Shown here: in pieces, positions 1 to 64,000 of the stretch | How the letters are laid out: every line of letters begins with the position of its first letter | Numbering within the stretch: position 1 is the first letter of the stretch | Source: a virus | Reading direction: 5' to 3' (one strand) | Length of the DNA stretch: 64,000 bases | IMG/VR virus record: IMGVR_UViG_3300025162_000041 | Location: 1 to 64,000 of that record | The notes under the pieces: model-generated | What the model was told of the DNA's origin: nothing | Seen by the model: the letters and a program-made list of their open reading frames with translations, nothing else | Databases searched by the model: none | Program-made: the position numbers and the translations under genes

Positions 1-200
1 CTTCTGGTCTATTCACAAAACGATGCTTGATTGATTTTACTGGATAGAAGCAATTATTTTCTACTATCCAAACCATGTATCAAAGAACTGTGATATGTAT
101 AACAGGAATTAAGAAGAATGTCAACAGAAATTATTAATTATATTTCGTTGCTCCTCCCCGAGGCTAAAGCCATCGGGGTTTCCGCAACGAAAGGAAAAAT
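1..200 (+). repeat. Copy A of a ~200 bp inverted repeat, leader of the first tail gene
   Basis: This stretch is nearly identical to the reverse complement of 42843-43043. It runs from a CTTCTGGTCTATTCAC edge to the AAAGGAAAAAT-ATG start region of the gene at 201. Only a few scattered substitutions separate the copies, except in the hairpin at 143-192, where the inner stem differs but still pairs in each copy. The repeat reaches base 1, so it may extend to the left of the window. Both copies end exactly at the start codon of a gene and supply its ribosome-binding site. Confidence 0.9.
143..192 (+). promoter_or_regulatory. Leader hairpin next to the ribosome-binding site
   Basis: The outer stem TTTCGTTGC (143-151) pairs with GCAACGAAA (184-192). 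The inner stem CCCCGAGGC pairs with GCCATCGGGG around an AA-rich loop. The inner hairpin, read on the minus strand, has the form of the IS200/IS605-type end hairpins seen elsewhere in the window (CCCC...CTTTAG...GGGG). The 3' arm of the outer stem overlaps the AAAGGA Shine-Dalgarno of the gene at 201, so folding could limit translation. That effect is inference. Confidence 0.6.
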
Positions 201-1010
201 ATGAATGGCGAAATCTTTTTCAATATGTTTAGGGAACCACATCCATTTTATGGACATTCTGAGTTCATGTTGAAACGATGGCGTAAATATACGATTTATG
301 CTCAGTCGGGGTCATATGTCCGTTCGGATAATCCTTCGGAAATTGCAATTCACAGCAGTTCGGTTCGTCATATGACGGCTACAACTACTTATACCATTCC
401 CGACAGTCCAAAAGCAAACGTGTATTCCACAAATTCCATATATTTGTATGACTATGTGGTTGTCAGTGACAAATGGTTTTTAAGCAATGTCTATACTGCT
501 TCTACTGTTGATTCCACTCCCGCTTTGGATTACTATCATGATACAATTACAAATCAATGGACTCATAGTATAAATACTTGGCAAAATAGTCCAAATTCTG
601 TTACGAATGATTACTTATGGAGATACAATCCAACAGCATCATTGGTTGCGGGGTATCCGGTATATGGATATTCAACATTGACACAATATCACATACCTCC
701 TCCCCCTGAGAGTTATGAGACGTTAATGAAGACTCCTATTTTCAGGAATACTGATGGTACATATTTTGAGATTATTCGTGGATACCCGAGAAACCATTAC
801 ACTCACAAACGGGGATATTTTGCTTTGGATAGATTTACGATGTATGGATTTATTGACAAAACCGTGACTGTGGCGATGTATCGAAAGGGAATGCAGACTA
901 TTTCCACAACCATTGGTCCAAATGGATTAAGCGATGGAAGTAACCCTATTCAGGCAACTGTTGTCACGAACATTGATCTTATCAAGTCGGATAACGTAAT
1001 TTACCACTAA
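201..1010 (+). CDS. Predicted tail/baseplate structural protein
   Basis: This is a 269-residue protein with no signal peptide or membrane segment. It is rich in Tyr, Ser, Thr and Asn, which is typical of beta-structured phage tail proteins. I recognise no specific domain. The start is fixed by AAAGGA eight bases upstream, and it directly follows the structured repeat leader. It is the first of a colinear run of tail-type genes (201-9592), so a role in the baseplate or tail periphery is inferred from position and composition only. Confidence 0.5.
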   Translation: MNGEIFFNMFREPHPFYGHSEFMLKRWRKYTIYAQSGSYVRSDNPSEIAIHSSSVRHMTATTTYTIPDSPKANVYSTNSIYLYDYVVVSDKWFLSNVYTASTVDSTPALDYYHDTITNQWTHSINTWQNSPNSVTNDYLWRYNPTASLVAGYPVYGYSTLTQYHIPPPPESYETLMKTPIFRNTDGTYFEIIRGYPRNHYTHKRGYFALDRFTMYGFIDKTVTVAMYRKGMQTISTTIGPNGLSDGSNPIQATVVTNIDLIKSDNVIYH

Positions 1011-1081
1011 AAACCATCGGTTCACTGATACTTATAGATGAATACTTTTTATGGAAAACAAAAAGAATAGGATAAAATAAC

Positions 1082-1726
1082 ATGAGCTTTATTGACAACC
1101 AGAGCATCACTGTTGATGCAGTTCTTACCCAAAAGGGGCGACAACTTCTCGCACAGAATGGTAATTTGAATATAACCAGCTTTGCTCTTGCAGACGACGA
1201 AATTGATTATACTTTATATCAGCCAAATCATCCACAAGGCAGTGCCTTCTATGATATTGCCTTGCGTAACACCCCAGTCTTTGAGCCGCTTACTGACGAA
1301 ACGCAAGTGATGAAATACAAACTCGTTACGCTTAATCAAGGTGTAACGTCTATTCCAGTCATCACTATTGCTCAGGACAAGATTCTAGTAACGAAGGATT
1401 ACACGGGCGATATTATCATTAGCCCTTCCACGAATCCCGCGTATAATTTGCAATCAGGTTATACAGCGATTCTTGGAAACAAGAATGTAGGTATTTTGAT
1501 TGTCCAGCAAACCAATGCGGTTAATTCTGTTTCTAACACTGTTCCAACTTTTGCGGGTGACATTAATATTGCAAGTGCTCAAGTAGTTGTTGGGAATTCA
1601 TTCCGTTTTGTCCCGAATAGTGGGTTGAATAAGACGACTACAACTAATTTAACAATCGTTGGAAATGAATCGGGAGGAAGTACTTCCATCGAAGTCACCA
1701 TAACAGTTCCTCCATCGACACAGTAA
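1082..1726 (+). CDS. Predicted tail/baseplate structural protein
   Basis: A 214-residue protein opening with MSFIDNQSITVDAVLTQKGR. An opening of this type (DNQ-VDAVLT-KGR-LLA) recurs in structural proteins of large T4-like phages as far as I recall. The rest is Thr/Val/Asn-rich and probably beta-structured. AGGA lies about ten bases upstream of the ATG. The next gene starts four bases after its stop, which suggests co-translation. The precise role is unknown. Confidence 0.5.
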   Translation: MSFIDNQSITVDAVLTQKGRQLLAQNGNLNITSFALADDEIDYTLYQPNHPQGSAFYDIALRNTPVFEPLTDETQVMKYKLVTLNQGVTSIPVITIAQDKILVTKDYTGDIIISPSTNPAYNLQSGYTAILGNKNVGILIVQQTNAVNSVSNTVPTFAGDINIASAQVVVGNSFRFVPNSGLNKTTTTNLTIVGNESGGSTSIEVTITVPPSTQ

Positions 1727-1730
1727 GTAT

Positions 1731-2891
1731 ATGATATTCAATCAATTTGACCCAAATAAAGACGTAGTAGCTGGTCGTGTTACCCGTGTAGCGAGTGGAT
1801 TTTGGCCCGACGGTTCTCCAAATTGGGGCCAAGAAAATTTCATGGATGACTTTTGGCGTATTACAGGATCGGGAACTCCATCTCCATCATATGGAACTTC
1901 ATATTACGATGTTCGATATACAATGTATTATTTGAATGTGTTTCCAGATCAATCTTCTTACATTAATTATGATCCCTACTTCTCGATTGCATATGGACAT
2001 TTTTATGGTGATGTGGGAAGTGGTTCGTTTACTGTGGAATCCGCAAGTATCGGAGCTTCCCCAACCAAGGCTATCTACAGCCAATACAAGAATATTCTAC
2101 TTTCCAATTCTGATGTAAATGCTACGGCCAATGGAATGTTTTCCATGATGAGTGCCAGCACTACGACTATGGCAGAGGACATTTGGGTCATTAATTTCTC
2201 GGCTTACAAGATGAAAGATCGAATTGATGAAGGATTGTTGCAATTGAATTTTAGTGGTTCGGGTGGGTTAGTAACTCTTATTGATGACTCAATTTATTCA
2301 CAACAAAATCAATACGTATATCAACTTGTTACGGGAAGTTTGACAAACCCGTTTAACAGTGCGATTTATGGAGGTTTTGGACTTTTCTATCCGCAAATTG
2401 GAATTGTAGTTCTCAATGCCTCTCTTCTGGCTGCAAAGCTTGATATTAATAGTGGTTCGGGAGTAGGAACAGGAGCGGGAGATGGCCCATGTCTTGATGG
2501 TTCATGGCCATATATTTCTGGTTCATTGCCAGGAAATATTCAATACACTTACAATCACAAGACTCTTTTCGAATCTATGAATCTGGCTTCTGGGAAATTT
2601 ATGAATGTTCGCAAATCGGAATATGTCCCCGCTCGGCATTATTTTGTTCGTGTTATGAACCGAGATTTTAATTATAGTAACAATCCGACGTATGTGTATG
2701 ACGGAACTGATAATAAGCATCCGAAGGGTCAAATTTATAACTCGGAATTTATCACGGACCCACGAACGTATATTACAACAATTGGGTTGTATAATGATAA
2801 CAATGAACTTTGCGCCGTTGCAAAATTGAGTAGACCAGCAATGAAAGATTTCTCAAATGAATTATTAGTAAAAGTACGATTGGACTGGTAG
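1731..2891 (+). CDS. Predicted tail structural protein
   Basis: A 386-residue protein rich in Gly, Ser, Tyr and Asn. Its last ~45 residues (TTIGLYNDN-ELCAVAKLSRP then KVRLDW) match in pattern the end of the 807-residue protein at 6779-9202 (TTIGLYDNN-MVAVAKLGTP then IRIDF). The two proteins therefore share a C-terminal module, perhaps an attachment domain for the baseplate. There is no clear Shine-Dalgarno; it is probably translationally coupled to the preceding gene. The downstream ~100 bases lead into the tnpB element. The catalytic or binding role is unknown. Confidence 0.5.
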   Translation: MIFNQFDPNKDVVAGRVTRVASGFWPDGSPNWGQENFMDDFWRITGSGTPSPSYGTSYYDVRYTMYYLNVFPDQSSYINYDPYFSIAYGHFYGDVGSGSFTVESASIGASPTKAIYSQYKNILLSNSDVNATANGMFSMMSASTTTMAEDIWVINFSAYKMKDRIDEGLLQLNFSGSGGLVTLIDDSIYSQQNQYVYQLVTGSLTNPFNSAIYGGFGLFYPQIGIVVLNASLLAAKLDINSGSGVGTGAGDGPCLDGSWPYISGSLPGNIQYTYNHKTLFESMNLASGKFMNVRKSEYVPARHYFVRVMNRDFNYSNNPTYVYDGTDNKHPKGQIYNSEFITDPRTYITTIGLYNDNNELCAVAKLSRPAMKDFSNELLVKVRLDW

Positions 2892-2995
2892 TTACGAGTT
2901 CTCAAAAGATAAAACTACGATTTGAACTAAACTATTTTCCGCAATCCCGACCCGATGGGGCGGGTTAGGAAAATCATTGACAATAAAACAGAAAC

Positions 2996-4054
2996 ATGAT
3001 AGGATACAAAATGGTTCAATACCAAGTTAAACTAAAACTCAGCAAGACGCAGGAGAAACGACTCAATGATTGGTTGTGGAACTTGACTGGTGTTTGGAAC
3101 TGGGCTTGCCGGAAGATTGAACTAAACGCTAAAGACAAAATCTACTTCTCTCCGAAGAATTTTCAAAACTTGTTGGCAAACCACTCTAAAATCCTTGATA
3201 TTCCGTCTCATACTATCCAAGGAACATTGCTAACTGCACATGATGCTTGGTCAAGATGCTTAAAAAGATTGGCGAAGAAACCAAAACTCAAAGGAAAACG
3301 AAGACCGCTTAACTCTATTCCTTTTCCAGACCCCGTTAAGATTGTCAGCAATAAAGTAAGTATTCCCAATGTTGGATGGATTAACTTCCACAAACAATGG
3401 ATTCCGGAAGGAAAAATCAAGTGTGGACGAATCTGCAAGCGAGCATCTGGCTGGTATATGTGCTTATTCGTTGATGCCAAGCCAAAAGAGATACCAAAGG
3501 TTGGCAATGGAAAAGTAGGTATAGACCCCGGGTTCAAAGACCTGTTGACTTTTGATAATGGCGAGAAAATAACTCACCCGAAAGAGTTGAGATGGTCCGA
3601 AAAACGATTGGCTCAATCTCAACGGGGGAATCGGAAGAGGTTGTCTGCTCGTCTTAACGAGAGAATTAAGAACCGAAGGAAAGACCGGAATCACAAACTC
3701 TCAAGGAAGTTGGTTGCTGAGAACGATACTATTTGTTTTCTCCGAGACAATCATCGGGTGATTTCTAAACGATTTGGAAAGTCCGTAGCCGATTCTGCTC
3801 ATGGACAACTCAGGAAAATGTTGGAATATAAGTGCCTTACCGGCGATACGAAACTCATTTTCCCAGAGAACAGAAATTCCACAAGGACTTGCAGTCATTG
3901 TGGGGCCTTAACTGGTCCTACGGGCTTAGCAGGACTTAAGGTACGGGAATGGGATTGCGGAGTATGTGGTACTCATCACGACCGGGATACAAACTCGGCA
4001 CGTAACGCACTTATTCTTGGGGTCGGACGGACCCACGAGGTTGTCTATGCTTAA
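2996..4054 (+). CDS. tnpB: TnpB-family protein, RuvC motif II altered (probably nuclease-deficient)
   Basis: 352 residues, close to the usual TnpB size of ~350-400. It shows an N-terminal helix-turn-helix-like region, RuvC-I (GIDPGFKDLLTF, Asp present), a four-Cys zinc ribbon (CSHCG...CGVCG) and RuvC-III (HDRDTNSARNAL, Asp present). In RuvC-II, where TnpB normally has a VEDLN-type motif after DTI, the sequence reads DTICFLRDN. The catalytic Glu position is therefore Leu or Arg. Active TnpB is an RNA-guided nuclease using an omega-RNA from the 3' end of its own element. This copy may bind but not cut, like the TldR repressors. An alternative start is ATG at 3011 (MVQYQV). Confidence 0.8.
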   Translation: MIGYKMVQYQVKLKLSKTQEKRLNDWLWNLTGVWNWACRKIELNAKDKIYFSPKNFQNLLANHSKILDIPSHTIQGTLLTAHDAWSRCLKRLAKKPKLKGKRRPLNSIPFPDPVKIVSNKVSIPNVGWINFHKQWIPEGKIKCGRICKRASGWYMCLFVDAKPKEIPKVGNGKVGIDPGFKDLLTFDNGEKITHPKELRWSEKRLAQSQRGNRKRLSARLNERIKNRRKDRNHKLSRKLVAENDTICFLRDNHRVISKRFGKSVADSAHGQLRKMLEYKCLTGDTKLIFPENRNSTRTCSHCGALTGPTGLAGLKVREWDCGVCGTHHDRDTNSARNALILGVGRTHEVVYA

Positions 4055-4075
4055 TCACATGGATAAGTCAGGAAT

Positions 4076-4102
4076 CCCAGAGCGATGCTCTGGGAGCGTC
4101 AA
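4076..4102 (+). ncRNA. Right end and likely omega-RNA 3' hairpin of the first tnpB
   Basis: Perfect hairpin CCCAGAGC-GAT-GCTCTGGG followed by AGCGTCAA. In TnpB systems the omega-RNA spans the 3' part of tnpB and the right end, and the guide is the flanking sequence. Here that flank (TATGTCGCATGATAAAGC) contains the start codon of the tail gene at 4111. Expression as an RNA is inferred from the family, not shown. Confidence 0.5.
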
Positions 4103-4110
4103 TATGTCGC

Positions 4111-5310
4111 ATGATAAAGCACATCAATCACCAGAATGTCTCAACGACGCCATTCGTTGCGTCTAAGGCTCGTGCTTTATATAATATTCAGAACGATGAT
4201 TCTGTTATACTTGAGCCAGATGTTTATCTAAATGGCACCACTGTCTCCCTTGATTATGTTGATTACAATTATGGCGACCCTATAATCAATGGCGATTGTA
4301 ACATTGCTCTCGAACAGCAAGGACTTGACTCTATTGGTTATGAGGAAGGTATAACAGGATCGGGGACTTTCAATTCAGCTTCCGATGCACAAAATGCCGA
4401 CGGAACTTATAAAAGTCTTGTCCACCGTCAGATAAAAAATGCATTCTATAATCTATATCATAATCCAACGGAAATTTTTGGGATTGAACATATTGATTTT
4501 CCTCTAAGTAAAACCCTTCGTAATCTTTCCGAACAGTTTAGGATGTTTACTATTCCAAGACTTATTTTTGGAGATAAGATACAACCCAAGAGTGTCAAAT
4601 TTTATGATACTTTACTCGATGACAATGTGGAGATTTTTGATGATGGGTATCAAAATCTTATCGGCGGTTACAATCTGTTTTCTAAGATTCAAGAAGTACG
4701 GATATTGCCATCAGGTTCAAATTTGATTTTTCCTGGCACATCTAGTTATAATTGTATTACCTATGGTTCATTATTTATTACCGACCCACAAGATGTATAT
4801 GCGGATATTGGCACGACAATAATGTTTTGTATAACGGCTTCTGGAACGATGCCATTTTATTATCAATGGCAATCGGGAAGCATCTATTTGACGGATACTA
4901 GCAGGATTACAGGAAGCAATCAGATATGCTTAGTAATTAATAATGTCCAATTGTCAGATACAGGTAGTTATCAAATTTTAGTTAATAACTTGGAACAGGG
5001 GAAAACAAGTTCATACGCCATACTCCATGTTAATACGTATCCTCCAGTCATAGTCACTCAACCAGTTCCTGCTTCAAACGATATAGGAAATTATTTATCG
5101 TTTAGCGTAACAGCCAGTGGAGGACTCCCGATGTATTATCAATGGGAATCTGGAAGTACATTGTTGACGGATGGGACTAGAATTTCGGGAAGCTATCTGT
5201 CTGGACGTACTACATCTTCGTTATATATTAATGACTTAACACTTACTGATTCTGGAAGTTATCGTGTAATGATTAGTAACATCTTCGGCGTGGGTATGGA
5301 CATGGAGTAG
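4111..5310 (+). CDS. Tail protein with Ig-like domains
   Basis: 399 residues. The N-terminal ~200 residues are a clear paralogue of the next protein (both have FxA-KAR-LYNIQN, then DYIDY or DYVDY, then ALEQQ, then EFRMFTIPR-like and LFSKIQEVR motifs). Residues ~225-399 hold two I-set-like Ig domains, each with YYQW and then DTGSY or DSGSY. The second domain ends abruptly at GMDME, short of a full strand G, so the C-terminus may be truncated. The tnpB element ends only nine bases upstream, and no good Shine-Dalgarno remains. Ig-like domains on tail proteins usually mediate weak surface binding. Confidence 0.6.
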   Translation: MIKHINHQNVSTTPFVASKARALYNIQNDDSVILEPDVYLNGTTVSLDYVDYNYGDPIINGDCNIALEQQGLDSIGYEEGITGSGTFNSASDAQNADGTYKSLVHRQIKNAFYNLYHNPTEIFGIEHIDFPLSKTLRNLSEQFRMFTIPRLIFGDKIQPKSVKFYDTLLDDNVEIFDDGYQNLIGGYNLFSKIQEVRILPSGSNLIFPGTSSYNCITYGSLFITDPQDVYADIGTTIMFCITASGTMPFYYQWQSGSIYLTDTSRITGSNQICLVINNVQLSDTGSYQILVNNLEQGKTSSYAILHVNTYPPVIVTQPVPASNDIGNYLSFSVTASGGLPMYYQWESGSTLLTDGTRISGSYLSGRTTSSLYINDLTLTDSGSYRVMISNIFGVGMDME

Positions 5311-5331
5311 GGTTATTCAATAACGAAAATT

Positions 5332-6126
5332 ATGCTTAAGCAACTCAAAAAAACGGATGTAATGACATCGCCGTTTCGTGCTACAAAGGCACGGGAGTTG
5401 TATAACATACAGAACCCCGACACGGTAATCTTGGAAGAATATTCGGGCAGTTCTATAATTCCTGAGACACAAGTCATTCTTGATTACATTGATTATGTAA
5501 CAGGAACTCCGCTTCTAAATCGTGATTGCTATATTGCACTGGAACAGCAATCGGATGATTTAGCAATTTATGAAGAAGGCACCAGTGGAAGCGTAAAAAC
5601 TTTTGATTCGGCTTCGGCAGAAATTAATATGAATACTGGAACATATAAGGAACTTCTTTATAATCAGATGTCTCGGGCGTTTTATAATAACTATCGAAAT
5701 CCAACTAAAATTTTTGGAATGGAAAATATTGACTTCCAGTTGAACAAGACAAACCTTTATATGGCGGACGAGTTCAGAATGTTTACCATTCCGAGGATTA
5801 TCATGGGGGATAAAATCGCTCCGGGAAGTGTTCAATTCCAGGATACATCATTTGATGATAATGTGAGTATTCAGGATGATTCTAACGGAAATCTTAATGC
5901 GGGAACCAATCTCTTCTCAAAGATTCAAGAAGTCCGTGTCTTTGGCAATTATATATTGTCGGGCACAGCGTTCTATGTATGTGATATATTTGTAGATAGT
6001 CCTCCGCTAGGATATATTTCATTAATGGCAAGCCTTGTATTGAGTAACAACTTACCATATGTTACCCCTTGGAATGACAATTTGATTTGGGATGACATTT
6101 TACATTGGTCGGATAATTCCGCATAA
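5332..6126 (+). CDS. Tail protein, paralogue of the preceding gene
   Basis: 264 residues. The first ~205 align by eye with the N-terminal domain of the protein at 4111-5310 (SPFRATKARELYNIQN, DYIDYVTGTPLLNRD, RMFTIPRIIMGDKIAPGS, LFSKIQEVRVFG). The Ig-like part is replaced by a short tail ending in a Trp/Asp-rich segment (WNDNLIWDDILHWSD). This indicates gene duplication followed by swapping of C-terminal modules. It probably occupies an equivalent place in the baseplate or tail periphery. Function beyond structure is unknown. Confidence 0.55.
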   Translation: MLKQLKKTDVMTSPFRATKARELYNIQNPDTVILEEYSGSSIIPETQVILDYIDYVTGTPLLNRDCYIALEQQSDDLAIYEEGTSGSVKTFDSASAEINMNTGTYKELLYNQMSRAFYNNYRNPTKIFGMENIDFQLNKTNLYMADEFRMFTIPRIIMGDKIAPGSVQFQDTSFDDNVSIQDDSNGNLNAGTNLFSKIQEVRVFGNYILSGTAFYVCDIFVDSPPLGYISLMASLVLSNNLPYVTPWNDNLIWDDILHWSDNSA

Positions 6127-6141
6127 TCTTAATATGATTCA

Positions 6142-6149
6142 TATTTATA
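6142..6149 (+). promoter_or_regulatory. Candidate phage (late) promoter motif TATTTATA
   Basis: CATATTTATAATG lies 20 bases before the start of the FN3 gene at 6170. It is one of about fifteen TATTTATA or one-mismatch copies placed just upstream of genes in this window, always in the sense orientation. Confidence 0.4.
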
Positions 6150-6169
6150 ATGGAAACTTAAATTGACCT

Positions 6170-6745
6170 ATGTTCATCGCATCAATAACTTGGAATTATT
6201 CCCTTTTGGATCATACGGGATTTTTATTGCAACGTTCGATTGATTCTGGGTCGGTTTGGTCCACAAATTATGCACTCCCATCATCCATTTATTCATATTT
6301 GGATGCTGCCATTGTTCCATATGGGTCATATTGGTATCGAGTTGCCGCAACCAATCGGTATGGAACTGGGTCTTGGAGCAATATTGGATATGTATTTGTT
6401 CCCCCTGCAATACCAGATGGTCCATATGATCTTACGGTATCAAGTGGTTCTTCTATTTTAACTTGGAAGAGCGGAAGTTCTGGCCAGGAATATTTTGCTA
6501 TTCAAACGGCTCTTGACAATACCCCAAGTTCATTTACTAATTTAGGTGTATCTCTTGTTATACCTTACACAGATTCTTTTGTATCTTCAAGTGAAACTGG
6601 AAACACTTATTGGTATCAGGTTGCGGCGGTCAACATTAGTGGAACGTCTAGTTTCACCAATACGGCAAGTATTTTATTTGGTAATCCTCCACCACCGCCG
6701 TATGATTTAATTTCTGTCAGTGGGTCTGGTTCTTTCTTCCTATAA
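6170..6745 (+). CDS. Fibronectin type III-like tail protein
   Basis: 191 residues made of about two FN3-like beta-sandwich repeats. The first has YWYRVAATNRYGTGSWS and the second YWYQVAAVNISGTSSFT, both with the Tyr-x-Tyr-x-Val-x-A-x-N signature of FN3 strands F and G. The protein ends with a proline run and FFL, giving no membrane anchor of useful length. It lies between two modular tail proteins and is preceded by a TATTTATA motif. Such FN3 units occur on phage tails and are thought to bind carbohydrates or stabilise attachment; that role is inferred here. Confidence 0.6.
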   Translation: MFIASITWNYSLLDHTGFLLQRSIDSGSVWSTNYALPSSIYSYLDAAIVPYGSYWYRVAATNRYGTGSWSNIGYVFVPPAIPDGPYDLTVSSGSSILTWKSGSSGQEYFAIQTALDNTPSSFTNLGVSLVIPYTDSFVSSSETGNTYWYQVAAVNISGTSSFTNTASILFGNPPPPPYDLISVSGSGSFFL

Positions 6746-6778
6746 ATTAGAGTGGGCTGATATGTATAGGGTATTGTT

Positions 6779-9202
6779 ATGTTCGTAAAAGTTAAAAATG
6801 AAAATTACGGCTACGCAGTGACCACGTATGGCAATTATGTTGCGGTCTCCAATCCTGATCTTCTTCGGTGGAATCGTCTTACCGCCAGTGTGGAGCATAC
6901 AGGGTCTGTAGATGTTTTTCTGTATAATAAATCTAAGGATGAACATGATTACGTAGGCACTATCTATCAGCTTTGGAGACCGTTCGATGTAATGTTGAAT
7001 ACAGAAGCCAATAATTCTCCATCTGCATCAACTCCTATTTCTGCTGAAAGTTCTTCACTCGTCTTCTATTCCGAATATAATATTTGCATAGATAAAGACC
7101 TTTACACATCTTCTCTCGAAAATGGATTTGGGGTTTCCCTCGACATGTACGAGAAATTCCTGATAGTTGGGTCTCCCTACTTGACAGAGCTTTGTCTAAC
7201 TACAGGCAGTTTCATTACAGCATCATGGGCAATGGCCGAAATCTATGATTTGGCTCAAATTGAATGGACCGCGAATAGTGGAAGTGCTGCGGCATTTACT
7301 ATCGATGACCCGGATTTTAATTCACCATTGGTTGAAACTGCATCGTTCGGAACGGCTGTTTCTATCAATAAAGATTGGGCAGCAATTGGTTCCCCATATT
7401 ACAATGGATCAAGTGGAGCAGTTTACTTGTATAAGAATTACACGGTAGGAAATAACTACTCGTGGTCTTTGTTTCAGAAACTCGAACTTGCAAATGCTGT
7501 TCCTGATACTAAGTTCGGGTTCAGTTTGAAATTGAACAAGTATGATGGCCCACATAGCTATAGTCTTGTTGTTGGAAGTGGAAATCCTTCAAATACGTCA
7601 GCATATTTGTTTGAATATAGCAACAATGCATGGTCCCAATCATATGTCTTCGCTCCAGATTATAGTGTCTATCCAATGACGTTTAACCCTGAGTATTATC
7701 CACAGCCGAGTAATCTCACAATGAGTAATTACAATGGATTTGGGTATTCGGTAGGAATCTATGGAGATTCGGTTATTGTCGGAGAACCATATGATCGACG
7801 GTTTTACGAATATAGTGGCTCATCTTTTTATGAGCAGGGTTCTGCTTATATCTTTGAACGTTGCCCAGGAACGTCGGGATGGATGCAAGTTTTGAAAACA
7901 TATGGAACCCCAACTACTCTTTACAATAATCGAATGGGATGGTCGGTTGATATGTTTGATGGAAAGGCTGTTGTAGGAATTCCGAAGATAGATGTTGTCG
8001 GAATGACTTCTTGCTATATCGCTGGAACATTGAATCAGTTACATTATTGTGGTGCTGATTTGCAAGCGTTACTATCTGGGCAAGATATGCTTTTGCAGAA
8101 AAATACTGGTTCGGGTATATGGGAAATTATTAATGTCTATCAAAGAAAAAAGAAGTATCTGAGTCCGTATCGTGATTATGGATTTGATGTGGCTATTGCG
8201 GATGAATCGATGGTGGTGGGTGCTCCGATGTATTTGTATGATGGCAACCGTAATATAAATATTGAAGTGACTCGTAGTGCAGATACGGATTTGGACGACC
8301 TTGCAGGAAAAGCATATATTTACAATTTCCACAATTTCCGTAATCAGTTTCATGTCGGAAATGTTTTCTATCGCAATGGAAAAATTATCATTATGACTTC
8401 GGGGTCTGTGTTCGATGGATTATTCTATTCTCCAGTCAATACTTACACTTACGAATACGACTTGACATTTAAGAGTCAGCATACTATTTTTGAGAAGCAA
8501 ATCATTTGCACAGTTGACCCAGGGGAATTCAATGTCAGCACAAATCCAACAGCGGTGGTTCAAACGCCTTCGATTTTGGATGTAAATGATAACGGAATCT
8601 TTGACTATCAAGATGTTGATGTAATTCTGAGTTATATGCAATACAAGAATACGTCTATTCTTGGCTTTCCAATCTCAACTGATTGGAGTTCATCTCTCGT
8701 CAAGACGGATGATGAGATAAGTCTACTTAATTATTATAAAGCAAATACAAATACGGTTACAACCCCTCAATTGATTAGCGAAAGTATAATTAGGTGGGAA
8801 ATGACTGATAAGAAAATGCAGACAACTCTTGACCTCAATGAGGATTTTCGCATTGATTATCGGGATATGAATATTATGTGGAAGTATTTTACTCACAGAT
8901 TGACTCAAGAAAACTATGCCACTTTTATCACTCCTTCATGTCATCGTCGCCTTTTTAGTGATGTCATGGACTATCTTGATGGATTAAGCCAGAAGTTCGC
9001 TAAACCCGCTATTAAGAGCGATTTCTTGGACTATGAGCGATTGACAGTGTTTGATAAGACAGGGAGTTATTTAATGCCTTATTGCACTACAATTGGATTA
9101 TATGACAATAACTTGCAAATGGTAGCCGTTGCTAAACTCGGCACGCCAATTAAAGTGACTCCAGAATTACCAATTAATTTTATAATTCGTATAGATTTCT
9201 AA
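6779..9202 (+). CDS. FG-GAP beta-propeller tail adhesin with dockerin-like calcium repeats
   Basis: 807 residues. Residues ~1-530 contain about seven blades of the FG-GAP/integrin-alpha type, recognisable by GFG-S or FGTAV starts followed by VVG-P or AIGSP and then a GAVYLY or GSAYIF strand. Residues ~605-625 (DVNDNGIFDYQDVDVI) and ~680-705 (LDLNEDFRIDYRDMNI) are two DxNxDxxxDxxD calcium loops spaced as in type I dockerins. The C-terminal ~60 residues match those of the protein at 1731-2891. By inference it is a distal receptor-binding or accessory tail protein. The start is ATG after a weak AGGGTA. Confidence 0.65.
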   Translation: MFVKVKNENYGYAVTTYGNYVAVSNPDLLRWNRLTASVEHTGSVDVFLYNKSKDEHDYVGTIYQLWRPFDVMLNTEANNSPSASTPISAESSSLVFYSEYNICIDKDLYTSSLENGFGVSLDMYEKFLIVGSPYLTELCLTTGSFITASWAMAEIYDLAQIEWTANSGSAAAFTIDDPDFNSPLVETASFGTAVSINKDWAAIGSPYYNGSSGAVYLYKNYTVGNNYSWSLFQKLELANAVPDTKFGFSLKLNKYDGPHSYSLVVGSGNPSNTSAYLFEYSNNAWSQSYVFAPDYSVYPMTFNPEYYPQPSNLTMSNYNGFGYSVGIYGDSVIVGEPYDRRFYEYSGSSFYEQGSAYIFERCPGTSGWMQVLKTYGTPTTLYNNRMGWSVDMFDGKAVVGIPKIDVVGMTSCYIAGTLNQLHYCGADLQALLSGQDMLLQKNTGSGIWEIINVYQRKKKYLSPYRDYGFDVAIADESMVVGAPMYLYDGNRNINIEVTRSADTDLDDLAGKAYIYNFHNFRNQFHVGNVFYRNGKIIIMTSGSVFDGLFYSPVNTYTYEYDLTFKSQHTIFEKQIICTVDPGEFNVSTNPTAVVQTPSILDVNDNGIFDYQDVDVILSYMQYKNTSILGFPISTDWSSSLVKTDDEISLLNYYKANTNTVTTPQLISESIIRWEMTDKKMQTTLDLNEDFRIDYRDMNIMWKYFTHRLTQENYATFITPSCHRRLFSDVMDYLDGLSQKFAKPAIKSDFLDYERLTVFDKTGSYLMPYCTTIGLYDNNLQMVAVAKLGTPIKVTPELPINFIIRIDF

Positions 9203-9239
9203 TCTGTAACTTTTTCGACCGAATTGTTAAATAGCGATA

Positions 9240-9247
9240 TATTTATA
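9240..9247 (+). promoter_or_regulatory. Candidate phage (late) promoter motif TATTTATA
   Basis: GATATATTTATATC lies 33 bases upstream of the small gene at 9281, in the short gap after the FG-GAP gene. Confidence 0.4.
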
Positions 9248-9280
9248 TCTAGACGAGAACAAATTTAACCATACAATTCT

Positions 9281-9592
9281 ATGCCAATGCCAACGCCAAG
9301 ACCTTCGCTCCTTACAACACTTGATCAACGCTATGCAGTACAACATGCAGGATCAGCGTTCGAAGTTAAAGATATACTTGAAGCTCCAGGTGTACAACCC
9401 CAAGCAGGAACAACTATTGACGCTTTTAGTATGAACGGGGAGGCTTTCCAAATTCCCAATGGATTCCAAGTAAAAATGCTTCAGCAGGAATCGCAACTCA
9501 TAGCGGTTGTGTCTAATAATACCGTGGGACTCTCCCGCTATGTAGAAAACTTGGACCGCACAAGGTATCATCCGACGCTTCCATTGCCCTAA
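9281..9592 (+). CDS. Small protein of unknown function at the end of the tail operon
   Basis: 103 residues, proline-rich at both ends, without Cys, membrane helices or a recognised motif. A TATTTATA motif lies upstream and a terminator-like hairpin (9633-9656) downstream, so it can be a one-gene unit. Its size and place at the end of the tail block would suit a small virion or assembly protein, but this is inference. Confidence 0.5.
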   Translation: MPMPTPRPSLLTTLDQRYAVQHAGSAFEVKDILEAPGVQPQAGTTIDAFSMNGEAFQIPNGFQVKMLQQESQLIAVVSNNTVGLSRYVENLDRTRYHPTLPLP

Positions 9593-9632
9593 AGGAATAG
9601 GAAGTTTCTTCCTCTGAACGTTATAAAAACGA

Positions 9633-9660
9633 ACCCCGCTCTTTTGCGGGGTTTATATTT
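9633..9660 (+). terminator. Rho-independent terminator
   Basis: ACCCCGC (9633-9639) pairs with GCGGGGT (9646-9652) around TCTTTT, followed by TTATATTT. It closes the tail gene block before the tnpB remnant. The U tract is imperfect. Confidence 0.65.
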
Positions 9661-9670
9661 CGTGTCGCCT

Positions 9671-9860
9671 GAAAACCCCTATCCCTTTAGGGAACGAGAA
9701 CGATAATGGAGTTGAAAGACCGAGTTTTCACTTGTTCTTGTGGTCTATCTTTAGACCGAGACATAAACGCTGCGAGAAACATTTTGAGATTGGGAAGACA
9801 ATCTCTTGCTTGTAATAAAGCATAGAAGCCCCGACCCTTTAGGGTCGTGGGAGTTTTCAC
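9671..9860 (+). mobile_element. Deleted tnpB element keeping only both ends and the tnpB 3' end
   Basis: A left hairpin-like segment (CCCCTATCCCTTTAGGG at 9676-9692), then the last ~40 codons of a tnpB, then a right-end hairpin CCCCGACCCTTTAGGGTCG(T)GGG (about 9829-9851) and AGTTTTCAC. The retained part corresponds to the segment that normally encodes the omega-RNA. The flank after the right end starts ATTGTACGTATGATAT. Confidence 0.7.
9706..9825 (+). pseudogene. tnpB: C-terminal remnant of tnpB
   Basis: The reading frame from 9706 to the TAG at 9823-9825 encodes the last part of a TnpB: the second half of the zinc ribbon (FTCSCGLSL) followed by RuvC-III (DRDINAARNILRLGRQS). This is nearly the same as the end of the complete TnpB at 19137-20282 (DIGRDLNAARNILRVGMDS). 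All other RuvC motifs and the N-terminus are missing, so no nuclease can be made. The remnant ends in a right-end hairpin, as the intact copy does. Confidence 0.8.
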
Positions 9861-9876
9861 ATTGTACGTATGATAT

Positions 9877-10287
9877 ATGGAAACACTTGATCTAGGTCAT
9901 TGGAAATTAGGAGATGGATTATCACAGGGAATTCCCGAAAACAGTATTGGGTTTGTTTATTTGATAATTGATCCCGACAATAAAAAATATGTCGGGAAGA
10001 AATTATTGATCAACAAAACTTGCAAAAAACCTCTTAAGGGACGAACTAATAAACGGCGGGGTATTAAAGAAAGCAATTGGAAAAATTATATTTCAAGTAG
10101 TCCAAAAATTCAGGAGAATATAGAAAAAAATGGAATAGAAAATTATCAATTCATTATATTGAAGTGGGCACCTAATAAAATGATGCTCGCTTATTATGAG
10201 ACTAAAGAGATAATTGAAAGAAATGCAATTTTCGACTTGACATATTGGAATGAAGTTTGTAACATAAGAATTCGTAACAGGAAATAG
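9877..10287 (+). CDS. GIY-YIG-type homing endonuclease
   Basis: 136 residues. FVYLIIDPDNKKYVGKKLL (residues ~28-46) fits the GIY...YIG core. GRTNKRRGIKESNWKNYISSS and a later YYETKEIIE supply the Arg- and Glu-containing motifs expected in this nuclease family. It resembles the compact Seg-like/phage GIY-YIG proteins that lack a large DNA-binding domain. It follows the tnpB remnant by ~20 bases and lies before unrelated small genes, as expected for a free-standing homing gene. No clear Shine-Dalgarno. The target is unknown. Confidence 0.65.
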   Translation: METLDLGHWKLGDGLSQGIPENSIGFVYLIIDPDNKKYVGKKLLINKTCKKPLKGRTNKRRGIKESNWKNYISSSPKIQENIEKNGIENYQFIILKWAPNKMMLAYYETKEIIERNAIFDLTYWNEVCNIRIRNRK

Positions 10288-10308
10288 TTTATGTGGATAT
10301 CTCCATGA

Positions 10309-10316
10309 TATTTATT
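10309..10316 (+). promoter_or_regulatory. Candidate promoter motif TATTTATT, start codon five bases away
   Basis: GATATTTATTGATATATGA: only five bases separate the motif from the ATG at 10322. If the motif is a -10-type element, the transcript would begin at or next to the start codon. Confidence 0.35.
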
Positions 10317-10321
10317 GATAT

Positions 10322-10531
10322 ATGAAAGCGATACAAATAACATGTGATCGATGTGGAAAATCTGTTAATGGATTTATAAGTGTTACTCCTAAAGATGGTG
10401 TGATTGTTACGAATGGATACTACATTGTGGCCGAAGGAAATTGGAAAGAATTTCAGCAAGATGACGAAGAATACGTTTGTGATGACTGTATGCATTCGGA
10501 CCCGCAATATAAAAAATTATATCAGGCGTGA
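10322..10531 (+). CDS. Small zinc-binding protein
   Basis: 69 residues with CDRCG near the N-terminus (ITCDRCGKSVNGF) and CDDCMH near the C-terminus, a four-Cys arrangement likely to hold one zinc. The middle is short and acidic. No Shine-Dalgarno precedes the ATG, but a TATTTATT motif sits five bases upstream, so the mRNA may be leaderless. The stop codon overlaps the GTG of the next gene. Function unknown; small zinc proteins are common in phage accessory regions. Confidence 0.5.
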   Translation: MKAIQITCDRCGKSVNGFISVTPKDGVIVTNGYYIVAEGNWKEFQQDDEEYVCDDCMHSDPQYKKLYQA

Positions 10532-10830
10532 AAGCAGGATATCTCTACATAGTTACGAATGAAGCGTTTCCGTCATGGTGTAAGATTGGAATTACTGCTA
10601 ACCTCAAAGAACGCTTGCACATATACCAAACATGTGATCCCCATCGGGGTTATAAACTTGTATATTCGCTTTGCCATCCCCTTTATAAAGAAGCAGAAAA
10701 GAAAATTAAAGAAGCAATTAAACCATTCGCCAAAAATATAAAAAATGAATGGTGTGAAATGGATTTATCCATGTGTCGAAGTCGCTTACAAGAGTCTCTT
10801 GAATCTTATGAAAATGGCGAATGGACTTAA
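10528..10830 (+). CDS. GIY-YIG nuclease-like protein (T5orf172/MUG113 type)
   Basis: 100 residues. GYLYIVTNEAFPSWCKIGITANLKERLHIYQT (GYLYI...CKIG...R) is the compact GIY-YIG core of the T5orf172/MUG113 group, followed by Y-H-x(n)-E-x-x-I (PLYKEAEKKIKEAI) and EWCEM. The catalytic Arg (LKERL) and Glu (EAEKKI) positions are filled. It starts with GTG, overlapping the preceding gene by four bases. Probably a small homing or recombination nuclease; members may also be domesticated. Confidence 0.6.
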   Translation: MKAGYLYIVTNEAFPSWCKIGITANLKERLHIYQTCDPHRGYKLVYSLCHPLYKEAEKKIKEAIKPFAKNIKNEWCEMDLSMCRSRLQESLESYENGEWT

Positions 10831-10871
10831 AATAAGTTGAATTTCATCGGGGGGATAGGTAAAATGCAGGC

Positions 10872-11816
10872 ATGATGGTCCAATATGAACTGGTGGCAAT
10901 TTTTAATGAATTGCTTGGGCAGCAAGCCCGCCTCCGAAAATCGGGGGTTCAAGCAACATATCATTGCCCTTTTTGCGTAGATAAGAACCTTACAACCAAC
11001 AAGTTGGAAATTGCTGTTGGTGGTGCCCGAATTGGCTCATATCATTGTTGGCGGTGTGACTCGAAGGGGACTACGTTTGGGAGTTTACTTTATAAACTCC
11101 AAGCACCACAGAGTTATCGAGATTCCATTTTTAAACTTACTGGTGACATTAGGATGGCTCGTTATGCCAAGTCTTACCCGACCTTTTTAAGTCTTCCATC
11201 GGAATTTCACCCCTTGTCCAAATCACAAAAAAAACCAGAATATAAGAATGCTTTGGCATATTTAAAACGGCGTGGTATTATGCATGAGGATATACTCAGA
11301 TACAATATTGGATATTGTGAGTCAGGAGAATATGAGCAGCATATAATTGTTCCGTCATATGATGCCAAAGGCATACTTAATTTCTTCATTGGTCGACGCT
11401 ACTACGAAGATGGATACGTTCCACACAAAAAGCCCAATGTTCCGATGAGTGATATTATTGGATTTGAGAGTTTCATAAACTGGAAAGAACCCTTAAATTT
11501 ATGCGAAGGTATTTTTGATGCGATAAGTATAAGGAATAACGCCGTTCCATTGTTCGGAAAATATTTGTCGTCAAAACTATGCGAAACTATGATTATTAAT
11601 CGAACATCTCGGGTTAATATGATTTTGGATAATGATGCTAAAGATGATGCAATCAAAAATTGTCGGCGAATAATGAAACTAGGAATTGACGTTTATCTCG
11701 TAGAATTGGATGGGAAAGATTCATCTGATATAGGATTTGAAAGAACTCATGAATGTATTCGATGTGCTCAACGATTTGATTGGAGTGACCTGTTGAAATA
11801 CGAACTCGGAATATGA
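10872..11816 (+). CDS. DNA primase (zinc finger plus TOPRIM)
   Basis: 314 residues. An N-terminal CHC2-like zinc finger is formed by CPFC (~residues 33-36) and CWRC (~57-60). A central segment leads into TOPRIM motifs: NLCEGIFDAI (catalytic Glu) and NMILDNDAKDD (DxD). This combination is typical of phage and DnaG-type primases, which make RNA primers on the lagging strand. The length suits a T4 gp61-size enzyme without a fused helicase. Its stop overlaps the start of the next gene (ATGA). Confidence 0.8.
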   Translation: MMVQYELVAIFNELLGQQARLRKSGVQATYHCPFCVDKNLTTNKLEIAVGGARIGSYHCWRCDSKGTTFGSLLYKLQAPQSYRDSIFKLTGDIRMARYAKSYPTFLSLPSEFHPLSKSQKKPEYKNALAYLKRRGIMHEDILRYNIGYCESGEYEQHIIVPSYDAKGILNFFIGRRYYEDGYVPHKKPNVPMSDIIGFESFINWKEPLNLCEGIFDAISIRNNAVPLFGKYLSSKLCETMIINRTSRVNMILDNDAKDDAIKNCRRIMKLGIDVYLVELDGKDSSDIGFERTHECIRCAQRFDWSDLLKYELGI

Positions 11817-12127
11817 CTATTATACTTTGGATTTTAATAGCAATGGTGTTTTATGCTATTGGAGAATACAATAGTAAAGAATATGCCAATACGTTGCAAT
11901 GGCGTTATGGCGCAGTTGCAATGTTTGGTTACATGGTAAATGCTGTATGCTTTCTTCCTGCTATTTCCAAAATGAATTCCCTTACTGTATTGGGCACGAT
12001 ATGGAATTTAGGATATGTATTTGTTACTCTTTTTCTGGGACTTGTCATTTTTAAAGAACCAATATCAACAATGCAAATTGTAGGACTTTGTTTTGGCGTT
12101 GTCTCGATAATTTTACTTAGTATATGA
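11813..12127 (+). CDS. Small multidrug resistance (SMR/EmrE-like) membrane protein
   Basis: 104 residues with four hydrophobic segments (~2-18, 32-52, 58-76, 84-103), the size and topology of the SMR family (EmrE ~110 residues). The end, LGLVIFKEPISTMQIVGLCFGVVSIILLS, has the conserved Gly/Glu-Pro pattern of SMR and EamA helices. The usual N-terminal membrane Glu may correspond to the Glu of GEYN (~residue 18), with a different context. Overlaps by four bases on both sides place it in one operon with primase and gp47. A cargo function rather than a replication role is likely. Confidence 0.6.
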   Translation: MTIILWILIAMVFYAIGEYNSKEYANTLQWRYGAVAMFGYMVNAVCFLPAISKMNSLTVLGTIWNLGYVFVTLFLGLVIFKEPISTMQIVGLCFGVVSIILLSI

Positions 12128-12846
12128 TAAACACACTGAAAACAGACATCCCGAAATTTAGCCACGGTTTACAATTCGCCGACTGCCATATTCGTCTTAA
12201 TAAGCGGCACGATGAGTATAAAGAAGTATTTAATAATCTCTACGAAGAAATAAAAAAAACTCCAGAAACAACAGTCGTAGTATGTTGCGGAGATGTAATA
12301 CACTCAAAAATTGATTTATCTCCGGAATGTGTGCAGATGGCAGCAGATTTGTTTACAAATATAGCCAATATTAGACCGATGATTCTTATTGCAGGCAACC
12401 ACGATCAGCTTATTGCCAACAAAAGTAGGATGGATTCATTGTCGCCAATAGTGGATGCCTTGAATCATCCTAATCTATTTTATCTTAAAAAATCTGGTTT
12501 ATATGGATTCGGGAATATTCTGTTTAATAATATGTCGGTGGCAGATTCTCCTGAACAATATATCCTTGGCAAAGATATTCCCGCCATATATCGTAATCAA
12601 TATGAACACATTATTGCTCTATTTCATGGAGCCATAGATAATGCTGCATTAGATAATGGTTATGCTATTAAAAATCCTGTTATAATGCCGCCGTTGTTTA
12701 ATGGACACCATCTTGTTCTCGCTGGCGATATACATTTGGCTCAGAATATGAGTGTTGATAATGATGAGGTTATTATTCCCGAGTCCGATCTCGGAAAATA
12801 TAGCATGGATTTATGGGAAATTGTTGAAGAAATAGAAGAAAAATGA
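12124..12846 (+). CDS. gp47/SbcD-like nuclease subunit, N-terminal part of a split gene
   Basis: 240 residues carrying the calcineurin-type phosphoesterase motifs of Mre11/SbcD/T4 gp47: FADCHIRL (D-x-H), VVCCGDVIHSK (GD), ILIAGNHDQ (GNHD), LFHGA and LAGDIHLAQ (GDIH). It stops shortly after GDIH, where gp47 proteins normally continue with the capping region. That missing continuation (IRYCGSLIGQNHGE...IPNDYGYFTV) is found at the start of the protein at 13729. The last ~30 residues appear unrelated to the family. A homing nuclease gene lies between the two parts. Confidence 0.8.
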   Translation: MINTLKTDIPKFSHGLQFADCHIRLNKRHDEYKEVFNNLYEEIKKTPETTVVVCCGDVIHSKIDLSPECVQMAADLFTNIANIRPMILIAGNHDQLIANKSRMDSLSPIVDALNHPNLFYLKKSGLYGFGNILFNNMSVADSPEQYILGKDIPAIYRNQYEHIIALFHGAIDNAALDNGYAIKNPVIMPPLFNGHHLVLAGDIHLAQNMSVDNDEVIIPESDLGKYSMDLWEIVEEIEEK

Positions 12847-12896
12847 TGGTTTTGATGGATTAGATACTATTTATTGTTATAGCAAAATCATGGATT

Positions 12897-13766
12897 ATGA
12901 GAAGACTTAAAGACAAGAGCGGAAGGTTCATAGAAAATGCGACATGGATTGAACGAGAATGCATTGTGTGCCATAAACCATTCACTATTAAAGAGTCGGC
13001 ATTAAAATATAGACGGGGGAAATATTGCTCCCGTAAATGCTGTGACGAACATAAAAAGAAAATTTGTATTGGCAAAGGCAACGGATATTTTGGAAAAATA
13101 CTATCAGAAAAAGGACGGCGAATGCGGTCTGACATAACCGCAAAATCGTGGAAAATTCCCAATATAAGAAAATCAAGATTGGATGGTATTGAAAGATTTG
13201 TGTTGGAGCACGGATACCATCCGGGCGCTGATGAAAAATCAAAGGAAAAGAGAAAGCATACATTCACCTTACGTTATGGAGTTCCACACAATTGGATGGT
13301 TAAGGAAGTCCGTAAAAAATGCAATGACACTTGTATCCTACGTTATGGGAAATCCATGTGGCAGTTGATGATGGAAGCACTAAAATTTCACCAAACCGAA
13401 ATAGAAATAATTACTAAACGAATACTGGATGACAATGGTATTACATATAAGCCACAATTTCAGTTATGGGATGGCGGGAATATTCGTATTTATGATTACT
13501 ATATCCCATCTTCTAATTTACTTATTGAATTAGATGGTGACTTTTGGCACGCAAATCCAATCAAATATCCAAAGGAAAAGTTGCTGGAAGTACAAAGAGC
13601 GAATATTCTCAATGATGAGTATAAAACAAACCTTGCCAAGACCAGTGGATATAAGATAGAAAGATTCTGGGAAACCCGAATAAAACTTCCCGATTATCCT
13701 CAACTTCTTCTCCATACAATAAAACAATATGAAAATGTTACGCCTACGAAAGAGAACGAGTCCTAA
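12897..13766 (+). CDS. Vsr-like (EDxHD-type) homing endonuclease splitting gp47
   Basis: 289 residues. N-terminal four-Cys zinc motif (CIVCH...CSRKCC), a middle HTFTLRYGVPHNW and CILRYGKSMW repeat region, and a C-terminal nuclease core with YDYYIPSSNLLIELDGDFWHANP (D...IELDG-FWH), then KTSGYKIERFWE. The pattern matches Vsr-fold homing enzymes such as I-Bth0305I. It sits exactly between the two halves of gp47 and overlaps the second half by 38 bases. No group I intron core was recognised around it. It presumably cuts the uninterrupted gp47 gene. Confidence 0.7.
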   Translation: MRRLKDKSGRFIENATWIERECIVCHKPFTIKESALKYRRGKYCSRKCCDEHKKKICIGKGNGYFGKILSEKGRRMRSDITAKSWKIPNIRKSRLDGIERFVLEHGYHPGADEKSKEKRKHTFTLRYGVPHNWMVKEVRKKCNDTCILRYGKSMWQLMMEALKFHQTEIEIITKRILDDNGITYKPQFQLWDGGNIRIYDYYIPSSNLLIELDGDFWHANPIKYPKEKLLEVQRANILNDEYKTNLAKTSGYKIERFWETRIKLPDYPQLLLHTIKQYENVTPTKENES

Positions 13767-16317
13767 AATAAGATACTGTGGGAGTTTAATTGGTCAGAAT
13801 CATGGCGAAGGATTAGAGGGACATGGATACTCTCTATGGGACTTATCTGATTATTCTTATACACATCATGAAATTCCTAATGATTATGGTTATTTCACAG
13901 TGGATATTCAGAAGGGAAAACTTACCACTGATTTGACGCATTTGCCTAAAAAGGTACGTCTTCGTATGAAGTGTTACGAGAGCGTAGCTTCAGAAGTTAA
14001 GCAAGTTCTTGCGGACATTAAGATGAAGACACAGGTCATCGAGACAGCCTACGTTCGCATGGACCAAGAGCAGGATAAGAAAGACATTATCCCATTGTGC
14101 AAAGATATTGTACTTGCCGACTTGACTACGGTGGAATATCAGGAAAAGCTTCTAACAGAGTTTTTGACGAAAAAGCTTGGGATTAGTGATCCATCAAAGA
14201 TTAAAGAGATTCTGAAAATCAATAAGGCTACGAATGCTCTTATCAAACGCGATGATTTCTCTCGTAACCTTAAATGGAAACCCATAAAAATGGAATGGTC
14301 AAATACTTTTACATACGGGGAAAATAACATAATCAATTTTGAAGATATGCATGGGGTTTACGGTATTTTCGGTCCCAACAAGTCGGGTAAATCAAGTATA
14401 TTGGATACGTTAATATTTGTGTTATTTGACAAAACGTCCCGTTGTTATAAAGGTATGCATGTCCTGAATGTTCAGAAATCAAGTTTTCAATGTAAATTGG
14501 AGTTTGAAATTTCGGGAGTGCGTTACTTTATCGAGCGTAAGGGTAGTACTACTCGTTCGGGCAATGTCAAAGTAGATGTTCGATTCTGGAAGATAGTCAA
14601 TGGAATTGAGGAAGAACTTCACGGTACCGTGCGCCGAGACACCAATGATATTATCCGTGACTACATTGGAACTTATGAGGATTTCATAATTACTGCTGCT
14701 TCATTCCAGAACGCCAAGAATTTCACATCATTCATTGATATGGGCAATAGCGAGCGTAAAGACTTACTAGTGCAGTTCATTGGTCTTAATGTTTTTGATC
14801 GTCTGCATGAGTCTGCGGGAGAGCGTAACAAGGAACTTGTGACTATTCTTAAGACTCATAAGGATAAGAATTATCAACTTGAAATCCAACAAAATGCGGC
14901 GGCGTTATCCCGTGAGGATACTCTCTTTTATTCGGCCAATCAGGAAGTTGAAAGTTTGAAGAAGCAAATTTCCGAAGTAAATGAACAAATCATTGCTGAA
15001 AGTGCCAATATTATTAAGCTAGACACAAGTGTTCCGACAGACCTTTTATTGTTAGAGACCCGAAAACAAAGTGCAGAATCCATTCTTGCAGCTAAGCGCA
15101 AAACAATTACAGATGCCCGAGACACCTTAATGACCCAAGAGAAGAAATTGTCGGAAATTAATGATGGGATTGATAAAATTGAGAAATCGAATTTTGTGGA
15201 AGCTTATAAAACCCATAAGGAACTTTCCGACAAACTTACTGTTTTTAAGCAGAAAATTGATCTCAAAAAGGTGGAAGTCAAAGGAAAACTTGAAAAGGTG
15301 GAACGTTTGAAGAACCATAAGTATGACCCCAATTGTAAGTTTTGTGTAAATAATGATTTTGTCAGAGACGCAACCAAGGCAAAGAAGGAATTGGTCGACG
15401 ACAAGAAAGAGACCGATAAGATGATGGCCGATGTTATGAACATTCGGGGAGACCTAGATGTTTATAAGTGGGCTGAGAATACATATGAAACCTACACTAA
15501 ATTGCTAACGGAGCGTGGAATAGTCAAGGACAAATGTTCAGAGGCGAGCAAGCGCATCATTATTGCTACTAATGAACTTGAACGATTGGATACTGCCGCC
15601 AAGGCAGTCAATCAACAAATCGAAATTTACCACCGTAATGAAGTGGCGGTAGATAATAATGTCAAGGTTCAATCAAAAATCAATGTTTTTCGGTCCACAC
15701 TAACCAAGTTTGATATTGTGTTTCAGAAGCAGCATCAATCTCTTATGAATATTTCGGGTAAACGTGAATTGTTTCGTTCTACTATCGAAATGGTCAAGAA
15801 AACCCTCGAAGAAGTCTTGGCGATGGAAACTGAACTTGGTCTTTATCAGAGTTACTTACAAGCAATTGGAAGAGACGGAATACCTTATCAAGTAATTTGT
15901 AACACTGTCCCCGAGATTGAAAAGGAAGTCAATTCCATCCTCAGCCAAGTGGTGGACTATACCATTCAGTTTGAGACTGATGGGAAGAACATAGTACCTT
16001 ATATTTGTTATTTCGACAAAGGAAAATGGCCGATTGAATTGTCGTCCGGATTTGAACGGGATTTGGCGTCCATAGCAATCAGAATTGCGCTTACCGAGGT
16101 CTCTAATCTTCCAAGATGTAATTTTTGTGCTATTGACGAATCCTTCTCGACGCTTGACGCAAATAACCTTGCTACGATGCCAACCCTATTTTCTATACTA
16201 AAAAATTATTATGACTTCGTACTAGTTATTTCGCATCTGTCTGAATTGAAGGATGCCACTGACAAGACCATAGAAATAACTCACGAAAATGGGTTTGCGA
16301 AAGTAGTATACGAATAA
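13729..16317 (+). CDS. gp47 C-terminal part fused to gp46/SbcC-like ATPase
   Basis: 862 residues. Residues ~12-60 (SPKIRYCGSLIGQNHGE...WDLSDYSY...IPNDYGYFTV) are the cap part of gp47. A linker of ~120 residues follows, then an SMC/Rad50-like ATPase: Walker A GPNKSGKSSIL (~residue 215), coiled coil, a zinc hook CKFC (~residue 535), second coiled coil, signature LSSGFERD, Walker B CAIDESFSTLDA and a VISHLSEL H-loop. The gp46-gp47 complex resects DNA ends for recombination-dependent replication. The ATG overlaps the homing gene. An uninterrupted ancestor would have encoded one gp47-gp46 polypeptide. Confidence 0.8.
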   Translation: MKMLRLRKRTSPKIRYCGSLIGQNHGEGLEGHGYSLWDLSDYSYTHHEIPNDYGYFTVDIQKGKLTTDLTHLPKKVRLRMKCYESVASEVKQVLADIKMKTQVIETAYVRMDQEQDKKDIIPLCKDIVLADLTTVEYQEKLLTEFLTKKLGISDPSKIKEILKINKATNALIKRDDFSRNLKWKPIKMEWSNTFTYGENNIINFEDMHGVYGIFGPNKSGKSSILDTLIFVLFDKTSRCYKGMHVLNVQKSSFQCKLEFEISGVRYFIERKGSTTRSGNVKVDVRFWKIVNGIEEELHGTVRRDTNDIIRDYIGTYEDFIITAASFQNAKNFTSFIDMGNSERKDLLVQFIGLNVFDRLHESAGERNKELVTILKTHKDKNYQLEIQQNAAALSREDTLFYSANQEVESLKKQISEVNEQIIAESANIIKLDTSVPTDLLLLETRKQSAESILAAKRKTITDARDTLMTQEKKLSEINDGIDKIEKSNFVEAYKTHKELSDKLTVFKQKIDLKKVEVKGKLEKVERLKNHKYDPNCKFCVNNDFVRDATKAKKELVDDKKETDKMMADVMNIRGDLDVYKWAENTYETYTKLLTERGIVKDKCSEASKRIIIATNELERLDTAAKAVNQQIEIYHRNEVAVDNNVKVQSKINVFRSTLTKFDIVFQKQHQSLMNISGKRELFRSTIEMVKKTLEEVLAMETELGLYQSYLQAIGRDGIPYQVICNTVPEIEKEVNSILSQVVDYTIQFETDGKNIVPYICYFDKGKWPIELSSGFERDLASIAIRIALTEVSNLPRCNFCAIDESFSTLDANNLATMPTLFSILKNYYDFVLVISHLSELKDATDKTIEITHENGFAKVVYE

Positions 16318-16367
16318 GACTATAACACTAATATATATAGGTGGAGGTTTTATACCCACCTGTATAT

Positions 16368-19001
16368 ATGGCATCAAAACAATTACTTTCAAATTTTGGA
16401 AAACGGGGTGACAGCAGTTACACCATCAATGGCATACCACAAGGGTTGGCCGACATTCAGGTGGATGTTGAAGATGATTCTCATCTTTCTACTTATTTTC
16501 ATGTTGTAGAATTTAACCCCGTATTTACGGCAGGAAAGAATTCTATTTCTTTCAATGGCTCTGATTTACTTAAAGATGGCTCAGAAATCAAAGTCGAAGT
16601 TCTTGATAAAGATGGCAATTCTCTATATCTAGCTGCCCCTCCTACTGACCAAAACTACGTTGACATTGCAAACTTCACGGTTGCCATCTATGTGTATCGT
16701 GAAACAGTAAGCGGCGTGGGAAAGGTTATTCTTGCTGGTATAACGACCAAAGGAGAAATTGTCCGATGGATAGGCAATATTAGCATTAACGTCACGTATC
16801 CTAATGTATCTCGTGTTCGTTTTTATCATAAACCTACAATGGAGGTCACTCCACTCTTATACCCTGTTGTTGAAACTCTCACTGGGTCATTGTTGGCATC
16901 TTCGTCATTAGTAGCCGATATATGTTCTGGTCAATATGTTTATCGGAAGGGATTTCATTTAATTGCGGCAAATAACATATTTTCTTCTCAAATGGTTGGT
17001 CAGTCTTTTCTCCTAAAATATGGCAAGTGTCAACTTGTGCAGGGAGAAGCTACGCAGATAGGAACTTATGATTTATCAACTGGTATGTTCGGAGCAACTG
17101 GTTCGGTGTTTATTGTAAAAAGTGTTGTAAATAGCAAGACAATACAAATTGACCCTCCTACTTATTATACATTTGTTCCGCATGGACAAAAGTCATCCAA
17201 TGTCATGATAATGGGGATGACGGGCGGACAATTCACGATGAGTTATAATTCAATAACTCATATTCAACAAGCCACAACTGTTCCAGCGAATGGACAATGG
17301 ATGCCTCGTAATATCCTTTATCATGGTTTAGAGGGGTATATGCAAATCAAAACAAATACAGATGTTTTTGATTCTACTATGGTGGGTAAAGGCATGATGA
17401 TTAATTACAGTTATATATGGGTAGATGATGGTGGCGGTGGGTTTGATCCTTCTATAAAAACATTTCATAATAAATATCCTATATCATCAAGTCTTTATCC
17501 GATAATAATTACTGATTTTGTAGACAGTAGAACTGTTAACGTCCCACTTCTTCATTATAAGTTATATTATGGATTGCCTGGGTCAGAATTCACATATCTA
17601 TATCACATAAGTAAATTTTCTGGTAATGTTGAGCCTCCTAGTAGTTCAATTCCATATCAACAATATACAACTACTAATGGTTCCTCATCGCTTATGCAAA
17701 AATCCTACGCAGATATTCTTTATAGAAATACTGATACATTTTCGGGGTTTATTGCTCGTCACAAGTTGTATGCGAAAAGTAACATTTATCCAGGTGATTT
17801 TGAACTTGTCTCCGACTCAGTAGTAGGTCCATCTGAATTATTGATAGACCAGATTAGTGTGAACAAAAGTTATGCCTTAATTGGTAAACTTGAAAATCAA
17901 GATAAAGTGAATCAATATTGGTTTGTATCTTCTGCGTCTTTTAACCTTGTTCAGAGTGATGATAAGATAAGCGATGCAATGACGATTGTAACAATTCCCG
18001 ACTATTCGGCGGCAAATGGAAGTAGTTATGTCATAGCAAAAGCATCGGCTATTAATTTAGTGAACGATGCTATTTATTATCCGTTCGATGAAATGGAATA
18101 TACCCAATTTAATGGAAAAGGATATGCATCAAATTTTATTTTTATTCCAAGAAATACGTTGCATATTCTTTCTGCCAATATGGTAGTTAATAAGGATAAA
18201 ACTACTATTGCAAAAATTTCATTTTACCTTACCAGTTCATCGCAGGGAATAATGGGCGAGCCAAATTATGTTCCTGCATATGGACTTAAACTCGGGGAAA
18301 TTGTTGTGGCCGACCAAGTAACTGCCAGATTTCTTTTAGATGCTCAACAGATGTTTTTTACAACTCTGAATGATTACTATGGAACATTAATAATTGTCCC
18401 ATATTTTTGTAATGTTACTCTGGCAAATATTTCTATGCAAAATTATGGGGATTATGGATTCTCGCCGGGGGCTATTGAGATTCAATGTCCGTTTCCATTA
18501 AATGTGGCAAATGAATCATTTACCCTTAAGGCTGAACTGTTTGATTCCAATGCAAATCTTGTTTACACTATTCCAAAAGCAGGAGACCCTCCAATAATAG
18601 CAACGTTTGACCCAACAGGGGTAAGTCTGTTTGGAAGTAGTGTTCTTGGTTCGGCTGGAGGTACAGGAGGTATTCCAAGTACTCTTCCATCGTTAACTGT
18701 TCAAAGTAGTTTGTTTTTGCCTGGTATTGGTCAATGCCCTTCGCTTAAACGACTCCTCGGATTTAATATACCGACTCATTATCCCCCACTATCGGGAGAA
18801 GGTTCAGTTTGTTATACCGATGTTACTGATTTAGAATTAACAGCATCAACTACAACTATTCCTACTCTCGATTACCTTAGCCTTTCAACCACGGCTGGTT
18901 CGGGACGTTCCCTCGCCGTCCGTTATAATGGAACCTCCCCAAATGTATATGGAAGGCGCGTTTATGTCGATCCTTCGGGAGTCAAAACTACTTATTCATA
19001 A
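16368..19001 (+). CDS. Large virion structural protein, probably baseplate or tail
   Basis: 877 residues from ATG at 16368 (MASKQLLSNFGKRGD); an in-frame GTG at 16341 lies inside the probable leader. No domain is recognised with certainty. The opening ~170 residues form a beta-rich unit (VEFNPVFTAGKNSISFNGSDLLKDGSEIKVEVLD), followed by long Ser/Thr/Tyr/Asn-rich stretches and a Gly/Ser-rich C-terminal part, all typical of baseplate wedge or tail proteins. The leader has a possible hairpin, AGGTGG against CCACCT (16340-16362), which could mask ribosome entry. A tnpB element follows. Confidence 0.5.
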   Translation: MASKQLLSNFGKRGDSSYTINGIPQGLADIQVDVEDDSHLSTYFHVVEFNPVFTAGKNSISFNGSDLLKDGSEIKVEVLDKDGNSLYLAAPPTDQNYVDIANFTVAIYVYRETVSGVGKVILAGITTKGEIVRWIGNISINVTYPNVSRVRFYHKPTMEVTPLLYPVVETLTGSLLASSSLVADICSGQYVYRKGFHLIAANNIFSSQMVGQSFLLKYGKCQLVQGEATQIGTYDLSTGMFGATGSVFIVKSVVNSKTIQIDPPTYYTFVPHGQKSSNVMIMGMTGGQFTMSYNSITHIQQATTVPANGQWMPRNILYHGLEGYMQIKTNTDVFDSTMVGKGMMINYSYIWVDDGGGGFDPSIKTFHNKYPISSSLYPIIITDFVDSRTVNVPLLHYKLYYGLPGSEFTYLYHISKFSGNVEPPSSSIPYQQYTTTNGSSSLMQKSYADILYRNTDTFSGFIARHKLYAKSNIYPGDFELVSDSVVGPSELLIDQISVNKSYALIGKLENQDKVNQYWFVSSASFNLVQSDDKISDAMTIVTIPDYSAANGSSYVIAKASAINLVNDAIYYPFDEMEYTQFNGKGYASNFIFIPRNTLHILSANMVVNKDKTTIAKISFYLTSSSQGIMGEPNYVPAYGLKLGEIVVADQVTARFLLDAQQMFFTTLNDYYGTLIIVPYFCNVTLANISMQNYGDYGFSPGAIEIQCPFPLNVANESFTLKAELFDSNANLVYTIPKAGDPPIIATFDPTGVSLFGSSVLGSAGGTGGIPSTLPSLTVQSSLFLPGIGQCPSLKRLLGFNIPTHYPPLSGEGSVCYTDVTDLELTASTTTIPTLDYLSLSTTAGSGRSLAVRYNGTSPNVYGRRVYVDPSGVKTTYS

Positions 19002-19136
19002 GGTTTTAGGATATTTCATTCTATATTTACATTCTTGGAGTCAGAAAGCCCCTTCGGCTTTAGCCAAGGGGATGAATGACGACCATATTAAGGAAATAAA
19101 AATAAAATGACATTTTCCTTAAAGTCAATGATATGT

Positions 19137-20282
19137 ATGTCCGTGAATGTAAAACGAAACTACAAGTTTAGGTTGTCTCCCAAAGGAGGAACGCTGACCC
19201 GTCTTGAACAGACGAGAGAAACTTGTCGCTACGTCTATAACCAACTCCTTGAGAAGCGAAACGACCACTATGAGAAAACCAAGAAGACACTCACTCATTT
19301 TGATTGTTGTAAAGTGATTAAGGAGATGGAACTGAAAACTCCAGTCCATTCCCAAGTCCTCCAAAACGTATCTGCACGACTTGACCTTGCCTATCTTGGG
19401 TTCTTCCGTAGGTTGAAGGATAAGACAGGTAAAGCAGGATTTCCACGATTTAAGTCCTATGACCGATATGACTCATTCACTTTTCCACAAACGGGTTTTA
19501 AGTTGACTCCAAAGAAACTTTGGATGTCCAAGATTGGTGATGTTCGGATTAACCTCCACCGCAAAATGGAAGGTAAGATTAAGACCCTGACCATTAAACG
19601 TGAAGGCAATCATTGGTATGCTATTTTCTCATGTGAGGTTGAGATTAAACCAGAAGTTAAGAAGTGGAAACGAGCAGTTGGTATTGACGTTGGATGTATT
19701 GACTTTGCCACTTGTTCCGATGGGACGATCATTTCTCATCCTCATTTCTTACGACAATCTTCCGAGAAACTTTCCAAAATCCAAGGTAAGTATTCCAAAC
19801 TAAAAAAGAAACCAAGGGATGATAAGCAGAAGATTAAGACCAAGAGAGCATTGGTATCGGTTCATTGCAAAATAAAGAACCAACGAAAAGATTTCCTACA
19901 CAAGTTGAGCAAGAAGTTCGTAAGCGAATACTCTCATATTTGCGTGGAGGATATTAAACCAAGTCAGATGTTGAATGACAACTGGCGAAGTTTGAATAAG
20001 AGCATATTGGACTCAGGATGGACTACGTTTAGACAAATGCTACATAGCAAAGCGGTAGATGCTGGTTGTGAAGTGAATGACGTAAATCCTGCCTATACGA
20101 GTCAGATGTGTTCTGGTTGTGGCAACATTGAGATAAAGAAACTCTCTGATAGGCAACACAAATGTAATCTTTGTGGATTGGACATTGGAAGAGATTTGAA
20201 TGCTGCACGAAACATTTTAAGAGTCGGAATGGACTCTTTTGCTTCCAAAAGAAGCATGGAAGCCCCTATCCCTTTAGGGTAG
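19137..20282 (+). CDS. tnpB: TnpB RNA-guided nuclease, catalytic residues intact
   Basis: About 381 residues from ATG at 19137 (MSVNVKRNYKFRLSP); further in-frame starts exist at 19107 and 19128. RuvC-I VGIDVGCIDFATC (Asp), RuvC-II HICVEDIKPSQM (Glu), a zinc ribbon CSGCG...CNLCG, and RuvC-III DIGRDLNAARNIL (Asp) are all present. The family cuts double-stranded DNA next to a short TAM, guided by the omega-RNA from the 3' end of the element, and helps retain the element at its locus. The guide for this copy would be the flank after 20294 (TCATGTGAAAGG...). Confidence 0.9.
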   Translation: MSVNVKRNYKFRLSPKGGTLTRLEQTRETCRYVYNQLLEKRNDHYEKTKKTLTHFDCCKVIKEMELKTPVHSQVLQNVSARLDLAYLGFFRRLKDKTGKAGFPRFKSYDRYDSFTFPQTGFKLTPKKLWMSKIGDVRINLHRKMEGKIKTLTIKREGNHWYAIFSCEVEIKPEVKKWKRAVGIDVGCIDFATCSDGTIISHPHFLRQSSEKLSKIQGKYSKLKKKPRDDKQKIKTKRALVSVHCKIKNQRKDFLHKLSKKFVSEYSHICVEDIKPSQMLNDNWRSLNKSILDSGWTTFRQMLHSKAVDAGCEVNDVNPAYTSQMCSGCGNIEIKKLSDRQHKCNLCGLDIGRDLNAARNILRVGMDSFASKRSMEAPIPLG

Positions 20283-20294
20283 GGGAGCATTCAC
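20263..20294 (+). ncRNA. Right end and likely omega-RNA 3' hairpin of the second tnpB
   Basis: Stem CCCCTA(T)CCC-TTTA-GGGTAGGGG with AGCATTCAC after it. The same stem sequence occurs at 42865-42887 and, inverted, at 37397-37419. The RNA itself is inferred from known TnpB systems. Confidence 0.5.
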
Positions 20295-20315
20295 TCATGT
20301 GAAAGGAAGAACGTT

Positions 20316-20960
20316 ATGTATAAAGGCAAGACAAACATAGAAATTGTAAAAAGTTATTTGGAAGGAGAAAAGTTATTTCCTGTATTCGGTTATACTGGCA
20401 AAGAATACGTCAAACGAGCCATAGGAGAGCGTTGGATTGATAAATCGAATCAAGAGTGGGAGCAGAAGGCAGGTGGCCCTCAGAAGATCAATAGGGTGGC
20501 AAATATCGTGCGTGCGGCTATTGGCAATCAAAAATGCCGATGTGGTCAACAAATTCGGTGGGGTACTAAATTAGATAGATTATTTTTTAACAAAACTGGA
20601 TTATGTGAAGGATGCCTCATTGATTATGAAACTAAATTACGTGTGTTGGGTATTTACAACGATTACGAGAAATACAAACTAGCTTCCAATGAACTTGGAC
20701 ATGTCAAGGACATGAAAACCAAAATCCGCGAGACAATTAAGTATTTCGAGTCCGATGACACCGACGTTAAGATGCTGTGTAATTCCGAAGGGTTCGTGGA
20801 GAGATGGAGGACAACCAATATCGAAGATATTCTTAAAGATGCCAGGAAAGATTTGAAGGAGGCTCATCAACGTATTGTTGCGCTAGTGAGAATTCGGGAC
20901 GAACAAAAAGTAAAGTATATCGAGGCTTGCGCCAAATATAAATTGGAAACTATATGCTAG
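20316..20960 (+). CDS. Unknown protein preceding terminase, candidate small terminase subunit
   Basis: 214 residues, basic and mainly helical, with a possible zinc site (CRCGQQ then CEGC, residues ~75-105) and a C-terminal helical region rich in Lys, Glu and Arg. It overlaps the large terminase gene by seven bases, the place usually held by the small subunit (T4 gp16), which recognises DNA and stimulates gp17. No helix-turn-helix was clear, so the assignment rests on position. AAAGGAAGAACGTT-ATG gives a good ribosome-binding site just after the tnpB right end. Confidence 0.45.
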   Translation: MYKGKTNIEIVKSYLEGEKLFPVFGYTGKEYVKRAIGERWIDKSNQEWEQKAGGPQKINRVANIVRAAIGNQKCRCGQQIRWGTKLDRLFFNKTGLCEGCLIDYETKLRVLGIYNDYEKYKLASNELGHVKDMKTKIRETIKYFESDDTDVKMLCNSEGFVERWRTTNIEDILKDARKDLKEAHQRIVALVRIRDEQKVKYIEACAKYKLETIC

Positions 20961-23785
20961 ATGGAAAAATCTCCTATCAAGACCTAATCCGAGAGGAATA
21001 TAAAAAGTGCTTAGAGTCACCAGTGTACTTTATGAAGCAGTATGTCAAAATCAAACACCCAATGCGGGGTACGATTCTTTTTGACTTGTTCAAATTCCAA
21101 GAGGAAACTCTACAAGCTTTTCACGATTATAAGTTCAATATTATCCTCAAATCCCGACAAATGGGTATTTCAACCCTTGTTGCTTCGTATTCCTTATGGC
21201 TGATGATTTTCCATAAGGATAAGACTGTTCTTTTGATTTCGTTAAAGCAAGATGATGCCAAAGATGTTTTGACTAAGGTTCGGGATGCTTATAAAGAACT
21301 TCCCAACTGGCTCAAGATTCAATGTAGCGAAGATAATCGTCTGTCCATTCGGTTTTCCAATGGCTCGCGCATTCAAGCTGCCTCTACTACGAAAAAATCA
21401 GGTGTAGGTCAAGCCCTTTCTCTTCTGATTATTGATGAAGCTGCACTCATTGAAGATGCCGAAGACCTGTGGACATCTGCACAACCAACATTGTCAACCG
21501 GTGGAAACGCCATCGTTCTTTCAACCCCCCGAGGAGTAGGAGGATGGTTTCATAAAATATGGCAGGGCGCATCCGATGATAACCAAGATGGCACCGTAGG
21601 GAGAAATGGATTCCATCCTATTACTCTCCCGTGGCAGCTTCACCCCGAACGGGACGATGAATGGCGCAGAATTGAAGGCGAAAAACAAGGTAATCCTAAA
21701 AAGGCGTCACAAGAATATGACTGCAATTTCCTCTCATCTGGTGATAACGTCGTTGACCTCAATATCATTGAGTTCTATAAGAAAAATAAGGCGTGTGATC
21801 CTGTAGAATGTCGGGGCATGGGTAAGAACCTATGGATTTGGGAGTATCCTGATAGAAGTCATGTCTATGTTGTATGTTTGCCATCTGGAGAATCGGTATT
21901 AACAGAAATGGGGGTTAAAAGAATAGAAGATGTGACTTATGAGGATAAGCTCATTGATAAGGATGGTTATATTACAAATATCGAGGATATAAAGGTTAGA
22001 CTATATAACGGGAAAATATATGAAATAACTCCTTCCAATACATTTCGAACAACAAAATTTACAGATGAACATCCGATTTTTGTAAGTCAAACTTCCAAAT
22101 TAAATAGGATGTATAAAAAGGATGATATAAATTATAGGTTTAATCAGAGATATTGGGAACATGATTTTAAGTTTGTAGATGCCAAAGATGTAAAGAAAAA
22201 TGATTGGATACGTTTTCCAAACATTTATACAAAAAATAAACTGGATAGTTTAAGTATAATGTGGAAAGAGTTTGAGAATATAGGAAGAATTGATTTTCAA
22301 ATTAAAGATAATCCATTTTTGAATGAGGATTTTTGGTGGTTTGTTGGTATTTGGTTGGCTGAGGGGTGGTGTTATACAGATAAAAGCGGAAATGTTACAA
22401 TTCATACGGCACATAACTCAAGCGAAACTATTATTATAAATAAATTGCGACGTATTGTTTTTGATCTGTTTGACAGAACTTTGCTTGTTATGCCAACAGA
22501 AAATAATACAACTGTATGTCAATTTGGATCTAAACAAATCGGGACGTTGTTAGAAAAATATTTTGGAAAGTATGCTGGAGGAAAGTTTATCTCGGAACGC
22601 ATAAAATATATCTCTCAAAATGAGAAAATACAATTGATCAATGGATATATTGCCGGAGACGGATGTGTTTTAGCTAATAAGCGAGGAGCAAAATCTATAA
22701 AAATAACATCAATATCATTAAGATTACTAGAAGATATTCAAGATATGCTATTTTCATTAGGATGTGTTTCTTCTCTTAATTTATTGCGGGTAAAAAAACA
22801 AGCGAAGATAAGAGAAAAAAATATAAACCAAAAACAAGCATATTCGTTAACTATTTCGGATTATGGATGTAAATGTTTAATATTAGGGCATTTGCCAAAA
22901 TCTAAATCTCAACGAACGGCGGATTGTTATTTAAGCCCGGATAATCAATATATTTATTTTCGTGTAAAAAAAGTAAAAGAGATGTTTTATTGTGGGGAGG
23001 TTCATAATTTCACGACAAAATCTGGTACTTTTTTGTGTGAAAATATAACCACTCATAATTGTGCCGATGTAGCCCGTGGCGATGGCGCTGATTATTCGGC
23101 ATGTCATGTTTTAGACATCAGTAGAGAAAAACCAGTCCAAGTCGCCGAATACAAGGGTAAAATTAGTACTAAAGATTTTGGTGATTTTCTTGTAGCATTA
23201 GCAACTGAGTATAATAGCGGTTTGCTCGTGATTGAACGTGAAAATGTTGGATGGGGCACTATTCAAGAAGTTCTTGATCGGGGTTATCCAAATACTTTTT
23301 ATAGTTCCGCAGACCTTAAGTATGTTGAAGTTCAACGTCAACTGAATAATAATTGGGCCGCCGAGGACAAAAAACTTGTCCCAGGATTCAGCACAAACGT
23401 CAGAACTCGTCCTCTCATAGTTGATAATATGGAGCATTACATGCGACATATGGCTGTTGAAATTCGCTCAAAACGCACCCTTGCAGAACTAGAGACCTTC
23501 GTTTGGAAGAATGGTAAACAAATCGCAATGGAGGGCTACAACGACGACTTAACGATGGCTCTCTGTATTGGTTTGTGGGTCCGTGATACAGCCCTTCGCT
23601 TACGTCAAGAAGGAGTCGAATTAACTAAGATTGCTGTAAGTGGAATGACTAAAGATAAAATGGATCAAACACCATTCTATAAAGTGAAACAAGCCCAGAC
23701 AGGCCATAATGCGTGGACAATGAATACGGGACGCCAAGGCTTCGGCAAACAAAATCAAGAGGATTTACGTTGGCTTATCGGCTAA
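20954..23785 (+). CDS. terL: Terminase large subunit (gp17-like) with an intein
   Basis: 943 residues, of which 308-702 are an intein; the spliced protein is 548 residues. The ATPase has KSRQMGISTLVA (Walker A, ~residues 66-77), LLIIDEAALIE (Walker B) and VLSTPRG (coupling motif). The nuclease has ADVARGDGADYS (first Asp), LLVIERENVGWG (Glu) and GYNDDLTMAL (Asp), matching D401, E458 and D542 of T4 gp17. The motor packages concatemeric DNA into the prohead through the portal and cuts it. The intein sits one residue before the first nuclease Asp motif. Confidence 0.92.
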   Translation: MLDGKISYQDLIREEYKKCLESPVYFMKQYVKIKHPMRGTILFDLFKFQEETLQAFHDYKFNIILKSRQMGISTLVASYSLWLMIFHKDKTVLLISLKQDDAKDVLTKVRDAYKELPNWLKIQCSEDNRLSIRFSNGSRIQAASTTKKSGVGQALSLLIIDEAALIEDAEDLWTSAQPTLSTGGNAIVLSTPRGVGGWFHKIWQGASDDNQDGTVGRNGFHPITLPWQLHPERDDEWRRIEGEKQGNPKKASQEYDCNFLSSGDNVVDLNIIEFYKKNKACDPVECRGMGKNLWIWEYPDRSHVYVVCLPSGESVLTEMGVKRIEDVTYEDKLIDKDGYITNIEDIKVRLYNGKIYEITPSNTFRTTKFTDEHPIFVSQTSKLNRMYKKDDINYRFNQRYWEHDFKFVDAKDVKKNDWIRFPNIYTKNKLDSLSIMWKEFENIGRIDFQIKDNPFLNEDFWWFVGIWLAEGWCYTDKSGNVTIHTAHNSSETIIINKLRRIVFDLFDRTLLVMPTENNTTVCQFGSKQIGTLLEKYFGKYAGGKFISERIKYISQNEKIQLINGYIAGDGCVLANKRGAKSIKITSISLRLLEDIQDMLFSLGCVSSLNLLRVKKQAKIREKNINQKQAYSLTISDYGCKCLILGHLPKSKSQRTADCYLSPDNQYIYFRVKKVKEMFYCGEVHNFTTKSGTFLCENITTHNCADVARGDGADYSACHVLDISREKPVQVAEYKGKISTKDFGDFLVALATEYNSGLLVIERENVGWGTIQEVLDRGYPNTFYSSADLKYVEVQRQLNNNWAAEDKKLVPGFSTNVRTRPLIVDNMEHYMRHMAVEIRSKRTLAELETFVWKNGKQIAMEGYNDDLTMALCIGLWVRDTALRLRQEGVELTKIAVSGMTKDKMDQTPFYKVKQAQTGHNAWTMNTGRQGFGKQNQEDLRWLIG
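21875..23059 (+). mobile_element. Intein in terminase, LAGLIDADG type
   Basis: 395 residues. It begins with Cys (CLPSGESVLTEMGV) and ends with THN before Cys+1 (CADVARG), as in a class 1 intein. Block B is TKFTDEHPIFV. The homing endonuclease shows the two LAGLIDADG helices FVGIWLAEG and LINGYIAGDG. Block F is MFYCGEVHNF. The insertion point is within the most conserved part of the terminase nuclease site, so removal must be exact and an unspliced protein should not cut DNA. Confidence 0.9.
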
Positions 23786-23793
23786 TCCGAACA

Positions 23794-23801
23794 TATTTAT
23801 A
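23794..23801 (+). promoter_or_regulatory. Candidate phage (late) promoter motif TATTTATA
   Basis: ACATATTTATAGAAT lies 42 bases before the portal start, between terminase and portal. Confidence 0.4.
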
Positions 23802-23843
23802 GAATAGGCCAATAATACATACACACTAATAGAAAGAAATATT

Positions 23844-26800
23844 ATGCCAACAAATACTAACATGTCGCTCAAGCCATTCGACGATGAAATACTCGATGTA
23901 AAAAAACAGTCGCTATATGCAAGATTAAAAAGACTGTTTTCTACAGACGTTATCGTGCGTAACGTCGGCGGTAAACAACTGAAAATAAAAGATACCGATA
24001 GCATTATGTATGCTACGGATAGAAATAGTCTACGAGACCGCTTTAATCGTATCCGTAGCACAGCCTATAATGCTTATACCCGTGACTTCGCCCTGTCATA
24101 TCAAGCCGCAAGAATGGACTTGTTTCGTGACTACGATTGCGTAGGGCCAGATACAATTATTCCACTGCCAGATGGGTCAAGACCTACTATTAAGGAGTTA
24201 ACAGAAAAATATAAAGATAAGCCGCAGGAACGATTTTATGTGTTTTCTTATGACCACGAAACCGATTCAATTAAACTTGGTCGTGCGTTTCATCCTAGAA
24301 AGAAAGGCGGCGGAACTAGAGAAGGATTTAAAGTAACTTTTGATGATGGACAATACGTTATTGGAAGTATTAAACATCCATTCTTAATGCGAAATGGCGA
24401 GTATAAGATGATTTATGATCTTAAAGTTGGTGATTCAGTGATGCCGTTTTATCAAAAGGATTTTTATGGTCATGGTTATAGACATTTGTATAATTTTAGT
24501 AGGGGCTGGCAATCTGAACATAAAATTGTAGCAGAACAATTTGAAAGACCATTAAAAGAGAATGAGGTGGTTCACCATAGAAACTTTAATAAAACCAACA
24601 ATTCCCCCGATAATCTTCAGATAATGATAGAGTCGGAACATAAAGCATATCATTGTAAAATCATTGCGGATAAATTGTGGTCACCAGAAAATAAGCAAAA
24701 AACTATAAACAAGGTTCAAGCATCAGAGGGATATAAGAATAGAAAATGTCATAAATGGAATGGTGAAAGACAAGGAGGAAATAATCCGTTTTATGGAAAA
24801 ACTCATACCGAAGAATCTAATGAAAAACGTTCAAAAACACTAAAAGAAGTGTTTGTAAATAGAGATCAAAACGGGAATAAAAATCCAAAATATAGAAAGG
24901 ATTTAACTATAGAAGTTCTGAGAATAAAAGCGAACGAATACTATAAAAAGAATGGTAAATTGACTTTATGGGGACTTATAAAGGATATAGGATGTGATTA
25001 TACGACTATTCAAAATAGGTTTAGATATTATAATTGTGATTGGGATACATTCAAAAATGATGTAGTTTCTACTTTGAATCATAAGATCAAATCTATTGAA
25101 TCCATTGGTCAAATAGATGTATATGATGTTACAGTTGAACAGTTTGCGAACTTTGCTACTGATAGTGTTTTCGTAAAAAATACAATGGACATGGACCCGA
25201 TCCTAAGTTGCCTATCTGGAGACACTTGCATATCGACGTTAAATGGGTTTGTTCCGATAAAAGAGTTGGCGGAGAAATATTCGGGAGATGAAACATTTAA
25301 AGTATGGTCGTGGGATAAAGATAGTCAAAAGTTGACAGTGGGAAATGCTCATCATCCCAGAAAAACAGGAACTAAAAGTGTAATAGAAGTACATTTGGAT
25401 AATAGAGAGGTATTAAAATGTACTTCTGACCACAGAATAATGTTAGTTGATGGAACATATAAAGAAGCTGGCCAACTGATGAGCGGAGACTCATTGATGC
25501 CTTTTTATCATAGGCAAAATCGAAATGGGTATCAAGAAATAAAATCTTTGGGAAAACGATTTAAATGTACACATCGTTACATTTTTGAAGATGTTCTAAC
25601 CGAACAAGATTTGGTCGGCAGTAACATTCATCATAAAAATCATAATAAGTTAGATAACAGGTTGGAGAATTTGGAATTGATGACGGCGCTTGAACACATG
25701 AGGTTACACGGCATTTCTCCTATAACTAAAGGGAAAAAATCTATAAATTCAAAGGAGTGGTGGGAAAATTTAGAATATAGAACCAAATGTTCTGGTGCGT
25801 TAAAAAAATATCAAGCATCTGACGAAGGGAAGAAAATGATGTCAGAACATACGTCGCTTATCAATACAGAACGATGGAAAAATGATTCCGATTATGCATT
25901 AAAAATGGCATCCATATTTTCCGAACATGCAAAGTCAATGTGGAGTGATCCTGTGTGGAAAGAATGGAAACGTAAAAAACACTCTGAGACAATGCGATTG
26001 AAATATGCGAATGATCCGATTTTTAGAGAACAAATAAAACGAGTGGGGCATGAAAATGGACGATACAAAGATTTAGTTACTACGGAATCTATTTTAATAG
26101 AGGGAACAAAATATAACTCGTTAGTAGAATTTGCAAGAATCTTTGACTTCAACGGACTTGTATTTAAGAACGACCAATATAAATGCCAATTCATATCACG
26201 AAGATTGAAAGAAGCGGGGTATGATGGATGGACCGATTATAGAAATAAATTCGAATATTCTAATCACAAAGTAACGAAGATTGTCGATAACAATGAAGTT
26301 GTGGATGTATATGATTTGACGGTAGATATATACGAAAATTTCGCGATTAAACAAGGTATAATTTTGTCGAACAGTGCATTAGATATTTTTTCAGACGAAT
26401 GCCTTACGTATAATGAAGTAGGCAAGATGATTACTGTTCACTCGACCAACAACAATGTCAAGCGAATTCTTGAGAATTTATTTGATGAGATTCTCAATGT
26501 TCGGTTTAATTTATGGTCATGGACTCGCAACATGCCAGTGAAGTATGATTCTTATATTCCATTATTGTCGGGTGAAAATATAAGAATAGATGAGTTGTCT
26601 AAGAGAGTAAAATCCGGAGAGGAAATATGGGTATATTCTGTTCAAGATGGAACCAATCAAACTGTGCCTGGCAAAGTAATTTGGTGTGATAAAAATTATA
26701 TATCGGATAAAACAATAAAAGTAATATTTGACGATAACTCATATGTAGAAACTGCACCCGAACATCCTTTTATATTGCGAGATGGCCAAGAAAAACGAGC

Positions 26801-29669
26801 GGAGGAACTTAAGGAAAATGACAGTTTAATGCCATTTTATAGAAAATTAAGTCCTGAAAAGGGTGGAATGAATAAATATGAAATGGTGTATAATCCACGG
26901 TCTAATAAACATGAATATACGCATCGGGTTGTTGCGGAATCCTGCGGAATAAAAACCGACAAAACGAATAGAATTTTACACCACAAAAATTTTAATAAAT
27001 ATGACAATTCGCCCATAAACTTAGTTCCGATGGAGTTTTTTGAACACCGCAATCTTCATTCTGAACATTGTATTAAAACTCTACACACCCCAGAAGTCAT
27101 TGAAAAAAGAAGAAAAAGTTTGGATAAATATCTTCGTTCAAATGATAGGAAAGAAAGACTTAGTAGAGAAATGAAGGGGGTAAAAGTAAAGTATTTTCAA
27201 GATTATAATAACTCGGACTTACATGCTATCCATAACGAAATACGGTCAAAATTAAAAACTGAAATGTGGGCAGACCCGTCTCGTAGAGCGGTAGCAATCG
27301 GAAATATGAAGATGGGGTGGACTCCTGAACGCCGAGAGTTAGCGAGTAAGAGAATGAAGGAATTTAGAAAAAATGGAGTTTTAACAAATCATAAAGTAAA
27401 ATGTATTGAAATAATAAATGAAAATACTGATGTATACTGTATGACTGTCGTTGGTCCTGGTGGGGAACAGGATAGACACAATTTTGCTATATGCGGAAAG
27501 GATATGGAAGGAAACATAACCAAAACTAGTGGCGTATTTATTAAAAACTGTAAATATGGTGATTTTTTCTTAAAACTATATATTACACCCGAGTATGGTA
27601 TTTACATGGTCGAGCCAATTTCGGCTTACAATGTAGAACGGATTGAAAATTCTGATCCTACTAATAAGCGATATGTCAAGTTCCAACTTCGTCCTTCGGA
27701 TACATCACAGGCTGAAATTCTTGAAAATTATGAAGTAGCTCATTTTCGACTTATTTCCGATTCGAATTTTTTGCCCTACGGCAAGTCGATGATTGAAGGT
27801 GGAAGGAGGGTATGGAAGCAACTTTCACTCATGGAAGACGCTATGCTTATCAGTCGTATCATGCGTGCTCCTGAAAGACGTATTTTCTATACTGATATTG
27901 GCAATATTCCGCCGAATGAAGTGGACGCTTACATGCAGAAAATGATGGATAAGATGAAGAAAGTGCCATATATTGATGAGCAAACGGGCGAATACAATCT
28001 TCGATTTAACCTTCAGAACATGATTGAGGATTATTATATTCCAGTTCGTGGTGGTGATAGTGGAACTAAGATTGATTCATTACCTGGAATGGAATGGACG
28101 GGTATTGACGATCTTGAGTATATCAAGACGAAGATGATGGCAGCACTTAAGATTCCAAAAGCCTTTTTAGGATATGACGACGCAATAGCAGGTAAAGCTA
28201 CTTTGGCTTGTGTTGTTCCCGAGACACGAGTACCTTTGCTCAACGGACTTACAAAAACAGTAAAAGAACTAATTGATGATTATAACAACGGTATAAAAAA
28301 TTATGTTTATTCCATTGATGAAGAAACCAAAAACATTGTTCCGGGTGAAGTAGAATGGGCAGGATTCACTAGAATGGATACTGATGTTGTGCGAGTTTAT
28401 TTGGATAATACACAATATATTGATTGCACTTCTGACCATCGTTTTATGACGAGAGATGGCAATTGGCTGGAAGCCAAGGATTTAGTGGAAGGACAATCAT
28501 TAATGCCATTATATAGAAAAAATCAAATAATGCGTAAAAAACTGGATTATGAAATGGTTTATAATCCCTCTGCGGGGCGACCAAGGGCGGTTAAAAACCA
28601 TAAAGTAATAAAAATAGAACTATTATCCGAAAGAAGAGATACGTGTGACATAACAATAAAAAAGTATCATAACTTTGCAACTTCGGCGGGAGTTATTGTC
28701 CACAATTCGGAGGATGTGCGATTTGCTCGTACTATTCAACGTTTACAACGTATTATTACATCAGAACTTAGCAAGATTGCTATTGTTCATTTATATGCTC
28801 AAGGTTACCGTGACGAATCGCTTGTTGATTTTGAACTTGAACTGACTAATCCATCGACCATTTTCGAGAAGGAGAAGCTTGAAATTTGGCAGGATAAAGT
28901 GAGTGTATCCATTGATATGGTAGAGAACAAGTTTTTCTCTTATAAATGGATTTACAAGAATATATTCAATATGTCTGAAGACGACATTGAGCAAGTGCAA
29001 GAAGAAGTTGTTGAAGATGCCAAGCAGCGTTATCGTTTCACCAAGATTGAAGAGGATGGCGATGATCCAGCCAAACCATTCAAGAAGATAGGTGGAAAGG
29101 GTGACGGGGATGATAAAGATAAAGGTGGTCTTGGAGGTCTTGACATTGGTGGTGGAGGCGGTGGTGGAGGCGGTGGTGGAGGCGGTGGGCTTCCAGATCT
29201 AGATGACCTTGGCGACATTAGCCCCGAAGGTGGGGAAGGAGAAGAAGGTGAGGAGGGAGAGGGCGAAAAAGAAGAAGAACTTCCCGACCTTACGAAAATT
29301 AAGGAAGTTGTAGAAGACACGCGTGATCGCAGTGATAGGGATCAAAGTGACCGAGATCAAAGTGACCGACACCAAGATGGTGAAAAGAAAGCTCCTAATA
29401 CAACAGAAGATCCAATTGGTCGTCTTGAACGTTCTGCAACACCAAAGAAAAAGAGCGAGGGAAAGAGAGTTAGTGCCATTCAACATAATTACGAAGGTGG
29501 CACTCCATTGCGCTTACGTGAGAGAGCATCTCCACCTATAGATAAGGGTATGATTAGTAGTCTTTCTGACTTCCTTAAAAAGACTCAGCCAGAGACCAAA
29601 CAAGAACTCTTGCGAGAGAATCAATTGACGAGAAGCAAGTCTATGTTAGATGAAACTCAATTGCTATAG
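23844..29669 (+). CDS. Portal protein (gp20-like) carrying four inteins
   Basis: 1941 residues; the four inteins make up 1240, leaving a 701-residue portal. Extein segments match T4 gp20: MDMDPIL...SALDIFSDECLTYNEVG, NLFDEILNVRFNLWSWTRNM, KYGDFFLKLYI, and SEDVRFARTIQRLQR in the crown/clip part. The portal is the dodecameric ring that nucleates head assembly and passes DNA. The C-terminal ~170 residues are unusual: a run of 14 glycines, an acidic Glu/Gly stretch and repeated D-R-D-Q-S units, then a basic tail. The start is ATG at 23844; ATG at 23862 (MSLKPFDDE) is possible. Confidence 0.9.
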   Translation: MPTNTNMSLKPFDDEILDVKKQSLYARLKRLFSTDVIVRNVGGKQLKIKDTDSIMYATDRNSLRDRFNRIRSTAYNAYTRDFALSYQAARMDLFRDYDCVGPDTIIPLPDGSRPTIKELTEKYKDKPQERFYVFSYDHETDSIKLGRAFHPRKKGGGTREGFKVTFDDGQYVIGSIKHPFLMRNGEYKMIYDLKVGDSVMPFYQKDFYGHGYRHLYNFSRGWQSEHKIVAEQFERPLKENEVVHHRNFNKTNNSPDNLQIMIESEHKAYHCKIIADKLWSPENKQKTINKVQASEGYKNRKCHKWNGERQGGNNPFYGKTHTEESNEKRSKTLKEVFVNRDQNGNKNPKYRKDLTIEVLRIKANEYYKKNGKLTLWGLIKDIGCDYTTIQNRFRYYNCDWDTFKNDVVSTLNHKIKSIESIGQIDVYDVTVEQFANFATDSVFVKNTMDMDPILSCLSGDTCISTLNGFVPIKELAEKYSGDETFKVWSWDKDSQKLTVGNAHHPRKTGTKSVIEVHLDNREVLKCTSDHRIMLVDGTYKEAGQLMSGDSLMPFYHRQNRNGYQEIKSLGKRFKCTHRYIFEDVLTEQDLVGSNIHHKNHNKLDNRLENLELMTALEHMRLHGISPITKGKKSINSKEWWENLEYRTKCSGALKKYQASDEGKKMMSEHTSLINTERWKNDSDYALKMASIFSEHAKSMWSDPVWKEWKRKKHSETMRLKYANDPIFREQIKRVGHENGRYKDLVTTESILIEGTKYNSLVEFARIFDFNGLVFKNDQYKCQFISRRLKEAGYDGWTDYRNKFEYSNHKVTKIVDNNEVVDVYDLTVDIYENFAIKQGIILSNSALDIFSDECLTYNEVGKMITVHSTNNNVKRILENLFDEILNVRFNLWSWTRNMPVKYDSYIPLLSGENIRIDELSKRVKSGEEIWVYSVQDGTNQTVPGKVIWCDKNYISDKTIKVIFDDNSYVETAPEHPFILRDGQEKRAEELKENDSLMPFYRKLSPEKGGMNKYEMVYNPRSNKHEYTHRVVAESCGIKTDKTNRILHHKNFNKYDNSPINLVPMEFFEHRNLHSEHCIKTLHTPEVIEKRRKSLDKYLRSNDRKERLSREMKGVKVKYFQDYNNSDLHAIHNEIRSKLKTEMWADPSRRAVAIGNMKMGWTPERRELASKRMKEFRKNGVLTNHKVKCIEIINENTDVYCMTVVGPGGEQDRHNFAICGKDMEGNITKTSGVFIKNCKYGDFFLKLYITPEYGIYMVEPISAYNVERIENSDPTNKRYVKFQLRPSDTSQAEILENYEVAHFRLISDSNFLPYGKSMIEGGRRVWKQLSLMEDAMLISRIMRAPERRIFYTDIGNIPPNEVDAYMQKMMDKMKKVPYIDEQTGEYNLRFNLQNMIEDYYIPVRGGDSGTKIDSLPGMEWTGIDDLEYIKTKMMAALKIPKAFLGYDDAIAGKATLACVVPETRVPLLNGLTKTVKELIDDYNNGIKNYVYSIDEETKNIVPGEVEWAGFTRMDTDVVRVYLDNTQYIDCTSDHRFMTRDGNWLEAKDLVEGQSLMPLYRKNQIMRKKLDYEMVYNPSAGRPRAVKNHKVIKIELLSERRDTCDITIKKYHNFATSAGVIVHNSEDVRFARTIQRLQRIITSELSKIAIVHLYAQGYRDESLVDFELELTNPSTIFEKEKLEIWQDKVSVSIDMVENKFFSYKWIYKNIFNMSEDDIEQVQEEVVEDAKQRYRFTKIEEDGDDPAKPFKKIGGKGDGDDKDKGGLGGLDIGGGGGGGGGGGGGGLPDLDDLGDISPEGGEGEEGEEGEGEKEEELPDLTKIKEVVEDTRDRSDRDQSDRDQSDRHQDGEKKAPNTTEDPIGRLERSATPKKKSEGKRVSAIQHNYEGGTPLRLRERASPPIDKGMISSLSDFLKKTQPETKQELLRENQLTRSKSMLDETQLL
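24138..25181 (+). mobile_element. Portal intein 1, HNH endonuclease type
   Basis: 348 residues (portal residues 99-446). It starts Cys (CVGPDTIIPLPDGSRP) and ends FVKN before Thr+1 (TMDMDP). Block B is IGSIKHPFLM, and an HNH-type nuclease follows with VVHHRNFNKTNNSPDNLQ and EHKAYH. NFATDS and FVKN form blocks F and G. The penultimate residue is Lys instead of the usual His. Confidence 0.88.
25209..26372 (+). mobile_element. Portal intein 2, HNH endonuclease type
   Basis: 388 residues (portal residues 456-843). It starts Cys (CLSGDTCISTLNGFVP) and ends ILSN before Ser+1 (SALDIF). Block B is CTSDHRIMLV. The nuclease shows NIHHKNHNKLDNRLENLE and EHMRLHG. Block F is VVDVYDLTVDIYENFA. It is separated from intein 1 by only nine portal residues (TMDMDPILS). 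The penultimate residue is Ser, not His. Confidence 0.88.
26535..27548 (+). mobile_element. Portal intein 3, HNH type, starting with proline
   Basis: 338 residues (portal residues 898-1235). The portal reads WTRNM, then PVKYDSYIPLLSGENIRIDE, and resumes at CKYGDFF; T4-type portals have WTRNM directly followed by x-KYGDFF. The first residue is therefore Pro rather than Cys or Ser. Block B is VETAPEHPFIL, the HNH part ILHHKNFNKYDNSPINL and EHRNLH, and block F is DVYCMTVVGPGG, with Cys at the position often held by Asp. It ends FIKN before Cys+1. Confidence 0.82.
28209..28706 (+). mobile_element. Portal intein 4, mini-intein without endonuclease
   Basis: 166 residues (portal residues 1456-1621). 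It starts Cys (CVVPETRVPLLNGLTK), has block B DCTSDHRFMTRDG, block F RRDTCDITIKKYHNFA and ends VIVHN before Ser+1 (SEDVRFA). No HNH or LAGLIDADG motif is present; a short basic linker replaces the nuclease. It is the only one of the four portal inteins with the canonical penultimate His. Confidence 0.88.
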
Positions 29670-29723
29670 AAATATGGATATAATCCAACGGATATAATCT
29701 TAGATTTTGCCCGAACAAAGGTA

Positions 29724-29731
29724 TATTTATA
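29724..29731 (+). promoter_or_regulatory. Candidate phage (late) promoter motif TATTTATA
   Basis: GTATATTTATAATATAG lies 22 bases before the ATG at 29754. Confidence 0.4.
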
Positions 29732-29753
29732 ATATAGTTGAAGAGATTTGTCT

Positions 29754-30641
29754 ATGCAAAATCAAAAGAAAATGCGCCATTCCAAATTCCGTAATACTGG
29801 AATCTTGTTTGAGCTACTCACCAAACAGGTCACTGCCGATATTATTTCGGGCAGGGATACTTCCGCTGCGAAGGACTTGCTTCACAAGTATTTTCGGGAG
29901 ACTACCGAACTTGGGCGTGAGTGGCAACTATATAGTACCCTGTTGAACGAAAAAATCAAAGATGAACCCCATGCTGAACGGTTCTTTTCTGTTATTTTGG
30001 AAGCCCGCAAGAAACTGAATGGTAGGAAACTTTCCCTTCTTAAATATGATTTAATCAAAGAGATTAAGGATGCATATCCCATTGAAGAAATGCTTAAAGC
30101 TCCTGTTCGGAATTATCGAGTTTTGGCCTCTATATATAAAGTCTTCGAAAATTCTGTATCCTCGGAATGTAAGTTTGATGTCAAAGAAGTATATCAATCA
30201 AAAAACTGTATAGTAGAACACATTGTTGACCGACCAAAAGTTATACATTCCGAAGATGAACTCATTAATTATTATAAAACTCAGACTGAGGATATACGTC
30301 TTCTTACTTATAAACTTCTATGTGAAAAGTTCAATGACAAATATGCCACTTCATTGGACGATGACCAGAAAGCAGTTTTACGCGAATACATTTGCAACGT
30401 TGCCAATACAAATAATTTTGATGTTTTCGTGAAACAAAAGGTTACTAAAATTAAAAAGTCTTTGACTGAAGCAATTGACAAAATCAGAGATTCGGATGTA
30501 ATGAGAATTAAAATTCGTGAAATTGTCAATCAACTTGATAGAATTAATCCAGGTAAGATAGTCAAAGATAACCACGTCATGGTATTGATGCTATCCTATG
30601 AACTACTCAAGGAAGTACGCAAACAACTTAATGGAAAATAA
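29754..30641 (+). CDS. Unknown helical protein of the head module
   Basis: About 295 residues from ATG at 29754; an in-frame TTG lies six bases upstream. The protein is charged and predominantly helical (HSKFRNTGILFELLTKQV..., LLTYKLLCEKFNDKYA...), with no zinc or membrane motif. It stands between portal and prohead protease, where T4 has small core genes (67, 68), so a scaffold or assembly role is possible but not shown by sequence. It has its own TATTTATA motif. Confidence 0.5.
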   Translation: MQNQKKMRHSKFRNTGILFELLTKQVTADIISGRDTSAAKDLLHKYFRETTELGREWQLYSTLLNEKIKDEPHAERFFSVILEARKKLNGRKLSLLKYDLIKEIKDAYPIEEMLKAPVRNYRVLASIYKVFENSVSSECKFDVKEVYQSKNCIVEHIVDRPKVIHSEDELINYYKTQTEDIRLLTYKLLCEKFNDKYATSLDDDQKAVLREYICNVANTNNFDVFVKQKVTKIKKSLTEAIDKIRDSDVMRIKIREIVNQLDRINPGKIVKDNHVMVLMLSYELLKEVRKQLNGK

Positions 30642-30659
30642 ATATTAAAGGATATCGCA

Positions 30660-31898
30660 ATGATTATAGACATTAACATTCTTAAGAGACTCGGAGACCG
30701 TTTTGCTGTTTGTCCTGTTTCTTCTGCCCCTCCGCCACTTCAAGCTGCATTAAAGAAATCAGAAGCTATCTTTATCAAAGCCCCTGCAGGAGTTGAACCC
30801 TCAATTACTGGTGGTGAATACCAATGGGATGACGAAATTAGTGGTTATCGTTTTGGTAACAATCAAAAGCTCTTTGTGGCCCCCGATGGAACTACCATAT
30901 GGATATTTAAAGATGTTCTTCTTCGTATTCTTAAGCTTGACCGTGTTCAAAAATGGACTTCTGGAGATGCGGAATATCCAATGGGGAAAGCAAATGCCTT
31001 CTTTATTGTCTATGGAAAACTTACTGGACAGAATTTGGGTGAAGGCGAAACTGCGGGCGATGATGTTCCCGATGGCGAGACTGAACCAGGTGATGGTGGT
31101 GGATTAGCAGTTGCTGGTGACGAGAATGCCCCTCCATATTCAAAAGAAGAGGTTCAACAGATGTTGAAGGGGGAATTTCCTGCAGATATTCCTACGGGGC
31201 CAAAAGCATCAATGGCTACGTCAATTCCTGGCGAAGAACCTGTGGGTGAAGAACCCGTGGAACCTTTGGCTCCAATGTCTGGACCGTCCCCATCAAGATT
31301 GGCAAAAGGAAATACTCCGGTTAATACAGGAGGCGAAGCTGACAGAATTATTAGGACACTTAAGAAGATGTCACATGTTGATCCTGACGTTAAGATGAAT
31401 AAGCAACAACCAGTTCGTATACATGGCGATGAAATTATTAAGTTATGGCATAAAGCTAATTCAATGCCACCAGAGGAAGGTAAAATATTACATGCGTTCC
31501 TTACGAGTGGAGATATTTTACCTTTGGAAGAAGGAAAAATTAGTAAGCATCAACTTAAACGTCTAGTTGAAAGAATTGTTGAAGGAATTGTTAGTGAAGT
31601 GGAAAAATCCAAGAAAAAAAAGTGGACTGTAAAATTCCAAGGTAAAAAGGAAAACGAAGATATACAACTGGAGCAAACAACTACGTCTGGTGGTGTGGAT
31701 TCTTCTCCTGGCACTCCCGGTTACATTACTCCCGGGGCATTCGGTAAGAAGATGTCTCATCGAAAAGACCATATTGAAGTTCTCGGGTATAAGATGACTC
31801 CCCAAGGAGAAAAAGAATATAATAAGTCTGCCGATGCGCTTTATGAATCTATCAAAAAGCAAGTGAAGACGACGATTCTACATCATAAGCGCAAGTAA
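30660..31898 (+). CDS. Unknown head-module protein with an acidic Pro/Gly linker
   Basis: 412 residues. An N-terminal globular part (~1-125) is followed by a low-complexity Gly/Glu/Pro region (~125-235), then a helical segment with HQLKRLVERIVEGIVSEVEKSKKKKW, and a basic tail. AAAGGA stands upstream of the ATG. The helix LVERIVEGIVSE contains LxE/IxE-type sites like those cut by T4-type prohead proteases (I/L-x-E before a small residue), so processing in the prohead is possible. No enzyme motif recognised. Confidence 0.45.
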   Translation: MIIDINILKRLGDRFAVCPVSSAPPPLQAALKKSEAIFIKAPAGVEPSITGGEYQWDDEISGYRFGNNQKLFVAPDGTTIWIFKDVLLRILKLDRVQKWTSGDAEYPMGKANAFFIVYGKLTGQNLGEGETAGDDVPDGETEPGDGGGLAVAGDENAPPYSKEEVQQMLKGEFPADIPTGPKASMATSIPGEEPVGEEPVEPLAPMSGPSPSRLAKGNTPVNTGGEADRIIRTLKKMSHVDPDVKMNKQQPVRIHGDEIIKLWHKANSMPPEEGKILHAFLTSGDILPLEEGKISKHQLKRLVERIVEGIVSEVEKSKKKKWTVKFQGKKENEDIQLEQTTTSGGVDSSPGTPGYITPGAFGKKMSHRKDHIEVLGYKMTPQGEKEYNKSADALYESIKKQVKTTILHHKRK

Positions 31899-31911
31899 TA
31901 TAAGGAATTGT

Positions 31912-32790
31912 GTGATACCTTCTCTTAAACGAATTGTAGAGTCCTATGGAGCCGAGGGTCAGTATTATGACCTTGGTAAGGATTTTTCTGCATTTCGTAG
32001 AATGATTGATGGTGCTGATCAGCAAGTCAAGCAGCAATATGAGAAACAAATTGCGTCTAAACTTGTAGGGAAACGTGTTCGGGCAAATGCTTCGCGGGGG
32101 TATAAGCAGTTTATAAAAAGTTATGAGTTTGATGTTGTCCGAGTCACATTGGATGATTACTATGATAACTTTGTAGTAATAGCCTATGATAGTACGACTC
32201 CAAAACCAAAGGAATATTTTCTTAAGACGGGGTTCAAAATTCAGATTCTCGGACCTGCTACAGGGCAACCTTCTCCGCAAAAGGGAGGAGACCCTCGCTT
32301 CGAGAAGCCCAAACAGGTTGGTCCAATGCCCATTCAACCTGGACAGAATCCTAATGTAGCTCAATCACAGCCTATGGCATTAGCACCAGCGGGAGCAACT
32401 CCGAAAGAGACTCCGATGGAAGAAAATAAAGAGCAAGATGGACTTTATGATGCTTATGGAATGGATGAAATTTCTCAAGACATCAAAAGATGGATGCCAA
32501 AGCTGCTTAAGAAGCCAGAAACTCAACTACGTGAGTTTATTAAAGGGCTTGGATGGAAGAAGAATCTCGATAAAGGAACTACGGTGGCATTATTCGATTT
32601 AAGAATTCCTTCCATTATGGTTAAGCCTAACAATAATGAGCAAACCATTCGGGATATGCTTGCACAAGAGAGTGCGAACCCAAGGCCGGGGGAAAAGGCG
32701 GGAACACGGTATGAATTGGTTAAATGTGAACCCGACCAAGAAAAAGGCGAATGGACTGTTCGCATAAAGAAAGTAATCTCACAAGTATGA
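31912..32790 (+). CDS. Unknown head-module protein
   Basis: 292 residues starting with GTG after TAAGGA. The opening MIPSLKRIVESYG is an amphipathic helix with an IVE-S site of the T4 prohead-protease type. A basic globular part (~30-115) is followed by a Pro/Gln-rich linker (~118-170) and a C-terminal domain of ~110 residues. The stop overlaps the prohead protease start (ATGA), implying coupled translation. It may be an internal or core head protein; this is inference from context. Confidence 0.45.
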   Translation: MIPSLKRIVESYGAEGQYYDLGKDFSAFRRMIDGADQQVKQQYEKQIASKLVGKRVRANASRGYKQFIKSYEFDVVRVTLDDYYDNFVVIAYDSTTPKPKEYFLKTGFKIQILGPATGQPSPQKGGDPRFEKPKQVGPMPIQPGQNPNVAQSQPMALAPAGATPKETPMEENKEQDGLYDAYGMDEISQDIKRWMPKLLKKPETQLREFIKGLGWKKNLDKGTTVALFDLRIPSIMVKPNNNEQTIRDMLAQESANPRPGEKAGTRYELVKCEPDQEKGEWTVRIKKVISQV

Positions 32791-34526
32791 ATACACAAAA
32801 GAAACTCTTAATGGAATGCATTACGTTTGAAGCAAATCCACGAATGCTTCGAGAGTCAACATTGCATCCTAATCAGCCGTTTACGGTACAGGGGGTTCTG
32901 CAACGCAAAGGCAAAAAAAATCAAAACGGACGTATATATCCCGACGAGATTCTTATTCGTGAAGCCAATAAATATGCTCAGACGTTCATCCAAGACCATC
33001 GTGCTATGGGGGAATTAGATCATCCAGAATGTTATCGGGTTGGTGCAGAAATATTTACGAATAGTGGATGGAAAGATTTACGAAATGTGGTTGTTGGTGA
33101 GTTAATACCAACGTTGAATACGGTTACGAATACCATAGAATATAATCCAATTGAGCGAGTTATAAATGAACAATATAACGGTAAAATGGTATCTATTAAA
33201 GGAAAAAATATAGATATTCTAGTTACTCCAAATCATAGATTTATTCTACAAACTAGATCAGATAGAGAACAACAAGTTATAGAAAAAACTGCCCAAGAAA
33301 TATTGAACATTTCTAAATTAACAAGAAATACACATTTATCCATTCCTATCGTAGCGGAAAATTGGAATGGATATAAGTATGATATCTATAAAATAGATGC
33401 TATTAATATTGAGGACATTGCCAATAATCAATCAAAAGATTATAATATTAAACAAACCACGGCACTTAATTTAGATGCCTCAGCATGGTTTTCGTTTCTT
33501 GGATTTTATTTGGCAGAAGGACATTGTTCGGATAGAACAAATCGGAACGGTTATGAAATATTTATTACGCAAAATAAGGGAGAAATAGCAGATAAGTTTA
33601 GAGAAGTATTGCATAATTTGAGTTCCGAATTAAAATGGAATGAGTGGGATAAAGGTGATAATGCAATTACGTTTAATACTTCTGATGCCCGTTTATGGAC
33701 ATATCTTTCCAAATTGGGAACTAAATATACTAAATATATTCCGCAAGATATAAAGAATGCTTCGTCTGAGTTATTGCAAAATTTGTATGATTGGTTTCTT
33801 AATGGAGATGGTTCAGTGGTCGGAGATTATGAAAGGACATCTATATTTTCTGTATCTAAAAAACTGATGGAAGATTTTTATGATGTTATCCTTAAACTCG
33901 GAATGACAGGTGTTATTAAAGAACAAATAACAACTGATGATTATATGTTTGCGGGACGATTGATTGAGGCAAAAAATAAATCTCCATTATATCGTTTATG
34001 GATTAAAGAATCAAAAGCAATTCATCTTGATTTCAGGTTTATAAAAATCGAAGAAGTGGATTATGATAGCACTGTTCATTGTGTTACTGTAAAAAATGGA
34101 ACATTTTATTGTCGGGATCATGGATTCCCTTTCTGGTCTGGAAATTCATCGGTTGTCAACCTGAAGAATGTATCCCATAATGTGCTCGAAATGCATTGGA
34201 ATGGCGATGATCTTATGGGAACTATTGAAATTCTTACGACTCCGAATGGCAACATTTTGCGTGAGCTATTTCGCAATGGTATTAAGCTTGGAATTTCAAG
34301 TCGTGGACTTGGAACACTCAAGAAAATTTCTGAAAGTTCAGCCGTTGTTGGTGATGATTTTGAATTGATTGCGTTTGATTTTGTCTCAAATCCGAGCACT
34401 CAAGGAGCATTTATGTCTCCCGTAGGTCAAATTCCACTTTCCGAGGGTATTGTAAAAGACATGTTTACGGGGAAGTGGGCACGAACCGATGATATAGTAA
34501 GAAATATCTTGTCCGAATTAAATTGA
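32787..34526 (+). CDS. Prohead protease (gp21-like) with an intein
   Basis: 579 residues from ATG at 32787, which overlaps the upstream stop. Without the intein it has 207 residues, close to T4 gp21 (212). NGRIYPDEIL, MGELDHPE (catalytic His) and LGISSRGLGTL (catalytic Ser) match the herpes/T4-type maturation protease. The enzyme digests scaffold and trims capsid proteins at I/L-x-E sites. The intein is placed two residues after the catalytic His, splitting the active site until splicing. Confidence 0.9.
   Translation: MNTQKKLLMECITFEANPRMLRESTLHPNQPFTVQGVLQRKGKKNQNGRIYPDEILIREANKYAQTFIQDHRAMGELDHPECYRVGAEIFTNSGWKDLRNVVVGELIPTLNTVTNTIEYNPIERVINEQYNGKMVSIKGKNIDILVTPNHRFILQTRSDREQQVIEKTAQEILNISKLTRNTHLSIPIVAENWNGYKYDIYKIDAINIEDIANNQSKDYNIKQTTALNLDASAWFSFLGFYLAEGHCSDRTNRNGYEIFITQNKGEIADKFREVLHNLSSELKWNEWDKGDNAITFNTSDARLWTYLSKLGTKYTKYIPQDIKNASSELLQNLYDWFLNGDGSVVGDYERTSIFSVSKKLMEDFYDVILKLGMTGVIKEQITTDDYMFAGRLIEAKNKSPLYRLWIKESKAIHLDFRFIKIEEVDYDSTVHCVTVKNGTFYCRDHGFPFWSGNSSVVNLKNVSHNVLEMHWNGDDLMGTIEILTTPNGNILRELFRNGIKLGISSRGLGTLKKISESSAVVGDDFELIAFDFVSNPSTQGAFMSPVGQIPLSEGIVKDMFTGKWARTDDIVRNILSELN
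33030..34145 (+). mobile_element. Intein in prohead protease, LAGLIDADG type
   Basis: 372 residues. It starts Cys (CYRVGAEIFTNSGW) after GELDHPE and ends FWSGN before Ser+1 (SSVVNLK). Block B is ILVTPNHRFIL. The endonuclease helices are FLGFYLAEG and WFLNGDG. Block F is STVHCVTVKNGTF. The penultimate residue is Gly rather than His. The exteins join to a continuous gp21-like sequence. Confidence 0.88.
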
Positions 34527-34551
34527 CATTTTGACTTTGTTGCGATATAGT
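34523..34551 (+). promoter_or_regulatory. Sigma70-type promoter of a homing nuclease gene
   Basis: TTGACA (34523-34528), 17 bases, TATAGT (34546-34551). It overlaps the stop of the protease gene and precedes the ATG at 34573 by 21 bases. Confidence 0.6.
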
Positions 34552-34572
34552 ATAAGCAATAAAGTCAAAATT

Positions 34573-36273
34573 ATGGATATAGAAAATTTAAAGCAATGGA
34601 TAGCAAATAATTTACAATATTCGCGTGGATTAATTTGTAAAAAGTGTAAGCGAGAATGGTTTGAGAAATATGGATTTATAGATCAGTGGGATCGGATTCA
34701 TGTTGCTACACAATTTCTAGATAATCTTTTGCCGACCTTTCCTCAGAGGGTATGGCACATTGTAAATGACAGTCTAACAGTTAAATGCAACAATCCTTCC
34801 TGTCAAAATACGCCACAATTTTGGTCATTTAATGTTGGATATCTTCGGACATGTTCTAATTCGTGTGCTCAATATGACCCCAATACTATTAACAAAATAC
34901 AGGCAACTAATCTCAAAAAATATGGGTGCAAATATGGATTGGAGAACAGAGATATTATATTGAAGCGGGAAGTTACTATGGGTAAAAAATATGGAGTAGA
35001 GAATATTTCTCAAGTCGATGGAATATCCGAAAAAAAACAAGAGACTTGTTTAAAGAATTATGGATCGAAATGGTTTTTAGAAAGAAGTGATTTAATTAAA
35101 AAATGCATTAATAATAAATATGGAGTGGATAATGTACAACAAGTAACGGAAATAGCAGATAAATCTTCCTGTACAAAAATGGATAATTTTTATGAGTTAT
35201 TATTGGAATCGACTCGGTTTGAAGGGAAGGTAACTCCATCTTTTTCGAAAGAAGAATACAATGGAACTTGCAGAAAATATAAATTTATATGTAATGTATG
35301 TAAATTGGAATTTGAGTATGAGTTGCGATGGGACAGGATTCCTCGGTGTCCAGTATGTTATAAAAGTTCATCAGTCTTTGAAAAAGATGTAAGCGAATAT
35401 GTAAAATCAATTTTGCCAACCGCAAGTGTTATAGAGAATACAAAGTCAGTGTTAGCAAACAATTATGAATTGGATATCTATATTCCGTCTAAAAATATTG
35501 CTATAGAATGTAACGGATTATTTTGGCATGGAGAGGTTGGTGGGAACAAGAATAAGAATTATCATTTGTTAAAAACAATAGAATGTGAATCTAAAGGAAT
35601 ACATTTAATTCATATATTTGAAGACGAATGGAACAATAAAAATCTTATTATAAAAGAAAAATTGAAATATATAATTGGAAATATTAAACCCATCTCGGTT
35701 TATGCGCGAAAATGTAAAATTATAAATGTATTTATTTCTGATAAAAAAGAATTTCTAAACCAAAATCATATACAGGGAAATGATACTTCCAAAATACATA
35801 TAGGATTGGAATGGGAAAGCAAGTTGGTATCGGTAATGACATTTTCGTCTAAGCGATGTTTTATTGGATATAAGAATAAAACTAAGAACGATGAAGAATT
35901 TGAATTGTGTAGATATACATCATTGAGTGGACATAGTGTAATAGGAGGGGCGTCAAAATTACTATCATATTTTATAAAAACGTATTGTCCCAAGAAAATA
36001 ATATCATATGCCGATAGAAGATGGACATATAGCAAAGACAATTTATATGAGAAAATAGGATTCGAGAAGGTATCGGACGGGACTCCTAATTATTGGTATT
36101 TCGGACGGGATGGAAATTATAGACGACTTCATAGATTTGGATTTAGAAAGAATGTTCTTTCCAAGAGGTTGGCGATATTTGATTCTAATCTGACAGAATG
36201 GGAAAATATGCAATTGAATGGATGGGATAGAATATGGGATTGCGGAAGTTTAAAATACGAAATGGCTGTTTAG
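34573..36273 (+). CDS. Vsr-like homing endonuclease with a GNAT-like C-terminal domain (paralogue 1)
   Basis: 566 residues from ATG at 34573. N-terminal zinc-type motifs (CKKCKREW; CNNPSCQ...CSNSC), then repeated KYG-x-x-N units (KYGVENISQ, NYGSKWFLE, KYGVDNVQQ), a zinc ribbon (CNVCKLEF...CPVCYK) and a nuclease core ELDIYIPSKNIAIECNGLFWHGE with KGIHLIHIFEDEW. The last ~190 residues (HIQGND..., VIGGASKLLSYFIK, SYADRRW, LYEKIGF) look like an acetyltransferase (GNAT) fold. It has its own sigma70 promoter and follows the protease gene. Two paralogues lie at 39509 and 61076. Confidence 0.75.
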   Translation: MDIENLKQWIANNLQYSRGLICKKCKREWFEKYGFIDQWDRIHVATQFLDNLLPTFPQRVWHIVNDSLTVKCNNPSCQNTPQFWSFNVGYLRTCSNSCAQYDPNTINKIQATNLKKYGCKYGLENRDIILKREVTMGKKYGVENISQVDGISEKKQETCLKNYGSKWFLERSDLIKKCINNKYGVDNVQQVTEIADKSSCTKMDNFYELLLESTRFEGKVTPSFSKEEYNGTCRKYKFICNVCKLEFEYELRWDRIPRCPVCYKSSSVFEKDVSEYVKSILPTASVIENTKSVLANNYELDIYIPSKNIAIECNGLFWHGEVGGNKNKNYHLLKTIECESKGIHLIHIFEDEWNNKNLIIKEKLKYIIGNIKPISVYARKCKIINVFISDKKEFLNQNHIQGNDTSKIHIGLEWESKLVSVMTFSSKRCFIGYKNKTKNDEEFELCRYTSLSGHSVIGGASKLLSYFIKTYCPKKIISYADRRWTYSKDNLYEKIGFEKVSDGTPNYWYFGRDGNYRRLHRFGFRKNVLSKRLAIFDSNLTEWENMQLNGWDRIWDCGSLKYEMAV

Positions 36274-36277
36274 AGCA

Positions 36278-36285
36278 TATTTATC
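36278..36285 (+). promoter_or_regulatory. Candidate phage promoter motif TATTTATC, cut off from its gene
   Basis: CATATTTATCTTT lies a few bases after the homing gene stop. The gene it would serve (36581) is 295 bases away, with the mini-element at 36295-36575 between them. Confidence 0.3.
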
Positions 36286-36294
36286 TTTTAGGGA

Positions 36295-36575
36295 GCAGAA
36301 AACTCCTTGGTCTTCAGCCAAGGAGATGAATGCGACCCACAAATATAATTAGCTGACTTCTTCTGTGTCATAATATATATTGGTAATATGATTGAATAAG
36401 AGACGATAACCAAGTCTCACAACACAATCGAAAAATAATTTTCTGGTTAAGAAACCAGATAACGGTCGGAACGACCGTATAAGCCGTCTGTCTTGACATA
36501 AGACTTTGTTAGAAATAACGAAGCAGTTGATTGGGTCGGAAACACCTACGTCTTTAGCGTAGGGGTAGTTCATAT
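36295..36575 (+). mobile_element. Mini-element bounded by IS200/IS605-type end hairpins, no tnpB
   Basis: The left hairpin CTCCTTGG(TCTTCAG)CCAAGGAG at 36303-36325 with GATGAATGCGACC closely matches the left end of the second tnpB element. The right hairpin at 36543-36565 (CACCTACG-TCTTTAG-CGTAGGGG) is followed by TAGTTCAT. About 217 bases lie between. That interval has no long open frame on the plus strand but ends with a short stretch resembling a tnpB 3' end. This accounts for the gene-free gap 36274-36580. Confidence 0.55.
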
Positions 36576-36580
36576 CCATA

Positions 36581-37408
36581 ATGAATAATATCAAAACATT
36601 TCTGAAACAATGCATTGCAGAAGTATTGGTTGAGCCAGCAAAGCAATTCAATCGTCTGCAAGGAAAGAAAATGCGTTCACTGATAAAGCAGTGTATCGCA
36701 GAAGTTATAATTGAGCCTGTTTCACGTAAGATGAAGGTATATGGAAATCCTAAGCGTCTTCAAATGGCTCACTTAATTAAAGAATGCGTAATGGAGGTTT
36801 TGAAAGAAAACCTATTGTCCGAAATTTTCGATCCTCAATCTCAAGGTCCAAATATGGTGGAAGAAAATCCGTATCCAGCGATGAATGCCAAGATGCGGAT
36901 GATGGACGAGCAAGAAAATAAGCCCAAAGAAGATGCGTGGACAAGATATGAAAAAGGATATGATGCTGGTCAAGTCCATAAGAGAAGTGGTATAAAGCCA
37001 GAAGGTCCGATGGATTCCGTAACTTCGGTTGGTTATCATGATGCACTCAAAGGAAAGGCTAAATCTTCTCCCGAAGTTGTTCGAAAGACTATTAAAGAAA
37101 CCGAACCCCAGGGGCGTTACTCCAAACAAATAGGGGTAACTCCATCTCAGTCTTCTAGCGATACAAATATTGCGGAATATGAAAACTATCTCAAGGAAGC
37201 AAGTCGTACACAATCTACCAGTATTCATTGGACTTGTCCGCATTGTGGAAAATTGACTAATATTGATGTTGAAATTGAATCTTCCTCTGATTATATTGCT
37301 TGTGCCGACTGTGAGCATTGCGGCAAAGAAATCAATAGTCCAAAGTTAGATCAACAAATTTATAAAACCGTTGTCGATCATTGTTCTAGTCAACAACCCC
37401 TACCCTAA
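36581..37408 (+). CDS. Unknown protein with three N-terminal helical repeats and a zinc ribbon
   Basis: 275 residues. Three copies of an amphipathic helix open the protein: FLKQCIAEVLVEP, LIKQCIAEVIIEP, LIKECVMEVLKEN (~residues 6-78). A polar middle follows, then CPHCGK...CADCEHCGK (~215-250), a zinc ribbon. The stop codon falls in an inverted IS200/IS605-type hairpin (37397-37419), so the natural C-terminus may have been altered. The helix motif also opens other small proteins here and may be a head-targeting signal. Function unknown. Confidence 0.5.
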   Translation: MNNIKTFLKQCIAEVLVEPAKQFNRLQGKKMRSLIKQCIAEVIIEPVSRKMKVYGNPKRLQMAHLIKECVMEVLKENLLSEIFDPQSQGPNMVEENPYPAMNAKMRMMDEQENKPKEDAWTRYEKGYDAGQVHKRSGIKPEGPMDSVTSVGYHDALKGKAKSSPEVVRKTIKETEPQGRYSKQIGVTPSQSSSDTNIAEYENYLKEASRTQSTSIHWTCPHCGKLTNIDVEIESSSDYIACADCEHCGKEINSPKLDQQIYKTVVDHCSSQQPLP

Positions 37409-37419
37409 AGGGATAGGGG
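37397..37419 (-). repeat. Isolated IS200/IS605-type end hairpin
   Basis: Read on the minus strand: CCCCTATCCCTTTAGGGTAGGGG, the same stem as the right end of the second tnpB, followed by TTGTTGAC. It lies at the 3' end of the gene at 36581. Confidence 0.65.
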
Positions 37420-37505
37420 CTTGTAATACTTCTCTACTAAAGGCAGGATGCAATTATTTGATACTTGACTTCGTATCCACCTGTGTTATATTGGTGGCGA
37501 AAATC

Positions 37506-38672
37506 ATGGAATGGTTACATAAAAATCTTGTATATTTGACCGTGCATGGTAGTCGTGCATATGGTATGGCGAACGATATGTCTGATTTAGACGTTAAAGG
37601 TATTGTCGTCCCACCAAGGGAGGTCGAATATCATCTTTATAACAGGTTTGAGCAAGCCGAAAATAATGAGGAAATTAACGCTATAGTTTCTCACATGGCA
37701 AATCCAAAAAATCCAAAAATTGAAGGAACCGTGTATTCCCTTCGAAAATTTTTTGTGCTTGCAGCGGAAGTAAATCCGAATATCATAGAATTGTTATTTA
37801 CAGATGAATCCGACCATATTGTAATGGCTCCTACGATGAAGCAATTGATAAACCACCGGGAGTTATTTTTATCGAACAAAGCTCGTTATACTTTCAGTGG
37901 TTACAGTGCGGCGCAACTTAAAAAAATAGAACGACATCGTAAATGGATTATTCTCGGCGAAGTTCTGCCTCCTAAGCGTGAAGATTTTGGTCTGCCACCA
38001 ATCCCCGAAAAGGGATTGGACGAGGTATTCGGGCACATCAAGTCCGTGGTCGAGTCGTGGAACCTTAATCAGTTCCTACTCGGAGAAATGGACCGTGCCG
38101 AACTCAAGAACGTTATTTGGGAACTGATGTCAAATGTGACCGAGAAAGAAATCTCGGTTTCCAATTGGCCTGACATTTATGCCGAGGCAGTCATACATAA
38201 AATGGCGAAAGAGTTCAATCTTAAAGATGAACTCGTTAAGTATATCTATGCCGAACGGTCCTACACGAAAGTAAAGCAAGTATATGATAGTTGGATTCTG
38301 TGGAAAAAAGAAAGAAATCCCGCACGAAGAGAGTTGGAAATAAAATCTGGGTATGACACAAAACACGCAGCAATGTTGGTTCGACTTCTACGAGTCGGGT
38401 ATGAAATTCTTACAACCGGAAAAGTTATTGTCAACCGACATGGACTTGACGCCGATGAACTACTTGCCGTTAAAAATGGTGCGTGGTCCTTCGAGAAAGT
38501 CATGGAATTCAAGGACGAGATGGAAGGCAAATTAGAGGCTGAGTATCTTCGTCAGAAGAAACTCATTGCCGAAGGCAAGCCTACGCCTATCCCTCGTGAG
38601 GTGAATAAGGTAAAGTTGAATGAGTTATATCATCAACTCTACAATGAATATTGGAATAATCAAGAAAAATGA
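37506..38672 (+). CDS. Nucleotidyltransferase-superfamily protein (RlaP-like)
   Basis: 388 residues from ATG at 37506. The polymerase-beta-type motif is VHGSRAYGMANDMSDLDVKGIVV (GSRAYG...SDLDVKG), with a further acidic position in ESD or EGT strands. The length and the Tyr-rich C-terminal helical half fit the phage and bacterial RlaP-like nucleotidyltransferases associated with RNA repair. It is followed after four bases by an ADP-ribosylglycohydrolase, suggesting a two-gene unit acting on RNA or nucleotide-type modifications. Substrate unknown. Confidence 0.7.
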   Translation: MEWLHKNLVYLTVHGSRAYGMANDMSDLDVKGIVVPPREVEYHLYNRFEQAENNEEINAIVSHMANPKNPKIEGTVYSLRKFFVLAAEVNPNIIELLFTDESDHIVMAPTMKQLINHRELFLSNKARYTFSGYSAAQLKKIERHRKWIILGEVLPPKREDFGLPPIPEKGLDEVFGHIKSVVESWNLNQFLLGEMDRAELKNVIWELMSNVTEKEISVSNWPDIYAEAVIHKMAKEFNLKDELVKYIYAERSYTKVKQVYDSWILWKKERNPARRELEIKSGYDTKHAAMLVRLLRVGYEILTTGKVIVNRHGLDADELLAVKNGAWSFEKVMEFKDEMEGKLEAEYLRQKKLIAEGKPTPIPREVNKVKLNELYHQLYNEYWNNQEK

Positions 38673-38676
38673 TTTT

Positions 38677-39504
38677 ATGATCGGAGCCATTCTTGGGGAT
38701 ATTATCGGTTCACCTTATGAGGGAGGACATAGAACTTCTGTAACTACGACTGAATTTCCATTGTTCAGTCCTAATTCTAGATTCACAGATGATAGTGTTT
38801 TAACTTGCGCCACAGCACAGGCACTAATGCATCCATCATTCTTGCCATTTTCCCGTCGTTTTGCACAGCAATACAAACAGTGGGGAATGCGCTATTCTGA
38901 TAGAGGATATGGCAGCAAATTCAAAGAATGGATGGCCAATCCGAAATTTTCCGTAGTTAATAGCTATGCGAATGGTTGTATGATGCGATGTAGTCCAATT
39001 CCAATGATGTATGATAGAATAACTTCATTGAAGAGAGCATTGCAAAGTATTGCTTATACTCATGCGTCCCCCGAATCTGCTCGTGGAGTTCAGTCTATTG
39101 TCGAAGCTATTTGGATGGCTAGGAACGGATCAAGTAAACACGAAATTAAAGCCCGAGTCCAAGAACAATACGGGCATATGCTTAATCTTACATTGAAAGA
39201 ATTAAGAGCCAAGTGGTCACGGGATATTCGTTGCAATCTTACTGCTCCACAGGCATTAATATGCTTTATGGAATCCGACAATTATGAGTCAGCAGTCCGA
39301 AATGCCGTCTATACATTGGGAGATACTGATACTGTCGCCGCCATTGCAGGGTCAATTGCCGAGGCGTTCTATGGAGTTCAAACTATTCCTTTCTCCATGA
39401 TTGACGAGGCGAAAATTCGTCTTACACCAGAGATGATTGAAACTGTCAATGCATTTTACAGTAAGTGCGGAGCGGATAAATTCGGGACAATCTTTACGTT
39501 GTGA
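38677..39504 (+). CDS. ADP-ribosylglycohydrolase
   Basis: 275 residues from ATG at 38677. Motifs of the DraG/ARH family are clear: MIGAILGDIIGSPYE near the N-terminus, FTDDSVLT (~residues 33-40, metal-binding Thr/Asp-Asp), and GDTDTVAAIAGSIAEAFYG near the C-terminus (second metal site). Such enzymes remove ADP-ribose from proteins or nucleic acids using two Mg ions. In a phage, reversal of host or toxin ADP-ribosylation is a sensible role, but the target cannot be read from sequence. Confidence 0.85.
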   Translation: MIGAILGDIIGSPYEGGHRTSVTTTEFPLFSPNSRFTDDSVLTCATAQALMHPSFLPFSRRFAQQYKQWGMRYSDRGYGSKFKEWMANPKFSVVNSYANGCMMRCSPIPMMYDRITSLKRALQSIAYTHASPESARGVQSIVEAIWMARNGSSKHEIKARVQEQYGHMLNLTLKELRAKWSRDIRCNLTAPQALICFMESDNYESAVRNAVYTLGDTDTVAAIAGSIAEAFYGVQTIPFSMIDEAKIRLTPEMIETVNAFYSKCGADKFGTIFTL

Positions 39505-39508
39505 AAAG

Positions 39509-41137
39509 CTATGGATTAGTCCATTCATACTTCAAACTTCCACAGTCCCATATTCTATCCCATCCATTCAACTGCATATTTTCCCATTCAGTAAGTATCG
39601 GGTCAAATGTTTGTAATTTTTTGGAAAGTTCTGTTTTTCTGAATGCAAATCTATGAAATCGTTTTTGATAATTGTGTTTATTTATATACCAATAATTTGG
39701 AACTCCATCCGATACCTTTTGAAACCCAATTTTTTCATAGAGATTTCCTTTGCTCCATCGTCGGTCCGCATATGATACAATTTTGCGGGGGCTGTATTTT
39801 TTGATAAAATATGATAAGAGTTTTCCAGCTATTCCAACAACATTTTTTGATGTGGCAAATCGTATAAGTTCATATGTGTCATTGAAATGAGATTTTTTAT
39901 ATCCCATAATTTTTCTTAATTTTCCAAAAGTCATTACCGAAACTAATTCGGAATTATAATATGCTCCGATATGAATGGATGATTTATCGGAGCCTTGAAT
40001 ATGATACATATTTAGAAATTGACATCCGTCGGGAAATGATATTTCTCGCAATGTACATTTTCTAGCATAAATCGAATTTTCTATAGATATATTGAGAATA
40101 TGAGATAATTTTCTTTTAACTATCTCCTTTTTATTTATCCATTCGTCTTCAAATATTTGAATTAGATAAATCCCTCTATCTTTACATTTTTCCGTTTTAT
40201 TTAAATGATATAATTTCGATTTTCCGCCAGCAATTTCGGAATGATAATAGTTCCCATTTAGTTCTATTGCTATTTTTTCCTTGGGCAAATAAATATCTAT
40301 CTCAAATTTATTATCAAATTCTTTCCTGCAATTAAATCTTATAATTCCATTGTATATCTTTTGTATGAATTCTTTTAATTCATTTTCTATTTGAGAACGA
40401 GGCATTGGATTACATTTATAGCACTGAACACCTATGTAATTATTCTCAAATTCGTTTCCGCATTTTGTACATTTAAACTGATACAATTTCCCTTTGTTGA
40501 ATCCTATGAATTCAGTTTGAGAAAATTGAGGAATAATTGATGTATTTTCAAGAAGTTTATCGTATATTTTTTTACACCAAGTCATAGATGTTTTTCGGGA
40601 AATTTCGGGCAACATCATTGGGTGTATTACTCCGTATTTCTTTACATTATTTTGATGGGTGTTATTTTTTACTGTTTCGGACGATTTACTATATTCCAAT
40701 CCATATTTTATCAGATTGGTTTGTTTTATTTTTTCAATGATTGATGGCAGTCGAAAAACATTATCTACGCCGTATTTGTCCAAACATCCTTGTTTAGATC
40801 TCGTTTGTATCTCGGAAGATGACATTGCTTCGATAGTTCCAAATTTCTGAAGACATGTTTTTTGAACCCGCCTTCTTATTTCAGGAGATAATCCAGCGTT
40901 GGTTACCCCATAGGTTTTCATTGTTGAATTTTCCCGTTTTTTTACAATACATTTTTTGCCACAACACGTGTCAATTTCGGACTCGGAATTTCGACGAGCC
41001 ATGAATATTTTCTCCGAGGATTTTTCAAATATAATGCCACAGATGTCACACTTTGCTATAATAATTCGGCTGGAAAATTTCCCTGTGGAATTCGGGTCGA
41101 TGTTGTACTTTCGAATTGTTTCTTCGTGTAAAATCAT
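39509..41137 (-). CDS. Vsr-like homing endonuclease with a GNAT-like C-terminal domain (paralogue 2)
   Basis: 542 residues. CDICGIIFE N-terminal zinc motif, KYG/TYG repeat units (TYGVTNAG, KYGVDNVFR, KYGVIHPM), a ribbon CTKCG...CYKC, and the core FEIDIYLPKEKIAIELNGNYYHSE with RGIYLIQIFEDEW. The C-terminal half (HIQGSDKSSIHIGAYYN, GIAGKLLSYFIKKYSPRKIVSYADRRW, NLYEKIGFQKVSDG) and the last line LTEWENMQLNGWDRIWDCGSLKYE match paralogue 1. It lies antisense between phage genes and has its own promoter. Confidence 0.75.
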   Translation of the reverse strand: MILHEETIRKYNIDPNSTGKFSSRIIIAKCDICGIIFEKSSEKIFMARRNSESEIDTCCGKKCIVKKRENSTMKTYGVTNAGLSPEIRRRVQKTCLQKFGTIEAMSSSEIQTRSKQGCLDKYGVDNVFRLPSIIEKIKQTNLIKYGLEYSKSSETVKNNTHQNNVKKYGVIHPMMLPEISRKTSMTWCKKIYDKLLENTSIIPQFSQTEFIGFNKGKLYQFKCTKCGNEFENNYIGVQCYKCNPMPRSQIENELKEFIQKIYNGIIRFNCRKEFDNKFEIDIYLPKEKIAIELNGNYYHSEIAGGKSKLYHLNKTEKCKDRGIYLIQIFEDEWINKKEIVKRKLSHILNISIENSIYARKCTLREISFPDGCQFLNMYHIQGSDKSSIHIGAYYNSELVSVMTFGKLRKIMGYKKSHFNDTYELIRFATSKNVVGIAGKLLSYFIKKYSPRKIVSYADRRWSKGNLYEKIGFQKVSDGVPNYWYINKHNYQKRFHRFAFRKTELSKKLQTFDPILTEWENMQLNGWDRIWDCGSLKYEWTNP

Positions 41138-41161
41138 AGATAATATCCTATATCATGATGT

Positions 41162-41189
41162 AGTATATCGGAAAAAAATAAAATGTCAA
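41162..41189 (-). promoter_or_regulatory. Sigma70-type promoter of a homing nuclease gene
   Basis: On the minus strand TTGACA (41189-41184), 16 bases, TATACT (41167-41162). AGGATATTATCT precedes the ATG at 41137. Confidence 0.55.
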
Positions 41190-41231
41190 CTTTTTAGAAA
41201 ATTATTTCGTGCGGCAGTATTTCTAAGCGTT

Positions 41232-41256
41232 TTAAACCTTTAGGGTGTGGAGTATG
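41232..41256 (+). repeat. Short fragment resembling an IS200/IS605 right end
   Basis: TTTAAACCTTTAGGGTGTGG followed by AGTATGTCAAC, preceded by CGTGCGGCAGTATTTCTAAG, which resembles a decayed RuvC-III/3' end of tnpB. The stem is short, so the call is tentative. Confidence 0.35.
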
Positions 41257-41757
41257 TCAACGCTTTTTCTTAGATTCGTTCTGGAGGGGCTGAGGGCCGG
41301 GAACTTCCCGATGTTGTTGGTTATTGCCTTGGTTATCATTTAAATTATAGTACCGACCTAAAATATGACCGATGTCCTGGTAAGCTACACCAGCTTGTTG
41401 CATACGAGCATAAGTTTCTTGAACAATTTTCCGAAACTCGGAGGCTCGTTTTTTCAAATTTTGCATGTCTTTAGTAACAATGTCTTTCTGAAACCATTCT
41501 GTACATTCGTTGATCGCATAGGATTCCGCAAGTTCACAGAGTTCAGTAATACCTTTGGCAGAACTCATAAGGGCTTCTTCGTTTTTTAAACATTCTCCAA
41601 AGTTCTCATACATGGCAGCAAGTTCCATTAGTTTCTTTTTTTTCTCAGGTGGCATTGGAGGTGGCGTCTCGCCAAAACCGTTATCGGGAAGAGTATTATT
41701 TTGCACTGCTTCTACAATGCGCTTCAAAGTTAGTTTAGTCGTCTTAGGAATGCTCAT
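41257..41757 (-). CDS. Unknown helical protein with head-targeting-like N-terminus
   Basis: 166 residues. The opening has TLKRIVEAVQN, an amphipathic helix with IVE-A, the I/L-x-E/small-residue pattern cut by T4-type prohead proteases. A Pro-rich hinge (PPPMPPEKKKK) leads to a long helical region, and the end is Gln/Asn-rich and basic. A TATTTATA motif stands seven bases before the ATG. It belongs to a three-gene minus-strand group next to the scaffold and capsid genes. Function unknown. Confidence 0.5.
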   Translation of the reverse strand: MSIPKTTKLTLKRIVEAVQNNTLPDNGFGETPPPMPPEKKKKLMELAAMYENFGECLKNEEALMSSAKGITELCELAESYAINECTEWFQKDIVTKDMQNLKKRASEFRKIVQETYARMQQAGVAYQDIGHILGRYYNLNDNQGNNQQHREVPGPQPLQNESKKKR

Positions 41758-41764
41758 ATTATCT

Positions 41765-41772
41765 TATAAATA
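41765..41772 (-). promoter_or_regulatory. Candidate phage (late) promoter motif TATTTATA
   Basis: On the minus strand GATATTTATAAGAT, seven bases before the start codon at 41757. Confidence 0.4.
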
Positions 41773-41790
41773 TCGGTGAAATAAGGATTG

Positions 41791-42114
41791 TCACATGTTT
41801 TTCTCAAGCTGAGGTTGTTTATAATTATCAAAATATTCGATGACATCATTAAAACATTTGAATCTTTTTGCGGGTTGCTTCGGTTCCTCAATATAAAAAT
41901 AAGAAGTCTTTTTTCCAGACGCTTCATCAAGACTCGATTTCTTATAAATTGTCATCTTAGGAGGCTTTTCTGTTTGCATGTGATGGTCATCTTTGACTTT
42001 GAATCCCATTGTTAAAAGGTGATCCACATCGGGCCATCTCAAATCATCTATTTTTATTAACCCCGATTCCTTTTCGTCGTTAGCGGAGTGTAAAAGTTCT
42101 GTGAGTTTTATCAT
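41791..42114 (-). CDS. Small unknown protein
   Basis: 107 residues opening with MIKLTELLHSAND, the same type of short amphipathic N-terminal helix found on several small proteins in this window. The rest is charged and includes DEASGKKTSYFYIEEPKQPAKRFK. The motif TATTTATA ends four bases upstream of the ATG and there is no Shine-Dalgarno, so the transcript may be leaderless. No domain recognised. Confidence 0.5.
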   Translation of the reverse strand: MIKLTELLHSANDEKESGLIKIDDLRWPDVDHLLTMGFKVKDDHHMQTEKPPKMTIYKKSSLDEASGKKTSYFYIEEPKQPAKRFKCFNDVIEYFDNYKQPQLEKNM

Positions 42115-42117
42115 ACT

Positions 42118-42125
42118 TATAAATA
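42118..42125 (-). promoter_or_regulatory. Candidate phage (late) promoter motif TATTTATA
   Basis: On the minus strand AACTATTTATAAGTATG; three bases separate the motif from the start codon at 42114. Confidence 0.4.
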
Positions 42126-42146
42126 GTTAAGTTTCCGACTACTCAT

Positions 42147-42842
42147 TTACTTCTCTTCTCCATCTTCGGCTCCTTCTGGTTGGCCTTCTTCTTCCGCCGA
42201 TTCATATTTAGAAAATGCGGTCCAGCAAAATTGATTTCCTTCTTTTACTTTCTTAATTACAGTAGTAGTGTTTTTTCCGAAGTCATCGGTCATTTCATAT
42301 TTCAATAAGAACTTATCACTACTTGTAGGTTTCTCATGCGAAAGTCCAAGTTTAGCTAGAAACCTAATTAAAATATTAGCTCCTTCAGTTTCATTAATAA
42401 AGGTAATGCTTTTTTGAATACGAATTTTGTCATCTATAGTTGTCTCATCATCCTCGGATGGTTCGTTGGCAGCAGTATTGGATGGAGTTGATTGCATTGG
42501 CTGAGCTGGTTGCATTGGCTGGGCTGTTTGGGCGGGAGGATATGATGCTAACTCGGTTACTAATGCCTGCCGTTCCTTCGGTGTCATTTCAATACCACGA
42601 CATTGATTTACATAGCTATCAAAATCTGCGTTGGTATCAAATGTCTTAGCAATTACGTTTGGTTGTGGACGAGAATCTCCGCCTGTAAATTCATTTTCGG
42701 ATACTGATAGATTTCCGCTTGCTGGAATATCAGTTTCTCCACCAATACATCCTTCTTTGAATTTTCGTAAGCCAACAAGAAGCTTACGCTTCTGATCTTC
42801 ACTCATTTGTTCTTTTAATGCTCTCAGCCGCTTGATGTTCAT
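42147..42842 (-). CDS. Unknown acidic protein behind the duplicated leader
   Basis: 231 residues. A basic helical opening (MNIKRLRALKEQMSEDQKRK) is followed by a polar region with Met-Gln-Pro-Ala repeats (TAQPMQPAQPMQ, ~residues 115-127) and an acidic C-terminal tail. The start is set by AAAGGAAAAAC-ATG, supplied by copy B of the inverted repeat, so it shares its leader with the tail gene at 201. Position close to the scaffold gene hints at a head role; no motif supports this. Confidence 0.5.
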   Translation of the reverse strand: MNIKRLRALKEQMSEDQKRKLLVGLRKFKEGCIGGETDIPASGNLSVSENEFTGGDSRPQPNVIAKTFDTNADFDSYVNQCRGIEMTPKERQALVTELASYPPAQTAQPMQPAQPMQSTPSNTAANEPSEDDETTIDDKIRIQKSITFINETEGANILIRFLAKLGLSHEKPTSSDKFLLKYEMTDDFGKNTTTVIKKVKEGNQFCWTAFSKYESAEEEGQPEGAEDGEEK

Positions 42843-43043
42843 GTTTTTCCTTTCGTTGCGGAAACCCCTATCCCTTTAGGGTAGGGGATGAGCAACGAAA
42901 TATAATTGATAATTTCTGTTGACATGTTTCTTAGTTCCTGTTATATATATCACAGTTCTTTGGTATATAGTTTGGATAGCAGAAAATAATTGCTTCTATC
43001 CAGTAAAATCAATCAAGCATCGTTTTTGTGAATAGACCAGAAG
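42843..43043 (-). repeat. Copy B of the ~200 bp inverted repeat
   Basis: On the minus strand this matches bases 1-200 nearly throughout, from CTTCTGGTCTATTCAC to the start codon of the gene at 42842. The outer stem TTTCGTTGC/GCAACGAAA is identical; the inner stem here is CCCCTACCC/GGGATAGGGG in place of CCCCGAGGC/GCCATCGGGG in copy A. Confidence 0.9.
42851..42900 (-). promoter_or_regulatory. Leader hairpin of the gene at 42842
   Basis: Outer stem arms at 42851-42859 and 42892-42900, inner stem 42865-42887. The inner hairpin, read on the plus strand, equals the right-end stem of the second tnpB. It overlaps the ribosome-binding region, as in copy A. Confidence 0.6.
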
Positions 43044-43240
43044 GCACTCCGCTTGCGGAGGAACCGTTATGTAGGGTCTTTGACTCACAATCAACATCCT
43101 CCTCGTTGCCCGTTAAGGGCAAGCTGGAAGGCAGGCCACGGTCAATTGGCCAATCGTCTGTAAATCTTTCTTGAATTATGTTAAGCATAAGCATTAGAGT
43201 CTGGCAAGCCCCGACCCTTCAGGGTCGCGGGTAGTTGACA
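42851..43240 (+). mobile_element. Probable deleted tnpB element with two end hairpins
   Basis: A first hairpin lies at 42865-42887 and a second at 43209-43231 (CCCCGACCCTTCAGGGTCG(C)GGG, then TAGTTGAC). From 43034 to about 43174 an open frame (RPEGTPLAEEPLCRV... ending VNLS-stop) looks like the variable C-terminal tail found after RuvC-III in many TnpB proteins. No RuvC motif is left. It explains much of the gene-free gap 42843-43470. Confidence 0.4.
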
Positions 43241-43470
43241 ATCACTCTATAAGTATGACTGTCTAACTGCGGAATGCACATACAGACAGGAATTGCTCTT
43301 CGTGTATATAAATATCTGCGAATTTTTGTATCATTTTAATTTTCGATACTATTTATATTCTGTAATGCCGCAATCTTTTGCCGCTAATTGACCTACCAAG
43401 GTCTTCGTTTTAATAACCTTCATTAAAGCTTCAATAGCTTTAGATTCCAAAAATAAGGAAAAATATAATT
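43241..43470 (+). promoter_or_regulatory. Leader region of the scaffold gene
   Basis: The 230 bases before the scaffold gene contain TATTTATA at 43350-43357, giving a leader of about 110 bases, and AAGGAAAAATATAATT before the ATG. A second A/T motif (GTATATAAATATC) lies at ~43303. No other coding sequence was seen. Confidence 0.4.
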
Positions 43471-45051
43471 ATGGACAGTAATCTTTTCAAAGAAGCTATT
43501 GCCGATGCCAAGGCAGTTCGCCAAACAGCACTCGCTAACGCAAAGGTAGCACTCGAAGAAGCATTTAACGATAGATACAAAATGATGTTCGCCGAGAAAC
43601 TCAAAGAAGAAGCAGAGCAAGAAGAAACTGCGATGCCAGAAGAAGAAAACGGAATGCAACCGCAAGGCGCATCTTCCGTGTCGGAAACAGAAGTGGATGA
43701 CCTCATCCGTGAACTGGAAGCCGAAGTAGGCGAAGAACCACATCCCGAACCCGAAGGCGATGAAGCGGGAGCAGTCCCACCACCGCCCGCAGGAGCAGGA
43801 GCACCGCCAATGGGTGGAGCACCAATGGGCGGAGCACCAATGGGTGAACCTCCAGTAGGCGGAGCACCAGAAGAAATGCCACCAATGGGTGGAGCACCGA
43901 CAGTGTGTCCTCCAGGGACAATTCCATGTCCGGGCGCTCCGGGTGGACAGCCAATCCCACAATCAGGTGGAGCAGGCGCACCTCCAATGGGCGGAGCACC
44001 GCCAATGGGTGGAGCAGGCGCACCGCCAATGGGTGGAGCACCACCGATGGGTGGAGCAGGCGCACCGCCAATGGGTGGAGCGCCAGAAGGTCAAGAACCG
44101 CCTCCATCAGACGTTCCCCCACCATCGGGAGAAGAAGAAGACGAGGAATTCGATTTGAATGAACTTTTGGAAAGCCTCAAAGCCGAAATCGGGGAGGAAG
44201 ACGAAGAGGAAGAAGAAGAAGAAGAGGAAGAGGGCAAGAAACTTGATGAACAGACGAAGCTTACTTCATCTGGTATCGGCAGTGGCAAAGCAGGCGGGTC
44301 TCCAAATAAGAAACCATCCTCAGCCGCAAGTTCTACCTCGAAAATTGAATCCGCTGCCAATGATGACGAAGGTTATCCAACAACGGACCAAGCGAAAGTC
44401 GTGGCTAGAGAAGCAACCCAAGCGAGTCGGCCAAATCAAGCGAAGAACGCAACGAAGACCAATCTGTCTACCCCATCAATGGGCGGAAGTAATGGTTCAG
44501 GTGGACAGTCCGATATCGGATATCCAAAGACCGACCAAGCCAAGGTAACATCCAGGGAAGCTTCTGGCGCAACTCGCCCTAACCAAGCGAAGAACGCAAC
44601 GAAGACAAATCTTTCCACTCCTGGTGGAATGTTGCAAGAGAATTCGTTTCTCAAAAAACAACTTAACGAAGCGGAAGATGTAATTCGCTACGTCAAAGGA
44701 CAACTTAATGAGGTTAACTTGTTGAATGCTAAACTGCTTTACACGAACAAGCTGTTTAAACAATACAACATGAACAACGAACACAAAATGCGTATCGTTG
44801 AAATGTTTGACCTCGCCAAAAATGTTCGTGAAGTAAAGTTGACTTACGCCAACATTACCGAGTCATTGAATTTCGGTGGAACTGAAGTGAGAAGGAAGGT
44901 TCAAACTTCCTCAACAGTTCAGTCTATTACCGAAGGTCTCGCATCAGGCGCAGTCGCATCAACACGGCCCAAGGCTATCATAACCGAAGGCAAGTTCGCC
45001 AGCAGAATGAAACAACTCGCAGGCATTCGTAGCGAACCAACAAAGAAATAA
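43471..45051 (+). CDS. Prohead scaffold/core protein with PMGGA repeats
   Basis: 526 residues, just before the major capsid gene, the place of T4 gp22. An N-terminal helical, Glu/Ala-rich part (~1-100) is followed by a low-complexity region with at least ten GGAPPMGGA or GGAPMGGA units (~110-205), an acidic stretch with a long Glu run (~215-250), and two ~35-residue repeats beginning GYPTTDQAKV and GYPKTDQAKV. A helical C-terminal domain (~380-526) ends in a basic tail, as scaffolds often do to bind capsid. The function rests on position and composition. Confidence 0.65.
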   Translation: MDSNLFKEAIADAKAVRQTALANAKVALEEAFNDRYKMMFAEKLKEEAEQEETAMPEEENGMQPQGASSVSETEVDDLIRELEAEVGEEPHPEPEGDEAGAVPPPPAGAGAPPMGGAPMGGAPMGEPPVGGAPEEMPPMGGAPTVCPPGTIPCPGAPGGQPIPQSGGAGAPPMGGAPPMGGAGAPPMGGAPPMGGAGAPPMGGAPEGQEPPPSDVPPPSGEEEDEEFDLNELLESLKAEIGEEDEEEEEEEEEEGKKLDEQTKLTSSGIGSGKAGGSPNKKPSSAASSTSKIESAANDDEGYPTTDQAKVVAREATQASRPNQAKNATKTNLSTPSMGGSNGSGGQSDIGYPKTDQAKVTSREASGATRPNQAKNATKTNLSTPGGMLQENSFLKKQLNEAEDVIRYVKGQLNEVNLLNAKLLYTNKLFKQYNMNNEHKMRIVEMFDLAKNVREVKLTYANITESLNFGGTEVRRKVQTSSTVQSITEGLASGAVASTRPKAIITEGKFASRMKQLAGIRSEPTKK

Positions 45052-45084
45052 TCTAATTGCGAGAGAAACTAAATAAATAATAAT

Positions 45085-46815
45085 ATGGAAAACGTAAAAG
45101 AACTGTTGACAAATGCGTTGAATCCTCAAGCACGCTTGATGGCCGAAACCCGTGGACTTGTGTCCAAATGGGAAAAGACCGGGCTGCTCGAAGGACTTCG
45201 TAACGACATTGAAAAATCAAATATGTCGGTGTTGCTTGAAAACCAAGCAAAACAACTGATCGAAGAATCATCCGTGACCGGAACTCAGAGCAATTCTGAG
45301 CAATGGGCAGGTGTGGCACTTCCATTGGTGCGCCGTGTATTCGCCGAAATCGCTGCTAAAGAATTCGTATCCGTCCAACCTATGAACCTTCCCTCGGGAC
45401 TGGTGTTCTATCTGGATTTCAAATACGGAACTAACTCCAGTGTATTTAATGCTCAGCCATCTAGCCAAGATTCACTCTTCGGTGGTGTTTCGGGAAGTGA
45501 TGACCTCTATAGCTCATGGAAGCTTGGATCAACCAATGCTCCTGTCGGTGGTCTCTATGGCCCAGGTCGCTATGCCTATACCATCAATGATACTGCAAGT
45601 GTTGTCTCTATTGCGGTCGATACTGCGTCTATTGCAGATATTAACTTCGATACTGGAAATAGCAACGACCCCGTTGCTGCAAGTATCTCTAGTTCCCTTG
45701 CCGCTGGTAATCTTTACACATTGACTACTCGGGGATTGACTGTAACGGCTTCTGCGGGTGGTTCCTACCCCGACCTGAACGCTGTTCGTTCATTCATGCC
45801 TATTAGTGCTCAAATCATTACTTGGTTCCCTGGCTTTTCTAAGTTCAATGGTCCAGAAGCCGTGTTCGTAGTTAGTGCATCCAAGACTGCTGCACCGTAT
45901 CTTTCGCTTATAGGTACCTCTTCTATTAACTATAGCTTGCAACCGAAAGACACTAGCCGTGGTGACTTCGAAGATCGCCTTGGTAAGTGGCAAGGCACTG
46001 ATTCTCTCGGAACAAGCACAGGCTTGAATCGTGATATCGGTATCCCAGAGGTGAACCTTGAATTGCGCTCGGAGCCAATTGTGGCTAAGACCCGCAAACT
46101 CAAAGCAGTGTGGACTCCAGAACTGGCACAAGACCTTAATGCCTACCACTCGGTAGATGCTGAGGCCGAATTGACCGCTCTGTTGTCTGAGTATGTCTCA
46201 ATGGAAATTGACCTCGAAATCCTTGACATGCTTATTAATAACGCCCCAGCAATCAATAAAGAACGCTGGTCGGCACGTCTCAACCGTGAAATCATCAAGA
46301 CGGGACTTAACCAGTACCAAATTGTTGATCAAGTAACGGCTGGCGCAGGTGGATATTACACCAAGGCAACTTGGTATCAAACCCTTGGTAACAAGGTCCA
46401 GAAAGTATCCAATAAGATTCACCAGCTCACGCTGCGTGGTGGTGCAAACTTCATGGTCGTTGGACCAGACGTTGCGACAATCCTTGAATCTATCCCAGGA
46501 TTCGTTGTCAATACCGATGGCGATAGCGCCAAGTTCGCAATGGGTGTGAGCCGAGTTGGTTCATTCGCAAGCCGCTTCCAAGTATATAAGAATCCTTATA
46601 TGCAAGAGAACCTTATCCTTATGGGATTCCGTGGAAATAATTTCCTCGAAACTGGAGCTGTGTATAGTCCGTACATCCCACTCATCCAGACGCCTTTGGT
46701 ATATGATCCCGTCAATTTCACACCGAGACGCGGTGTTATGACCCGCTACGCCAAAAAAATCGTTAGACCCGAATTTTATGGTCTAATCTATGTTTCCGAT
46801 ACTAATCAGGTATAA
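45085..46815 (+). CDS. Major capsid protein (gp23-like)
   Basis: 576 residues. The pattern around residues 62-110 (SSVTGTQSNSEQWAGVALPLVRRVFAE...VSVQPMNLPSGLVFYLDFKYG) parallels T4 gp23 after its cleavage site (…MVRRAIP...GVQPMNSPTGQVFALRA). The C-terminal PYIPLIQTPLVYDPVNFTPRRGVMTRYAKK also fits gp23. The N-terminal ~61 residues would be the delta domain; IEE before S62 is the likely prohead-protease site. The sequence is an HK97-fold capsid of the T4 group. A strong terminator follows. Confidence 0.9.
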   Translation: MENVKELLTNALNPQARLMAETRGLVSKWEKTGLLEGLRNDIEKSNMSVLLENQAKQLIEESSVTGTQSNSEQWAGVALPLVRRVFAEIAAKEFVSVQPMNLPSGLVFYLDFKYGTNSSVFNAQPSSQDSLFGGVSGSDDLYSSWKLGSTNAPVGGLYGPGRYAYTINDTASVVSIAVDTASIADINFDTGNSNDPVAASISSSLAAGNLYTLTTRGLTVTASAGGSYPDLNAVRSFMPISAQIITWFPGFSKFNGPEAVFVVSASKTAAPYLSLIGTSSINYSLQPKDTSRGDFEDRLGKWQGTDSLGTSTGLNRDIGIPEVNLELRSEPIVAKTRKLKAVWTPELAQDLNAYHSVDAEAELTALLSEYVSMEIDLEILDMLINNAPAINKERWSARLNREIIKTGLNQYQIVDQVTAGAGGYYTKATWYQTLGNKVQKVSNKIHQLTLRGGANFMVVGPDVATILESIPGFVVNTDGDSAKFAMGVSRVGSFASRFQVYKNPYMQENLILMGFRGNNFLETGAVYSPYIPLIQTPLVYDPVNFTPRRGVMTRYAKKIVRPEFYGLIYVSDTNQV

Positions 46816-46832
46816 CTAAACCCCTGTAATAC

Positions 46833-46863
46833 AAGGCGTTAGAGCAATCTAACGCCTTTTTTG
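46833..46863 (+). terminator. Rho-independent terminator after the major capsid gene
   Basis: AAGGCGTTAGA pairs with TCTAACGCCTT around GCAA, followed by a T run. It is the best-formed terminator in the window. Confidence 0.85.
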
Positions 46864-46997
46864 TTTATGTGGGTATGCAAACAAAGACATGTGCCTTTTT
46901 AGCATATCCGCTTCATTATATTTATAAATATATTTTTGAATTTCTAATTTATTGTTTTTTAATGTTTCGGATATGCAAAAAAGAAAGAAATATTTCC

Positions 46998-47026
46998 TTG
47001 ACTCTTTTTGGTATATCTGGTATAGT
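46998..47026 (+). promoter_or_regulatory. Sigma70-type promoter of the nuclease-methyltransferase gene
   Basis: TTGACT (46998-47003), 17 bases, TATAGT (47021-47026). The ATG at 47034 is seven bases downstream, so transcription would start at or beside the start codon (leaderless). Confidence 0.6.
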
Positions 47027-47033
47027 TATTGGC

Positions 47034-49034
47034 ATGAATGATAAAAAAAGAATTGTAATCAACAAACCAAAAAATAAAATGTGTGATATATGTGGTAATG
47101 AATTTTCGTTATATTCATTTTCGGGGCATATAAAACACATTCACAAACTAACTTCCGATGAATATGCCGTAAAATATAGTGAATTTCGGCAACCAAAGAG
47201 AGAGAAATCGACTCGTAATATTAAACAATTGACATGTCAATTATGTAATACGTTAACACCATCCGTTGGAATGTTTACTCATTTAAGAGATAGTCATAAT
47301 ATGATAGTAGATGATTATACCAAACAATTCGGAGAATATAGGCCATCTAAATTAAGGCAATTGGAATATGTTACTAGATTGGATACTATTAAAGAAGAGG
47401 ACAAGGAGGTATGTGTTATATGTAATGCGGAATTTGCATCGGGTATTTTACTTGGTTATCATATAAAAAATATACATAACTTAACAAAAAGAGATTATAT
47501 TTTTAAACATGTTTTTAAAGAAACACGACCGCTATGTAAATGTGGATGCCAAAAAGAAGTAAAACTATTAAATTATTATCCATATAAAGTGGATTATATT
47601 AGTGGGCATAATAAACCTACGCTCGGGTTTAAGTTTTCCGACGAATCAAAAATAAAAATGTCATTAAGTGCAATTGATAGGATTAATACACAAACATTTA
47701 AAAAGACAGATACCAAGCCAGAGTTGGAATTCAAAGTAATATTAGACATATTGCAGATTAAATATGAGCATCCGTACACGGTTAATTTAGGAAAGCGGTA
47801 TGCGTCGGTAGATTTTTATTTATCCGATTACGATATGTTAGTTGAGGTAGATGGAGAATATTGGCATCCGCAAGAATTGAAAGAATTAAATTTTCATATA
47901 TTGCCAAATGTTATATCAGATGGGGACAGACGAGGATTGCAAAATTTATATAGGATACGGGAATTTGACATTGATAAATTTAAGAATTATGCTACAACCA
48001 AGGAATTGGCAATTGAGTATTTAAAAAATTCAATTGGAATTTTTAACCCAGAATTAAAATATAAGCAAGTTATTATAAGCAAAGAATATTTTAAAATGTG
48101 TTTGGATACTAAGGGAGCAAAATATCTTAAATCTTATAATTGGCTATTGAAAAAATTTATTCGTACATTTGTGCCAGTGTTACCGTATCCAGATTTAGAG
48201 GAAAATTTATTGGGTGTGATGGATAAGTTATCGACGATGGATATTGGCAAGGCATACAATAAAGAAACGAGAGAATTTTCGAATAACATATCTACGGTGG
48301 GTCATAATTATTTGAAGCATCATTTCAAATCGTATTGGAAGAGTAAGTTCAATGGAAACCCGAGTCCTGTAGAGGCATGGTTAGACGATAAAATAATGCA
48401 AGAAGTTATAGATTATCGGGTTGGGTGTAATAACAGTGGTGAGATATTTGATTTTAGTTTGCATCAATTAATACGGGGATTGAGTGCTAGAAGGATAACG
48501 GTATCTTTCTTTAAGCCATTGTTGGCTGCTGCTATTTATAGACATTATTTGGGAAATAATTCTGTGCCCGTTGTATTGGACCCTTGTAGTGGCTTCGGAG
48601 GAAGATTGTTGGGGTTTAAGGGAATATATCCGATGGGAAAATATATTGGATGTGAGCCTAATATGGATACATATAATGAACTAATAAAATTGAAAGAAAA
48701 TGGTAAATGGGAGGATACAGTGGAGATATATAATTGTAAGTTTGAAGATTTCATTAATTATAACAATTATAAATTCGATTTAATATTTACGAGCATTCCG
48801 TATTATGATATTGAGATATATAGTAACAACACAGAATATAAATCATTTGACGAGTGGCAGAATACATTCATTAAATCAATAGAACGATATAGCAAAAATA
48901 ATTGTTACATTAACGTTCCCGCAGAGCTATGCAATAGGTTAGGGTGGAAGGATATAGATTCATATATTAGTTCCAACAGGAGTCACTTTGATAAGAAGGT
49001 TGGTAAAAAACTAGATCCTATTATTAAATTATAA
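47034..49034 (+). CDS. Zinc-finger, Vsr-like nuclease and DNA methyltransferase fusion
   Basis: 666 residues from ATG at 47034. Three C2H2-type fingers come first (CDICG-x-HIKHIH; CQLCN-x-HLRDSH; CVICN-x-HIKNIH), then CKCGC and a NUMOD3-like SDESKIKMSLSA. The nuclease core is VDFYLSDYDMLVEVDGEYWHPQE (~residues 245-270). After a ~200-residue middle part, the C-terminal ~170 residues hold methyltransferase motif I (LDPCSGFGGRLLG) and motif IV as TSIPYYDIEIY, where SPPY is usual. It lies between capsid and a protease gene and has its own promoter. A self-contained cut-and-protect homing element is inferred. Confidence 0.7.
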   Translation: MNDKKRIVINKPKNKMCDICGNEFSLYSFSGHIKHIHKLTSDEYAVKYSEFRQPKREKSTRNIKQLTCQLCNTLTPSVGMFTHLRDSHNMIVDDYTKQFGEYRPSKLRQLEYVTRLDTIKEEDKEVCVICNAEFASGILLGYHIKNIHNLTKRDYIFKHVFKETRPLCKCGCQKEVKLLNYYPYKVDYISGHNKPTLGFKFSDESKIKMSLSAIDRINTQTFKKTDTKPELEFKVILDILQIKYEHPYTVNLGKRYASVDFYLSDYDMLVEVDGEYWHPQELKELNFHILPNVISDGDRRGLQNLYRIREFDIDKFKNYATTKELAIEYLKNSIGIFNPELKYKQVIISKEYFKMCLDTKGAKYLKSYNWLLKKFIRTFVPVLPYPDLEENLLGVMDKLSTMDIGKAYNKETREFSNNISTVGHNYLKHHFKSYWKSKFNGNPSPVEAWLDDKIMQEVIDYRVGCNNSGEIFDFSLHQLIRGLSARRITVSFFKPLLAAAIYRHYLGNNSVPVVLDPCSGFGGRLLGFKGIYPMGKYIGCEPNMDTYNELIKLKENGKWEDTVEIYNCKFEDFINYNNYKFDLIFTSIPYYDIEIYSNNTEYKSFDEWQNTFIKSIERYSKNNCYINVPAELCNRLGWKDIDSYISSNRSHFDKKVGKKLDPIIKL

Positions 49035-49050
49035 TTGCCAATGACATTAC

Positions 49051-49058
49051 TATTTATA
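49051..49058 (+). promoter_or_regulatory. Candidate phage (late) promoter motif TATTTATA
   Basis: ACTATTTATACATGAAGG: followed by an AAGGAG Shine-Dalgarno and the ATG at 49079. Confidence 0.4.
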
Positions 49059-49078
49059 CATGAAGGAGAAAAATTTAT

Positions 49079-49864
49079 ATGATTGAGCGAAAACTAGGAT
49101 GGAAGAAGCAGAAGCCTGACAATCGGGATTTAACGATTCAGAATTTAAAAATGGCGAGTGTATTGCCGACAGTATTACCGCCTGCGGTAAATCTTCGTAA
49201 GTGGTGTTCACCTGTGGAGGATCAAAACGATTTGGGGTCATGCACTGCGAATGCATGGTCAGGGATTCTTGAATTTAATCAGAACAAGTATCCAATTAGT
49301 GGGAGTAGGTATTTTGATTTGAGTCGTTTGTTTATTTACTATAATGAGAGGGTTCTTGAGGATACTGTGAATGAGGATTCTGGGGCAGAGCTTAGGGATG
49401 GGGCGAGGGCAATAAACATATATGGGGTATGTCCTGAGTATAAATGGCCTTATATTACCAGTAAGTTTGCGGTTGAGCCGAGTTCAGATTGTTATGCGGC
49501 GGCATTGCCGAATCACATTCACAATTATTATGCACTCAATACGTTTAATGATTTAAAGACTTCTTTAGCGGGTGGTCATCCATTTGTATTTGGGATTGCG
49601 GTTTACGATAGTTTTTTAAGTGATGCCGTTGCTAATACTGGTATAGTTCCCATGCCAAATCAAAAGACTGAGCGAATTCGGGGTGGGCACGCAATTATGT
49701 GTGTGGGATATAATGATTATGAAGGTCGATTTCTTATTCGCAATTCATGGGGTAAGGATTGGGGGCTTAAGGGTACTAATGCGGGATATTGTACGTTACC
49801 TTATGATTATTTAGCTAACTCACATCTTGCCAGTGATTTTTGGACTTCGGTCAAAGAAACTTGA
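49079..49864 (+). CDS. Papain-like (C1A) cysteine peptidase
   Basis: 261 residues. PVEDQNDLGSCTANAWSGIL contains the catalytic Cys with its oxyanion Gln, GGHAIMCVGYND the catalytic His, and IRNSWGKDWG the Asn. No signal peptide is evident, and the region before the catalytic Cys (~55 residues) is too short for a full propeptide. AAGGAG and a TATTTATA motif precede it, and a terminator follows, so it is a single-gene unit. In a phage it could process virion or host proteins; the substrate is unknown. Confidence 0.85.
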   Translation: MIERKLGWKKQKPDNRDLTIQNLKMASVLPTVLPPAVNLRKWCSPVEDQNDLGSCTANAWSGILEFNQNKYPISGSRYFDLSRLFIYYNERVLEDTVNEDSGAELRDGARAINIYGVCPEYKWPYITSKFAVEPSSDCYAAALPNHIHNYYALNTFNDLKTSLAGGHPFVFGIAVYDSFLSDAVANTGIVPMPNQKTERIRGGHAIMCVGYNDYEGRFLIRNSWGKDWGLKGTNAGYCTLPYDYLANSHLASDFWTSVKET

Positions 49865-49879
49865 TTTGACATAATATTT

Positions 49880-49907
49880 GACCCCGTTTTGGCGGGGTCT
49901 TTTTTTT
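49880..49907 (+). terminator. Rho-independent terminator
   Basis: GACCCCG-TTTTGG-CGGGGTC followed by eight T. It closes the peptidase gene. Confidence 0.85.
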
Positions 49908-49911
49908 GCAC

Positions 49912-49940
49912 TTGACTCATTGTTAAAAGCATGTTATAGT
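49912..49940 (+). promoter_or_regulatory. Sigma70-type promoter of the ATP-grasp gene
   Basis: TTGACT (49912-49917), 17 bases, TATAGT (49935-49940), the same pair as before the gene at 47034. The ATG at 49949 is eight bases downstream with no Shine-Dalgarno, so the transcript should be leaderless. Confidence 0.6.
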
Positions 49941-49948
49941 TATAAGAT

Positions 49949-50785
49949 ATGATTAAGGTTCAATGGTTAGTTGAAAATTTTACACACGAGTCCAGTTATA
50001 TTGACCTTGTGAAAGCCATTAAAGAGGAAGGGTATCCTGTTCGTGAAATCACCAACGATTTTGCTTTTGCTGATATAGATGAGTATGATGGCGAGTTGCC
50101 CGTGATGTTTTGTGGTTCTATAAAAATGACTGAGTTAGTTCAGTTGAAGCTGAGGCATTGTTTTCCTGTATCTTATTGTAATCAAGAAAATTACTTATGT
50201 TCGAAGTATATGACTCATTTCGGGAAATATCTTTTCAACGATAGGTATGCTATTTTATCTCTTAACGAACTCCAGCGAAACAAATGGCTTTACTATGGGA
50301 TTTTTGGTAAAGAAGCCCTAATTTTTATAAGACCTGACAGTGGGCAGAAACCATTTCAGGCTCAACTATTGGATCTACTTGATTTTGATCGTTTTGTTAT
50401 GTCCAATCAGATTATAGGGCATGATTTAGTAGTTGTTAGCAGTCCTAAAAAAATATTATGGGAGGGTAGGTTTGTTGTTAGTCGGGGCAAAGAAATCATT
50501 GCACATTCCACGTATAGATTTCAGGATCAAATCACAAAAATACCATCTGTGCCAGAGGGAGCTATGGTATTATGTGAAGAGTTATTGGAGGTTGGATATT
50601 ATCCCGATTCTGTTTTTTGCATGGACCTTTGTCAAGATGCAGATAATAACTACTGGTTATTGGAAATCAATTCTTTTTCTTCCGCAGGTTTGTATGAGTG
50701 CAACAAGCATCAAGTCGTACAAAAAGTGTCCGAAATAGCTGCGGACGAATGGGACCGATGGCATAAAAACTTTACTCACGCATAG
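49949..50785 (+). CDS. ATP-grasp protein of the R2K type
   Basis: 278 residues. FIRPDSGQKPFQAQLL (~residues 127-142) is the nucleotide-contacting strand of the R2K ATP-grasp group, and YWLLEINSFSSAGLYEC near the C-terminus has the metal-binding Glu-x-Asn. The N-terminal ~100 residues form an alpha/beta pre-domain. These enzymes are predicted to ligate an amino acid or peptide to an acceptor through an acyl-phosphate; in phages they may tag proteins or peptides. Its promoter is separate from the late-type units around it. Confidence 0.75.
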   Translation: MIKVQWLVENFTHESSYIDLVKAIKEEGYPVREITNDFAFADIDEYDGELPVMFCGSIKMTELVQLKLRHCFPVSYCNQENYLCSKYMTHFGKYLFNDRYAILSLNELQRNKWLYYGIFGKEALIFIRPDSGQKPFQAQLLDLLDFDRFVMSNQIIGHDLVVVSSPKKILWEGRFVVSRGKEIIAHSTYRFQDQITKIPSVPEGAMVLCEELLEVGYYPDSVFCMDLCQDADNNYWLLEINSFSSAGLYECNKHQVVQKVSEIAADEWDRWHKNFTHA

Positions 50786-50798
50786 TCCTTGTAGGTCA

Positions 50799-50806
50799 TA
50801 TTTATA
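50799..50806 (+). promoter_or_regulatory. Candidate phage (late) promoter motif TATTTATA, seven bases before a start codon
   Basis: TCATATTTATATTATGATATG; the ATG at 50814 follows without a Shine-Dalgarno. Confidence 0.4.
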
Positions 50807-50813
50807 TTATGAT

Positions 50814-51164
50814 ATGATTAAATTGCAACATTTGTTGTCGGAGGCTGTCGGAGTTTTTCTGCTTACCAAGGATGATGTACAGGAAGTAATGCATAAGCTT
50901 ACTATTCTTCTAAATGAACCCGATCTTCAAGCGGATTACGGGGTGACGAGAGAGCAGGTTGAGGTGTTACTTAAAAGTATTCCGTTAAATGGTGGGCAGT
51001 GGCAAGTCACCAACGAAATGCTTTCAACACTTAAGGGAGAAATGCAGGATCATATCGTAGTATTACGAGATATTGCGACAGATGCTTTCAATGCAAACAA
51101 ACGAGAAGAGGCTTTGCGTATAAATAAACAAGCGGATCGGTTTGAACGAATATTCGGATTGTGA
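50814..51164 (+). CDS. Small unknown protein with head-targeting-like N-terminus
   Basis: 116 residues opening MIKLQHLLSEAVGVF. LSE-A is an L-x-E/Ala site, and the short helix resembles the capsid-targeting sequence of T4 internal proteins (MKTYQEFIAEA). The remainder is helical and charged. No ribosome-binding site is visible, and the TATTTATA motif lies seven bases upstream. The next gene starts two bases after its stop. A packaged internal protein is a reasonable hypothesis. Confidence 0.5.
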   Translation: MIKLQHLLSEAVGVFLLTKDDVQEVMHKLTILLNEPDLQADYGVTREQVEVLLKSIPLNGGQWQVTNEMLSTLKGEMQDHIVVLRDIATDAFNANKREEALRINKQADRFERIFGL

Positions 51165-51165
51165 T

Positions 51166-51906
51166 ATGATTTCATTTTTAAAAATATTGCGTCGGTTATT
51201 AACAGAACGAATGAGTTTTCATGATCTTATTCGTGGGAGTGAAAGTGGACGAAAACAACGTGCTCGTACTGATGTCCGTGTGCGTCCTATACGAGTTACT
51301 ACGATAAATGGCAATGAAGCATGGACATTTTCATACAAAAGTTATCCTAGCACAACCGGAATTAGATGGAAAGGCTACATCAATTTCTTTAAAAAAGATG
51401 TTTCATCTAAAGACAATGCCGAAGACCTTGATTGTATGGTGGATTGTCAGTGTCCCGATTATCGTTACCGTTGGGCGTATCCAAATTCGGGGGCTGGAGT
51501 GGGAACAACAGGCCCAGAATCGTGGAATAAAAACAATGGTCAACCTCCAAGACCAAGGTCTCAGGGTGGATTAGGGGTATATCCACCAGGGGCATGTAAA
51601 CATTTAATTGCGTTGGGCAAATATCTTGAAACTCAGATTTCTTCTAACGCTCCCGATCCAGAAAATGAAGTGCCACCGTCTGGGCCTCAGACCGTTGATG
51701 CACCATACCCATATAATGATACCTATACGGATGATCGCTCCGGTTCAGATACATTACAAGAAAGAAATCAAGATGTTCGGGAAATATATAGAAATTTCAA
51801 AGATAAAATGTCCTCTACAAATAAATTGTCATTATATGAACGGATAGACAATTTTGTCAAATCACATCCTGAATTTGATGTAGAGTATTATGAGGATGAG
51901 GATTAG
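51166..51906 (+). CDS. SWIM-type zinc-finger protein
   Basis: 246 residues from ATG at 51166. DCQCPDYRYRW followed ~45 residues later by GACKHLIALGKYL gives C-x-C...C-x-H, the SWIM zinc-finger pattern linked with DNA or protein binding. The opening MISFLKILRRLLTERM is an amphipathic helix like those on neighbouring small proteins. The C-terminal ~80 residues are polar with a helical end. The last 50 bases overlap the convergent HNH gene. Role unknown. Confidence 0.55.
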   Translation: MISFLKILRRLLTERMSFHDLIRGSESGRKQRARTDVRVRPIRVTTINGNEAWTFSYKSYPSTTGIRWKGYINFFKKDVSSKDNAEDLDCMVDCQCPDYRYRWAYPNSGAGVGTTGPESWNKNNGQPPRPRSQGGLGVYPPGACKHLIALGKYLETQISSNAPDPENEVPPSGPQTVDAPYPYNDTYTDDRSGSDTLQERNQDVREIYRNFKDKMSSTNKLSLYERIDNFVKSHPEFDVEYYEDED

Positions 51907-52694
51907 GGAATTTATTGCTTTTTCGGATATTGTCATCTCTCCATAAAGGTTGATAATTTGTATAATGGCACGCTTTCAGAAATTGTTCTCGGTCTTCCAA
52001 ATTGAAGATGGATATGGGAATGATATGGTCTAAGTGCCAGTTGCCATAGTTATTCCATGACATTCCATCTTGAAATTTAGATGCGATGTAATTTTTGAAC
52101 ATATCAAGTGAACATCCCAAATCTTTAACTGCGGATCCTACTTTTTGATTCCTGCGAATAGCCTTTGTTAATCTGGTTCTTAAGTTTCCAGCTAATCTGA
52201 ATTTAATGTCTATCATTCGTCTCTTATTACAATAATTAGTATGATATTTTATTATATCTGTTTTGTTTAGAGTGTAGTATTGTTTGTTATAGTTATCTAT
52301 TCGAAATTTATTTTTGGTGCGATATTGTTTTCTTGGAACTTTATTATTATGATAATACTTTATTGCCAATGACTTTAAGTTTTCTTTATTCTTTCTATAA
52401 TAATCCTTGTTATAGTTCGGATTCTTTAAATAATAATTTTGTCCAAATTCTTTGCGTTTATTGGGATTTTTTAAATAATAATTTTTTTGAATTTGCTTAA
52501 TTTTGTCCGGATATTTTAAGCGGTATGTGTTGCTTTGTTTGTTATGTAGTAACCTTCGCCTTTCTTTTTCCCCAATATCGTTGCATAGACTTAGCATTGA
52601 GTCTGGCTTTGTGTCGTTGGTAATAACGCTTTGCACGAAGTCGTTGTTGTCCGAGCAATTCGTCTTGTGTTCGGTTAAGTCTTTTTCTTCCCAT
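51857..52694 (-). pseudogene. HNH homing endonuclease with a frameshift
   Basis: The C-terminal part (frame ending at 51857) has YY-KNP and YYRKNKE repeats, then an HNH core: NYGNWHLDHIIPISIFNLED...NYQPLWRDDNIRKSNK. The natural N-terminus (MGRKRLNRTQDELL...RYYQRHKARLNAKS) is in another frame from ATG at 52694, which has AAGGAA upstream, and runs to a stop at 52542. The two frames meet in GGGGAAAAAGAAAGG at about 52555-52570. This could be a broken gene, a programmed shift or a sequencing error in the A run. Confidence 0.65.
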
Positions 52695-52739
52695 ATAATT
52701 TCCTTTTCGTTTAAGGTTAACAAAGTGTTGTTCATGTGG

Positions 52740-52747
52740 TATAAATA
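52740..52747 (-). promoter_or_regulatory. Candidate phage (late) promoter motif TATTTATA
   Basis: On the minus strand TACTATTTATACC, upstream of the ATG at 52694 and thus inside the longer open frame that starts at 52756. Confidence 0.35.
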
Positions 52748-52813
52748 GTACATCATAGAATAAAACGTCAGAAAAAAAAACGAAAATATTTTGGGAATGC
52801 CGTCTTGTCTTCA

Positions 52814-52821
52814 TATTTATA
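52814..52821 (+). promoter_or_regulatory. Candidate phage (late) promoter motif TATTTATA, five bases before a start codon
   Basis: TCATATTTATATGTGAATGA; the ATG at 52827 follows with no Shine-Dalgarno. Confidence 0.4.
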
Positions 52822-52826
52822 TGTGA

Positions 52827-53582
52827 ATGAAAATAATTAAACTACAATCTCTCATTAAAGAATCTCTTTCCGAAGCCCATCAACAGGGGCATTGGTGGAT
52901 CGACAATGGTGGTGATTTGCAACAATCAGGTGGTGAAAAAGAGATGAAGACTGAGAAATGGAAGCATATGAAGGCTTCTGCGGATAAGATTGAAATCACC
53001 ACGTGGGAACTTACTGCTCAAGACCTTGGTATTATTCTTCAAGGAATCAAAAAAATCATGGGTGCTGAAGAAACTGAAAAAGATCCTGATGCCGACGTTG
53101 GAAAAGATGGTTATACTGGTCCTCGGGTGGATATTATTCTCAAGAAGAAAGACAAATCTTTTAAGAATGTTCCACTTGGTATTTTGAAAACATGTTTACC
53201 TTCTCATATGAAGAACTATGAGAAGGGTAAAGACTCAGACCTTGCTGGACCAGTAACTGAGGAATTTCATCATTTACATAAGGATTATCGACTCTACGAG
53301 GGTGACGATAGAATTACGGCTATTTTTGAGGATAATAGCAAGTTGGTTTTTGAGGTTCATTTCCATAATAACCACGGAGAAGATCGAGATAAATGGCGTC
53401 GTCAAGCGTTTTCCAAATGGAAATCTGCGGCCAATGAAATTTACAGAGATGTTCAACTAACCGAAGCAGGAAATCCAATACAACGAAGTTGGAAAGAATG
53501 CTTTCAAGAAGCTCTTAAGCATCCCAAGCTTAAGGATTATATTCGTCAGCCTCATCATCAACCTGTCTTCGAGAAGAATTAA
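52827..53582 (+). CDS. Unknown protein with head-targeting-like N-terminus
   Basis: 251 residues opening MKIIKLQSLIKESLSEAHQQ, with an LSE-A site after an amphipathic helix, as in the gene at 50814. The body contains a mixed alpha/beta domain (RITAIFEDNSKLVFEVHFHNN) and a basic helical end. Leaderless arrangement with a TATTTATA motif. Its stop overlaps the convergent tail gene by four bases. No known domain. Confidence 0.5.
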   Translation: MKIIKLQSLIKESLSEAHQQGHWWIDNGGDLQQSGGEKEMKTEKWKHMKASADKIEITTWELTAQDLGIILQGIKKIMGAEETEKDPDADVGKDGYTGPRVDIILKKKDKSFKNVPLGILKTCLPSHMKNYEKGKDSDLAGPVTEEFHHLHKDYRLYEGDDRITAIFEDNSKLVFEVHFHNNHGEDRDKWRRQAFSKWKSAANEIYRDVQLTEAGNPIQRSWKECFQEALKHPKLKDYIRQPHHQPVFEKN

Positions 53583-54265
53583 GTTACTCTTACTCGTTTG
53601 GCAATAAGATATGATCCCTGAAATACTGTAACCGTATCATTATTGTTTGAAACTGCGACTGCAATAGAAATAGTAGTTGTAGTAGATGGGTTAACGATAC
53701 AAAGTTGTATTTGATCTGGTCCTGGTGTATTTATTTGAGTATGTACAAGTGTTGCCATCTTTGTATTTACAGCCGTTAATCTCTGGCGTGACGGAGTAGT
53801 AATAGCATTTAATTCTGTCATGACCCATCCTTCAACATCTCCTATAGTACCAGCCGAAGATGATATTGCATAAACCATTCCACGATTGTTACTGCACTGA
53901 GTACTGAGATATGCTTCACATGTCCATGTCTCTCCTGCTTGCATGGTGAATGATAACGGTGTTGCTGTTACTGCAATTTGGTCACCTGTGTGGGTAAAAT
54001 TCGATCCAGATATTGCGGCAACCACAAAATCATTCAGATAACTTGCTGTTGTAGCATATGAGGCGCTTTCTGCTATTGAGGAAGAAACTGCTGAATGGAC
54101 GCTTCCCGTGCCAGCAATAAAGGAGGCGGTATCTACCATTGCCAAATTGCCAAAGGCATCGGACACTATGATACTATTCGGCTGGACGTGAAGGGGGGCT
54201 TCCTCAAACGTCTGGTTCGCCGTTCGTCTTTCCAAGAAAATGTCTTTAGTACTATATTGGCTCAT
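53579..54265 (-). CDS. Tail/fibre-associated structural protein
   Basis: 228 residues, Ser/Thr/Ala-rich. The N-terminal part (ASFIAGTGSVHSAVSSSIAESASYATTASYL) is of the repetitive small-residue type common in phage fibre shafts, and the C-terminal ~140 residues seem to be a beta-sandwich. AGGAAA lies eight bases upstream of the ATG. It is the last gene of a minus-strand group of tail genes. No enzymatic motif. Confidence 0.5.
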   Translation of the reverse strand: MSQYSTKDIFLERRTANQTFEEAPLHVQPNSIIVSDAFGNLAMVDTASFIAGTGSVHSAVSSSIAESASYATTASYLNDFVVAAISGSNFTHTGDQIAVTATPLSFTMQAGETWTCEAYLSTQCSNNRGMVYAISSSAGTIGDVEGWVMTELNAITTPSRQRLTAVNTKMATLVHTQINTPGPDQIQLCIVNPSTTTTISIAVAVSNNNDTVTVFQGSYLIAKRVRVT

Positions 54266-54320
54266 TTGATTATTTCCTATACACTGTTTCCAAAAAATTC
54301 CACATTATAATGTAATTCCA

Positions 54321-55796
54321 TTACACTAGAGTTGCCGAAAGCGTATTTATTCCTTCTGGTGGGTATCCATCTACTGGGCCTCTATCTGCACAGCTAGTTG
54401 CAGGAATTTTATCAAATGTTGCAATCGCCACTCGTCTCCATTCTTCACTGGTATAAATATAAAAATATTGGGCATCATACATTATGTCACCTTGATTTCC
54501 GTCATTCGAGAAATTAAATTCGGCAATGGCTACTTTTCGCCAATTGCCTTTAGTATAAATATAGAAGAACAATGTATTATACGCAACAGAACCTGGAGTT
54601 CCATATAAAGGAACATTATCTTCGCAAACAGGCGTAAATTCTGCAATAGCGACCCGACGCCATTTATGTTCGGTGTGTAGATAAAAATACTCAGCGTCAT
54701 AAGACATATCTCCGTCTTGTCCGCCAGCGGCTTGTTGCATTGGAACTGGTACAATACGCAAGAATAATGGAGAATTATCCACTTTAATGCCTACATGAGG
54801 TCCAGCATCGAGGATGCTATTATCCGTTATGCTTGTATCCATAGTCAGACCTGGAGATGGAATAATGGTATCGTAACGAAGATTTGGGTAATTTTTGTTT
54901 CTCCATTTTTCAGCATTAGCAGTTATTTTGGATAGTTCAAAGTCGGTCTTTACCACTTCAAGACCCATAACAAATTTTTTCGGGGTCATTCGTTTTTGGG
55001 TTGTCATCTTGTGACGGTCTAAATAGGTCACGGAATCGGGGAGGATATAACCATGAGTTCTTAAGTCAAATTCAGTTTTGACTGACCGTTCATCGCCAGC
55101 TTGTATTTCCACATTGTGGGTATAACCACCCTCGACATTAACACGAAATCGAAATCCTTTTCTGCTGCCCCAATAGTCTTGTGTGTTATAAATAATCGTC
55201 TGCATGATTTGATTCATTTGCTCAACAAGAGCAGTCCATACAATACAGTGATAAGTAAGAATCATATGCTTTGGAACTAGCACATTGAAAATTTCATTGA
55301 CGGGAGCATTCTGACCTGTAAGCGCACCAAATTTGGTGTATTTGTTCTTCTCCGAATATAATTTCATCACTGGCGTGTCGAGATAACGATTAAAAAACAA
55401 TAATGACTGGTCATTCTCGGAGTTAGACCGTTTAAGAATCATAGCGGGTTGCATGATCTTACCTTGTTTATCACGGAGATATCCGTCTCGGGCCGAACTC
55501 ACCCACCGTTCGGGGGGACCATAGAAAATAGGAACTTTGACTTGTTTGCCTACGTCGGTAATTTGAATTTGAAGTTGTTCAAGTTGAGTAAGAATGGTTT
55601 CATCAATATCATAAAATGTAATGGTAAAATCTTTCTGTCCATCCTTATCCCTGCGAATTTCTTCTGCGCGATTATTACTAACAAAGGCAGCGGGATCATT
55701 GTTAGTAATAAACTTTTCTGCACGATCAATAGGTTCTCTGATCATGTTAGGTGCAGGATTTGATTTATCCCCATGCCAAGACATCGAATTACCCAT
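54321..55796 (-). CDS. Virion structural protein with three C-terminal repeats
   Basis: 491 residues. The first ~330 have mixed composition with an RWVSSARDGYLRDKQGKIMQPAM segment reminiscent of neck or tail-completion proteins of large phages. The C-terminus carries three copies of a ~35-residue unit ending YFYLHTEHKWRRVAIAEF, FFYIYTKGNWRKVAIAEF and YFYIYTSEEWRRVAIATF, beta-hairpin-like repeats. The tailspike gene next to it ends in a related LYIYTGTTW. AAAGGA touches the ATG at 55796; ATG at 55784 is an alternative start. Confidence 0.55.
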   Translation of the reverse strand: MGNSMSWHGDKSNPAPNMIREPIDRAEKFITNNDPAAFVSNNRAEEIRRDKDGQKDFTITFYDIDETILTQLEQLQIQITDVGKQVKVPIFYGPPERWVSSARDGYLRDKQGKIMQPAMILKRSNSENDQSLLFFNRYLDTPVMKLYSEKNKYTKFGALTGQNAPVNEIFNVLVPKHMILTYHCIVWTALVEQMNQIMQTIIYNTQDYWGSRKGFRFRVNVEGGYTHNVEIQAGDERSVKTEFDLRTHGYILPDSVTYLDRHKMTTQKRMTPKKFVMGLEVVKTDFELSKITANAEKWRNKNYPNLRYDTIIPSPGLTMDTSITDNSILDAGPHVGIKVDNSPLFLRIVPVPMQQAAGGQDGDMSYDAEYFYLHTEHKWRRVAIAEFTPVCEDNVPLYGTPGSVAYNTLFFYIYTKGNWRKVAIAEFNFSNDGNQGDIMYDAQYFYIYTSEEWRRVAIATFDKIPATSCADRGPVDGYPPEGINTLSATLV

Positions 55797-55843
55797 TCCT
55801 TTCTACAACATTCTTAAAATTAGAGTAAACATCTACCATATGC

Positions 55844-58800
55844 TTAAACCATGCTTGAACTCATCCAAGTTGTTCCTGTATAAATGTATAGACATTTATT
55901 ACCTACATTCACATATGCTGACCCTGTAAGAGTGATTGGAGTTAATACGGATGTTGATGATGAATATGGAAGTTGGAACATATTGGTTACAGTTATTTTG
56001 GATGCTTCAACTCTTCCTGTATTGAAATATATATCGTTTCCAGAAGTTGACCATATTTCAACATCATATGTTCCATAAAGTTGTCCCTTATCACTTCGAA
56101 TTTTATAATTAACTATGCTAGATGAGAGTGTTATACTTGGATTCTTTAACCAATTTATATTGCTTGGCCATGTTACATTATAATATGTATTTGGAACTGT
56201 TTGTACAGTCCGTATATTAATTTCTTCGTTTCTGGGAATTATGTTTTGTCCAATAGTATTGTTGACATCAGCATATGTCCCAACAATATAACTTCCAGTA
56301 TTACTGAAATTTAAGATACATAAATTATCATCTAGATTTATTATATGATTTTTTATATTGAAGTTTATGGATGCGGTCGGATAATACTCAAATATTGAAA
56401 CTTTAGAAAAAGTACCGGTTGATGTTCCAGGCGCAATACTTCGACTGAATTCCATTGAAAAACTACCAGTTGGATTGATTAAACTTCCATTGGTTGTAAA
56501 ATATATTCTGTGGTCACCGCCAGTATTGTGAATTGCATTATTCCATGTGAATAATGGAACACCTCCTATTTTAACTTTGGCATCTGTCAATGCAGGAGAA
56601 AATACAATGGGTGCCGAATTACCTTCCTGACTAAACATATAATTAAAAATATATGTTTTGTTTGGCTGAAGTTGATTCGTAAAACTAGACGAGTATTGTA
56701 CTAGCGATGCGGAATAATTGAAAGATAACATTCCATTGTATCCTGCCGAATCATTATGCCAAATTGATCCGATATAAGCGAGTGCAGGATTTGAAAGAAT
56801 ATTCTTGCTAATATCAATATATGGAGTAATGATTGAATTTCTTTCCAATACCAAATTATTTTTACTATAATTTGGAATGTTATAAAACCCATCTCTATAA
56901 CTGTGAAGTGACGCGGGAAGTAACCATACTAGAGGAGTTGGCGTTCCAGCATCATCATAATTGTTTTCAATACAATATGAGCTTACTAAGTCTGTATATT
57001 TGGTCAAATCAACTTGATGCTCCGAAGATGTATTGTATATATCACTATCTGTTTGAAATATAATTGGAATATTATTAAACCAATTCGCATAAGCATCTTG
57101 AAGCTCATTCGCGTTATAGTTATAATTAAATCCTTTGCGTTTTGAACTGTTGAAATTTATAAAAGTATTTCCCTCAATAGTTAAATGTGATGCGGATGTA
57201 TAAGTTGAAATCGATTTAAACACAATACCATTACATCGTTGTGTATTACTGTTTTTATACTGTGCATAATAATAAGGATTATCAATTGTTCGTTGGAATA
57301 TATTATGAATCTTATCAAAAAATGCAGACCCAACTGCTACGCAATTAGAATACGCCTCTCCAGAAAATTGGGAAAATGACCTATTATATGATCCAGAAAA
57401 ATATGCGTTATATATCACCATACTGGATACATTACTACCATAAATAGTAACTCCACATGCATCGGAAATACTGGCAGGTATTAAACATTTAAATGTTGTT
57501 GTGGTTGGAACCTCAAGTATTGATACTCCTGGCAATTCGTCATAAGAAGGAGCGGTGTTTAAATATGAATATGGCGGTATAGAGTTGGCTATATGCACAG
57601 TAATTGATCCTGCCAGTTCATGTGCGGTAGAAGACGTAAAAGATGCAGTAATATATCCGTTTGTACGTGTCGATAGAGATGCGGTTATTATTGATATATT
57701 TGCGATATTATGACCTATAATATTACCATTTATAGACCCGAGAAAATTTTGTAATTCCCACGGTGCATTTACTCCGACGGTTGCATTTATGCTTGGATAA
57801 TATTCTTGCGTATATCTACTGGATGCCGCTGGAATTCTAATTGTATTATTTTGTATTACAATTTCTCCGCTCTTATGTTTATGGAGAATGTCTGTACTTT
57901 GGTTTGAGCCAACTATTATTGCATTTAATGTACCTTGGTTGCCATATAAATCATCCGATAAATCTCTATCTAGTATTTGAATATAATTATTGCTAATAAT
58001 ATATTTATCCATAGAGCAAATGGCAGAACCTCCGTACGCAGGTATACAGTTTGCTACATCAATAAATGAATTTCCGTCAATAATCCTACTAAATTGCCAT
58101 GTATCTTGACCAATACACGAATCCATCCCAGCAGCATAATTATTTTTTGTTACTGAAGCACCACCAAAAAAAGCGGCATATTCAAATAATCCAGATTTCA
58201 TCTCCCACCTACCGTATGGGGTGCCATCATTAATTTTTTTCATCCTACCGCCAACAATTCTATTATCTGGCAAATAACGTATGTTGACTATCGCCCATTG
58301 GCCAATAGATCCAGTTTTATATCCATTGCCGGGAATAATTCCGTCCGATGAACCCGTCAAACTTTCATAAGTACAACTCGAACTTACAAATATCGATAAA
58401 ATTGATCCATTCCACACACTTGCTGTGGATGGACATCTTGGATATAGATATGCAATAGTACAATTTTCTACACTTGATAACAGTTCTACAGTTGATTCGC
58501 CAACTGGATTTCCATCTATATCTGTGACCGCAAGCATTGGAGAAATAGCAAATACAGTTTGGTTAGTACTAGGATTTTGATAATCTGGATTGCCAGGATT
58601 TGTAGCGATGCAATTTAACGCCCGATTTGGTTTAAATGTAGTTTGTGCAGTTACTGGCCACGGAAAAGTAGTGGTGTCTCTAAAACTACTAACATAAGGA
58701 CACTTTTCAACTCCATGAGATACATCATACTGTAACCCTGGACTAAGCCCAGCACCAAAAATAAATCCTTCTATATATGAGCCGCCAATATCTGGAACGT

Positions 58801-59929
58801 TAATACTCGATGACAATTCTCCGTGGCTCACACCACACCCAAATCCTCTGGCTTCAATATGATCAAAAATTATATTTTCTCCAGCCAAATTAAATAAATT
58901 AATAGTACTTCTTACTTTATTCGCATATTGAGGAAGATAATATCCCCAACTGTCAATGCTACCACTACTATTTGAATCTTTCGCCCAACCTTTCCAATTA
59001 AAACTACTATGTTTGGCTTGATTATCAAAATTACCATCAATAGTCATGTCGCAAAAGAGAACATTTCTTCTCATACTTGGTATTCCGCCCCAAGGAAAAG
59101 CACAAAGTTCTAACCAATCCGAATCAATAATAGAACTCTGCGAGTTTGCATTCATGACCCATCTATTATTTCCTGGATTAATTTGAGTTTGATTGCCAAA
59201 ACCGTCAAGTCCATCAAATTTTGAATAGTCAGTACTTCCCGAACCACATTCGGTTCCAATAGGTATAAAATTAGAACCAGACCCAGGCAACCAACGAATA
59301 TTGTCTGGTAACAATGCAATGCCAAACATTGAAAAATAATGGCTATAACCATAGGGAGAGTTATCCATTATTTTTAATGTAGTTCTTCCCATTCCCTTCC
59401 CCTTGAATGTAGTATTAGAAGGAACTGGTAACATTCCTCTTACAGCATATGTTTTGGCATCAAATTCAATGACGCTATGACTCAGAGTACAGTTTTTAAT
59501 AGCAATCCAATCGTCTGTAACACCATCACCAACGGCACCATACATTTCTGGGCGTCCAATGCTTGGAAATGCATTAACGGCATTTGAAGCATAACTCGAC
59601 GAAATAGACGCAGAGGCCCACGAAGCAGAAATATTATATGAACCACCACTTACAACACCAGTGCCACCGCCATTTACAACATTTATTGCCCAAGAAGAAG
59701 TTCCGAACAATGATGAGGTATAATTTATTAAGTTTTTCCACTGCGAGGATGTAACGCCCGGTAAATTATTAAGGTTATTATCAGTTAAACTCGAATAAAT
59801 ATAACCATTATAATGAGTTATATCATTAATATTATAGGAATAAGTCCCCGCCCAGTCAGGTAACGAGTTAATTTTGGATCGAATGCTTAATCCGAGTTCG
59901 CCATTAGAAAATGTTTGTGTTCTTGCCAT
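55844..59929 (-). CDS. Tailspike/fibre with pectate-lyase-like beta-helix
   Basis: 1361 residues. Residues ~1-95 form a head-binding or shaft part (DWAGTYSYNINDITHYNG, the carbohydrate-binding-like YNIND repeat). At ~130, MYGAVGDGVTDDWIAIKNC is the classic start of a pectate-lyase-type right-handed beta-helix, as in depolymerising tailspikes. The very long middle has beta-helix-type Asn/Ser/Ile periodicity, and the end closes with a small LYIYTGTTW module. It is the best host-range candidate in the window. A TATTTATA motif lies 28 bases upstream. Confidence 0.75.
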   Translation of the reverse strand: MARTQTFSNGELGLSIRSKINSLPDWAGTYSYNINDITHYNGYIYSSLTDNNLNNLPGVTSSQWKNLINYTSSLFGTSSWAINVVNGGGTGVVSGGSYNISASWASASISSSYASNAVNAFPSIGRPEMYGAVGDGVTDDWIAIKNCTLSHSVIEFDAKTYAVRGMLPVPSNTTFKGKGMGRTTLKIMDNSPYGYSHYFSMFGIALLPDNIRWLPGSGSNFIPIGTECGSGSTDYSKFDGLDGFGNQTQINPGNNRWVMNANSQSSIIDSDWLELCAFPWGGIPSMRRNVLFCDMTIDGNFDNQAKHSSFNWKGWAKDSNSSGSIDSWGYYLPQYANKVRSTINLFNLAGENIIFDHIEARGFGCGVSHGELSSSINVPDIGGSYIEGFIFGAGLSPGLQYDVSHGVEKCPYVSSFRDTTTFPWPVTAQTTFKPNRALNCIATNPGNPDYQNPSTNQTVFAISPMLAVTDIDGNPVGESTVELLSSVENCTIAYLYPRCPSTASVWNGSILSIFVSSSCTYESLTGSSDGIIPGNGYKTGSIGQWAIVNIRYLPDNRIVGGRMKKINDGTPYGRWEMKSGLFEYAAFFGGASVTKNNYAAGMDSCIGQDTWQFSRIIDGNSFIDVANCIPAYGGSAICSMDKYIISNNYIQILDRDLSDDLYGNQGTLNAIIVGSNQSTDILHKHKSGEIVIQNNTIRIPAASSRYTQEYYPSINATVGVNAPWELQNFLGSINGNIIGHNIANISIITASLSTRTNGYITASFTSSTAHELAGSITVHIANSIPPYSYLNTAPSYDELPGVSILEVPTTTTFKCLIPASISDACGVTIYGSNVSSMVIYNAYFSGSYNRSFSQFSGEAYSNCVAVGSAFFDKIHNIFQRTIDNPYYYAQYKNSNTQRCNGIVFKSISTYTSASHLTIEGNTFINFNSSKRKGFNYNYNANELQDAYANWFNNIPIIFQTDSDIYNTSSEHQVDLTKYTDLVSSYCIENNYDDAGTPTPLVWLLPASLHSYRDGFYNIPNYSKNNLVLERNSIITPYIDISKNILSNPALAYIGSIWHNDSAGYNGMLSFNYSASLVQYSSSFTNQLQPNKTYIFNYMFSQEGNSAPIVFSPALTDAKVKIGGVPLFTWNNAIHNTGGDHRIYFTTNGSLINPTGSFSMEFSRSIAPGTSTGTFSKVSIFEYYPTASINFNIKNHIINLDDNLCILNFSNTGSYIVGTYADVNNTIGQNIIPRNEEINIRTVQTVPNTYYNVTWPSNINWLKNPSITLSSSIVNYKIRSDKGQLYGTYDVEIWSTSGNDIYFNTGRVEASKITVTNMFQLPYSSSTSVLTPITLTGSAYVNVGNKCLYIYTGTTWMSSSMV

Positions 59930-59957
59930 AGGTTATATTTTGATTTGAAGTTATAGT

Positions 59958-59965
59958 TATAAATA
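59958..59965 (-). promoter_or_regulatory. Candidate phage (late) promoter motif TATTTATA
   Basis: On the minus strand CGATATTTATAACT, 28 bases before the tailspike start. Confidence 0.4.
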
Positions 59966-60005
59966 TCGGGTCATAAGGAATATCTTAATTCCAAATGGAA
60001 AGTTG

Positions 60006-60494
60006 TTATGATTGACGCTCAACTAAGTCAATTTTAGATAAGCTTGTATAATGTGTATTTACAATTATGGATAGGGATTTTGTTGGCTGACCTCCCAGAA
60101 ATTGCTCTTGCACTACATCATCAATTTCGTGATAACGATCATTGAAATGTATCAGATCGCCCGTTTGTGGAAAGAAATTGAGTGTCCGCAAATCTTTCTC
60201 CATAAACTTGAAGGCGACATTCTGTTTACGGTCAGGGCCGAAGTCATCGGCGTCTGTAGTAATGTCGGCTCGATCAACCAAACAAACTATATCAATACCT
60301 GGAAAATATTGCTTACCTGCCTTTGGACTGCTTTCACCATAAATATTGGTTTGAGTAACATCGGCGCACATTTTAAAAAGACGTACTTCCGTTTGTATTA
60401 TATCTCCCAATAATTCCTGGTTGATCCCGTCAATAAATGAGATGTCCCGCTCCGAAAAATATCTTCCTGGAAGTTCCATTGCATTATTACCCAT
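60006..60494 (-). CDS. Virion structural protein, possibly tail completion/connector
   Basis: 162 residues: MGNNAMELPGRYFSERDISFIDGINQELLGDIIQTEVRLFK..., with an FFPQTGDLIHFNDRYHEIDDVV segment that looks like a beta-strand pair of connector or neck proteins. It overlaps the preceding minus-strand gene by eight bases. Together with the neck-like gene at 62908 it suggests a connector cluster. The assignment is by context. Confidence 0.45.
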   Translation of the reverse strand: MGNNAMELPGRYFSERDISFIDGINQELLGDIIQTEVRLFKMCADVTQTNIYGESSPKAGKQYFPGIDIVCLVDRADITTDADDFGPDRKQNVAFKFMEKDLRTLNFFPQTGDLIHFNDRYHEIDDVVQEQFLGGQPTKSLSIIVNTHYTSLSKIDLVERQS

Positions 60495-60969
60495 GTATTT
60501 TCAAAAGCTCAAGGGCACGTGCTTCAATTACTTCTAATGCCATGTTCATATTATGTAATTCAGTATCCATCAGTTTGCCTTTTGATGACAGTGATCTTAC
60601 TAATTTTGCCGCTTGAATAATTTCTTTTGCTATTTTAATTTCTCGCTTTTCATTTGGGTCGGATATATCTGTTTCGCCAGGCATGTCTGATTTATCAAAA
60701 TACTGCTGATCCTCATCATCCTTATAACCATATTCTTTGGCCAACATTCTAGCCTCTTGAATAGCAGTTTTCTTGGCTTCTTCTACACTCTTAATATAGC
60801 CAAGCCCAACCCCTTGCAGTTTCTTATATGAAAGTCGTTTGTCTCCTGCACCAAAGACCTTCTTTAAACCTTCCCGAACAAGCTTTGCCTTGGGATTAAC
60901 TTCATCAATACTCTCAGTTATGAGTTTGAATTGATTTCCACCGATATTTTCGAATAGTTTTTGTTTCAT
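60487..60969 (-). CDS. Unknown helical protein with head-targeting-like N-terminus
   Basis: 160 residues from ATG at 60969, chosen because AAGGT precedes it and because the TATTTATA motif (60993-61000) lies between it and the upstream in-frame ATG at 61017. The opening MKQKLFENIGGNQFKLITESIDE carries an ITE-S site. The rest is Lys/Glu-rich and helical. It overlaps the next gene by eight bases. Function unknown. Confidence 0.5.
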   Translation of the reverse strand: MKQKLFENIGGNQFKLITESIDEVNPKAKLVREGLKKVFGAGDKRLSYKKLQGVGLGYIKSVEEAKKTAIQEARMLAKEYGYKDDEDQQYFDKSDMPGETDISDPNEKREIKIAKEIIQAAKLVRSLSSKGKLMDTELHNMNMALEVIEARALELLKIHG

Positions 60970-60992
60970 ATACCTTAAAAATTTGTCTATCC

Positions 60993-61000
60993 TATAAATA
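60993..61000 (-). promoter_or_regulatory. Candidate phage (late) promoter motif TATTTATA
   Basis: On the minus strand TTATATTTATAGGATAG, 23 bases before the ATG at 60969. Confidence 0.4.
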
Positions 61001-61075
61001 TAAATTGCCGCTATCAATCGGCAATAATAAAATAACTTGATGTTTTATTGTTTTTGACTTATATTGAAAGGTAAT

Positions 61076-62848
61076 ATGCGAAAACCCAATACGGATGAAC
61101 TTATTAGTATTATATATCAGAATAAATGTCATTACAGGTCAATAATCAAATCTAAGTTTCCAGAATTACATCTGTTTATAGAAACTGAATATTATGGGAA
61201 TTCGTTCGGGGAAAAGTTATATAGATGGATACACGAAAACTCGGCGGGGGGTGTGTGTAAAGTTTGTCAATCTTCAACCAGGTTCAAAAGTATTTTTGAT
61301 GGATTCCAAACATATTGCTCATCGAGGTGTTCCAATGGAGATATTATAGTTAAACAACTCAAAGAAGATTCTTATTTGAAGAATTGGGGGGTTAAAAATC
61401 CATCTCAAGCAGAAAAAATTAAAGGGAAGAAAAAACAAACTTGCGAGAAACACTTTGGAGTTGATTGCAATTTGAAATTGGGTTCGTGTAAATTACAAAT
61501 CAAAGAAACAAATCGACAAAAATATGGAGTTGATTATCCTCTTCAAAATCAAAGTATATTAGAAAAACAACAGGATACCAATCTGCAACGATATGGGAAA
61601 CGATCTGTCGGTCAAGTAGAAGAATTTAAAACGAAAGCAATTCAAACAAACCTGAGTAAATTCGGAGTAGAGCATCCGATTCAAAACAAAGAAATACACG
61701 CAAAACTAGAAGAAACAAATCTAAAACGGTTCGGAGTTAGGCATATGGCCCAAAGTGATAAATATAGAATTGAAAGGCGAAGAAGATTTTTTGAAACATT
61801 ATTGCATTCCGATAGGTTAAAATCCAGAGTTACTCCGATGTTTGTCTTAGCGGATTTTATCGACTGTAATACTAAAAATAAGTATGATTTCAAATGCAAT
61901 ACATGTGCAAATGTGTTTCAAGATCATTTGGACAATGGACGAATTCCAAGGTGTTATAAATGTTATCCGCTGCTTTATCAGTCTTTTGCCGAAAGAGAAA
62001 TAGCCGATTTTATACGCAATTCTATAGCCGATAAAATAGTTGAAAACGATAGGTCTGCGCTTGGAAATTTGGAATTGGATATTTATATTCCGTCCAGAAA
62101 TTTGGCAATAGAATTCAACGGATTATATTGGCACAGTGAATTGGGAGGTAATAAAAATAAAGATTATCATCTCAATAAAACTGTAAGATGTCAATCGAAA
62201 GGAATAAGACTTATTCAGATATTTGAAGATGAATGGTTACAAAAACAAGACATAGTAAAAAAACGACTTGCTCATTTGTTGGAACTGGACATGTCCAGAA
62301 TATATGCCAGAAACTGCGTTATTATTCCCATTCCTAACGTTCTTTGTGCCGAGTTCTTAGAGAAAAATCATTTGCAAGGAAAAGATAATTCTACTATAAA
62401 ATTAGGAGCATATTATAATAGCGAATTGGTTTCGCTTATGACATTCGGCAAACATAGATTTTCAAAGAATAAAGATGTTTGGGAAATGTATCGTTTTTGT
62501 TCGTCTAAAAATGTGGTTGGAATAGGAGGAAAATTGTTTAAATATTTTGTGAAAAATTATAATCCCAACCAGGTTATTTCCTATGCCGATAGAAGATGGT
62601 CGTCGAATATTGCGTTTTATGAAAAAATTGGATTTCAATCCGAAGGAATGACTCGGCAAGGTTATTATTATATGGACGACTATCGGAATCGATATTATAG
62701 ATTTAACTTTAGAAAATCAGTATTATCTAAAAAATTAAAAGTATATGATTCTAATTTAACCGAATGGGAGAATATGCAATTAAATGGATACGACCGAATA
62801 TGGGATTGCGGAAATTTGAGATATAAATGGACTCCACATAACTTTTAA
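61076..62848 (+). CDS. Vsr-like homing endonuclease with a GNAT-like C-terminal domain (paralogue 3)
   Basis: 590 residues from ATG at 61076, preceded by GAAAGGT. A CKVCQSS...CSSRC zinc motif is followed by the longest series of KYG/RYG/KFG repeat units of the three paralogues (NWGVKNPSQ, HFGVDCN, KYGVDYPLQ, RYGKRSVGQ, KFGVEHPIQ, RFGVRHMAQ). Then come CNTCANVF...CYKC, the core LELDIYIPSRNLAIEFNGLYWHSE with KGIRLIQIFEDEW, and the C-terminal part with GIGGKLFKYFVKNY, SYADRRW and FYEKIGF. A possible TTGATG/TATATT promoter with 17-base spacing precedes it. Confidence 0.75.
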   Translation: MRKPNTDELISIIYQNKCHYRSIIKSKFPELHLFIETEYYGNSFGEKLYRWIHENSAGGVCKVCQSSTRFKSIFDGFQTYCSSRCSNGDIIVKQLKEDSYLKNWGVKNPSQAEKIKGKKKQTCEKHFGVDCNLKLGSCKLQIKETNRQKYGVDYPLQNQSILEKQQDTNLQRYGKRSVGQVEEFKTKAIQTNLSKFGVEHPIQNKEIHAKLEETNLKRFGVRHMAQSDKYRIERRRRFFETLLHSDRLKSRVTPMFVLADFIDCNTKNKYDFKCNTCANVFQDHLDNGRIPRCYKCYPLLYQSFAEREIADFIRNSIADKIVENDRSALGNLELDIYIPSRNLAIEFNGLYWHSELGGNKNKDYHLNKTVRCQSKGIRLIQIFEDEWLQKQDIVKKRLAHLLELDMSRIYARNCVIIPIPNVLCAEFLEKNHLQGKDNSTIKLGAYYNSELVSLMTFGKHRFSKNKDVWEMYRFCSSKNVVGIGGKLFKYFVKNYNPNQVISYADRRWSSNIAFYEKIGFQSEGMTRQGYYYMDDYRNRYYRFNFRKSVLSKKLKVYDSNLTEWENMQLNGYDRIWDCGNLRYKWTPHNF

Positions 62849-62859
62849 CATCTTCGTGG

Positions 62860-62905
62860 CAAGAAATCCCACTTGCTTTAGCGGGTCTCCTTTAGGGGAT
62901 GGGTA
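62860..62905 (+). repeat. IS200/IS605-type right-end-like hairpin
   Basis: AAATCCCACTTGCTTTAGCGGG and TTTAGGGGATGGGTAGTTCAT: a CCC...GGG hairpin with CTTTAG and a TAGTTCAT end as at 36543-36573. No tnpB is adjacent; it lies between the homing gene and the convergent neck gene. Confidence 0.5.
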
Positions 62906-62907
62906 GT

Positions 62908-64000
62908 TCATAACATGAATAGCAACCCAAACATCCAAAGACCAATATATATATATAAGGGAACTCCCTTCAAAGTATTTTGGAGTTGTTCGGACATTTG
63001 GGCCTGCTTCTCAAGTTGATTGAATCTTCCTGCCGCCTCCAATTGTTCTTTCAAAGTATCCAAAAGTCGTTCTTTTGACTGTTGCGCCTCTGCCCGAAGT
63101 TCTGCTCCATCCAATGTTATCTCTCCCCCAGGAATCGGTATTACTTGATGCTTTTGACGAATTGCGCCAAGGATTTCTTTACAGTTAGCGAGGAAATAAT
63201 CACGAATCCATTGTTTACCTGGGTCATTAATAGTCATGTATGGATGATTTACATACGGAATATCAGCAAAGTCGGAGGAAACCTGCCCCGCAGACCCCGA
63301 AGGTGAAAGACTGCTTGCTTCGTAGCGATCTTGTTCATTAATGTATTCGAGCCATAGTTTGAAACTGGTGGTTGGAATAGGCATGAGCCGAAGGCGGTTG
63401 TTTGCCATTTCAAACGAATAGGCCGACTTGCGAACTAAGTCATTGAACTGAATGGCCTGACCACGAAGTAAATCCTCAAAGATTGGTGTCATTAAGAATT
63501 GAACGGCGGGGCTATAAGCTCCAAATCCAAGTTCTTGTAAAACATTACTATATGACATTCCCGTCATGGAGAATGGGTCATATATACGCGCAAATGCTGG
63601 AGGTCGGTAATGGAACACTCGTTTTACTTCAATGCGGTCACAGTTTTCCAATGTGTTACCAATTAATGCTTGGAGGTCATAATCTTGTTGCATTGGGTTG
63701 ACTTGGATATTTACCTTTTTCCAGTCAAGTTTTCCACCTGTTCCTGCTTCGGAGCCATAATCTTTAGCAATGTTGATAAGTTGCGGGAGGCCAGACCCTT
63801 GGATTACTCGTCCAGTGATAGTTGTATTTCGGTTAAGTCCTTGGAGCGCCAGCATGTTATTGATCATGTTGTACTCGTTGACTTTGGCATTATAAACATT
63901 ACAAGCTTCTTCGAATGCAGCATAGAATTGAATATCGATCATTTCTATAGCAATTGAGGGCCATCCGAGTCGTTTTGTAGCCCACTGCATAGCGTTATAA
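62908..64000 (-). CDS. Neck/connector-type structural protein, incomplete at the window edge
   Basis: The frame is open to the end of the window (YNA before MQWATKRLGWPSIAIEMIDIQFYAAFEEA), so the true start probably lies outside; the visible in-frame ATG is at 63990. The N-terminal pattern (RLGWPSIAIEM-D-QFYAAFEEACNVY) resembles the helical opening of T4-type neck or head-completion proteins. The middle has beta segments, a coiled-coil-like stretch follows (LRAEAQQSKERLLDTLKEQLEAA), and the last ~20 residues are hydrophobic (YIYIGLWMFGLLFML), a possible membrane or packing helix. Confidence 0.55.
   Translation of the reverse strand, partial: YNAMQWATKRLGWPSIAIEMIDIQFYAAFEEACNVYNAKVNEYNMINNMLALQGLNRNTTITGRVIQGSGLPQLINIAKDYGSEAGTGGKLDWKKVNIQVNPMQQDYDLQALIGNTLENCDRIEVKRVFHYRPPAFARIYDPFSMTGMSYSNVLQELGFGAYSPAVQFLMTPIFEDLLRGQAIQFNDLVRKSAYSFEMANNRLRLMPIPTTSFKLWLEYINEQDRYEASSLSPSGSAGQVSSDFADIPYVNHPYMTINDPGKQWIRDYFLANCKEILGAIRQKHQVIPIPGGEITLDGAELRAEAQQSKERLLDTLKEQLEAAGRFNQLEKQAQMSEQLQNTLKGVPLYIYIGLWMFGLLFML

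Follow-up and report, generated by a model that had tools for sequence, protein, structure and literature searches.

A homing endonuclease gene lies within a broken gp47-gp46 fusion gene of a phage, between pieces with oppositely charged ends

The 64,000-nucleotide stretch of viral DNA analysed here (the window) carries three consecutive reading frames on the plus strand, all of them intact, between positions 12124 and 16317. The first (12124-12846; 240 aa) is the N-terminal piece of gp47 (Mre11/SbcD), hereafter piece 1, which matches Metallophos at E 1.8e-10 and contains all of the metal-ligand motifs through GDIH (12724-12735). An intercistronic spacer without an Rfam match (12847-12896) separates it from a homing endonuclease of 289 aa (12897-13766; PHROG homing endonuclease, E 1.1e-14). 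Piece 2 (13729-16317; 862 aa) starts inside the 3′ end of the nuclease gene, giving a 38-nt overlap, and encodes the end of the gp47 nuclease domain and the cap, followed by a complete gp46 (Rad50/SbcC); its cap segment, IRYCGSLIGQNHGE, starts at 13768 (IRYCGS). Piece 1 has its own stop and piece 2 its own start, with the nuclease ORF between them. No clear Shine-Dalgarno sequence was seen before piece 2, which counts against the explanation preferred below. Matches in Pfam, PHROGs and NCBIfam are to Metallophos/SbcD, homing endonuclease and SbcC/Rad50, respectively. ORF coordinates and domain matches agree that gp47 is broken just past GDIH with the nuclease gene in the gap, as a preliminary description of this DNA had it, and the Rad50/SbcC match within one 862-aa frame bears out its reading of piece 2 as the C-terminal part of gp47 fused to a Rad50-like ATPase. 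That description had the break and the nuclease right; the acidic tail of piece 1, the basic head of piece 2 and the recurrence of the break elsewhere had gone unnoticed.

The window nuclease has a Cys-rich, Zn-finger-like N-terminus, DUF7487 repeats and a putative Vsr/EDxHD-type catalytic domain (DYYIP...IELDGDFWHANP). The homing endonuclease assignment is strong; the Vsr relationship of its earlier designation is tentative and comes from weak matches (Pfam Vsr at E 0.0064 and TIGR00632 at E 6e-4, both below the curated cut-offs) together with the motif IELDGDFWHANP, which is conserved among the relatives of the nuclease. It resembles I-Bth0305I (EDxHD) in an apparently related catalytic domain and an extended DNA-binding region, but that enzyme is described among those of mobile introns (PMC3943268), whereas the window nuclease has no detectable intron. 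The window nuclease shares 38% identity with that of locus L126 over residues 10-279 and 31.5% with that of L098 over 260 aa. These nearest relatives occupy exactly the same gp47 junction, and when viral contigs were scanned with the window and L098 nucleases as a pair, the three best matches all lay at that junction.

A search of IMG/VR with piece 2 recovered close relatives, about 70-80% identical, in which both pieces belong to a single unbroken chain of about 1068 aa; gp47 and gp46 are fused in every close relative found. When the window's pieces were aligned with these fused homologues, both were covered by a single frame, with piece 1 being 67-77% identical. Because the close relatives encode both pieces as one uninterrupted protein, the single-chain gp47-gp46 ancestor that had been proposed for this locus is well supported. 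Such a fusion is present in a cultured phage as well, in the record of Microcystis phage Mel-JY01. Mre11-Rad50 fusions were already known, Bacillus phage 0305phi8-36 being among the carriers named in the relevant part of PMC3175470; the proteins treated there have the same domain order in one chain as the window's relatives, and in that part of the source they are described unbroken and with no homing nuclease mentioned. In the fused close relatives a short loop of about 20 aa follows GDIH. By alignment with them, the window does not hold a bare nuclease insertion, since the short loop is replaced by an arm, a stop, the nuclease, a start and a second arm. The idea that a nuclease split the gene thus stands in so far as a nuclease lies between the pieces, and falls short in that arms have also been added relative to the short loop.

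The first arm is the acidic C-terminal tail of piece 1, NMSVDNDEVIIPESDLGKYSMDLWEIVEEIEEK (12745-12843), with a net charge of -9, which was aligned with the tails of nine other split alleles. The second is the basic N-terminal head of piece 2, MKMLRLRKRTSPK (13729-13767), with a net charge of +7 when the next three residues are included. Across the ten split alleles compared, piece-1 tails are nearly invariant at E-x-x-[IV]-x-E-x-x-[LI]-x-x-Y, and all ten combine an acidic tail (-4 to -10) with a basic head (+1 to +7). Against a tail profile built with the window left out, the window tail was matched or beaten by 5 of 5000 random frames and 34 of 5000 shuffles. The corresponding figures for the window head were 1 and 16 of 5000 against a profile that combined split heads with fused long loops; with split heads only the match was weak (60 of 5000 random frames and 825 of 5000 shuffles), which counts against the preferred explanation. 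Of 1347 adjacent gene pairs, 4 have a tail of -4 or below next to a head of +5 or above, and split alleles may themselves be among the four; a charge screen of nuclease-flanking genes confirmed no further arm-type pair.

Both arms also occur uninterrupted in one chain, in the long-loop fused proteins of L056, L054, L057 and L061. The AlphaFold2 model of the L056 protein, whose top Foldseek hits are Mre11:Rad50 and Mre11/SbcD structures, places in this block (pLDDT 86-91) a strand (215-219), two helices (220-226 and 230-234), a strand (235-238), a turn and a further strand (246-251). The window break corresponds to the turn of this predicted hairpin. Modelled alone, the window tail gave low confidence, as expected with its partner absent. 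The oppositely charged, conserved ends probably clip the split enzyme back together. A crude pooled count in the L098 clade gave a dN/dS of about 0.15-0.19 for the arms, which indicates that in this clade the split and its arms persist under purifying selection. L054 and L059 were considered as a clean pair differing in the presence of the arms and were set aside, as L054 is a recombinant in which the whole gp47 half differs (DNA identity of about 58% there, mostly 90-100% in gp46).

Searches with alignments of the pieces recovered the same gp47 break with a nuclease of the window's family in L098/L100 and L126, and with a TnsA-like nuclease of a different family in L028 (LR756508, 484 kb). 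The break occurs without a nuclease in L084, L089, L095, L097, L105 and L081. Counting these loci, at least three phage lineages besides that of the window have the gene broken at this site. Candidate stretches encoding relatives numbered 590 of 600, and among the best 80 of these 590 loci, not all of which are distinct phages, the gene is fused in 58 and split in 19. In the gp46 and gp47 trees alike, the four alleles that are split and carry a nuclease occupy four separate positions, with the window nested within short-loop fused phages. Two further arrangements were seen at this junction: in L081 (8001-8900 and 9443 on) gp47 is split at the same site, the cap is a small gene of its own and gp46 is separate, and in L274 (5541-5990) a different small ORF occupies the site.

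The preliminary description had named homologues sharing the break without the insert as evidence that would refute its reading. Such homologues exist, and they are of two kinds. In L208/L209 the nuclease is internally deleted, in L214 and L105 just its last 14-19 codons remain, and the flanking arms are kept in each; with these scars retained, the loci can be read as survivors of nuclease loss. In L231 the nuclease is gone entirely and the arms are again kept. Together with L098, these alleles form an apparent decay series within one clade, running from L098 through L208/L209, L214 and L105 to L231. The other kind is free of both nuclease and scar: in L084/L095 and L089/L097 the stop of the first gene and the start of the second overlap as ATGA or TTGA. 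Some of the splits may therefore have arisen without a nuclease.

Around the window insert, markers of the L006/L007/L037 type form an approximate tract (12274-13885) flanked by sequence of the L001/L011 type (Fisher p ~1e-9, on informative sites with bins set by hand). This foreign-marker tract brackets the insert as co-conversion during homing would leave it, and co-conversion of flanking DNA is expected with homing, according to the section of PMC2988022 on this subject. Two observations count against the preferred explanation here: the window's allele was seen in one contig only, and a donor of its insert was not found among the sequences searched.

We consider it reasonably probable, from comparative sequence evidence, that a homing cassette splits the fused gp47-gp46 gene, that its complementary arms serve non-covalent reassembly, and that the split outlives the nuclease. 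In such a scheme, a Vsr/EDxHD-type homing endonuclease would occupy the site just past GDIH of the fused gene as part of a mobile unit larger than the nuclease itself. The 5′ arm would give piece 1 its acidic strand-helix-strand tail and a stop codon, and the 3′ arm would give piece 2 a start codon and a basic strand. The cassette would have entered the window phage by homing, with co-conversion of the flanking DNA. The two polypeptides would be made separately, the second from a start that overlaps the nuclease gene, and would dock through their arms, rebuilding the hairpin that other phages carry unbroken and restoring the gp47-gp46 nuclease without splicing. After later decay of the nuclease, the split would stay as a two-subunit enzyme. 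The sequences themselves show that the ancestor was fused, that the gene is broken at a site which recurs, that the arms are conserved, that the nuclease decays in a series and that a foreign tract surrounds the insert; homing activity, docking and retained function are what we infer from the arrangement. More tentatively, and with somewhat less confidence than doubt, the charge-complementary arms that flank the nuclease gene may travel with it between unrelated phages. The cassette would then be the equivalent of a split intein, but without splicing, and could lead to permanent gene fission after decay of the nuclease.

The split may alternatively be older than the nuclease and independent of it: a simple overlap of stop and start would have broken a gene that already had both arms, at the turn of the hairpin, and nucleases would have settled in the gap later. 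The clean ATGA/TTGA alleles without a nuclease scar would fit such a history, as would the uninterrupted long-loop alleles and the fact that the nuclease of L028 belongs to a family unrelated to that of the window, L126 and L098, yet lies in the same gap. We regard it as unlikely, although in the deepest split clade the nuclease may have come before or after the break. In both trees the window is nested among short-loop fused phages, and no close relative of it with a split, arm-bearing, nuclease-free gene was found; in addition, the remnants in L208/L209, L214 and L105 show nuclease loss after occupation. It is more improbable still that a recent insertion has inactivated gp47 and left its pieces decaying. 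The confinement of the allele to a single contig and a break that cuts off the cap and some of the nuclease domain would be in keeping with lost activity, but all three frames are intact, the window arms match conserved arms elsewhere, and in the L098 clade such arms evolve under purifying selection.

Two further readings would have the pieces joined by splicing. That the insert is an RNA-spliced group I intron with the nuclease as its ORF seems very improbable, even though phage nucleases of this kind can be intron-encoded (PMC3943268) and the insert is located in a conserved region. Searched against Rfam, the window insert showed no group I intron at a threshold as loose as E 5, and at gathering thresholds the L126, L098, L100, L028 and L105 loci matched neither a group I intron nor any other family; moreover, the nuclease gene reaches the 3′ edge of the insert, and the pieces have their own stop or start together with conserved arms. 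A split intein that joins the pieces now, or did so formerly in a fractured gene, is hardly credible. Split inteins do occur at the P-loop of the same gene family (L013 and L069), and the beginning of the piece-1 tail, SVDNDEV, superficially resembles an intein N-block. However, a domain search of the window pieces matched neither the N nor the C part of an intein, and upstream of IRYCGS the open frame of piece 2 extends over only about 15 codons, which leaves too little length for a C-intein. The candidate suggested by L013, in which the tail (SVDNDEV...) would be a Ser1 intein N-fragment, was rejected, since the tail aligns with non-intein tails and no C-intein was found.

The parallel that had been drawn with nrdA of phage Aeh1, split by mobE, extends to the nuclease between the pieces, the terminal extensions and the second start overlapping the nuclease gene. 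To our knowledge, Aeh1 NrdA is the one worked-out case of a fragmented enzyme reassembled by tails gained with a mobile nuclease. Those tails are reportedly needed for assembly, a result attributed to Crona and colleagues in 2011, and tail-mediated reassembly has been suggested to be general. In a 2009 study cited in PMC10448857 and PMC3653736, Dassa and colleagues reportedly described a family of Vsr-like nucleases together with genes fractured by split inteins; as in the window, the target there is split by a nuclease of a Vsr-related family, but those genes have intein halves whereas the window has none, and its reassembly would be non-covalent.

In Aeh1, as in the window, a free-standing homing nuclease splits an essential phage gene (Friedrich et al., 2007), both pieces bear extra terminal sequences, and the second start overlaps the nuclease gene, by 14 nt in Aeh1 and 38 nt here. 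The Aeh1 genes, fetched for comparison, encode a basic C-terminal tail on NrdA-A (about +6) and an acidic N-terminal one on NrdA-B (about -10). The charge order is therefore reversed, the first piece being basic in Aeh1 and acidic in the window, and the likeness drawn here is one of opposite charges on the two tails. Aeh1 also differs in its target gene and its HNH nuclease, and it is a single case, whereas the gp47 site recurs and has a decay series. Other phage genes split beside homing nucleases are T4 topoisomerase 39/60 with mobA and 43A/43B of Aeromonas phage 25, whose products co-purify and are active; these involve other genes and other nuclease types, and conserved arms are not mentioned in the part of PMC2988022 that covers them. 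Several phage lineages appear to have arrived at the Aeh1-type solution at one and the same active-site position, and among them are intermediates in which the nuclease decays and the split stays. These alleles offer a natural series for testing how selfish genes cause stable gene fission, and the arms form a set of candidate natural split-protein tag pairs.

Several other mobile elements were seen. In L013 (5666-6980; also in L045 and L124) and L069 (9190-9830) a split intein breaks a gene of the same fused family at the Rad50 P-loop; the N-half is unusually short (29 aa), and L013 has a GIY-YIG nuclease between the two halves, with none seen in L069. A phage CCA-adding enzyme is interrupted at its EDPLRILR motif, between the PolyA_pol head domain and the RNA-binding domain, by a related Vsr/DUF559-type nuclease in L140 (2887-4953), L143, L146 and L151; the second piece starts about 21-24 nt inside the nuclease gene, and there are no obvious arms. 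The window phage itself is rich in homing genes. Genes of the GIY-YIG (9877) and T5orf172 (10528) types lie just upstream of the split locus, and three more large nucleases with a similar repeat and EDxHD-like architecture are found at 34531-36273, 39509-41137 and 61064-62848. One apparent intein each is present in the terminase large subunit gene (20954-23785) and a prohead-protease-like gene (32751-34526), and apparently four in a gp20-like portal gene (23844-29669), the third seemingly without the usual Cys at position 1. An IS605 OrfB/TnpB-like gene lies at 19107-20282.
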